A program made the translations under genes and the position numbers. From Bacteroidota bacterium (GTDB taxonomy: Bacteria > Bacteroidota > Bacteroidia > UKL13-3), in contig CANHVU010000029.1 in the NCBI GenBank assembly GCA_947464275.1, positions 1 to 35,430 on the forward strand: a DNA stretch of 35,430 nt. Reading direction: 5' to 3'. This document shows, piece after piece, positions 1-35,430 of this stretch; within the stretch, counting starts at the first letter, position 1; each line of letters begins with the position of its first letter. The notes beneath the pieces are model-generated. The model was not told where the DNA came from and made no database searches. It was given only the letters and a program-made list of their open reading frames with translations.

Positions 1-1671
1 ATATTTTCTCGCTTAACTTTAGAAGGACCAATTAATAAAGGTAAAGGTTCATATATTATTGCTGGTCGTAGAAGTTATGGCGATGTGTTAGCGACTCCTT
101 TTTTGGCAGGAAATAAGGATTTTGATGGCTTTCAACTGTATTTTTACGATTTAACAATGAAAGCAAATTACAGTCTTGGTAAAAAGGATAAAGTTTATTT
201 ATCTGGCTATATGGGACGAGATGTATTTGGCGTTTCTTCGTTTGGTTTTAATTGGGGAAATCAAACCTTAACTGCTCGTTGGAACCACGAAATAAAAAGT
301 AAATTATTTAGTAATACCACTGCATTTTACAGTAATTATGATTATGGAATTGGTACCGATAATATTGGGGCTAGAGATGCTTTTAAATGGACATCGCGCA
401 TTATTAATTACAGTTTAAAACAAGATTTTACTTGGTATTTAAACAGCAAAAACACCATTAATTTAGGTGGTCAAAGTATTTTTTACCAATTTAATCCTGC
501 TAATGCAAGTTTTGTTAGTGGTGGTATTCGTCAAGATATAAATTTACCTTACAAATATTCTTTAGAGAATGCTACCTACATTTCCAATGACCAAACGATT
601 AATGCTAGGTTATCGGTAAGTTATGGATTGCGCTTTTCAACTTTTCAATACTTAGGTAAAGGCGAAAAACAAATTTACAGCAATGATTATAACTCGTTTG
701 GTAGAATATTAACTGGCATTGAAAAATACGATGACTTTGAGTCAATGCAAAACTACTTTAACTTGGAGCCAAGAGCTGCGGTAAAATATGAATTAAACTC
801 AAGCAGTAGCTTAAAAGCCAGTTATATGCGCACTAGCCAATATGTGCATTTAATTTCTAACACAGCCGCTTCTATTCCATTAGATGTGTGGACACCAAGT
901 ACCAATAATATCAAACCTCAAATAGCCGACCAAGTAGCAATAGGGTATTTTAAAAACTTTGGTAGTACTAAAAATGATTACGAAACTTCCATAGAGGGTT
1001 ATTATAAAGACATGCAAAACCAAATTGATTATATAGATGGGGCAGATTTATTGCTAAATCCATACCTAGAAGGTCAAATATTAAGTGGAAAAGGAAGAGC
1101 GTATGGTTTAGAATTTTTTGTGAAGAAAAATACAGGTAAACTTACAGGTTTTATTAGTTATACATTGGCCAGAACTGAACGCCAAGTTGATAAAATTAAT
1201 AATAACGATTGGTATCCTACCCGTTTTGATAAATTACATAATTTAAATTTGGTGGTAAGTTACGATTTAACCAAACGTTGGACAATTAATACCAATTTGG
1301 TTTATGGTAGCGGAACACCAGTAAATTTACCTACTAATAAATTTGCTTTTGAAGGATACCAAGTTCCTCAAAACCCAAGTGCACCAAGAAATAATGTTCG
1401 CATTCCTGATTTTTTCAGGATTGATTTAACAGCTACTGTAAAAAGTAAAGACCGCAAGCAGCCCGAAATTATGCCAACCAATTTCTTAAAACGTATGAAA
1501 TATACTTATGAGTGGGAAATAGTATTTGGGGTTTATAATTTACTAGGTAAACGTAATGCATTTGCTGTGTATCCAAGAGTTAACGATAAATCGCCTGCCA
1601 TAACAGAAATGGTTCAATTCTCGCTTTTTGCAGTTCCTATTCCGGCATTTACTTATAATTTCAAATTCTAA
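1..1671 (+). CDS. TonB-dependent receptor, C-terminal part (5' end outside window)
   Basis: The frame is open from the first base, so this is the 3' part of a longer gene; 556 residues are visible. The first visible residues (LTLEGPINKGKGSYIIAGR) resemble the early barrel of Bacteroidota TonB receptors that carry an N-terminal carboxypeptidase-like domain. The rest alternates aromatic-rich beta strands with polar loops and ends in an aromatic outer-membrane insertion tail (PIPAFTYNFKF). The likely role is TonB-powered import of an unknown ligand across the outer membrane. The plug domain lies outside the window. A GTG at base 85 is not a credible start because homologous sequence continues upstream. 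The DUF4249 lipoprotein gene follows after 25 bp, a common pairing in this phylum, so the two are probably co-transcribed. The substrate cannot be inferred. Confidence 0.9.
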   Translation: MFSRLTLEGPINKGKGSYIIAGRRSYGDVLATPFLAGNKDFDGFQLYFYDLTMKANYSLGKKDKVYLSGYMGRDVFGVSSFGFNWGNQTLTARWNHEIKSKLFSNTTAFYSNYDYGIGTDNIGARDAFKWTSRIINYSLKQDFTWYLNSKNTINLGGQSIFYQFNPANASFVSGGIRQDINLPYKYSLENATYISNDQTINARLSVSYGLRFSTFQYLGKGEKQIYSNDYNSFGRILTGIEKYDDFESMQNYFNLEPRAAVKYELNSSSSLKASYMRTSQYVHLISNTAASIPLDVWTPSTNNIKPQIADQVAIGYFKNFGSTKNDYETSIEGYYKDMQNQIDYIDGADLLLNPYLEGQILSGKGRAYGLEFFVKKNTGKLTGFISYTLARTERQVDKINNNDWYPTRFDKLHNLNLVVSYDLTKRWTINTNLVYGSGTPVNLPTNKFAFEGYQVPQNPSAPRNNVRIPDFFRIDLTATVKSKDRKQPEIMPTNFLKRMKYTYEWEIVFGVYNLLGKRNAFAVYPRVNDKSPAITEMVQFSLFAVPIPAFTYNFKF

Positions 1672-1696
1672 TCACAATTATTATTTTACATTAAAA

Positions 1697-2746
1697 ATGA
1701 AAACAATGAATAAATTATATATTTTCCTTTTTGTTGCGGTGGCAATGATAAGTTCATGTATTGATAAAATAGATATAAATGCAGGAAATGGTGAGCCTCA
1801 ATATGTGATTGATGCATCGATAGTTTACGACCCGCTTGACCCCAATAAATTGATAAAAGACACCATCAGAATTACCAAATCAATTGGATATTTAGAAAAT
1901 GGTGAAGCTCCAAAAGTGAACGATGCTACTATATTGATTATAGACTCTACTGGTGGAAACCTTGTGGTTGATACATTTAAAAATGTAGGGAACGGAAATT
2001 ACATTTCAATGACTTCTAAACCTCAACCATTGCATAGTTATATCATGTTTGTTCGTTTTTCAACCGGTGATACTGTTGTTTCATTTAGCAAAATTAACAG
2101 ACCATGTATTACTTATGGTGATAGTAGTTTAACAACTTCGGTTTTAAACGATGAAAGTATTGGCAGAACAGGTCCAGGCGGACCATTAAAATCGGGTTGG
2201 GGTTATGTAGATATGAAAATAGCTGATCCTGCTGGATTAGGTGATAGTTACAGAATAAAGTATTATGTAAAACGCAATCCGGTAGCTACCAACCCATATT
2301 ATACTGAAAGTAAAAGTGCTGCAGACTGGACCTATTATAACAATGTAAATAATTTAATTGTAGTGAGCGAATCAAACAGTGGCGACCAATCACCAAATTC
2401 TCAATTAGAAAAAGAAGCGTTGTTTAACTTTCCTGTTGCACGTTCTATTAATGTGGTAGAAGATGATATACAATTAAGACCTGCATATTATCCTGGCGAT
2501 TCCATTAAAGCAGAAGTTTATAGCATAACTCGCGAAAACCTTTTCTTTTATGTAAGGTTAAAAACAGAACTTACCAACGGAACTGGAGGAGGATTTTCAG
2601 GACTATTTGCTACTCCCGTAACCAATGTTCCTTCAAATATTTTTGCTTATGGAAAATCTAATATTAAAGTGTTGGGTTGGTTTGGTGCATCGCATAAAGT
2701 TACGGTAACTACCAAAATGACTAATTTTGATTTTAACATAAAGTAA
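1697..2746 (+). CDS. DUF4249 family lipoprotein
   Basis: A 349-residue protein with a lipoprotein signal peptide: after a short basic start and a hydrophobic run comes the lipobox ISSC, with the acylated cysteine near residue 21. The body (EPQYVIDASIVYDP, then a TILIIDSTGG strand region) matches DUF4249, a Bacteroidota family of surface lipoproteins usually encoded beside a TonB receptor. By analogy with SusD-like partners it may help capture the receptor's ligand, but this is inference. I chose ATG 1697; ATG 1706 is an equally possible start three codons later. The frame is open further upstream to 1628, but that part overlaps the receptor gene and lacks signal-peptide character. A hairpin terminator follows at 2771. 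Confidence 0.85.
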   Translation: MKTMNKLYIFLFVAVAMISSCIDKIDINAGNGEPQYVIDASIVYDPLDPNKLIKDTIRITKSIGYLENGEAPKVNDATILIIDSTGGNLVVDTFKNVGNGNYISMTSKPQPLHSYIMFVRFSTGDTVVSFSKINRPCITYGDSSLTTSVLNDESIGRTGPGGPLKSGWGYVDMKIADPAGLGDSYRIKYYVKRNPVATNPYYTESKSAADWTYYNNVNNLIVVSESNSGDQSPNSQLEKEALFNFPVARSINVVEDDIQLRPAYYPGDSIKAEVYSITRENLFFYVRLKTELTNGTGGGFSGLFATPVTNVPSNIFAYGKSNIKVLGWFGASHKVTVTTKMTNFDFNIK

Positions 2747-2770
2747 TTTCGAATACTTTATTTAGTAATC

Positions 2771-2808
2771 AAAAAAGCCCAACTGAATTTATTTGGTTGA
2801 GCTTTTTT
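2771..2808 (+). terminator. Rho-independent terminator of the receptor/DUF4249 operon
   Basis: Stem AAAAAAGC-c-CAAC pairs with GTTG-a-GCTTTTTT around a loop of about a dozen bases, ending in six T. It starts 24 bp after the DUF4249 stop. Its T-tract runs directly into the first copy of a dispersed repeat. Confidence 0.75.
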
Positions 2809-2870
2809 GTCCTCGGCTTGTGCCCTCACCAATCGAATAAGGTGCGGTGAAGACACCGACCTTGGACAAA
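2806..2870. repeat. Long imperfect hairpin repeat, copy 1
   Basis: Outer arms TTTGTCC / GGACAAA and inner arms CCTCACC / GGTGcGGTGA surround a short AT-rich centre. The same architecture recurs at 3261-3327 (nearly identical), at 15128-15202 (divergent) and as a fragment at 34610-34621. All are intergenic. This copy overlaps the T-tract of the preceding terminator. Confidence 0.8.
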
Positions 2871-2935
2871 GGCTTAACTAATTTACTTTGTTAAGTAATA
2901 AATAAGCCCAACAGAATTTATTTAATATGGAGGAA

Positions 2936-2995
2936 TTTGGCTAAAGCCATTTGTTTCTAATTTTCTTCTCCACGCCCTAAAGGGCGTGGCAATTA
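2936..2995 (+). repeat. Two-hairpin repeat (TTGGCTAAAGCCA plus CCACGCCCTAAAGGGCGTGG), copy 1
   Basis: Two perfect palindromes, one at 2936-2949 and the other at 2970-2989, are separated by about 20 bp and followed by CAAT. The inverted counterpart lies at 3104-3160. Both palindromes have CTAAAG at the centre. Confidence 0.85.
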
Positions 2996-3103
2996 ATCCT
3001 TTCATATAGGCAGGTCAATTGGAAACGATAATTTGTTATACATTTTACAAAAACTAATAAGTAAGAAGCTATAAAGCGTTGAAAATGATTATTTGAAAGT
3101 GTC

Positions 3104-3160
3104 TATTGCCACGCCCTTTAGGGCGTGGATTAAATGCAACACCAACTGGCTTTAGCCAAA
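3104..3160 (-). repeat. Two-hairpin repeat, copy 2 (inverted)
   Basis: On the minus strand this reads as the same two palindromes in the same order, separated by about 18 bp of different sequence, again followed by CAAT. Conserved hairpins with an unconserved spacer suggest that the hairpins are the meaningful units. Together with copy 1 it forms a large inverted repeat with a centre of about 108 bp. Confidence 0.85.
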
Positions 3161-3260
3161 ACTTGTATTTATTAAAGGTGCATTTGCGTTTTTGATGAGT
3201 AAAAAAATATGGGCATTCCCAAAATCCCCTCCTTTGATGGGCTGGAGGTGGGTAGAATTT

Positions 3261-3327
3261 TTTGTCCTCGGCTTGTGCCCTCACCAATCGAATAAGGTGT
3301 GCGTTGAGAACACCGACCTTGGACAAA
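3261..3327. repeat. Long imperfect hairpin repeat, copy 2
   Basis: Nearly identical to 2806-2870 in the same orientation, with a few changes in the right inner arm. It ends 18 bp before the -33 element of the DUF1826 promoter, so it may also insulate or terminate upstream transcription. Confidence 0.8.
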
Positions 3328-3344
3328 GTGTTAAAGGTTTTGGC

Positions 3345-3380
3345 TTGCGCTAGTTAGGAATAAGGCTACTTTTGCCTTAT
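3345..3380 (+). promoter_or_regulatory. Bacteroidota-type promoter with inverted repeat around the -7 box
   Basis: TTG (3345-3347), 19 bp, then TACTTTTG (3367-3374) fits the phylum's -33/-7 consensus exactly in sequence and spacing. Transcription would start near 3381, about 20 bp before the ATG at 3400. The -7 box is bracketed by a perfect 7-bp inverted repeat, ATAAGGC (3360-3366) and GCCTTAT (3374-3380), which is placed where a repressor could block polymerase. The operator role is inference. Confidence 0.6.
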
Positions 3381-3399
3381 TATTTTGCCATAAATTATA

Positions 3400-4098
3400 A
3401 TGACAGATTTATACAAAGCCTATAATCAAATTAAGTGTGTTACTAATTTTCATGACCTTGTGGCTACCCCTTTTCAGGATGAAATAAACGCCATTGGGTG
3501 GACTCGTAATCTGGTTGGCGATTTTTCGGAGATAGTTAATAAAATAGCATTAACCGAAAATTTAATGGTGCTTAATGAAGAGGAACTTTGTGAGCTTAAT
3601 TTAACCGAACAAGGTCAGCTTGCACGTAATATACTTTTACACGATTTAGCCTTGCTTAAAGCACATGGGGCTTCTCCAACACTTAATTTAATAAAGTATT
3701 ATGAAAGAGATGATGCTGACTCCATTTTTTCAACCGATGTATATTCTTTTCATGTAGATAGTTCACCAATTCCAACCGATACTTTTTTATGCACTTATTA
3801 TGGGGAGTCGAGCCAAATTATACCAAATTCGCAAGTTCAACAAAAAGTGCTTATTCCTGAAATACGCAGTGAACTCAAGAAATTATACAGTGGGGCAGAG
3901 GATGGTTTTGAATCGTTTTTAAGTGAACATTTCTTTGATTTGCACTATCAAGCTAAGCCTCAAGCTCAGCCCATTAGTTTAGGAATTGGTAATATATGGC
4001 GGCTAGCTACTCAGCATCCTGAAAGTAAAGTTCCTCCTTGTGTTCATTGCGCACCAAAGGAAAAAACTGGAGAAACTAGGTTATTGATGATTTGTTAA
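3400..4098 (+). CDS. DUF1826-like protein
   Basis: A 232-residue soluble protein with no signal peptide. The central block (HVDSSPIPTDTFLCTYYG) and the C-terminal block (PPCVHCAPKEKTGETRLLM) resemble the conserved segments of DUF1826, a family of unknown function with a histidine/aspartate pattern that suggests a metal site. The H-x-D in the central block and the Cys/His pair near residues 214-217 are the visible candidate ligands. From memory, proteobacterial DUF1826 genes often lie near zinc-homeostasis genes; nothing here proves that role. The gene stands alone with its own promoter and converges on the esterase gene 7 bp away. Family assignment is moderate. Confidence 0.6.
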   Translation: MTDLYKAYNQIKCVTNFHDLVATPFQDEINAIGWTRNLVGDFSEIVNKIALTENLMVLNEEELCELNLTEQGQLARNILLHDLALLKAHGASPTLNLIKYYERDDADSIFSTDVYSFHVDSSPIPTDTFLCTYYGESSQIIPNSQVQQKVLIPEIRSELKKLYSGAEDGFESFLSEHFFDLHYQAKPQAQPISLGIGNIWRLATQHPESKVPPCVHCAPKEKTGETRLLMIC

Positions 4099-4105
4099 AT
4101 TCAAA

Positions 4106-5308
4106 TCAATTATGGATTAGTTTAACTTTTCTTTTCCTATAACTGTTATGCACTTTTTTCTTTAACCTTAAATCAGAGAAAAGCCAATCGTAACAAGCTC
4201 CAAATTCAGCACTCCAAAACAATTCTGAATGCGTTCCATTAGGTTTTATTATGTTTATGAAATCTATATTTTTAATATATCCTTTTTGTTGTAAAATAGT
4301 ACTCATGCTATCTTGCCATATAGCCATTTTGCTACCTTCGGTTTGGCCACATATAAAGTAAAACTTTTGGTTATTGCTTTTACTTTTATGGAGTACATAA
4401 GTATAAAGCTGATTGCTGAACCAATAGGCAGGTGAAAAAATACCAGCCTTGCCATACAAATCAGGATATTTGAACATAGCATAAGTAGTAATAAATCCGC
4501 CCATACTGCTTCCTGCCATGGCAGTATTCATTTTATCAGAAAAAGTACGGTAAGCCGAATCGATAAAGGGTTTTAAAGTTAGAGCTAAAAAATCAACATA
4601 AGCATCACCTTGTCCACCACCATATTTTGGATTATTATAGGGCGAATATTCATCTAAGCGGCTAGCTCCACCATTATCAACAGCTACTACTATACAGCCA
4701 TTATCACCATTATTTTGCTTACTGCTTAAGGTTTCATCTATTCCCCATTCATTGGAAAAAGCAGTAGTTTTATCAAAACAATTTTGACCATCGTGCATAT
4801 ACAAAACAGGATAGCGTTTGGTTAAATTGGTGTCATAATCATTTGGCAAATAAATCCAAACCCTGCGAAATTTATTTAACTGTGGAATAAAAAAACGATT
4901 GCTTATAATTTTTACATTTGGCAGCGCAGTTGAAGTAACTATTTCTTTAATTTTTTTATCCTCCCACCCAGCAATTGAAACATTTATAACACCATTCACC
5001 ACATCACCCAAAGTTCGGTTTTTAATTACATTTCCGTTTGAATCGCCTTCAGCTGTTGTCCAACTTCCACGAGTAAATTTATACTCCTCGTTTCCTTTAT
5101 AGTCAGGTACAATTACCTTGTATCCTTTATCAATTTTAATGAGTTTAAAATTTGTATCGTTAGGATTCCAATTGTTAAAGCTACCAGCTATAAACAAGTT
5201 ATCGGTAGCTGGAGTATTGGTAGGAATACCTGTTAAATAAATGGTAACTTGGGCTGATAGGTTATAAAAAACTAAAAATAATAAATAAGTAAGTAATATT
5301 TTTTTCAT
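4106..5308 (-). CDS. Secreted esterase with N-terminal AMPK/CBM48-like domain
   Basis: A 400-residue exported protein: signal peptide at residues 1-19 ending LSAQ; a carbohydrate-binding-like beta domain at about 22-115 with the motif FIAGSFNNWNP; then an alpha/beta-hydrolase of the putative esterase (esterase D/Fes-like) family at about 130-380. The nucleophile elbow is GSSMGG (Ser 268), a likely catalytic His is in GTH (His 360), and an MHDGQN strand lies near residue 171. Enzymes of this layout cleave acyl or feruloyl esters or siderophore-like esters; the substrate is unknown. I start at ATG 5308 rather than nine codons upstream because the signal peptide begins MKKILLTYLL. The gene is monocistronic, with 159 bp to the divergent haem-binding gene. 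Confidence 0.82.
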   Translation of the reverse strand: MKKILLTYLLFLVFYNLSAQVTIYLTGIPTNTPATDNLFIAGSFNNWNPNDTNFKLIKIDKGYKVIVPDYKGNEEYKFTRGSWTTAEGDSNGNVIKNRTLGDVVNGVINVSIAGWEDKKIKEIVTSTALPNVKIISNRFFIPQLNKFRRVWIYLPNDYDTNLTKRYPVLYMHDGQNCFDKTTAFSNEWGIDETLSSKQNNGDNGCIVVAVDNGGASRLDEYSPYNNPKYGGGQGDAYVDFLALTLKPFIDSAYRTFSDKMNTAMAGSSMGGFITTYAMFKYPDLYGKAGIFSPAYWFSNQLYTYVLHKSKSNNQKFYFICGQTEGSKMAIWQDSMSTILQQKGYIKNIDFINIIKPNGTHSELFWSAEFGACYDWLFSDLRLKKKVHNSYRKRKVKLIHN

Positions 5309-5444
5309 GCTAATAGTGAAGGCACAAGTAAGCACAATTTAACTTAAACCCAAGAAGATTTTTTAAAAGGAAAATATGAATTGACTTACCCAATGTAATG
5401 TTAAATATTAGGAACTTAAATGTAATGATAAAGTTGAAAAAGTA

Positions 5445-5452
5445 TAGATTTG
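5445..5452 (+). promoter_or_regulatory. Candidate -7 box of the haem-binding protein gene
   Basis: TAGATTTG fits TAnnTTTG and lies 15 bp before the first ATG at 5468. No TTG is found at the usual -33 distance, so support is partial. Confidence 0.4.
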
Positions 5453-5467
5453 CTAGTATTATTTTAA

Positions 5468-5953
5468 ATGATCATGAAAAACATAAACATGAAAAAAATA
5501 GGAATGGCATTATTTGCCATTTTAGTTTTAATACAATTTATTAGGCCAGAAAGAAATGGAAATTGGGAGAAATCAGATAATGACATATCATTAGCTATAA
5601 ATGTTCCTTCTAATGTGCAACAAATACTTGAAACGAGCTGCTACGATTGTCATAGCAACCACACTACTTACCCTTGGTACACCAATATTCAACCCATAGG
5701 CCTTTGGATGCAGCACCATGTAGATGAAGGCAAAGAAGAGTTAAACTTTTCGGAGTTTAAAACCTACAAACCAAAACGCCAAAAACATAAGTTAGAAGAA
5801 ATAGCTGAACAAGTAAATGAGCACGAAATGCCTTTGAGTTCGTATACGTTAATCCATAAAAATGCTATTTTAACTCCTGAACAAAATGTGGCATTGGTAA
5901 GTTGGGCTAAACAGGAGTTTGAGAAAATAATAATTCCAGTAGAAGCAAAATAA
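5468..5953 (+). CDS. Haem-binding domain protein (c-type CxxCH)
   Basis: A small exported or membrane-anchored protein of up to 161 residues. After a hydrophobic N-terminal segment (MALFAILVLIQFI) comes ETSCYDCHSNHTTYPWY, the CxxCH haem attachment site followed by the SNxTxYPWY signature of the Bacteroidota haem-binding domain (Haem_bd). The conserved region continues through QHHVDEGKEELNFS. It probably carries one covalent haem in the periplasm; the electron partner is unknown. Three in-frame ATGs exist (5468, 5474, 5489). The last gives the most typical N-terminus (MKKIGMALF), so the true protein may be 154 residues. The next gene begins 6 bp after the stop, suggesting an operon. Confidence 0.8.
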   Translation: MIMKNINMKKIGMALFAILVLIQFIRPERNGNWEKSDNDISLAINVPSNVQQILETSCYDCHSNHTTYPWYTNIQPIGLWMQHHVDEGKEELNFSEFKTYKPKRQKHKLEEIAEQVNEHEMPLSSYTLIHKNAILTPEQNVALVSWAKQEFEKIIIPVEAK

Positions 5954-5959
5954 GGGTTC

Positions 5960-6370
5960 ATGTTAGCTAATACTTTAATTTTAATTCGAGGACTACCAGG
6001 TGCAGGAAAAAGCAGTTTAGCCAAATTATTGAGCGAGGACCAAAAATACCCTGTTTTTGCTATTGATGATTATTTTACCAATAAACTAACTGGCGAATAC
6101 TGTTTTGATTTTAGTAAAAACTATTTGGCATACCAACAGTGTGAAAATTTAACTGAGCAAGCCATGAGCGAAAGCACACCAAAGGTTTTTGTAGATAATG
6201 CTTTTACCCTAAATTGGGAAATGGAACCCTATTTTAAATTAGCCAATATCTATAATTATAAATTGTTTGTTGTAACAGTTGAGAAATACCATAATGGTTC
6301 AAATATACACGATGTTACTACGGAACAATTACAAAAAATGGCAGAGAAGTATAAGGTGAAATTGCTATAA
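5960..6370 (+). CDS. Small P-loop ATP-binding protein (AAA_33/N4BP2-like kinase)
   Basis: A 136-residue protein with a textbook Walker A motif at the start (IRGLPGAGKSSLAK, about residues 8-21) and a DDYF motif near residue 37, typical of the small kinase-like AAA_33 family related to polynucleotide kinases and N4BP2. VFVDNAF near residue 77 is the likely Walker B-like strand. The protein is short, ending soon after the LFVVTVEK strand, so it may be a minimal family member. Its substrate is unknown. It follows the haem-binding gene by 6 bp, but I see no functional link between them. Confidence 0.72.
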   Translation: MLANTLILIRGLPGAGKSSLAKLLSEDQKYPVFAIDDYFTNKLTGEYCFDFSKNYLAYQQCENLTEQAMSESTPKVFVDNAFTLNWEMEPYFKLANIYNYKLFVVTVEKYHNGSNIHDVTTEQLQKMAEKYKVKLL

Positions 6371-6416
6371 TTTTTTATTTAATTCTGTTGTATTATTGCC
6401 CTCATAAATTATTCAA

Positions 6417-7640
6417 TTGTCACTATCGTTTAAAATAGCTAAGAAGTATTTTTTCTCTAAAAAAAAGAGTGGAACTTATAATGCCGTAACTGTAATTTCA
6501 AGTATTAGTTTACTTGGTTATATTGTAGGTACTTGCGCTTTGGTTATTATACTTTCGGTATTTAATGGTTTTGAAAACTTGTTTGCTCAAATGTATAGTA
6601 ATTTTGATGCAGAACTTCAAATTACTGCAGCTCATTCAAAAACGTTTAAACAAAGCGATATTAATTTTAGTAAAATAAATGCAATAACTGAAATAGAAAG
6701 TACAAGCAAAGTTTTAGAGGAAAATGTATTGCTTAGGTATAATAATAAAGAAACTATTGCCACTGCAAAAGCAGTTGATGAAAACTATTTAAAAATTGCC
6801 TATTTAGATACCTGCATAAAAGCAGGGGAGGCCCTCATACAAAGGGGTGACACTAACTTTGCATTATGTGGTGAGGGTTTATCATATCAATTAGGAATAG
6901 ACCCATCAGACCAATTTAATTTTTTGAGTATTTATGCACCCAAAAAGGGCGAGATAAACTTCATCAATCCTGAAAATGCGTTTAACCGTGAGTTATTAAT
7001 GCCAAGTGGCATATTCGCTATTCAGCCTGATATTGATGAAAAATATATTTTGGTTCCTTTGAGATTTTTAACTCGGTTATTGGAAAAAGAAAATGAGTTA
7101 AGCGCTATAGAGATTAAGCTGAAAAACAATCAAAGTATTTACCAAGTGCAACATCAAATCCAAGCTATTTTAGGGGATAAATATATTGTTAAAACAAGGT
7201 ATGAACAGCGTGAAGCATTTTATAAATTGGTAAAAACAGAAAAGCTGATTAGCTATATAATAATTTTGTTTATTCTAATAATAGCAATTTTTAACACGAT
7301 AGGAACCCTCTATTTATTGGTAATGGAGAAAGTTAAAGAAATAAAAATATTGCATAGTATTGGGTTAACTGCTCCTAAAATTGCCAATATTTTTGCTTGG
7401 CAAAGTATATTTATTGCTGCTGTTGGTGGTGTAATTGGAATAATGGTTGGTTTTGTTATTTGCCTTATTCAACAGCAATTTGGATTGATTAAAGTTAATT
7501 CAGGTTCGTCACTTGCCTATCCAATTCAGTTTGCATTAGTCGATGCAGTTATTGTGTTTGTTACTATTTTAATGCTAGGAATAATTACCTCCATTTATCC
7601 ATGGTTAAAAGCAAGGAAAATAGCAATAGGAGTTATGTAG
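6417..7640 (+). CDS. LolC/LolE-type ABC transporter permease (FtsX family)
   Basis: A 407-residue inner-membrane permease. The opening (SFKIAKKYFFSKKKSG, then a first membrane segment with ILSVFNGFENL) and three C-terminal membrane segments (about 270-300, 320-350 and 370-395) with a large periplasmic domain between are diagnostic of the MacB/LolC/LolE/FtsX family. The N-terminal LolE-type sequence favours lipoprotein release to the outer membrane. No ATPase subunit is encoded nearby, so it must be supplied from elsewhere. The start is a TTG at 6417: no ATG lies near, and the homologous N-terminus begins right there. A strong bidirectional terminator follows. Confidence 0.85.
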   Translation: MSLSFKIAKKYFFSKKKSGTYNAVTVISSISLLGYIVGTCALVIILSVFNGFENLFAQMYSNFDAELQITAAHSKTFKQSDINFSKINAITEIESTSKVLEENVLLRYNNKETIATAKAVDENYLKIAYLDTCIKAGEALIQRGDTNFALCGEGLSYQLGIDPSDQFNFLSIYAPKKGEINFINPENAFNRELLMPSGIFAIQPDIDEKYILVPLRFLTRLLEKENELSAIEIKLKNNQSIYQVQHQIQAILGDKYIVKTRYEQREAFYKLVKTEKLISYIIILFILIIAIFNTIGTLYLLVMEKVKEIKILHSIGLTAPKIANIFAWQSIFIAAVGGVIGIMVGFVICLIQQQFGLIKVNSGSSLAYPIQFALVDAVIVFVTILMLGIITSIYPWLKARKIAIGVM

Positions 7641-7647
7641 GAAAAAT

Positions 7648-7683
7648 AAAAAAGAGGTATTCAGAATAGAATACCTCTTTTTT
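7648..7683. terminator. Bidirectional terminator between the Lol permease gene and pnp
   Basis: Perfect 15-bp stem with AAAAAAGAGGTATTC as its left arm, loop AGAATA, and a T-tract on either strand. It lies between two convergent genes and serves both. Confidence 0.9.
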
Positions 7684-7704
7684 TATACTTTGTTATTTGA
7701 AAAA

Positions 7705-9861
7705 TTACGCAGTTGGCTCTTTTGGAGTTTCTGGTTTAGGAGTTGGTTCTGGTTTTGGTAATAAAGCTTTACGGCTTAATCTGTATTTACCCGTTTTTTT
7801 GTCAACTTCAATTAGTTTAACTTTAATGATTTCGCCTTGTTGTAATACACCGTCCATTTTATCAATGCGGTTCCAGCTAATTTCACTGATATGTAATAAA
7901 CCATCTTTACCAGGTAAAAACTCAACAAATGCACCAAAGTCCATGATGTTTTTAACTTTACCTTCGTATTCATCACCAACTACTGGCACTGCAACAATTC
8001 CTTTAATCATTTGCATGGCTCTGCGTAAACTATCTGCATTACTTGAAGCAATTTCAACTACACCATTCTTTTCAGTTTCGGTAATTGAAATGGTAGCTCC
8101 AGTTTCTTTTTGAATACCTTGAATAATTTTACCACCTGGTCCAATTACTGCTCCAATAAATTCTTTATCAATCAATAAAGTTTCAATACGTGGTGCATGT
8201 GGTTTTAAATCGCTAGCAGGAGCAGAAATGGTTTTGTTCATTTCGTTTCTAATATGTTCACGACCAGCTTTAGCTTGGTTTAAAGCCTCTTCAACCATTT
8301 CCCAACGTAAACCATTTATTTTAATATCCATTTGGCAAGCTGTGATACCTTTTGCAGTACCTACAACTTTAAAATCCATATCACCTAAATGATCTTCATC
8401 TCCTAAGATATCAGATAAAATAGCGTATTTACCAGTAGTTTCATCGCTAATTAAACCCATTGCAATTCCACTTACAGCACCTGTAATAGGAATACCAGCA
8501 TCCATTAATGCCAATGAACCAGCACAAACGGTAGCCATACTACTTGAACCATTTGATTCTAAAATATCAGAAACAATACGGATGGTGTAAGGGCTTTCTT
8601 CCAAAGGAGGTAATACACGTTTTAAACCACGTAATGCTAAATTTCCATGTCCAATTTCACGTCTTCCTGGTCCACGGCTTGGTCTTACCTCACCTGTACT
8701 GAACGAAGGGAAGTTATAATGTAACATAAATTTAGCGTAACCTGTTAACATTGGGCTATCCAACATTTGCTCATCTAATTTTGAACCTAACGAAACGGTA
8801 GTTAACGATTGTGTTTCACCACGCGTAAAAATAGCTGAACCATGCGCTGCAGGTAAGTAACTTACTTCCGACCAAATTGGTCTGATTTCATCTAATTTTC
8901 TGCCATCTAAACGTTGTCTATCGTTCATAATCATAGCACGAACTGCATCGTATTCTACATCATGAAAATATTTGTTGGTTAAAAATTTATCTAGCACAGT
9001 TCCTTCAGGTTGTAAAGCTTTGTATTCTTCTCTTACAGCTTTAAAGCCTGCACTTCTTTCATTTTTACCTAATTTACCTTTTGCAATTGCAAAAATCTTA
9101 TCATAAGCAAATTCGCGGATGGAAGCTTCTAATTCAGGATTGCTGCGCTCGTGGTTATATTCGCGAACAGGTTTTTTACCACCTAACATTTCGCATAATT
9201 CCCACTGCGCTTTGATTTGTAATTTAATGGCATCGTGCGCAATTTTTAAAGCTTCAAGCATATCTACTTCGCTTACTTCTTGGCACTCGCCTTCTACCAT
9301 GTTTAAATCTTTTTCGGTACCAGCTACTATTAAATCCATATCAGCACGCTCTAAGTCGCTTTTGAAAGGATTAACAACAAACTTACCATCAATACGTGCA
9401 ACACGTACTTCCGATATTGGTCCATTAAAAGGAACATCGCTTACCAATAAAGCAGCCGATGCAGCTAAACCAACTAAAGCATCTGGCATTATATTTTGAT
9501 CGCTCGATATTAAAGTTAAAGCAACTTGCGTATCAGCGTGATAATCGCTAGGGAATAAAGGACGTAAAGCTCTATCAACTATACGGCTAATTAATACTTC
9601 ATAATCCGAAAGTTTGGCCTCTCTTCTAAAAAAACTACCTGGAATACGGCCAACTGCCGCAAATTTTTCTTGGTAATCAACGGTAAGTGGCATAAAATCC
9701 ACATCTTCTTTAGCTTCTTTGGCAGATACTACAGTAGCCATAATCATGGTATCTCCTGTTTTTAATACTACTGCTCCATCGGCCTGGCGAGCTAAACGGC
9801 CTGTTTCAAGACTGATGGTTTGACCACCAATTTCAAATGTTTTAATTGTTGCTTGTGACAT
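7705..9861 (-). CDS. pnp: Polyribonucleotide nucleotidyltransferase (PNPase)
   Basis: A 718-residue protein of full family length. It degrades RNA 3' to 5' by phosphorolysis and takes part in mRNA turnover. Domains in order: first RNase PH fold (about 10-145, with [15 protein letters not shown]), an alpha-helical linker, second RNase PH fold (about 310-540, with FTRGETQSL and [13 protein letters not shown]), KH domain (about 555-620, with GPGG) and S1 RNA-binding domain (about 630-705, with [15 protein letters not shown]). The tail is short and rich in Pro, Lys and Glu. It lies downstream of rpsO in the same orientation, the order known from many bacteria, but a terminator separates the two here. 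Confidence 0.98.
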
Positions 9862-9881
9862 ATATTTTTTTGTTTTTCAGC

Positions 9882-9925
9882 CCCATCTGTTTCTATTTAA
9901 TTATTCAATATTTTACCAAGATGGG
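9882..9925 (-). promoter_or_regulatory. Inverted repeat in the pnp leader
   Basis: CCCATCT (9882-9888) and AGATGGG (9919-9925) form a 7-bp stem with a loop of about 30 bases, starting 20 bp upstream of the pnp start codon. In Escherichia coli, pnp is autoregulated through a leader hairpin; whether this hairpin acts similarly is unknown. No clear TAnnTTTG promoter was found between it and rpsO. Confidence 0.35.
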
Positions 9926-9976
9926 ATTAGTAAAATAGCGTTTTTAGTTTTGTATTTTTATGTGCTTCAAAAACAC

Positions 9977-10011
9977 AAAAAGCAGGAGCTAAAATTTAGG
10001 CCCCTGCTTTT
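9977..10011 (-). terminator. Terminator of rpsO
   Basis: Outer stem AAAAGCAGG / CCTGCTTTT with an inner imperfect extension. It lies about 57 bp downstream of the rpsO stop and is followed on the minus strand by more T. It probably attenuates rather than fully blocks transcription into pnp, since no clear separate pnp promoter was seen. Confidence 0.7.
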
Positions 10012-10067
10012 AATAAATTTAATTGGATATTACTTTTAATGGTAATATGTCAATTGGTGTGAAAATC

Positions 10068-10343
10068 TTATTTACGGATTTCAAGTTCTTTAATAATTGC
10101 TCTATAGCGGAAAATGTCTTTACGCATTAAGTAATTTAATAATGAACGTCTTTTTCCAACTAACTTTACAAGACTTAACTCTGCAGAGAAATCTTTTTTG
10201 TTAATTTTTAAATGTCCAGTAATGTGATTGATCCTCTCAGTGAAAAGAGCAATCTGACTTTCAGCAGAACCAGTGTCTGTTTTAGACTTGGCTGTACCGA
10301 ACTTTTCGAAAATGGCTTGTTTAGCCTCGGTTGTCAAATGCAT
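10068..10343 (-). CDS. rpsO: 30S ribosomal protein S15
   Basis: A 91-residue protein, within the usual length for S15. It binds 16S rRNA early in 30S assembly. The conserved block TGSAESQIALFTERI and the C-terminal KLVGKRRSLLNYL are unmistakable. It has its own consensus promoter (10372-10402) and a terminator before pnp. Confidence 0.98.
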   Translation of the reverse strand: MHLTTEAKQAIFEKFGTAKSKTDTGSAESQIALFTERINHITGHLKINKKDFSAELSLVKLVGKRRSLLNYLMRKDIFRYRAIIKELEIRK

Positions 10344-10371
10344 GATCTATTTTTTGTTTTAAAATGAGGTG

Positions 10372-10402
10372 CAAAAATAAATTTATTTTACAAGTAACCA
10401 AA
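10372..10402 (-). promoter_or_regulatory. rpsO promoter
   Basis: Reading the minus strand: TTTG (10399-10402), exactly 19 bp, then TATTTTTG (10372-10379). Both elements match the Bacteroidota consensus. The -7 box lies 28 bp before the rpsO start codon. Confidence 0.7.
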
Positions 10403-10429
10403 CTATAAATAAATTAAATTTAGATTGTT

Positions 10430-12748
10430 CTAGAAATTAACCAATAATTGGATAACCAAAGTGCGGGCAGGGTCTAATTTTCCTGGCCTTGTGGCATATT
10501 CACGATTGGTTAAATTATTAACCAATAAACCAACCGAATAATTTTTGGTAGGTTTTAGACCTACACGAATATTATGAACCACATCTGCATTTCCAGCATT
10601 GCTAAAAAAGGTTTTTACACCAGGAAGTAGCAATACAAAATCATCCACTTTTTCGTAAACACTGTAATAAAAAATGCTATACCCGAAAGTAAGTTTGCGG
10701 TATGCCAAATCTAAATCGAACTTGGCAGTGGTTCTATTTCTGTATGGCATAATTACCTTTTTTAAATAACTACCATCCTCAGCTTTGCTGTTTCCCAAAC
10801 TTTCAAAAAATAATTTGGTATAATTTCCATAGTCTTTCAAACTTTCGTCTGTACTCATATTTACAGGTAAACTATAAGTATAACCTGTTAAAATCCTAAT
10901 CATTACATCTTTTATTTTACCCTCACCTTGTAAACTAAAATCAATACCACCTGCACGCACATGGCCTACATTAAATGCCTTAAAACCAATCATTGGGTCA
11001 GGGTTTTCGATAGTTGGTTTATTGTATTGACCAAATCTAAAATCTATCATGCTATCGAAATCTTGTATAAAAATGGCAAAATCGGCCGAAGCTAAAAATC
11101 CTGCTATTTTGAAACCTTGTTGAATGCCAATTTCGGCTGTCCAGCCTTTTTCGGGAATCAAACTGGGGTTGGGCAATACATTTAAAAACGAAACTTTATC
11201 TTCTACAAATTTTTCGCCAATGGTTGGCACACGATAACCTTCGGAATAATTAGCGCGTAAATAGGTTTTTTTGGCTGCTTGGTAATTTAAGCCAATTCGT
11301 TTTAAGAGTGCTTTTTCTATTTTACTGGTATCTTGCGCAATCATTTCATAACGCATGCCTCCGGTAATAATTAATCTTTTATAAGTATAATCTAACTGAC
11401 TATAAACCGCACCTGTTCCACCTCCAAATTGACCTTTGTATACATTGCCATTGCTAAACATGGAAGTTAAATAAACACCGCTGTTTAAGGCAAAATGCTT
11501 ATCAATTTTGTATTTATTATTGTAATCAAAAGCGTATAAATTAGCTACTGCATCCGATTCGTTTGGAAATCTTGTTTTATCAAGTAACCTCGTAATTTGA
11601 TACATCCTGAATTTAACAGCATGGTGCATCTTTAAACCATCATAATCAAAATGTGGATCTATGGTAAAAATTCTATACAAGTCATCAATTGGTTTTGATC
11701 CATTAAACTGTTTTAAAGTTCCAGAATCTGCATTAGCCCATAAGAAAAACCGACCTGATTTTTCGTACATCAAACTCCCGTTTACACCAAAAGTGATTTT
11801 TTTATTCCATTCAGGTCTGTAACGTGTTTTTATATAAGTTCGTGCCCTAAATTCGTCTGCATATTGCAAATGACTGCGCATGCTCGAAATATTGCCGCTC
11901 AGCACCAAATCAAAGTTGCCAAACATTTGCTTATGGGTGAAAAACATCCCATTGTTAAATGGTTGCGTAGCAGCCTCCCACCAATTTATAGCACTTCTGT
12001 CATAATTCTGCATGATGCCTTGGTAAGCTTGTATTTTGGTTTTTGGTGTTTTAGTTGGCCACCCTGTTCTTACATTTATGGTTCCATTTAATGCTGCAGA
12101 GCCGTATAAAACCGATGCAGAACCTTTTATTACTTCTACTTGCTCAGCGGCTTCTATTGGTAAAAATTTCCAACGTACATCGCCTAAATCGGCACCCATT
12201 AAAGGCATGTCGTCTAATAAGACTGCAATTTTACTTCCTGTATTATAACTGTAACCTACGCCTCCTCTTATGCTTGCTTGTCCATCGGCCACCTGCACCC
12301 CCGGCAATCTGTTAATTACTTGCGATAAATCTGTGCTATTGGTATTGTCAATTAAATAGGGTTTTATTATACTTACCGATGCAATTTCTTTAGCTACCTT
12401 TTTCCCCTCGCGCGAACCAGCAATAACAATCTGATCCATTTGATTATTGAAAGGTTCTAAATCAATTTGTATTTTTTTGTTGGCACCTTCGTCTAAATCA
12501 ATATTTAAAAATAGAGTGCGATAACCCACTCGCGAAACTTTTAAAACATGTTTACCAGCAGAAGTTACAAAACTAAAAGCACCCAAACTATCAGTATAAA
12601 TTTGTTTGGTTTTATCGAGCGAAACTACAGCAAAATCAACTATTTGCTGTGTATTTAAATCTGATACAACACCTTTTATTTTGGCCTGCTGTGCATTAGA
12701 AAAAACACTGATAAGTAAGAATAAAACTAGTATATAAATTTGTTTCAT
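10430..12748 (-). CDS. TonB-dependent receptor with carboxypeptidase-like N-terminal domain
   Basis: A 772-residue outer-membrane receptor. Signal peptide about 1-19 ending SNAQ; carboxypeptidase-regulatory-like beta domain about 20-105; plug domain about 120-230 (SIRGGVGYSYNTGSK, VEVIKGSASVLYGS); then a 22-strand-type barrel ending in LVIQLLVNF. The plug and the late motif NLTNREYATRPGKL are typical of siderophore, haem or vitamin receptors, but the ligand is unknown. I chose ATG 12748 because a proper signal peptide (MKQIYILVLFLL) starts there; the 25 upstream codons look untranslated. It is divergent from galE and has no partner lipoprotein nearby. Confidence 0.92.
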   Translation of the reverse strand: MKQIYILVLFLLISVFSNAQQAKIKGVVSDLNTQQIVDFAVVSLDKTKQIYTDSLGAFSFVTSAGKHVLKVSRVGYRTLFLNIDLDEGANKKIQIDLEPFNNQMDQIVIAGSREGKKVAKEIASVSIIKPYLIDNTNSTDLSQVINRLPGVQVADGQASIRGGVGYSYNTGSKIAVLLDDMPLMGADLGDVRWKFLPIEAAEQVEVIKGSASVLYGSAALNGTINVRTGWPTKTPKTKIQAYQGIMQNYDRSAINWWEAATQPFNNGMFFTHKQMFGNFDLVLSGNISSMRSHLQYADEFRARTYIKTRYRPEWNKKITFGVNGSLMYEKSGRFFLWANADSGTLKQFNGSKPIDDLYRIFTIDPHFDYDGLKMHHAVKFRMYQITRLLDKTRFPNESDAVANLYAFDYNNKYKIDKHFALNSGVYLTSMFSNGNVYKGQFGGGTGAVYSQLDYTYKRLIITGGMRYEMIAQDTSKIEKALLKRIGLNYQAAKKTYLRANYSEGYRVPTIGEKFVEDKVSFLNVLPNPSLIPEKGWTAEIGIQQGFKIAGFLASADFAIFIQDFDSMIDFRFGQYNKPTIENPDPMIGFKAFNVGHVRAGGIDFSLQGEGKIKDVMIRILTGYTYSLPVNMSTDESLKDYGNYTKLFFESLGNSKAEDGSYLKKVIMPYRNRTTAKFDLDLAYRKLTFGYSIFYYSVYEKVDDFVLLLPGVKTFFSNAGNADVVHNIRVGLKPTKNYSVGLLVNNLTNREYATRPGKLDPARTLVIQLLVNF

Positions 12749-12948
12749 CAATAATTTTTTAGATATATTTTGATTAAACAAATATGTAAATTTTATTTTA
12801 AAGCCTTTTATAAAATTTGCCATTAATTTTATAAGATTAGGATTATTTTCTCAAAAAACAATTAACAATTTTAAGTTGAAATTGGTCCTAATATCACTTT
12901 TATTTTAAATAGTTATTGTTATTTTGCAACCAAAATAAATTTACATTT

Positions 12949-13962
12949 ATGAAAATATTGGTAACAGGCGGAACCGGCTATATTGGTTCACACACTGTTG
13001 TAGAACTGCACAATGCTGGTCACGAGGTGGTGGCAATTGATAATTTTGACAATTCGTATCCCGATGTGCTTGACAATATTGAAAAAATTACTGGCAAAAA
13101 AGTTGTTTTTCAAAAAGTAGATATCAGAGATAAAAAAGCATTAACTGATTTTATGCTTAGCCAAAAAGGAATTGATGCAGTGATACATTTTGCAGCATTT
13201 AAAGCCGTTGGCGAAAGTGTTCAAAATCCTTTAAAATATTATGAAAACAATGTAGGTGGAACTGTAAACTTACTTTATGCAATGGAAGCAGCAGGCATCA
13301 GCCAAATAGCATTTTCATCATCGTGCACAGTATATGGTGAAGCAAACCCTCCGGTAGATGAAAGTACTGCTAAGCCAGAAGCACAATCGCCATACGGAAA
13401 TACCAAACAAATTTGCGAAGAAGTACTTTTTGATTATACCAAAGCAAGCAATTTAAAAGTAGTTTCGTTACGCTATTTTAACCCAGTAGGCGCGCACGAT
13501 TCATCCTTAATTGGAGAATTGCCAATTGGAGTTCCCAATAATTTAGTGCCATTTATTACCCAAACTGCTATTGGCAAACGTGAGGTTTTAACCGTATTTG
13601 GAAACGATTACCCAACCATTGACGGAACTTGTATTCGCGATTATATACATGTAGTGGATTTGGCCAAAGCACACGTAAAAGCCATTGAGTTTTTAGAACA
13701 AAAAAAATATAGCGAAGCTTACAGTGTATTTAACCTAGGAACTGGACAAGGAAATTCAGTTTTAGAGGTAATACAATCATTTGAAAAAGTATCAGGTGAA
13801 AAGGTTAATTATAAAATTGGTCCTCGTAGAGGCGGTGATGTAATTCAAATTTATGCTAATTGCGATAAAGCTACCAATGTATTAGGTTGGAAAACTGAAC
13901 GCGATTTGGATAATTGTATGCAAACAGCTTGGGCTTGGGAAAAGCATTTAGCACAAAAATAG
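12949..13962 (+). CDS. galE: UDP-glucose 4-epimerase
   Basis: A 337-residue extended short-chain dehydrogenase that interconverts UDP-glucose and UDP-galactose with bound NAD. Visible: nucleotide-binding GGTGYIGSH at residues 7-15, the SSSCTVYG strand, the catalytic Tyr-x3-Lys in PYGNTK, and SLRYFNPVGAH, which is specific to GalE. ATG 12949 was chosen because MKILVTGGTGYIGSH is the canonical N-terminus; the frame upstream (from 12916) is not conserved in type. It is followed 64 bp later by rfbB, so the pair supplies activated sugars for polysaccharide synthesis. Its stop codon overlaps a palindrome. Confidence 0.96.
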   Translation: MKILVTGGTGYIGSHTVVELHNAGHEVVAIDNFDNSYPDVLDNIEKITGKKVVFQKVDIRDKKALTDFMLSQKGIDAVIHFAAFKAVGESVQNPLKYYENNVGGTVNLLYAMEAAGISQIAFSSSCTVYGEANPPVDESTAKPEAQSPYGNTKQICEEVLFDYTKASNLKVVSLRYFNPVGAHDSSLIGELPIGVPNNLVPFITQTAIGKREVLTVFGNDYPTIDGTCIRDYIHVVDLAKAHVKAIEFLEQKKYSEAYSVFNLGTGQGNSVLEVIQSFEKVSGEKVNYKIGPRRGGDVIQIYANCDKATNVLGWKTERDLDNCMQTAWAWEKHLAQK

Positions 13963-13992
13963 ACCATGGTCTATAGTCCATGGACCACAGTC
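13962..13992. repeat. Pair of 10-bp palindromes between galE and rfbB
   Basis: GACCATGGTC (13962-13971) and GTCCATGGAC (13976-13985) are both perfect palindromes with a CCATGG core, spaced 14 bp apart. The first includes the last base of the galE stop. A further partial arm (CCACAGTC) follows. It could be an operator for rfbB or a dispersed repeat; no second copy was found in this window. Confidence 0.6.
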
Positions 13993-14026
13993 AAAAAATT
14001 AATACTCAAAATATAACTGATTAGAT

Positions 14027-15085
14027 ATGTCAACAAGAAAAATATTAATAACTGGAGGAGCAGGTTTTATTGGCTCTCACGTAGTACGTTTATTTGTAAA
14101 TAATTATCCAAACTACGAAATTTATAATTTAGATAAATTAACATACGCAGGTAATTTAAAAAACCTGACCGATATAGAAAATGCACCTAATTACCATTTT
14201 GTTAGGCTTGATTTGGTAGATGCTACCGCGGTTAATAATTTATTTAACGAGCATCAGTTTGATTCAGTTATTCACTTAGCGGCCGAAAGCCATGTAGATA
14301 GAAGTATTACCAATCCTATGGATTTTGTGATGACCAATGTGGTAGGAACTGTAAATTTATTAAATGCTGCCAAAGAAATTTGGAAAGGTAATATGGAAGG
14401 TAAATTGTTTTACCATGTATCGACAGATGAAGTTTATGGCAGTTTGCATGATGGTGGTTTCTTTTTAGAATCAACCTCATACGATCCACAAAGTCCATAT
14501 TCAGCAAGTAAAGCCGCTAGCGATCATTTCGTGCGTGCATACCACAATACCTATAAAATTCCGGTAGTTTTAACTAATTGCTCTAACAATTATGGGCCAA
14601 ATCAATTCCCTGAAAAATTGGTTCCATTATTCATTAATAATATTAGAAATAACAAACCATTACCTGTTTATGGTAAAGGAGAAAATGTACGCGATTGGTT
14701 ATATGTAGTGGATCATGCACGTGCAATTGATGTGGTTTACCACAAAGGAAAAATTGGCGAAACCTACAATATTGGCGGCTTTAACGAATGGACCAATATT
14801 GATTTGATAAAGGTAATTTGCAAAACCATGGATAAAATTTTAGGCAGACCTGAAGGCGAAAGCGAAAAGTTAATTACTTACGTAACCGATAGAGCTGGAC
14901 ACGATTTACGCTATGCCATTGATGCCAATAAAATCATGAAAGAATTAGGTTGGGAACCAAGTTTGCAATTTGAAGAAGGTATAGAAAAAACCATCAATTG
15001 GTACATGGATAACCAACAATGGATGGACGAAGTAACCAGTGGCGATTATGCCAAATACTACGATAAAATGTACGCAAGTAGGTAA
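14027..15085 (+). CDS. rfbB: dTDP-glucose 4,6-dehydratase
   Basis: A 352-residue protein of normal family length. It converts dTDP-glucose to dTDP-4-keto-6-deoxyglucose, the second step of dTDP-rhamnose-type sugar synthesis. Visible: NAD-binding GGAGFIGSH (residues 8-16), HLAAESHVDRSI, the catalytic STDEVYG triad region, PYSASKAASDH with the active Tyr and Lys, and NNYGPNQFPEKLVPL. The remaining rhamnose genes (rfbA, rfbC, rfbD) are not in the window. It probably shares transcription with galE. A repeat and a clear terminator follow. Confidence 0.96.
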   Translation: MSTRKILITGGAGFIGSHVVRLFVNNYPNYEIYNLDKLTYAGNLKNLTDIENAPNYHFVRLDLVDATAVNNLFNEHQFDSVIHLAAESHVDRSITNPMDFVMTNVVGTVNLLNAAKEIWKGNMEGKLFYHVSTDEVYGSLHDGGFFLESTSYDPQSPYSASKAASDHFVRAYHNTYKIPVVLTNCSNNYGPNQFPEKLVPLFINNIRNNKPLPVYGKGENVRDWLYVVDHARAIDVVYHKGKIGETYNIGGFNEWTNIDLIKVICKTMDKILGRPEGESEKLITYVTDRAGHDLRYAIDANKIMKELGWEPSLQFEEGIEKTINWYMDNQQWMDEVTSGDYAKYYDKMYASR

Positions 15086-15127
15086 TTAGTTGATAGTTGA
15101 AAGCTTTATTTAAAGCACGAAATTCTG

Positions 15128-15202
15128 TCCTTGGTTTGTGTCCTCACAAACCAAACCCTTTTTGCCAATTATAGAGGGATTGGTGGGGACACCAACCTTG
15201 GA
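15128..15202. repeat. Long imperfect hairpin repeat, copy 3
   Basis: Arms TCCTTGGTTTGTGTCCTCAC and GGTGGGGACACCAACCTTGG surround a centre of about 30 bp. It shares the GTGTCCTCAC / GACACC pattern with copies at 2806 and 3261 but differs in the centre. It sits between the rfbB stop and its terminator. Confidence 0.75.
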
Positions 15203-15209
15203 TAAAAAT

Positions 15210-15245
15210 AAAAAGCTGTTGACAACTAATTCAACAGCTTTTTTT
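15210..15245 (+). terminator. Terminator of galE-rfbB
   Basis: Perfect 13-bp stem AAAAAGCTGTTGA / TCAACAGCTTTTT with an 8-base loop and a run of T. Confidence 0.9.
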
Positions 15246-15272
15246 ACTTATTAGAAATAAATTTTTACTACT

Positions 15273-16691
15273 ATGAAGTCACTTATAAAAGCTTTGATTA
15301 TGCTCCTGCTCACTGCAAAATTAAATGCTCAAAACTATGAGCCCGTTTTGGTGGATAGCAACATTTCATTTTTTAGTAATCAAAACAATAAAATTAGTGG
15401 TACTAAAATAGACTCGTTTTACCAAATAAATAATGTCAATATTTTTGAGTTTAATAAAACTTGGAATACAGAAGACAGATGGTGCATAAAGCCAAACGGC
15501 CCCTCTTGGCTTGGATATAAAATGACATCAGTAAATAATCAATTTTTATTTTTCAATCAAAATAATGATACCATTTATTACCACCCAAGTTCAAATTTAG
15601 GTACTACTTGGCGCTTCTATACATTTGAGGATTCAAGCTATATATTGGCAAAAATTTCATCCAAGATAGTTGAAACATTTTTAAATACTTCTGATTCAAT
15701 AATTGAATATTCATTTACAACTTATGACAAAAATAACAATATTGTCACAAGCGAATTAGACAATCAAACTTTAAAAATAAGCAAAAACTATGGATCAATA
15801 ACTATACTTGAATATTTAACATTTCCAGTTACTATTATTAAAAGTAGCTTGATTGGAACGAGCAAAAATAATCTAGGTAAAACTTATTTAACTTTAAAGC
15901 AAACATTTGATTTTGAAATTGGAGACGAATTTCATTATGAAAAATTTAGTTACACAATTAGCCCTGACGACAATAAAACCAATTCAATACACAAGATATT
16001 AGATAAAAAATATTCTAAAAATAGTGACTCTGTTTATTACCAAATAAAAAGAGCAACTTATTTTTATTATGCTTATAAGGCAGATAAAAACCATCTTTTG
16101 ATAGATACCTTGGATGTAAATTATCTAATTAACGAAAAACAATATTTACCAGAAGAGCCTATTCTAAACTATGCTTCAAATGAAAGTACAGGTAGAGAAA
16201 TTGTTAAGAATAGTTTAAAAAATAGAAGGTTTTTTATTGTTGGGTCAGAGCGTATACATTATTTAAATAACGACTGTTGGACTCAATCACACATGGACCC
16301 AGGATATCGCATTACTTATGGCGAAGGATTGGGTTTTTTTAGTTATGACACCTATCAATTTCCAGGGAATTTAAACGAAAATATGGTTTACTATAAAAAA
16401 GGATTAGAAACTTGGGGAGTACCTTTTAATAATTTGGGTATAGAAAATATTGAAAAGCCATTGATTTCTGTTTTCCCAAATCCAATAGCTAGAAATGAGC
16501 CATTAATTATCAATCTTAGGAATGAAGATTCTCAGATTGAAATTATTAATATATTAGGAGAGATTGTACTAACGCCAAAAGTGAGTACAAATTCAAATCA
16601 GATCGATATTAGTATGCTACAATTAGGTGTATATTTTGTAAAGTGCAGTTATTTTAACAACCACTTTATTCAGAAAATAGTAGTTTATTAA
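15273..16691 (+). CDS. Secreted protein with T9SS type A sorting domain
   Basis: A 472-residue protein with signal peptide (about 1-19, ending LNAQ) and a C-terminal type A sorting domain at about 398-472: the opening SVFPNPIARNEPLIINL, the middle IEIINILGEIV, and the ending LQLGVYFVKC before a final basic/hydrophobic strand. This tail directs export by the type IX system, after which it is removed and the protein is anchored or released. The body of about 370 residues is rich in Asn, Ser and Tyr and matches no family I recognise. It starts just after a terminator and converges on dusB with a 6-bp gap. Confidence 0.85.
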   Translation: MKSLIKALIMLLLTAKLNAQNYEPVLVDSNISFFSNQNNKISGTKIDSFYQINNVNIFEFNKTWNTEDRWCIKPNGPSWLGYKMTSVNNQFLFFNQNNDTIYYHPSSNLGTTWRFYTFEDSSYILAKISSKIVETFLNTSDSIIEYSFTTYDKNNNIVTSELDNQTLKISKNYGSITILEYLTFPVTIIKSSLIGTSKNNLGKTYLTLKQTFDFEIGDEFHYEKFSYTISPDDNKTNSIHKILDKKYSKNSDSVYYQIKRATYFYYAYKADKNHLLIDTLDVNYLINEKQYLPEEPILNYASNESTGREIVKNSLKNRRFFIVGSERIHYLNNDCWTQSHMDPGYRITYGEGLGFFSYDTYQFPGNLNENMVYYKKGLETWGVPFNNLGIENIEKPLISVFPNPIARNEPLIINLRNEDSQIEIINILGEIVLTPKVSTNSNQIDISMLQLGVYFVKCSYFNNHFIQKIVVY

Positions 16692-16697
16692 ATGCTG

Positions 16698-17693
16698 TTA
16701 TTGCTGCGCCACTTCCTGACTGTAATGCTCTTCTACTTGACTTATAACTGCTAAAATTTCTTCTAATTTATTTAAGGTAACCAATTTGGTTCTAAATTCT
16801 TTAAAATGATTTAAGCCTTTAAAATACGAAGTGTAATGTCTGCGCATTTCTAAAACACCTAAGCCTTCGCCTTTCCACTCCACACTTTTGGTTAAATGTT
16901 TGCGACACACTTCTACTCTTTGCGCAATAGTTGGTGCTGGCAATAATTGGCCTGTAGCCATGTAATGTTTTATTTCATTAAAAATCCAAGGATAACCAAT
17001 GGCAGCGCGGCCAATCATAACGCCATCAACGCCATAGCGGTTTTTATATTCAACTGCTTTTTCTGGGCTATCAATATCGCCATTACCAAAAATTGGAATT
17101 TTAATATTAGGGTTATTTTTAATTTTTCCAATCAAAGTCCAATCGGCTTCGCCTTTGTACATTTGAGCGCGCGTTCTACCATGAATACTCAATGCTGCAA
17201 TGCCTACATCTTGCAAACGTTTGGCTACATCTTCTACGTTTTTGGAATTTTCGTCCCAACCCAAACGAGTTTTTACTGTAACTGGTAGCTTGGTTGATTT
17301 TACAACTGCTTCGGTTAAACGAACCATGAGTTCAATATCTTTTAAAACGCCTGCTCCAGCTCCTTTACAAACCACTTTTTTTACTGGACAACCAAAGTTA
17401 ATATCTACTAAATCAGGATTTACTGTATCCACAATTTGGGTAGCCATAGCCATAGCTTCTTCATCGCCACCAAAAATTTGTATGCCTATTGGCCTTTCGT
17501 AATCAAAAATATCGAGTTTTTTTCTGCTTTTAATGGCATCTCTAATTAATCCTTCTGACGAAATAAACTCTGTGTACATCAGGTCTGCACCGTTATCTTT
17601 GCACACAGCTCTAAAAGGCGGATCACTAACATCTTCCATTGGAGCAAGCAAAAGTGGAAAATCGCCTAATTCTATATTACCTATTTTTACCAA
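16698..17693 (-). CDS. dusB: tRNA-dihydrouridine synthase B
   Basis: A 331-residue flavoenzyme that reduces uridine in tRNA to dihydrouridine. Visible: FMN-binding LLAPMEDVSDPPFR near residues 15-28, the catalytic-cysteine motif NFGCPVKKVV (Cys 102), VTVKTRLGWD, SIHGRTRAQMY with its conserved His, and GNGDI/GVMIGRAAIG at the phosphate-binding end of the barrel. The length and the PVKKVV motif place it in the DusB subfamily. The gene is divergent from the membrane operon, with only 42 bp between the two starts. Confidence 0.95.
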   Translation of the reverse strand: MVKIGNIELGDFPLLLAPMEDVSDPPFRAVCKDNGADLMYTEFISSEGLIRDAIKSRKKLDIFDYERPIGIQIFGGDEEAMAMATQIVDTVNPDLVDINFGCPVKKVVCKGAGAGVLKDIELMVRLTEAVVKSTKLPVTVKTRLGWDENSKNVEDVAKRLQDVGIAALSIHGRTRAQMYKGEADWTLIGKIKNNPNIKIPIFGNGDIDSPEKAVEYKNRYGVDGVMIGRAAIGYPWIFNEIKHYMATGQLLPAPTIAQRVEVCRKHLTKSVEWKGEGLGVLEMRRHYTSYFKGLNHFKEFRTKLVTLNKLEEILAVISQVEEHYSQEVAQQ

Positions 17694-17722
17694 TTATTTA
17701 TTTTAAAATTATATTGCGCTCA

Positions 17723-17730
17723 CAAAAATA
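17723..17730 (-). promoter_or_regulatory. Candidate -7 box of dusB
   Basis: TATTTTTG on the minus strand lies 29 bp before the dusB start, within the 42-bp divergent gap. Its -33 element would fall inside the CPBP coding sequence, and no clear TTTG is there. Confidence 0.35.
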
Positions 17731-17735
17731 ACAAA

Positions 17736-18689
17736 ATGTTTAAGATACCCTCATTTGCATCCAACCCAATTGTGTTCTTTTTATGGCACTTGCTCATACT
17801 GATTGGAATGATTATTACCTTTTATATAGTTGGGGGGGTATTAGCAATTGGAATTACCAAAACATTTTTTGGCGTTGATTTACAAAGTTCATTTTTCGAT
17901 ATCATTAATCACCCTGGTGAATATCCACAAGGGGTTTTGGCCTTAAAGCTGAATCAAGGAATTATTTCAATTGCCATTTTTATAGTGCCCGCATTGTTGT
18001 TTAGCAGGTCAATTAACCAAAATCCAATTCATTTTTTACACTTAAAACATAAGACCCGTATTTATAATTATTTGTTTATAATCATATTAATTATTTCGGC
18101 TATTCCTGTTTCCTCTTGGCTTTTGGAACTAAACCAAAATTTACATTTGCCAGATAGTTTAAAAGAGTTTGAAACTTATTTACGCGGTGACGAAGCTTTT
18201 AGTAAACTCCAATCTGAAGCTTTTGTTAGAGCCAATGGAATAGATCAATTGATATTGAATATTTTTATTGTAGCGGTAATTCCTGCCATTGCCGAAGAAA
18301 TATTTTTTAGAGGTTGTTTACAAAATTTTGTGCGCATGTGTTTTTATAATTTACATGTTTCAGTATTCTTTACCGCCATTATTTTCAGCGCTATTCATGG
18401 CGATTATTTTGGCTTTTTACCACGATTTATGTTTGGTGTGGTATTAGGTTATGCTTTTGCTTACAGTGGCAATATTTGGGTAACGGTGTTAGGTCACTTT
18501 CTAAATAATACCATAACCATTTTAGCATTTTATATTTCCGAAAAACATCCTGAAATTGAATATTTTAAAGATGATTATAATTTTCCAATTTATTTAACAG
18601 CAATAGCGGCTTTTGGAGTGGTAATTGTTTTATTTGCAATGAGCAAATTAAGGTTTAACCAAATATTTATAAAACATACAAATGATTGA
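17736..18689 (+). CDS. CPBP family intramembrane metalloprotease
   Basis: A 317-residue protein with about eight membrane segments. The C-terminal half carries the CPBP (Rce1/Abi) signatures: EEIFFRG (Glu 187, Glu 188, Arg 192), FSAIH (His 221) and HFLNN (His 254, Asn 258), so the active site looks complete. Such proteases cleave substrates within or near the membrane; bacterial substrates are mostly unknown. It opens a tight operon: the next gene overlaps its end by 8 bp, and a second CPBP gene closes the operon. Confidence 0.88.
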   Translation: MFKIPSFASNPIVFFLWHLLILIGMIITFYIVGGVLAIGITKTFFGVDLQSSFFDIINHPGEYPQGVLALKLNQGIISIAIFIVPALLFSRSINQNPIHFLHLKHKTRIYNYLFIIILIISAIPVSSWLLELNQNLHLPDSLKEFETYLRGDEAFSKLQSEAFVRANGIDQLILNIFIVAVIPAIAEEIFFRGCLQNFVRMCFYNLHVSVFFTAIIFSAIHGDYFGFLPRFMFGVVLGYAFAYSGNIWVTVLGHFLNNTITILAFYISEKHPEIEYFKDDYNFPIYLTAIAAFGVVIVLFAMSKLRFNQIFIKHTND

Positions 18690-18888
18690 TTGGGTAAAAG
18701 TTACAGAGGTAAAAGATATTTTCACCTCGCAAAATATTATTACATTTTTGGCTGAAAATGGCATTGAGGCATCAGAAATTAACAAAACCGATAGCAGCTA
18801 CGCAGGCGCTTTTGGAAAAATTGAAATATATTGCCACCAAGAAGATGCGGTTATGGCCATGCATTTAATTGAAAAAAATAAAATTTAA
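18682..18888 (+). CDS. DUF2007 family small protein
   Basis: A 68-residue soluble protein of the DUF2007 (putative signal-transducing) family: TEVKDIFTSQNIITFLAENG followed by a beta strand (GKIEIYC) and a closing helix (EDAVMAMHLIEKN). Its length is normal for the family, and its fold suggests a small ferredoxin-like regulatory domain. Its start lies inside the end of the CPBP gene (8-bp overlap), implying translational coupling. The function is unknown. Confidence 0.8.
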   Translation: MIDWVKVTEVKDIFTSQNIITFLAENGIEASEINKTDSSYAGAFGKIEIYCHQEDAVMAMHLIEKNKI

Positions 18889-18902
18889 AGTAAAACTATA
18901 TC

Positions 18903-19721
18903 ATGAGTAATTTTTGGCAAAGAGCCATTACAGGTTTCTTTTTTGTATTAGCCATTGTGCTTTGCACAGTAATGAACGAATGGGCTTTTTATATTTTGTT
19001 GTTTGCAATCAATTTTTTATGCTTGCGCGAATTTTTCCAATTGATGCTGCCCGATAAAAACTGGATTGAGCAATATTTAGGTGTAATAGCTGGAAGTATT
19101 ATCAATATTATGTTTGCCTTAATTATTAGAAACGATTGGGATTTTAGCTGGTTTTACCACTTAATTCCAGTGTTTTTATTAATGATAATTATAAAACTTT
19201 TTGAAAAAACTAAACGCGAGTTTGACACCTTGGCTTATCAAGTTTTAGGTATTATTTATATTTGTTTTCCATTGAGCATGTTGGCCGATTTTGGTCGTTT
19301 TAACAGTTTAACTTACGATGGTGCCTTGCCGATTGGTTTCTTTATCATGCTTTGGACTTGCGATACTGGCGCCTATTTAGTTGGCCGAAAACTTGGAAAA
19401 CGTAAATTATTTGAACGCATTAGCCCTAAAAAAACTTGGGAAGGCAGCATGGGTGCGGCTGTATTTGTAATTTTAGTAGCATTTGTTTTTACCCAGTTCG
19501 ATTATTTTGATATATTAGAACTACACGAATGGATTATTTTTGGTATATTAACTTTAATATTTGGCACCTTTGGCGATTTAACTGAATCGCTTTTAAAACG
19601 CAATATTGATGTAAAAGATTCGGGAAACTTACTACCCGGTCACGGTGGAGTTTTAGATAGATTTGATGGCTTGTTTTTAGCTGTTCCTGCAGTATATTTT
19701 TATTTGATTTTTACTACTTAA
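18903..19721 (+). CDS. cdsA: Phosphatidate cytidylyltransferase
   Basis: A 272-residue integral membrane enzyme that makes CDP-diacylglycerol from phosphatidic acid and CTP, the entry point to phospholipid synthesis. The signature near the C-terminus is intact (SLLKRNIDVKDSGNLLPGHG, then DRFD), preceded by SPKKTWEGSMG and GDLTES. Seven or eight membrane segments are visible. It is the third gene of the operon, 14 bp after DUF2007 and 12 bp before the second CPBP gene. It is the only gene there with an essential known role. Confidence 0.95.
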   Translation: MSNFWQRAITGFFFVLAIVLCTVMNEWAFYILLFAINFLCLREFFQLMLPDKNWIEQYLGVIAGSIINIMFALIIRNDWDFSWFYHLIPVFLLMIIIKLFEKTKREFDTLAYQVLGIIYICFPLSMLADFGRFNSLTYDGALPIGFFIMLWTCDTGAYLVGRKLGKRKLFERISPKKTWEGSMGAAVFVILVAFVFTQFDYFDILELHEWIIFGILTLIFGTFGDLTESLLKRNIDVKDSGNLLPGHGGVLDRFDGLFLAVPAVYFYLIFTT

Positions 19722-19733
19722 TAGTTTTAGTAA

Positions 19734-20513
19734 ATGATAAAAGCTTTGGTAAGTAAAGTTTACCACGATACTGAAAACAACAAAACAGAAACCATAAAAT
19801 TACAAGCTTTTATAGTTTGTATAGCTTCGGCAGTTTGTATCAGTTTGGATGAGTATTTTGGTCAAGCTAACTTTACTTTTGATTTTTTACACCAAGTAGG
19901 TTTACATAAAATAGCCGATGTTTATGCCAATTTAGTGAACGATAAATTATATGCCTTGGCTTTTTGGGTTGGGGTAATAGTTTTGTTTTATGGCTTGGTG
20001 CCTTTGGCAATTATCAAATTTATTTTTAAAGATCAATTTTCAAACTATGGTTTAGGAATAAAAGGCGCTTTAAAAGATTACAAAATTTACCTTTTAATGA
20101 TTGCTATTATGATGCCTTTGGTATTTACAGCTTCATTTACCGAAAGTTTTCAACACAAATATCCTTTTTACAAATTGCAAGTTGGCGAAGGATTATATCC
20201 ACGTTTTTTGGCCTGGGAATTACTTTACTTAATTCAATTTTTTGCGGTGGAGTTTTTCTTCCGAGGATTTATGGTGCATGGCAATAAAAAGCGTTTTGGC
20301 TTTTACAGCATTTTAGTAATGACTATTCCATATTGTATGATTCATTTTGGAAAACCCTTGCCCGAAACTTTAGCAGCCATTATTGCAGGATTGGTTCTTG
20401 GCGTATTGAGTTTAAAAAGCAATAGCATTTGGCTTGGCGTTGCCATTCATTTTTCCGTAGCTATCACCATGGATTTTTGCTCACTTTGGCAAAATGGATT
20501 ATTGTTTAAATAA
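19734..20513 (+). CDS. CPBP family intramembrane protease, second copy
   Basis: A 259-residue membrane protein with CPBP motifs: VEFFFRG (Glu 173, Arg 177; the first Glu of the usual EE pair is Val), MIHFGKPLPE (His 204) and a last catalytic segment with His 239 and Asp 247. It ends the cdsA operon. The last 28 codons and stop (20427-20513) recur almost identically at 24678-24764, where they abut the gamma-carbonic anhydrase gene. This implies that the gene once converged directly on that gene and that its present 3' end may have come with inserted DNA. Confidence 0.85.
   Translation: MIKALVSKVYHDTENNKTETIKLQAFIVCIASAVCISLDEYFGQANFTFDFLHQVGLHKIADVYANLVNDKLYALAFWVGVIVLFYGLVPLAIIKFIFKDQFSNYGLGIKGALKDYKIYLLMIAIMMPLVFTASFTESFQHKYPFYKLQVGEGLYPRFLAWELLYLIQFFAVEFFFRGFMVHGNKKRFGFYSILVMTIPYCMIHFGKPLPETLAAIIAGLVLGVLSLKSNSIWLGVAIHFSVAITMDFCSLWQNGLLFK
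20427..20513 (+). repeat. 87-bp direct repeat, left copy (3' end of CPBP gene)
   Basis: Codons 232-259 plus the stop of the CPBP gene. 84 of 87 bases match 24678-24764, and the three differences are all silent third-position changes (Gly, Val, Ser codons). Identity ends exactly at the stop codon on the right. Confidence 0.95.
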
Positions 20514-20676
20514 TAGTAGGATTACTTTTTATGGTCTATTAATTTGTAAACCTACTAAATTATTCGAATAAATAAATGGATAATCATTAAAATCGACAAC
20601 CTCATTTTGTTTTAGTTATAACTCTTTTAAACCTATTGCATACGTTTGGTGTTTTTAGCTACTGTAAGAAAGTTAT

Positions 20677-23019
20677 CTATGGCCTAATGCTAATAATTCC
20701 ATTATTACTATTAATATCCAAAATAGGATAATCAGCAAAATCTACTGATGCATCACCATTTAGGTCGTTTGCATCATATCCTAACACACCATTTTGGCTA
20801 GTTATATCCAATGAAGGGTAGTCAGCAAAATCTATGGAACCATCTTGATTTATATCACCACTGTAAATTGCAAATACCCCATTACCCAAATTACTCAGGT
20901 TATTTCCATAAGCTTTATTTGCAGCATTTTTAAAATTATAAGTTGAGCCAACAGGAATAACCCTGAATGCTGATGCACTCCATGTTTCAATAGAATTGCG
21001 ATGTTTAATAACAATGTAATAACTACTATCTATGGTTGTTGTAGGCAGGTTAATATCAGCTAGTCCATTTATATCAATCGTAACTTTTGATGAATACAAC
21101 AAATCGAATGGAGAAACATCTGCTCGCAACTCAATAATTATAGTATCAGCAATATTAGTAGGTGTAATTCCATTAGCATTAAATGGAGCTGAATACATAC
21201 CGTTATTACCATCATACAAACCTTCTAAAAATGCATTCACAGTTACATTAACATTTGATAAAATAGTGCCCGACAAGTATGTGTTTTTTATTTTTGCACT
21301 TGCATCACCTTTGCCACTACCACCAGAAAATGCTGGCAAGTAAGATACATTTACAGCACCAGAGACGTTGCTTGAAAGACTCGGTGAGCAGCCATTGGCG
21401 ACAATTACGCAGTAATAATAAAAGCGGCTAACACTGTTGCTTAATGGTCTGTATGTACTGCTTGTTCCGTTGGTTGAAATAAGTGTTCCTCCTGTGTTTT
21501 GTGGCAGTATATTTTTATACCATTGGTAAGTTAAAGATGATGATGACGAAGCTGATACGCTTAACAAAGTAGCTGTATCTCCTAAACCAAGGTTTTGGTC
21601 CGTTGTGTTTGGTTGAGATGTGAAATTAGCACAGCTAACATTTACTGCACCTGATACGCTGCTTACAGTAGCGCATCCATTCGCAGTTAGCAAACAATAA
21701 TAATATTTAATACCAATTAAATTTGTGGGTGGCGTGTAGGTATTTGTTGTTCCTCCTGAAGCCGAACCTACTGATGTGCCGCCAATATTTGAAGCAGTGC
21801 TATTGCTATACCATTGATATGTGATGGCATTACTTGATGTAGCTATTATAGTTATATTTTGCGGTGTTCCATTTACAGCCATTAGTTGGTCTGTGCTGTT
21901 AGGTTGTGCGGTAATAGTAATATCTGTGCAGGTTTTTGAAATATCACCTCTGCCACTACCACCCAAAAAAGCAGGTAAATACTCCACATTAATTGCACCC
22001 GATACATTGCTTGTAATGCTAGGTGAGCAGCCAGCCACACTTACCGTACAATAATAATAATACCTGCTAACAGAATTGCTTAATGGGGTATAGGTATTTG
22101 TGTTTGCACCCAAAATACTTGAGCCATCTGTATTTTGAGGTTTAGTATTTCTATACCATTGATATGTTATACTGTTTGAGGCAGACACTACTACACTTAA
22201 ACTACTATTATTTACATTTAAACCTACATACTTGTCTGTATCATTAGGTTGAGATGTGAAAGCTGCACAATTAACCACCACTGCGCCCGACACACTGCTA
22301 ACTGTGGTGCAGCCATTTGCGGTGAGCATACAATAATAATAGATTGTGCCAATGGTATTTGTTGAGGGCGTGTAGGTATTAGTATTGCCACCCGAAGCAC
22401 TGCCCACAGAAGTACCACCTGTATTGCTAGCATTGGTGTTGCCATACCATTGGTATGCAATACTACCGCTTGATGTAGCCGCTACTTGTAAGGTTAGTGT
22501 GCTTGAATTGATGACAGTTGCTTGGTTTTCACTATTGGGTTGAGAAGTAATAGTAACATCACTGCATGTTTTGGAAATGTCTCCTCTTCCTGTTCCTCCA
22601 AAAGTGTAAGGATAAGTGATAATTAAATCTATACCATTGTCTGCGCTGGTAATGGCAGGGTTTGATGCCATAATTCTAATTCTATAGCCACTACCTGCAA
22701 CGGTGTTGGAGGGTATGGTAGCATTAATAACACCTGAACTTGTGCCTACTAAAGTGCCAATATTGCTAACACTTGCAAACGAACCTGAGCTATTGGATAA
22801 CTGAGCCGTAAAAACATTTCCTGAATTAAAAGTACCTGTTTTGGTAAAAGTAATACTAAGGCTTGCCGACAAACTACCCGATGCTTGTATTGGATAACCC
22901 GCAGCATAGCTAATAGAAGAAATGCCAATGGAAATAGCTTTAGCTTGAAAGCTATAAAAGACACATGCCAAAAATAGGGCAAAAACAAATAATTTGGGTT
23001 GGTGGTAAAGGCTTTTCAT
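20677..23019 (-). CDS. Secreted Ig-like repeat protein with dockerin-like C-terminus
   Basis: A 780-residue exported protein. Signal peptide about 1-28; a beta domain to about 138; then two long repeats, each with a GG(S/T)GRGD(I)SKTC linker and two Ig-like units (TSQPN, YQWY, TYTP, YYYC, ANGC, SSVSGAV); a third linker GGSGKGD at 566-572; a further beta domain; and a dockerin-like tail with two calcium-binding loops (GDINQDGSIDFADY and DLNGDASVDFADY). It looks like a cell-surface adhesive or structural protein. No T9SS sorting motif is evident; the dockerin-like pair occupies its place. The gene follows the FGE-like gene by 5 bp in one operon. The two genes lie inside the segment bounded by the 87-bp repeat. 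Confidence 0.82.
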   Translation of the reverse strand: MKSLYHQPKLFVFALFLACVFYSFQAKAISIGISSISYAAGYPIQASGSLSASLSITFTKTGTFNSGNVFTAQLSNSSGSFASVSNIGTLVGTSSGVINATIPSNTVAGSGYRIRIMASNPAITSADNGIDLIITYPYTFGGTGRGDISKTCSDVTITSQPNSENQATVINSSTLTLQVAATSSGSIAYQWYGNTNASNTGGTSVGSASGGNTNTYTPSTNTIGTIYYYCMLTANGCTTVSSVSGAVVVNCAAFTSQPNDTDKYVGLNVNNSSLSVVVSASNSITYQWYRNTKPQNTDGSSILGANTNTYTPLSNSVSRYYYYCTVSVAGCSPSITSNVSGAINVEYLPAFLGGSGRGDISKTCTDITITAQPNSTDQLMAVNGTPQNITIIATSSNAITYQWYSNSTASNIGGTSVGSASGGTTNTYTPPTNLIGIKYYYCLLTANGCATVSSVSGAVNVSCANFTSQPNTTDQNLGLGDTATLLSVSASSSSSLTYQWYKNILPQNTGGTLISTNGTSSTYRPLSNSVSRFYYYCVIVANGCSPSLSSNVSGAVNVSYLPAFSGGSGKGDASAKIKNTYLSGTILSNVNVTVNAFLEGLYDGNNGMYSAPFNANGITPTNIADTIIIELRADVSPFDLLYSSKVTIDINGLADINLPTTTIDSSYYIVIKHRNSIETWSASAFRVIPVGSTYNFKNAANKAYGNNLSNLGNGVFAIYSGDINQDGSIDFADYPSLDITSQNGVLGYDANDLNGDASVDFADYPILDINSNNGIISIRP
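21325..21963 (-). repeat. Internal super-repeat unit 2 of the Ig-like protein gene
   Basis: Encodes residues 353-565, a linker plus two Ig-like units, homologous to residues 141-352. The unit is about 212-213 codons. The protein repeats are clearly alike, with substitutions throughout, so the duplication is not recent. Confidence 0.75.
21964..22599 (-). repeat. Internal super-repeat unit 1 of the Ig-like protein gene
   Basis: Encodes residues 141-352, with the same order as unit 2: linker GGTGRGDISKTC, Ig-like unit A with an SVGSASGG insert, then Ig-like unit B with PLSNSVSR. The A-B order is kept in both, so the duplicated unit was the pair, not the single Ig domain. Confidence 0.75.
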
Positions 23020-23024
23020 AGTGT

Positions 23025-24611
23025 TTATTGTGCTGAACGAACTCCACGGCCTACGAAACCTCCGTTTCTTGACGAACCCACATTACTATCTATATAGGAC
23101 CTATTAGATACTTCTAGCAATTGCTGATAATCAGTAAAGTAACCTCCTCTGCTACCTATGCCTGAATTTGAAGAAGGCCAATTAGAAACATTAAACAAAC
23201 CATCTGATTGAAGGATTCCATTGCCGTGGTCACCAGTAAAACTTCTACCTGAAGACAAATATAGGTTAATTGCTAGTTCACCTGCATTACCACTCAATTC
23301 CATTATTCCGTAAAAAGAACTACCAGAAGTGACTCTACCTAAATTATTTGAATTAGAGGCGAAAATACCTACTCTAAGTGGGCCGACTCCATAGGCATAA
23401 GCAGCATTACCTTGATTTAATGTTGTACTATAATTACTACTGATAGCTTCATTTGTATAACCTGAATTACTTAAATCATGTTCTGCAACAAAAATGCTTG
23501 ATGTACCCCATGCATATTCACCACTTACAGGGGTTTGATTTCCTCGACAGGCTTTTTCAAATTCCATTTCGGTTATTGGTCGTAAGCCTGACCAATCTAA
23601 AAATGAACCGAAATCAGCCCAATTAATGTTTGCTATTGCAATAAATTCCCCATCACTGCTTTCGTCATAAACCCCATTGTCGTTTAAATCACAACCAAAA
23701 ATTGCTGGAACAGTACTTACAACCCCAGCAGTTTTTACTTTTAATTTATTTCTCCATGTATCAGGCATATAAGGATTTACAAAATTACCTACAGTAACTA
23801 TATCTAAAGAACATTTACTTGTTTGCTGAGTATAGGTTAGTGTATTTAAAAAGTCTCTGTATTGTCCAACTGTCAATTCATACTTCATACTATAAAAGGC
23901 ATTATATCCATTTGGCCAACTAGAGCTTGTTGGCGCGGTTTGACCAGTTGGATAACCACCAGCTTGTCCGCCCAAACTACCTATGCCACTAGGCGCTGTG
24001 GTTGCATTACCTGTATTTATTGTGGTTAATGAAAATCTTGGTGCCGCTTGATATTCAATACTTTCATCTTTACCATCACCTACTGCAAAAGTACCTGTAG
24101 GCACATATACCATTTCTATGGCAAATACTTTTACATCCAAAACGGCATTATCAGCCACACCTTGGCTGCCATAATTCCAGCGCAATTGCACATTTTGGTA
24201 GTTTACATTGCCATTACCATCAGCATTTTTGTATATAAAAACACCCACTGCTGGGTTTGTGGTGGCATTAAAAGTAGAAGAAGGTGCTACCAATCCTGCA
24301 TCTATGGTACTGCCTGTTGGTGCTGTGTGCCCTGTATTGTTTAGGTTACAGTGGTTCCAAGCACCACCATTCACTCGGTACTTTACAAACACCCATGCAG
24401 CATCCCAATTTAATGCAGAAGAACGCCATGAATTTTCCCAAGCTATGTTAAATTTTACTAAAGAATAGTTAGCTGCATTATTTACTCCAGCAGTCGTATT
24501 CTTTCCGGTAATGCTAATACCAGAAACGCTGATATTGTTGGCGTTTATTTGTAATGTTTGTATAAAAAAACCACTAATAAAAAGTAATGACGCTCTTAAG
24601 ATTTGTTTCAT
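23025..24611 (-). CDS. Secreted FGE/SUMF1-like domain protein
   Basis: A 528-residue protein with signal peptide (about 1-24), a beta-rich N-terminal domain (about 25-165) and a formylglycine-generating-enzyme-like fold (about 168-528), seen in MVYVPTGTFAVGDG, SMKYELTVGQYRDFLNTL and LRPITEMEFEKACRG. The C-terminal end (GSRGGYF, GFVGRGVRSAQ) keeps the fold's last strands but has no cysteine, so the redox pair of true FGE is absent. It is probably a non-catalytic surface or sugar-binding version. A calcium-loop-like DLNDNGVYDESSDG lies in the middle. It is the first gene of the two-gene cassette; no sulfatase is encoded nearby. Confidence 0.85.
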   Translation of the reverse strand: MKQILRASLLFISGFFIQTLQINANNISVSGISITGKNTTAGVNNAANYSLVKFNIAWENSWRSSALNWDAAWVFVKYRVNGGAWNHCNLNNTGHTAPTGSTIDAGLVAPSSTFNATTNPAVGVFIYKNADGNGNVNYQNVQLRWNYGSQGVADNAVLDVKVFAIEMVYVPTGTFAVGDGKDESIEYQAAPRFSLTTINTGNATTAPSGIGSLGGQAGGYPTGQTAPTSSSWPNGYNAFYSMKYELTVGQYRDFLNTLTYTQQTSKCSLDIVTVGNFVNPYMPDTWRNKLKVKTAGVVSTVPAIFGCDLNDNGVYDESSDGEFIAIANINWADFGSFLDWSGLRPITEMEFEKACRGNQTPVSGEYAWGTSSIFVAEHDLSNSGYTNEAISSNYSTTLNQGNAAYAYGVGPLRVGIFASNSNNLGRVTSGSSFYGIMELSGNAGELAINLYLSSGRSFTGDHGNGILQSDGLFNVSNWPSSNSGIGSRGGYFTDYQQLLEVSNRSYIDSNVGSSRNGGFVGRGVRSAQ

Positions 24612-24677
24612 GAAAATAAAAAATTATTCTTTTGCAAGTAAGAATAAATAAGGTAATAATGCAATATTTGTTTTTAA

Positions 24678-24764
24678 ATTTGGCTTGGAGTAGCCATTCA
24701 TTTTTCAGTAGCTATCACCATGGATTTTTGCTCACTTTGGCAAAATGGATTATTGTTTAAATAA
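24678..24764 (+). repeat. 87-bp direct repeat, right copy (detached CPBP 3' end)
   Basis: Same reading frame and stop as the CPBP gene end but with no gene attached: the frame upstream is AT-rich intergenic DNA. Three silent differences separate it from the left copy. Its last 8 bp are also the end of the gamma-carbonic anhydrase gene on the other strand, so this copy is at the ancestral position. Confidence 0.95.
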
Positions 24765-25284
24765 GAACCTCCAAATACGCTTTGCTTAAATCCACGTAAC
24801 TTTGGGCATTACGTTTTATCTTTTCTACTTGTTCAGGTGTAATTTGTTTAACCACTTTAGCAGGTGAACCCAATACCAATGAATAGGGTGGAATTTGCGT
24901 ACCATCAGTTACCAAAGCATTTGCCCCAACTATGCTAAAATCGCCAATAACAGCATTGTTTAAAATTGTGGAGTGCATGCCAATTAATACATGGTTGCCA
25001 ATTTTAGCACCATGCACAATAGCGGAATGACCAATGATACAATCATGTCCGATATGAGTTGGGCAGTTGGGATCTACATGCACCACTGCATTGTCTTGTA
25101 TATTACTTCTATCGCCAATAATTATTTCATCTCCATCGGCACGCAAAACAGCACCAAACCAAATGGAAACCTCATTGCCTAAATTTACATTGCCTATAAC
25201 TGTAGCATTTGGTGCTATAAATACTTCATTACCTTTAACGATTGGCTTGGTTAAAGTGAGTTTCATTTTTTCTTTATCAAACAT
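24757..25284 (-). CDS. Gamma-carbonic anhydrase family protein
   Basis: A 175-residue left-handed beta-helix protein of the YrdA/PaaY type. Hexapeptide repeats (VIGNVNLG, IIIGDRSN, IGHDCIIGHS, HGAKIGNHVLIG) run through residues 25-140. Candidate metal ligands His 69, His 86 and His 91 keep the family spacing. It may hydrate carbon dioxide, but many members have weak or other activity. It starts 6 bp after the serine hydrolase stop, forming an operon. Its last two codons and stop overlap the detached CPBP 3' end. Confidence 0.9.
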   Translation of the reverse strand: MFDKEKMKLTLTKPIVKGNEVFIAPNATVIGNVNLGNEVSIWFGAVLRADGDEIIIGDRSNIQDNAVVHVDPNCPTHIGHDCIIGHSAIVHGAKIGNHVLIGMHSTILNNAVIGDFSIVGANALVTDGTQIPPYSLVLGSPAKVVKQITPEQVEKIKRNAQSYVDLSKAYLEVLI

Positions 25285-25290
25285 TTTATT

Positions 25291-26448
25291 TTACAAGGCT
25301 AAAGCAATATCTAAGTATACAAAAATATCGTCTGGTAATTCATCACCTTTTTTAGTAGCACGTTTATGGCCGGTTCTTACTGCAATTAAATTACTATCAG
25401 GCACTGCAAAAATGTATTGCCCCCTAATTCCTCTGCAATAAAATATATCGTGGCCTTTGTGTTTCATAACCCACCATTGGTAACCATATTTATCGTTTGG
25501 CTTACCATCAATATCTTTTAAATTAGCCAATTGAATAGATTCTTGAATATATGATGAATCTAATATTTGCTCACCACTCCAATTGCCTTTGTTCATGTAA
25601 AGTTTAGCAAATCGCGCAAAATCGCGGGCTGTAGCATACCAACAGCAGCTTACTTTTTCCATTCCATCAGCTTTATCTAAACTCCAAAAAGCAGGTTGTT
25701 CTGCACCCATTTTTTGCCATAAATTTTCAGCAGCAAACTGCGAAACGGTTTTATTGCCCAAAACTTTTTTCAAAATTATTCCTAATAATTGTGTGTCGCC
25801 TCCTTTGTATTTCCAAGTAATTCCAGGTGTTTCTTTTACTACTGCTTTTACAGTTAAGGCATTTACATCGTTTCCGTAATAAGCCTCACTTGGCCATGCT
25901 AAAGGACTATTATACGTTTCATCAAAATCAATTCCGCTGCTCATAGTAAGCAAATGTTTGATGGTAATTTTTGCTTTGTCACCTTCCTTGTAACTATCAA
26001 TATAATTGCCAACTGGCTCATCCACACTTTGAATCAAACCTTGTTTAATGGCAATACCAATTAAAGCAGCAGTAAAACTTTTAGCCATACTGAACGAGTT
26101 GGTTACACTTTTATCGTTATACTGCTCCCAATAGTTTTCATAAATAATCGAATCGTTTTTAATCACCAAAAATGAAGTTGTTTTAAACGATTCCATTTTT
26201 TGCATCAGGCTTGCATCAATTTTAGCCTTGTTATAATTTACCGAAACTGCCCAAGGTTGTGGTTTGGTAGCAGCCATTTCTCGGTAAGGAAATAAATGAA
26301 GTTCATCAATATCAGGACTCATTTTACCATTAAAAATAGTCATGGCAAAAACCCGGTTTAAAAATGTTTTGCCACTAATTAATATGGCAGCTTCGCCAAT
26401 AACCAACAAGCTAATTATTACTATAAAAAACCATTTGATGAATTTCAT
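25291..26448 (-). CDS. Serine hydrolase, class C beta-lactamase/penicillin-binding family
   Basis: A 385-residue protein with one N-terminal membrane segment or signal anchor (about 4-24). The catalytic SxxK motif is SMAK (Ser 120, Lys 123); a Tyr-containing motif WKYKGGDTQLLG lies near residue 215; and the C-terminal GYQWWVMKHKGHDIFY / IRGQYIFAVPDS block is typical of Bacteroidota family members. The substrate is unknown (peptide, ester or lactam), and antibiotic resistance should not be assumed. The first bases of this gene and its upstream region (26423-26525) are repeated in decayed form at 27635-27734. Confidence 0.88.
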   Translation of the reverse strand: MKFIKWFFIVIISLLVIGEAAILISGKTFLNRVFAMTIFNGKMSPDIDELHLFPYREMAATKPQPWAVSVNYNKAKIDASLMQKMESFKTTSFLVIKNDSIIYENYWEQYNDKSVTNSFSMAKSFTAALIGIAIKQGLIQSVDEPVGNYIDSYKEGDKAKITIKHLLTMSSGIDFDETYNSPLAWPSEAYYGNDVNALTVKAVVKETPGITWKYKGGDTQLLGIILKKVLGNKTVSQFAAENLWQKMGAEQPAFWSLDKADGMEKVSCCWYATARDFARFAKLYMNKGNWSGEQILDSSYIQESIQLANLKDIDGKPNDKYGYQWWVMKHKGHDIFYCRGIRGQYIFAVPDSNLIAVRTGHKRATKKGDELPDDIFVYLDIALAL

Positions 26449-26525
26449 ATTTGAATATTTATTTATAAGATTACGAATATAAAATTATTTAGGAAATAAG
26501 GTTGGTTGGAAAATATTGGTTTAAA
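26423..26525. repeat. About 100-bp direct repeat, left copy (start of serine hydrolase gene)
   Basis: Covers the first nine codons of the serine hydrolase and 77 bp upstream. About four of five bases match 27635-27734 by eye, including an unbroken run of 21 matching bases at 26475-26495 (GAATATAAAATTATTTAG and flanks). Confidence 0.8.
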
Positions 26526-26560
26526 TAAAAGAGAATAGTTTTACGTTTTAACTCATTGGA

Positions 26561-26591
26561 TTTGTTATAAAATTAACAATGCGTAGTTTAA
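26561..26591 (+). promoter_or_regulatory. Candidate promoter of the 26623 gene
   Basis: TTTG (26561-26564), exactly 19 bp, then TAGTTTAA (26584-26591). The -7 element has two mismatches to TAnnTTTG, but the spacing is ideal and the start codon lies 31 bp downstream. Confidence 0.4.
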
Positions 26592-26622
26592 TTAATGTGA
26601 AAAATTAATTATAATTGCCTAT

Positions 26623-27570
26623 ATGAACTTAAATACTATTCCAAAACTTGTTTTTATGATGCTATCATTAATAGCAATCAAAGCCTCTGCACAGGATTTA
26701 TTATTAACAACTAGTAACGATAGTATCCAATGTAAAATTATTGAAATCAATAAAAATGATAGTATAGAATACATTTACTTCAAAGGGGGAATTAAAAAAA
26801 CCGAAAAGTTAAATTTGAATAGTTTTTTAAAAGTAATTCCCAATTTTTACTTGGTTAAATCTCAAAACAAGGTTGATTCTATCATTAACATTCAAAACAC
26901 CAAATACTTTCAAAAATTAAAAGAAAAATCTTTCTTTAAGGATATTAATAATCGAATATCACTTGATTATACTTACTCGGCAAGAGTAAGGGAGCCTTCT
27001 TTGTTAATTTATAACGGCAAAACAAAAGTTGTAGAAAAAGATAAAGAACAGTTTACTGAATTACAAGGTTACCAACTAGAATTCTCCTTGTCAATAAACA
27101 AGGATAAGAACTTGTTTTTAGGTGTTATTGTAAGTAATTTAACTAATGAAATTAAAAACTATAAAATTGCAGGCTTACCAAATGCTCCTATTCAACAATA
27201 TGATGCAAGTAACCAAATTAGTAGTTTAGGAGTTAAAGGGATGTATTTATTTCAGTCAAAAAGAGCGTACAATAACCTTTTTATTATTTTAGGTTTAAAT
27301 AAAACTTTTTATAAAGAGGAGTTATACGCTACTAATTATTATACGCTTTACACAAGTAGTACTTACTCACCTTTTGGTGGTTTTAATTATGATTTTAGAT
27401 TTCATAAAAATCTTGCAGTAGGTTTAGGTTTATTGTTTGAAGCTGGTTTTATTAAAGAAATAAATAGTAATAAAAATGGAACAAAAACTACCCACACATT
27501 AGATGGAAATGGTTATGATTTATTTAGGCTAAATTATTCTGCAGGGTTAAAGTACTATTTGGGCAAATAA
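26623..27570 (+). CDS. Exported protein, possible outer-membrane beta-barrel
   Basis: A 315-residue protein with signal peptide (about 1-23, ending ASAQ). The next 60 residues (LLLTTSNDSIQCKIIEINKN, EYIYFKGG) resemble a short N-terminal domain common in Bacteroidota exported proteins. The rest alternates polar and aromatic strands (LQGYQLEFSLSIN, SSLGVKGMYLF, YTLYTSSTYSPFGGFNYDF) and ends GLKYYLGK, which suggests a small outer-membrane barrel. No named family is recognised. The gene sits between two direct repeats of about 100 bp derived from the serine hydrolase 5' region, so it was probably inserted there. Confidence 0.65.
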   Translation: MNLNTIPKLVFMMLSLIAIKASAQDLLLTTSNDSIQCKIIEINKNDSIEYIYFKGGIKKTEKLNLNSFLKVIPNFYLVKSQNKVDSIINIQNTKYFQKLKEKSFFKDINNRISLDYTYSARVREPSLLIYNGKTKVVEKDKEQFTELQGYQLEFSLSINKDKNLFLGVIVSNLTNEIKNYKIAGLPNAPIQQYDASNQISSLGVKGMYLFQSKRAYNNLFIILGLNKTFYKEELYATNYYTLYTSSTYSPFGGFNYDFRFHKNLAVGLGLLFEAGFIKEINSNKNGTKTTHTLDGNGYDLFRLNYSAGLKYYLGK

Positions 27571-27634
27571 ATATTCATCGATATTTTATTTTACAAGTGA
27601 GCTCCCATTAATATTCAATCAATTAATTTTAACC

Positions 27635-27734
27635 ATAAAAACCATTTAATGAATTTCATATTTTAGTATTCATTTATGCGATTCCGAATATAAAATTATT
27701 TAGAAAATTTGGTGAGTTGGGAAATTTGTTTAAA
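27635..27734. repeat. About 100-bp direct repeat, right copy (decayed serine hydrolase start)
   Basis: On the minus strand it still reads MKFIKWF before a single-base deletion in the run of A/T shifts the frame. It is not part of any gene now. Confidence 0.8.
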
Positions 27735-27758
27735 ACATAGCATCTGTTTTCTGCTATT

Positions 27759-28021
27759 CAACTCCTTCGGAGTTGTTGACTATTTTGCCTTTATTCAATC
27801 ACAGAGTTACACTCGGTGCTATTTAAATTAAACTCCTTCGGAGTTACTTTACAAATAAAATTATTTATTACATGTTATTATTGAAGTGAGATATTTTTTA
27901 AAAGGTAGCTTGTTATATAATCGATTTCAAGAAAAAAATAACTCCAGAGGAGTTGAATTTCAATAACCCTGCATGAAATGCAGGGAAAACAAAAAGCACA
28001 AAAACAACTCCGAAGGAGTTG
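27759..28021. repeat. Cluster of AACTCC-nnn-GGAGTT hairpins and relatives
   Basis: Four palindromes share the stem AACTCC/GGAGTT with different 3-base loops: TTC at 27759-27775 and 27831-27845, AGA at 27940-27954, GAA at 28005-28021. Between them lie a degenerate hairpin (ACAGAGT-TAC-ACTCGGT, 27801-27817) and a different perfect one (CCCTGCATGAAATGCAGGG, 27967-27985). Spacing is irregular (about 56-107 bp), unlike a CRISPR array. Confidence 0.85.
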
Positions 28022-28071
28022 AATATAAAAAATACGAGAAAGAATCTATAAAGTTTATTTTAGAAATTTAG

Positions 28072-28079
28072 TAGTTTTG
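28072..28079 (+). promoter_or_regulatory. Candidate -7 box of the first erythromycin-esterase-like gene
   Basis: TAGTTTTG matches TAnnTTTG and lies 33 bp before ATG 28113. No good -33 element at 19 bp. Confidence 0.35.
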
Positions 28080-28112
28080 ATCAAATGTTTTTCAATCAAA
28101 TCACTCAACAAA

Positions 28113-29036
28113 ATGAAGTTTAAGAGTTTTCTAAAACCAATTTATTTAAAAAGTTCTGTCAGGATTTTATTTGTAATTAGTTGCTTGTTTTTTATGTTTC
28201 AAACGGATTTACAAGCTCAAGTTGCTGGAACTTCGTTTACGAATGAAGAAAAAAAACAATTACTTGAAGCAGTTAAAAACAAAAAAATAGTAGCTATTGC
28301 TGAAAATGTACATTGGATAAAAGAATATAAAGAAGACCAGTATAATATAAGCAAACTTTTAATCGATAGTTTGGGTTTTGATGCCATATTTATTGAAGTT
28401 TCCAACATTCAAGTGAATAATGACCTTAGAATTAATGAATTTAAAATTTATGAAAAGACATACAAATTGGCTAGTGAAATGAAAATACCAATTATTGGAA
28501 TAAATACTGCCTTTGGTGGAGATATAAGAATAATAATTGAAGCTACTAAAATAAAGGATTCTTTATTCTCACATGAGCTAAATAAAATATTTATACTCAA
28601 CAATTCAAATGAGGCTTATTATTGGTATAAAATGCCGCTAAACGAATTGGAAGACTTGAAAAACCAGGTGCTAAAATTATCACCAAATAACTACACACTC
28701 TCTGCATATCCGAATGTAATTAATGATTTAGTTGAAAATATAAATTATATTTCACTAAAACGAACTAGAACTGACTTAATAAGAGATTCCTTTATGTTTG
28801 CAAAAGTCAATAATTACCTACTTGAAAACCCAAACCACAAGGTTGTTGTAATAGCACATAGTAAGCACTTAGCAAAATCTCCAAAAATTCGAAGGCAGAA
28901 TTTAGGAGTACTTTTAAATGAAAAATATAAAAATGACTATTTTGTCATTTCAACTGAATTTGAGAAAGGAATTATTTATACCTCTAAGGAAAAGCAAAAA
29001 CAAGATACAAGTTATTTTAAACCTATTTCTAATTGA
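28113..29036 (+). CDS. Erythromycin-esterase-like protein, probably truncated by an in-frame TGA
   Basis: A 307-residue exported protein with a signal peptide (about 1-35, ending LQAQ). It keeps the family's acidic/His landmarks in order: IAENVH (Glu 64, His 67), FIEV (Glu 95), RDSFMFAK (224-231) and IAHSKHLAK (His 249, His 252). It is shorter than its neighbour (405 residues) and lacks the C-terminal strands. The frame reopens immediately after the TGA and encodes exactly that missing end (29037-29231). I start at ATG 28113; the TTG at 28077 would place non-signal residues in front. Family members hydrolyse macrolide lactones or unknown esters; the function here is unknown. Confidence 0.75.
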   Translation: MKFKSFLKPIYLKSSVRILFVISCLFFMFQTDLQAQVAGTSFTNEEKKQLLEAVKNKKIVAIAENVHWIKEYKEDQYNISKLLIDSLGFDAIFIEVSNIQVNNDLRINEFKIYEKTYKLASEMKIPIIGINTAFGGDIRIIIEATKIKDSLFSHELNKIFILNNSNEAYYWYKMPLNELEDLKNQVLKLSPNNYTLSAYPNVINDLVENINYISLKRTRTDLIRDSFMFAKVNNYLLENPNHKVVVIAHSKHLAKSPKIRRQNLGVLLNEKYKNDYFVISTEFEKGIIYTSKEKQKQDTSYFKPISN

Positions 29037-29231
29037 AAAACTATATGGAATGATAAAAAAATTACCATTAAGAGGATAATGAGCGCAAAAGAAATAAGTA
29101 ATAAAAAATATACAGCGCAATTTATTGGAGCTAGTTTTCAAAAAAGTTATGGATTAAGAAAAGTATATTATAACGAGTTATTTGATTTAATTATTACTTA
29201 CCCAACCATTAATTATCAAGGGTTGAAATAA
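29037..29231 (+). pseudogene. In-frame C-terminal tail of the erythromycin-esterase-like gene, cut off by TGA
   Basis: 64 codons continue in the same frame after TGA 29034-29036. The segment FIGASFQKSYGLRKVYY followed by FDLIITYPTIN aligns in pattern with the last part of the neighbouring paralogue (RAIGDRF, then SSKYYYTKQ, then FNGLIFTRKS). With the tail restored the protein would be about 372 residues. An internal ATG at 29079 could start a 50-residue fragment, but that is unlikely to be a separate gene. A sequencing error at the TGA would give one intact gene. Confidence 0.65.
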
Positions 29232-29267
29232 ATAAATTTTCTTTAAAATGTTAAAAAACTACTAAAT

Positions 29268-30485
29268 ATGATTCTCAATAGAACAATTATACTTTCACTT
29301 TTACTCGCAATTTCTAAACTCGTTTATACCCAAAATATAAGTAAAGTTGATATTACAAAATTTAATGTAAAAGACACTCAATTATTAAATAAAATAGTAG
29401 GTGATTGTAGAGTTATTGGACTGGGTGAATCTGCTCATGGTGCAGGAACAATTTATGATTTAAAGGCTGATGTTATTAAAGAATTGGTTTTAAAGCATAA
29501 TTTTAAAAATATTGTATTTGAAAGTTTTTTTTGGGGTACGCAAACCATGAATAAGTATATACATAATGAAAATGTAGATATTAAGGATGCTTTTTTAGAT
29601 ATGGGTGTTGGTGTATGGATAAATAACGAGGTTTATAACTTAATGAAATGGCTAAAGGATTATAATCTTGATAAACCCGATAGTTTAAAAGTTAGTTTAT
29701 ATGGATGCGATGTTTGGGGAATTACAATAATTTCACAACATTTTAAAAGCCATCCTTGGGTACTAAAAAATTTGAGCAGTTCCTCCATAGAAACTCTGGA
29801 TTCGCTAAGTAATTATTCTAAATGGAAAAAAACCAAGACAGGTATTGAACAAACTAAGTTGCTTTATAATGATTTTCGAAAAAATTATATCCCAAATGCT
29901 TTTGAAACAATTGAAGAGAATTACATTGTTACATTACTTTCAGACTATTTAAAGAAATGCAAGTTGAAACATGGTTATAGAAGCGCTGTAGTTCGAGATG
30001 AAATAATGGCAAAATCCATAATTTATTTAACTGAACAAAAGCCTAACGAAAAATTTATTATTTGGGCGCACAATGAACATATAGCCAAAGCTCGAAATTC
30101 AACGTTTATTTACCCAATGGGAGGACATTTAAAAAATTTTTTTGGGACGAAATACAAAGCAATAGCTTTTTCATTTTATTTTGGAGAAATAAATACATAC
30201 AATGTTGTCAAAAAAAGCCAAGAGTATTGTGTAACAGACACCGCAATCAAAAATTCTATTGAAGCAATTGCTTCGGGTTTCAATGGTGACTTGGCGTATA
30301 TAAATTTTGAAAATTCAATAGAAAGTAATAAACTCTTAGGTAAAAAATCAATACGTGCAATTGGGGACAGATTTAAATTTGATAGCTCTAAATATTATTA
30401 CACCAAACAAAAACTGTATAAGGGTTTTAATGGACTAATTTTTACTAGAAAATCAGATGTTGCCCATAAACTAACTCTTGATTAA
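29268..30485 (+). CDS. Erythromycin-esterase family protein
   Basis: A 405-residue exported protein with signal peptide (about 1-22, ending VYTQ). All family landmarks are present: GLGESAHG (53-58, Glu 54 and His 57), VFESF (Glu 85), the RDEIMAKS helix (243-250), IIWAHNEHIAKA (His 268, His 271), and PMGGHLKNFFG (about 283-293), with a terminal GFNGLIF strand. The chemistry known for the family is hydrolysis of cyclic esters such as the erythromycin lactone ring, but most environmental members are untested. It lies 36 bp after the broken paralogue in the same direction, a tandem duplication with strong divergence. Confidence 0.85.
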   Translation: MILNRTIILSLLLAISKLVYTQNISKVDITKFNVKDTQLLNKIVGDCRVIGLGESAHGAGTIYDLKADVIKELVLKHNFKNIVFESFFWGTQTMNKYIHNENVDIKDAFLDMGVGVWINNEVYNLMKWLKDYNLDKPDSLKVSLYGCDVWGITIISQHFKSHPWVLKNLSSSSIETLDSLSNYSKWKKTKTGIEQTKLLYNDFRKNYIPNAFETIEENYIVTLLSDYLKKCKLKHGYRSAVVRDEIMAKSIIYLTEQKPNEKFIIWAHNEHIAKARNSTFIYPMGGHLKNFFGTKYKAIAFSFYFGEINTYNVVKKSQEYCVTDTAIKNSIEAIASGFNGDLAYINFENSIESNKLLGKKSIRAIGDRFKFDSSKYYYTKQKLYKGFNGLIFTRKSDVAHKLTLD

Positions 30486-30501
30486 TAACATACAAATGTT
30501 C

Positions 30502-30672
30502 TTAATTTTTAATGGATTTTTTTAGCCATTCTTGAATGTCAATCATAGCTTCCTTGTGAGAAATACATTCAATATTTTCTGATTGTTTCAAACCTATATT
30601 AACAGAGTTTTGAATTTCACTGGGTAACTCATCAAACCAATTATCTTGTTCAGTTTCTAAAATTGTTTTCAT
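30502..30672 (-). CDS. Orphan antitoxin-like small protein
   Basis: A 56-residue ORF with protein character: NWFDELPSEIQNSVNIGL, then SHKEAMIDIQEWLKK. The pattern WxxELPxxxQxSxxxGL followed by (P/S)HxEAM and a terminal WL(K)K matches the short antitoxin-like proteins that Bacteroidota commonly encode just upstream of RelE/ParE toxins. No toxin gene follows here: the downstream strand is occupied by the esterase gene on the other strand, 16 bp away. It is either an orphan antitoxin left after toxin loss or a free-standing regulator. It is divergent from the next gene with a 41-bp gap. Confidence 0.65.
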   Translation of the reverse strand: MKTILETEQDNWFDELPSEIQNSVNIGLKQSENIECISHKEAMIDIQEWLKKSIKN

Positions 30673-30702
30673 AAAAATGCTTTTGTTTCTTCAAATAATT
30701 TT

Positions 30703-30710
30703 TAAATTTG
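30703..30710 (+). promoter_or_regulatory. Candidate promoter giving a nearly leaderless mRNA
   Basis: TAAATTTG fits the -7 consensus, with TTTTG 17 bp upstream. The start ATG (30714) lies only 4 bp after the box, so transcription would begin at or just inside the start codon. Either the mRNA is leaderless or the match is fortuitous in AT-rich DNA. Confidence 0.35.
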
Positions 30711-30713
30711 ATT

Positions 30714-31061
30714 ATGTCCAAAATTCAAAAACCAAAATCCTTATTATTTTTACTTAGAAAATATTATGTCTTAATATTTGTTTTTGGTATTTTTTGTTTC
30801 TGGATTTTTGAAATAGGTTACAGGAATTTTAAAAGTTACTTTTTAGTTAGCAATTCAATTCCATGTAAAGCCGTCATTATTAATGAAAAAAATTATTATG
30901 GCAATAGTCCAGTATCTCAAGAGTTTTCATATTCATATAGTTTTGATGTAGAAGGAACTATTTATAAAGGCAACTCCAATGAATCAACGTATAAATTAGG
31001 AGATACCATTCTTATAGAATATGTAAGTTTTTATCCAAATTTCAACAGGCCAAAGCCATAA
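30714..31061 (+). CDS. Small membrane protein, DUF3592-like
   Basis: A 115-residue protein with a basic N-terminus, one strong membrane segment (YVLIFVFGIFCFWIFEI, about 19-35) and a C-terminal beta domain with the order CKAVI, FSYSYSFDVEGTIYKG, GDTILIEYVSFYPNFNRPK. That order resembles DUF3592, a family of small membrane proteins of unknown function. ATG 30714 is preferred over TTG 30708 two codons upstream. It converges on the ABC exporter gene 7 bp away. Confidence 0.6.
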   Translation: MSKIQKPKSLLFLLRKYYVLIFVFGIFCFWIFEIGYRNFKSYFLVSNSIPCKAVIINEKNYYGNSPVSQEFSYSYSFDVEGTIYKGNSNESTYKLGDTILIEYVSFYPNFNRPKP

Positions 31062-31068
31062 CAAAACT

Positions 31069-32823
31069 CTACTTTTTATTAAACTGTGTTTCGTAAAGAC
31101 TGGTGTAAAAACCGTCTTTTATTTGCAGTAAACTTTCGTGGGTGCCGCGTTCTTTTATTTCGCCTTTGTCTAATACCAAAATTTCGTTTGCTTTTTGAAT
31201 GGTTGAAAGCCTGTGTGCAATTACAATACTGGTGCGGCCTTCCATCATTTTAGCAATGGCATACTGAATAATATCTTCTGTTTCTTGGTCAATGCTAGAG
31301 GTTGCTTCATCTAAAACCAAAACTGTTGGATTAACTACCATGGCTCTTACGAACGAAATCAATTGCCTTTGTCCCATACTTAAAGTTAAGCCACGTTCTT
31401 GTACCAATTGATTATAACCATTGGGCAACCTGCTAATAAACTCATGAGCACCTAACAGTTTTGAGGTAGCAATTACTTGCTCCATGGTTATTTCCTTATT
31501 GTAAAGCGTTATATTATCGTAAATAGAACCGCTGAATAAAAATACATCTTGCAAAACCACCGCAATATGCTTTCGTAAAGTATCTGTTTGGTATTGTTTA
31601 AGCTCAACGCCATCTATCAAAATTTGTCCTTTTTGATAATCGTAAAACCTGCTTAATAAATTTATGATGGATGATTTTCCAGCTCCTGTTGCTCCAACTA
31701 AAGCCATATTTTTTCCTTTAGTTAAGTTAAACGAAATATCTTTTAAAACATAATCTTCATCAATATAAGCAAAACCAACATTTTTAAATTCAACTTCACT
31801 TTTTAGTGTTTCAAATGGAATATTTCCGGTTGGTTCAATATATGTTTCATCATCCACCAAAGCAAAAATACGTTTACTAGCCACCATGCCCATTTGCAAC
31901 GTATTGAACTTATCTGCTATTTGACGGATTGGCCTAAAAATCATAGATATGTACATAATAAACGCTACAATAACACCCGCAGATGCTTGTCCGTTAATGG
32001 TTTCCTTAGCTCCATACCAAACTACCAAACCAATGGCTATACTCGAAATAATTTCTACAATTGGAAAAAAAACAGAATAATAAAAAACACCTCTAATATT
32101 GGCATCTCTGTGGTCTTTATTGATGGCTTTAAATTTTTCTAACTCTTCATCTTGCTTGTTAAAAATTTGAACTATTTGCATGCCAATTAAATGTTCTTGC
32201 ACAAATGTATTTAGCTCAGAAACTTTGTTTCGAACTTCCTCAAACGATACCCTAACACTTTCCTTAAACCAATAAGCTGCAACCAATAAAAAAGGCAATA
32301 CCGAAAGACTAACCAAGGTAAGTTTCCAGCTTGCAAAAAACATTAAACCCAGAATAAATATTATTTGGAGCAGATCGCCCATAATACTGATGAAGCCTTC
32401 GCTAAATACTTCGGTAATGGTTTCAATATCGCTAATGCAGCGTGTTACCAAGGTTCCCACAGGTGTATTATCAAAAAACTTTAAACGTAGTTTGCTTAAA
32501 TGAGAAAATACTTTTGCTCTTAAATCTTTAATAATTAATTGCCCCAAAAGGGCACCCAAATAACTTGATAACAACTGAAAAACAGTTGATAAAATAAGCA
32601 TGCCAAATACAATGGCAGAATATAAATAAATGTTTTTAAAATCGCCTTTAGGAATAAAATTATCAATGATGTATTGAATAATATATGGCCTAATGGTAGA
32701 TAATAGCGCAAAAAGAATGGTAAATAAAAAGGTAAACCAAAACAATTTAGCATGTGGACCTGATAACTTAAAAAGTCGTTTTAAAATATTGCTTTCAAAC
32801 GCGCTTGGTTTACTTTTTTGCAT
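31069..32823 (-). CDS. ABC exporter, fused permease and ATPase (MsbA-like)
   Basis: A 584-residue half-transporter that works as a homodimer or heterodimer in the inner membrane. The N-terminal 320 residues hold six membrane helices of the type I exporter fold. The ATPase half has Walker A GATGAGKSS, the Q-loop LQDVFLFSGSI, the signature LSMGQRQ (S-M-G in place of the common S-G-G), Walker B VLVLDEATSS and the H-loop IAHRLST. The substrate (lipid or drug) cannot be told. It is the third gene of a def-gpsA-ABC run, 16 bp after gpsA, so a lipid link is possible but only by context. Confidence 0.92.
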   Translation of the reverse strand: MQKSKPSAFESNILKRLFKLSGPHAKLFWFTFLFTILFALLSTIRPYIIQYIIDNFIPKGDFKNIYLYSAIVFGMLILSTVFQLLSSYLGALLGQLIIKDLRAKVFSHLSKLRLKFFDNTPVGTLVTRCISDIETITEVFSEGFISIMGDLLQIIFILGLMFFASWKLTLVSLSVLPFLLVAAYWFKESVRVSFEEVRNKVSELNTFVQEHLIGMQIVQIFNKQDEELEKFKAINKDHRDANIRGVFYYSVFFPIVEIISSIAIGLVVWYGAKETINGQASAGVIVAFIMYISMIFRPIRQIADKFNTLQMGMVASKRIFALVDDETYIEPTGNIPFETLKSEVEFKNVGFAYIDEDYVLKDISFNLTKGKNMALVGATGAGKSSIINLLSRFYDYQKGQILIDGVELKQYQTDTLRKHIAVVLQDVFLFSGSIYDNITLYNKEITMEQVIATSKLLGAHEFISRLPNGYNQLVQERGLTLSMGQRQLISFVRAMVVNPTVLVLDEATSSIDQETEDIIQYAIAKMMEGRTSIVIAHRLSTIQKANEILVLDKGEIKERGTHESLLQIKDGFYTSLYETQFNKK

Positions 32824-32839
32824 TTAGTTTTATAAAATT

Positions 32840-33865
32840 CTATACTAATTTTTCGCTTAGTTTTTCTATTTCAAATTTTGCCGGCAGGTTGCGGTAAATA
32901 ATATTATACATGGCATCCATTATAGGCATTTTTATGTTCATGGTTTGGTTTAGTTCATAAACAGTTTTAGTAGCATAATAGCCTTCGGCAATCATTTTCA
33001 TTTCTAATTGTGCAGATTTTACTGAATAACCTTTGCCAATCATGTTTCCAAAAGTACGGTTACGGCTGTGTTGCGAATAACCTGTTACCAATAAATCGCC
33101 AAGGTAGGCTGAGTGATTTATTTTTCTATCAGCATCAGTTATAGTGCGCAAAAAACGTTTCATTTCTCTAATGGCATTGCTCATTAATACTGCTTGAAAA
33201 TTATCGCCATAACCCAAGCCATGACACATTCCTGCGGCAACTGCATAAATGTTTTTAAGAACAGCTCCATATTCAGTGCCACGTACATCTTTCGAAATTA
33301 CAGTTCTTATATTTTTATTAGCCACCATACTGGCAAAATGCCTTGCCATAGTTTGGTTTGAGCTAGCAATGGTTAAGTATGATAATTTTTCAGAAGCTAC
33401 TTCTTCAGCATGACAAGGACCTGAAATTACCACAATTTGGTCTTCAGAAATTTGAAAATCATTTACAAAAAAATCGCCTACAATTTGTTTGGTATGAGGC
33501 ACCAATCCTTTTACTGCCGACACAATGGTTTTACCTTTTAAATCTTCAGCGGTAATGCCTTCTAAACTATTTAATAAAAATGCAGAAGGAATAGCAATTA
33601 CCAATAAATCGCTGGTTTTAATTATTTCTTTTAAATTACTACTCACCTCAATTGATTGAGGATGAATTTCAACTGTACTTAAATAATCAGGATTGTAATG
33701 CTTTTCTCTTATAAAATTTGCTTTTTCTTCAGAACGAACCCACCATTGCAACTTGTTTAAAGTTGGTTCAGGTAATTCCTTATGCTCTATAAGCATTTTT
33801 ACGATAGCAGTAGCCCAACTTCCACCGCCAATTACAGCTACATTTTTAGGTAAATTTTGTTCCAT
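32840..33865 (-). CDS. gpsA: Glycerol-3-phosphate dehydrogenase (NAD(P)+)
   Basis: A 341-residue soluble enzyme that makes sn-glycerol-3-phosphate from dihydroxyacetone phosphate for phospholipid synthesis. Visible: dinucleotide-binding VIGGGSWATAI (residues 11-21), SAVKGL with the conserved Lys, SGPCHAEEV (the usual GPSHAEEV with Cys), VLKNIYAVAAGMCHGLGYGDN, GDLLVTGYS and RNRTFG. The length is family-typical. It starts 11 bp after the def stop. Confidence 0.95.
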   Translation of the reverse strand: MEQNLPKNVAVIGGGSWATAIVKMLIEHKELPEPTLNKLQWWVRSEEKANFIREKHYNPDYLSTVEIHPQSIEVSSNLKEIIKTSDLLVIAIPSAFLLNSLEGITAEDLKGKTIVSAVKGLVPHTKQIVGDFFVNDFQISEDQIVVISGPCHAEEVASEKLSYLTIASSNQTMARHFASMVANKNIRTVISKDVRGTEYGAVLKNIYAVAAGMCHGLGYGDNFQAVLMSNAIREMKRFLRTITDADRKINHSAYLGDLLVTGYSQHSRNRTFGNMIGKGYSVKSAQLEMKMIAEGYYATKTVYELNQTMNIKMPIMDAMYNIIYRNLPAKFEIEKLSEKLV

Positions 33866-33876
33866 TAATTATCAAT

Positions 33877-34428
33877 TTATTTTTTAGGAATACGCATTCT
33901 GTATTTAGTATTTGCGCCACCTTTGCTAATGTTTACCAATTTATTTTTCAATAAACGTTTTTTTAGTGGACTTAAATAATCAACAAATAATTTTCCTTTT
34001 ATATGGTCGTACTCATGTTGTATAACGCGTGCTGCAATTCCATCAAATTCCTCTTCGTGCCATTCAAAATTTTCATCTTGGTACTTAATGGCAATATCGC
34101 TCCATCGGTAAACATCTTCTCTAATGTGCGGAATACTTAGGCAACCTTCTTCAAAAGCCCACTCTTCGCCCCATTCTTCAATAATTTCAGCATTAATAAA
34201 CACACGTTTTAAATCAGGATAATCCTCATCTTCAAAACCCGAAGTATCAACAACAAAAAGGTTAATAGCTTTACCTACTTGTGGAGCAGCTAAACCAACA
34301 CCTTGCGCACTATACATAGTTTCCCACATATTGGCTACTAAGTCTTTTAATCCTTCATAATCGGCCGAAATATTATCGCCTACTTTACGTAATACGGTAT
34401 CTCCGTATGCTACTATTGGTAATATCAT
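33877..34428 (-). CDS. def: Peptide deformylase
   Basis: A 183-residue metalloenzyme that removes the formyl group from new proteins. All three motifs are intact: GVGLAAPQVG (43-52), EEGCLSIP (metal ligand Cys 96) and QHEYDHIKG (His 138, Glu 139, His 142). An acidic insertion (EEWGEEWAFEEG) precedes the second motif, a common feature in Bacteroidota. It is the first gene of the def-gpsA-ABC run. Upstream lies a hairpin-rich gap before ruvX. Confidence 0.97.
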   Translation of the reverse strand: MILPIVAYGDTVLRKVGDNISADYEGLKDLVANMWETMYSAQGVGLAAPQVGKAINLFVVDTSGFEDEDYPDLKRVFINAEIIEEWGEEWAFEEGCLSIPHIREDVYRWSDIAIKYQDENFEWHEEEFDGIAARVIQHEYDHIKGKLFVDYLSPLKKRLLKNKLVNISKGGANTKYRMRIPKK

Positions 34429-34445
34429 TTATTTATAAAATTAGA

Positions 34446-34682
34446 TCCCGCTGTAGCGGGACGAAATGCCAAATTCGAAGTAAAAACTTCTGTATTGGAA
34501 CTTCTATTTATTATTTTTTTTCCTTTTCCGTTGACTAAAGTCAACGGAAATTTATTAGGCAATTATTATTTTTATTGGCTAAAGCCAAATTATTTTTCTG
34601 TCTGTGGCTGGTGTCCTCACCAACTACTTTTTAACTTAAACTTTTTACATACTCCGCATTAAACACTTCGCACTCCGCATTT
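34446..34682. repeat. Array of different small palindromes between def and ruvX
   Basis: In order: TCCCGCTGTAGCGGGA (34446-34461); an 11-bp-arm palindrome centred on GTTGACTAAAGTCAAC (34526-34549); TTGGCTAAAGCCAA (34575-34588); a fragment GGTGTCCTCACC of the long hairpin repeat (34610-34621); and ACTCCGCATT twice (34651-34660 and 34672-34681), the second overlapping the ruvX stop codon. The 252-bp gap has no coding content and is almost entirely such elements. Confidence 0.85.
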
Positions 34683-35091
34683 ACAAAGTAGTCATATAAG
34701 TTTGCAATATTAAAACTGCGCTTACTTGATCTACATTTTCTTTTTTTTCTCTGTCTTTCTTCTTCAAACCCATTTCGGTTAAACTACGCCTAGCTATTAC
34801 CGAAGTAAAGCGTTCATCGGCACGTTCAATTTTAATATTTGGAAAAGTTTTACTAAGCAAAGATATAAATTTTTCGATATGTGGCGTAGCATCGGTATCA
34901 TCGCCATTATGGCGAGTAGGTTTGCCCACCACAAAACTGCCAACATCTTCTTTAGCGGTGTAATCTTTTAAATATTGAATTACATCTTTGCTATGCACTG
35001 TACCAAGCGAACTGGCAATAATTTGCAAAGGGTCGGTTACTGCTAAACCAACTCTTTTTGTTCCATAATCTATTGCTAATAATCTTGGCAT
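34681..35091 (-). CDS. ruvX: Holliday junction resolvase-like / pre-16S rRNA nuclease (YqgF)
   Basis: A 136-residue RNase H-fold protein of normal length. Visible: LAIDYGTKRVGLAVTDPL with the first catalytic Asp (about residue 7), VVGKPTRHNGDD, ERADERFTSV with the second acidic residue, and KKKDREKKENVDQVSAVLIL with the third Asp near the C-terminus. Family members process the 5' end of 16S rRNA and were earlier proposed as junction resolvases. Its stop codon lies inside a short repeat. Confidence 0.93.
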   Translation of the reverse strand: MPRLLAIDYGTKRVGLAVTDPLQIIASSLGTVHSKDVIQYLKDYTAKEDVGSFVVGKPTRHNGDDTDATPHIEKFISLLSKTFPNIKIERADERFTSVIARRSLTEMGLKKKDREKKENVDQVSAVLILQTYMTTL

Positions 35092-35105
35092 ATTGTTTTG
35101 ATTTT

Positions 35106-35113
35106 CAAAAATA
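35106..35113 (-). promoter_or_regulatory. Candidate -7 box of ruvX
   Basis: TATTTTTG on the minus strand, 14 bp before the ruvX start. No TTG lies 19 bp upstream; instead an 18-bp tandem repeat occupies that region. Confidence 0.35.
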
Positions 35114-35114
35114 A

Positions 35115-35158
35115 TTTGTTAATTCAATGGTGTTTGTTAATTCAATGGTGTTTGTTAA
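35115..35158. repeat. 18-bp tandem repeat upstream of ruvX
   Basis: TTTGTTAATTCAATGGTG occurs twice without change, followed by the first 8 bases again (2.4 units). It lies directly upstream of the candidate ruvX -7 box. Confidence 0.9.
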
Positions 35159-35166
35159 CAAGGAAG

Positions 35167-35179
35167 ATTCCTTCGGAAT
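35167..35179. repeat. Small hairpin ATTCC-TTC-GGAAT
   Basis: Five-bp stem with a TTC loop, the same loop as two of the hairpins at 27759-27845. It may be one more member of the short palindrome class, or part of a purH terminator without a T-tract. Confidence 0.5.
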
Positions 35180-35280
35180 GACTGTTTGTTTTGCAATTAT
35201 TTATTAGTAATGTTTTACTGAAATAATAAATAATTGAACTAATCATCCCTTTTCACTTATCAACTTTATTAACCATTTCA

Positions 35281-35430
35281 CTAGTGTTTAAAATGACGAA
35301 TGCCTGTAAAGTACATAGCAATTTTATGTTGGTTACAATATTGTACCGATGCATCGTCTTTTACCGAACCACCTGGCTGAATAACTGTTTTTATTCCTTC
35401 GTTTCCAGCTATTTCTACACAATCAGGAAA
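35281..35430 (-). CDS. purH: Bifunctional purine biosynthesis protein PurH, C-terminal end (partial)
   Basis: The last 49 codons of a gene that continues beyond the window edge. [20 protein letters not shown] followed by SVKDD and the ending [12 protein letters not shown] is the well-known C-terminus of AICAR transformylase/IMP cyclohydrolase, which performs the last two steps of IMP synthesis. The stop is TAG at 35281-35283. It lies upstream of ruvX in the same direction with a 189-bp gap, so they are probably separate units. Confidence 0.93.

Follow-up and report, generated by a model that had tools for sequence, protein, structure and literature searches.

A displaced copy of a CPBP-protease gene end beside surface-protein genes in a Bacteroidota genome, possibly the scar of two-step recombination with a relative's DNA

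How did the last 29 codons of a membrane-protease gene come to stand a second time behind a pair of long genes, with the protease gene left whole and no integrase in sight? The window, that is the whole stretch of DNA analysed here, is one entire contig (C29, 35,430 bases) in a 68-contig assembly of a genome referred to below as G000. Its CPBP-family (Rce1-like) membrane protease gene (19734-20513, plus strand; PF02517, 1.9e-10) is the last of a conserved block, and the 87 bp at its 3′ end (the left copy, 20427-20513, plus strand, within the intact gene) recur as a direct repeat at 24678-24764 (the right copy, plus strand, startless and made of the last 29 CPBP codons), 84 of the 87 bases (97%) being the same. 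Repeat search, genome search and translation all identify both copies, and a search of G000 with the segment returned two matches only (E 8.1e-40 and 1.3e-35), at these same two places; the initial annotation had envisaged, as evidence against its reading, a right copy found at many unrelated sites.

Both copies translate to IWLGVAIHFSVAITMDFCSLWQNGLLFK followed by the stop, i.e., the last 28 CPBP residues. They differ at 20438, 20441 and 20456 (corresponding to 24689, 24692 and 24707), all three differences being silent and falling within the first 30 bases of the segment, whilst the 57-bp stretch up to the stop codon holds none, and similarity is lost immediately past the stop, where the left copy reads TAGTAGG and the right GAACCTCC. 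The initial annotation had described this identity, its end at the stop codon and the silent nature of the differences, and repeat search, flank comparison and translation of both copies bear it out. Its further claim, that silent-only change means that both copies have been working gene ends, stands as to the pattern, whose chance would be 0.04 with the left copy constrained and the right one free, and 0.009 with both free, and is only suggestive as to the conclusion: the differences, only three in number, would fit two alleles maintained under selection.

The best explanation of the duplication, to which we give a probability of roughly 0.45, is that it is the scar of a two-step recombination with the DNA of a relative, i.e., homology-facilitated illegitimate recombination (HFIR). 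In a first step, a rearrangement would have fused the CPBP block to the block of a gamma carbonic anhydrase (gCA) gene exactly at the CPBP stop, altering the gCA end. In a second step, DNA of a close relative would have entered, bearing its own CPBP end and then surface-protein genes, by homologous exchange inside CPBP on the left side and by an illegitimate joint 87 bp ahead of the resident CPBP stop on the right, and the resident CPBP end would have been pushed 4.25 kb downstream. The CPBP gene would have stayed whole because the incoming DNA supplied its own CPBP end. We infer the order of these steps, the donor and the recombination pathway; the right joint itself is abrupt, in that CPBP homology starts at 24678 and the bases immediately to its left are unlike CPBP, as expected of a joint without extended homology; 66 bp (24612-24677) separate this joint from the start of an FGE-like gene.

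The comparison with relatives covers ten genomes of the genus including G000, one per species, two of the nine others being only 65% and 88% complete; CPBP is present in eight of the ten and gCA in all. The left block (16698-20513; Dus, CPBP, cytidylyltransferase and CPBP, by Pfam names) is retained in G001, where a contig end cuts CPBP, and in G002, G005, G008 and G009; it is partial, at a contig end, in G006, and none of it is seen around the CPBP gene of G003. Each of these seven relatives has one copy of the CPBP end, with a further partial match of 35 bases (86%) in G006. All seven have CPBP without the insert, and in none are the two flanks of the window joined. Past the CPBP stop there are five different neighbours among the seven, namely one of its own in each of G001, G002 (a fumarate hydratase, named by eye), G003 and G006, and a common one in G005, G008 and G009, assigned in G009 from similar DNA, its contig stopping 197 bp past the stop. 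Since these neighbours vary so much, strains differing after CPBP are plausible. The CPBP gene at the left of the insert is continuous and intact, and no mosaic break is visible in it against G002 or G001, the differences being scattered over the gene.

The DNA between the two copies represents genes that this lineage has gained. A gene for an FGE-like protein of 528 amino acids (23025-24611, minus strand; PF03781, 8.1e-9, profile positions 20-142 of 255) is absent from all nine other genomes in the genus search and so present in G000 alone of the ten, in agreement with the insertion of a cassette that had been proposed for this locus. The best relatives that the searches gave come from a different genus of the same family (G012 and G028, 59% identity), and nothing more similar was found outside G000 in searches of the order (64 genomes) and of a class sample (395), where FGE genes occur in 14 genomes, all of one family (at 1e-20), and in 10 (at 1e-100), respectively, G000 being included in both counts. 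The second gene (20677-23019, minus strand; PF19081, 7.6e-17) encodes an Ig-repeat surface protein of 780 amino acids that is composite: residues ~141-583 are similar to the protein paired with FGE in G012 and G028, which carry FGE+Ig gene pairs, and residues ~588-780 form a C-terminal domain that recurs at 49-62% identity in four other places of G000. The FGE+Ig pair thus exists away from the CPBP site. As a general rule, however, the pairing was rejected, only two of 19 FGE loci having an Ig partner (1e-4, flanks to ~1.5 kb). The C-terminal domain, of ~190 residues (20677-21258, and also at L154-L157 and L159), ends in two dockerin-like repeats (SVDFxDYP); no best Pfam stretch falls there, and NCBIfam gave nothing for the protein.

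The initial annotation had the enclosed DNA hold the FGE-like and Ig genes only; the two long genes stand, the word "only" does not. At 20521-20598 (minus strand; blastn and tblastx) lies the decayed 3′ end of a surface-protein gene with a dockerin-like tail, NEVVDFNDYPFIYSNNLVGLQINRP followed by a stop, which resembles the C-terminal tails of several G000 surface proteins and matches the end of a G006 gene at 72% over 79 bp (blastn 4.9e-5, tblastx 1.6e-7), scoring 37.4 bits against 33.7 for the best of 200 base shuffles. Its stop and that of CPBP are 15 bp apart and convergent, and the left CPBP copy therefore probably once had a convergent surface-protein gene after it. One contig thus holds two CPBP-stop neighbourhoods, with a convergent surface-gene end after the left copy and gCA after the right one, of which the simplest account would be recombination between two lineages that differ downstream of CPBP. 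Neither a donor with CPBP and then the insert genes nor a strain in which a fused CPBP runs straight into gCA was found. The G+C content of the insert (0.371, against 0.335 in the left block and 0.309 in the right) is a weak sign in favour of this account and could reflect the type of protein encoded.

The right-hand neighbour points to a derived joint rather than to an ancestral one. The gCA gene (24757-25284, minus strand) shares 8 bp with the right copy, and its coordinates agree with the overlap described at the outset. Compared with the ends of nine relatives, its own, EVLI and stop, is peculiar: the antisense of the CPBP fragment supplies part of the L codon and all of the I codon and the stop, whilst all nine relatives end differently and at least one residue later (in VFEG, MFNQ, VFGE, VFGEK, VFGEKI or VLSQ), with F at the position of the window's L in eight of them and L in G003. 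In addition, CPBP and gCA are separate in all seven relatives having both, each with at least 4 kb of contig past the gCA 3′ end: six carry them on separate contigs, and in G001 CPBP is split over two contig ends, its 5′ part lying ~113 kb from gCA on the same contig and pointing apart. No CPBP end is found at the 3′ side of gCA in any of the nine. The initial annotation had taken the overlap for the ancestral convergent junction and expected the two genes to adjoin, with nothing between, in related strains; such a junction is seen in no relative and, with gCA elsewhere in these genomes and its end altered in the window, the ancestral junction is rejected. The overlap is therefore a derived joint, since the gCA end is here unlike that of all nine relatives; either the CPBP end replaced the last gCA codons, or the joint may have arisen where an ancestor happened to have a short match.

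Beyond gCA, a gene for a beta-lactamase-fold protein (25291-26448, minus strand; PF00144, 9.4e-34) is its conserved partner, adjoining it in all six relatives compared (G001, G002, G003, G005, G006 and G008). In G003, G005, G006 and G008 the gCA block is continued by relatives of the genes at 31069-35091; there is no such continuation within the fetched stretch of G001, and the G002 contig stops at that point. For the ORFs of 26623-30485, the stretches fetched from around the gCA block in G003, G005, G006 and G008 gave no match; those at 28077-30485 are two adjacent ORFs with erythromycin-esterase domains (PF05139), the first covering part of the profile only. The neighbourhood on the 3′ side of gCA is also variable among relatives. 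A DinB-like gene (named by eye) next to gCA in G002 had no match in G000 in a search run without positive control, and a gene related to it (48%) is located beyond gCA in G003. In several relatives gCA is followed by short repeats like CGTCAGACGGATA (L096-L101), which may be a palindromic repeat family.

Which of the two copies is the resident one, the bases at the three differing sites do not tell. The right copy has the codons GGA, GTA and TCA and the left GGC, GTT and TCC; the right matches G006 at all three sites and G002 at two, the left matches G005 and G008 at two each, G001 and G009 tie with one site in agreement with each copy, and the TCC of the left copy is present in none of the relatives. 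When all positions of the segment are counted, G002 (82 vs 80 of 87) and G006 (67 vs 64 of 75) are closer to the right copy, G005 (76 vs 74), G008 (74 vs 72) and G003 (66 vs 65 of 84) to the left, and G001 and G009 equally close to both. The states of the relatives are thus mixed and do not point one way, which tells a little against the two-step account and a little for its main rival.

These same sites bear on the rival that survives best, which we nevertheless hold unlikely. Short copies of nearby sequence, known as templated or filler insertions, are found at rearrangement joints, and a single rearrangement could have brought the gCA block up against a surface-gene segment lying downstream of CPBP, with repair filling the joint by copying 87 bp from the CPBP end close by and the left copy later gaining silent changes. 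Neither a donor strain nor a prior CPBP-gCA fusion would be necessary, the neighbours of CPBP and gCA are both variable in the genus, and the left copy is indeed the odd one at GTT against G001 and G002, and at TCC against G002. A right copy free of constraint, however, should hold most of the changes, and the probability of its holding at most one of the three is 0.08 and of none 0.005, although the polarity on which this turns is weak. A filler of this sort resembles the locus in being a short copy of nearby sequence at a breakpoint and is unlike it in that the copy here ends exactly at the stop codon, for which it does not account, and has silent changes only, which the two-step model explains better. 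Nor is there a second such copy in the 770,199 bases screened for gene-tail duplications (460,156 of G000 including the window, i.e., ~14% of the genome, and 310,043 of relatives and other-genus loci), where repeats of 40-500 bp in either orientation, at least 75% identical, with E of at most 1e-6 and within 15 kb, exactly one copy ending no more than 8 bp from the stop of an ORF of at least 100 amino acids, gave nothing except the window's own pair.

We consider it improbable that the contig is a chimera of co-existing strains, whose two neighbourhoods the assembler joined through the identical 57-bp run. That the window is a single whole contig among 68, and that this run stops where the flanks diverge, would be consistent with it. 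Yet an overlap at the 24678 joint is not evident, because there is no CPBP sequence to the left of that joint; the gCA frame stays open through its fused end; and a swap at the repeat would still need a molecule with a CPBP fragment beside FGE.

Integration at a specific site, by an element with its att site in the CPBP 3′ end and an integrase since lost or acting in trans, seems very improbable, despite a duplicated gene end, a restored gene, abrupt flanks and differences confined to the first 30 bases of the segment, away from the stop. Some integrative elements use the 3′ end of a protein-coding gene, such as e14 and phage 21, which insert in icd in a manner comparable to that required of the CPBP end, duplicating the target end with silent differences and restoring the gene on one side, just as seen here. 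In the window, on the contrary, no integrase was found, the cargo is two genes, and no second use of the site is seen in relatives. As the initial annotation had it, an integrase is missing: neither an integrase domain (Pfam at 0.001) nor a transposase is found among the 41 window ORFs of at least 80 amino acids, the ORF at 34681-35091 being RuvX-like and not a site-specific recombinase; the window has no tRNA and the insert ends no inverted repeats of at least 18 bp, so that the marks of an insertion sequence or transposon are missing too, whereas the direct repeat that an integrase-borne element would leave does flank the insert. A second copy of the CPBP end exists in G000 alone of the eight genus genomes with CPBP, and four FGE loci checked in other genera have no such flanking repeats (direct repeats of at least 28 bp). 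The gradient of identity need not be an att core either, because G001 and G002 also share, without a mismatch, the 41 bp that follow the third difference.

Least probable of all is that the 4.25-kb unit is mobile in itself without an integrase, moving in and out by host recombination through the piece of gene end that it carries, a reading that, if true, would make the CPBP 3′ end a general gene swap point in the genus, as would fit the five different CPBP neighbours in seven relatives.

The two-step recombination with a relative's DNA has counterparts elsewhere. PMC5361080 describes a model, devised for Vibrio T6SS loci and carried over to Rhs loci by its authors, in which new modules push old gene ends downstream, and PMC2884548 ascribes variable segments in three bacterial species partly to homology-assisted illegitimate recombination. 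As in the Vibrio and Rhs cases, genes would have entered beside a conserved anchor and the old end persisted downstream of the insert; unlike in them, what is displaced is the end of a membrane-protease gene which itself remains whole, and a surface-protein pair has been carried in instead of an effector-immunity pair, as judged from one genome. The locus may be filed as a new instance of this known kind of event, with HFIR as the presumed pathway, because the Vibrio T6SS/Rhs model shares its logic of displaced gene ends. Such a scar would illustrate how surface-protein genes can pass between relatives without a dedicated recombinase, and cautions that an exact duplication of a gene end can mimic an att site when recombination and rearrangement are the likelier cause. 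If the CPBP end were a recurring swap point, it would offer a place to follow the turnover of surface genes in uncultured Bacteroidota.

Promoter-like sites in the window number 19, against 18.0 expected, and terminator-like sites six, against 3.4 (sd 2.1). The CPBP protein itself is ~43-51% identical to proteins in records titled Nitrosomonas, Opitutia and Planctomycetaceae and scores 84.9 bits against archaeomyxosortase MrtA, under the cut-off of 200; on these similarities it is possibly a sorting-type enzyme spread between phyla.
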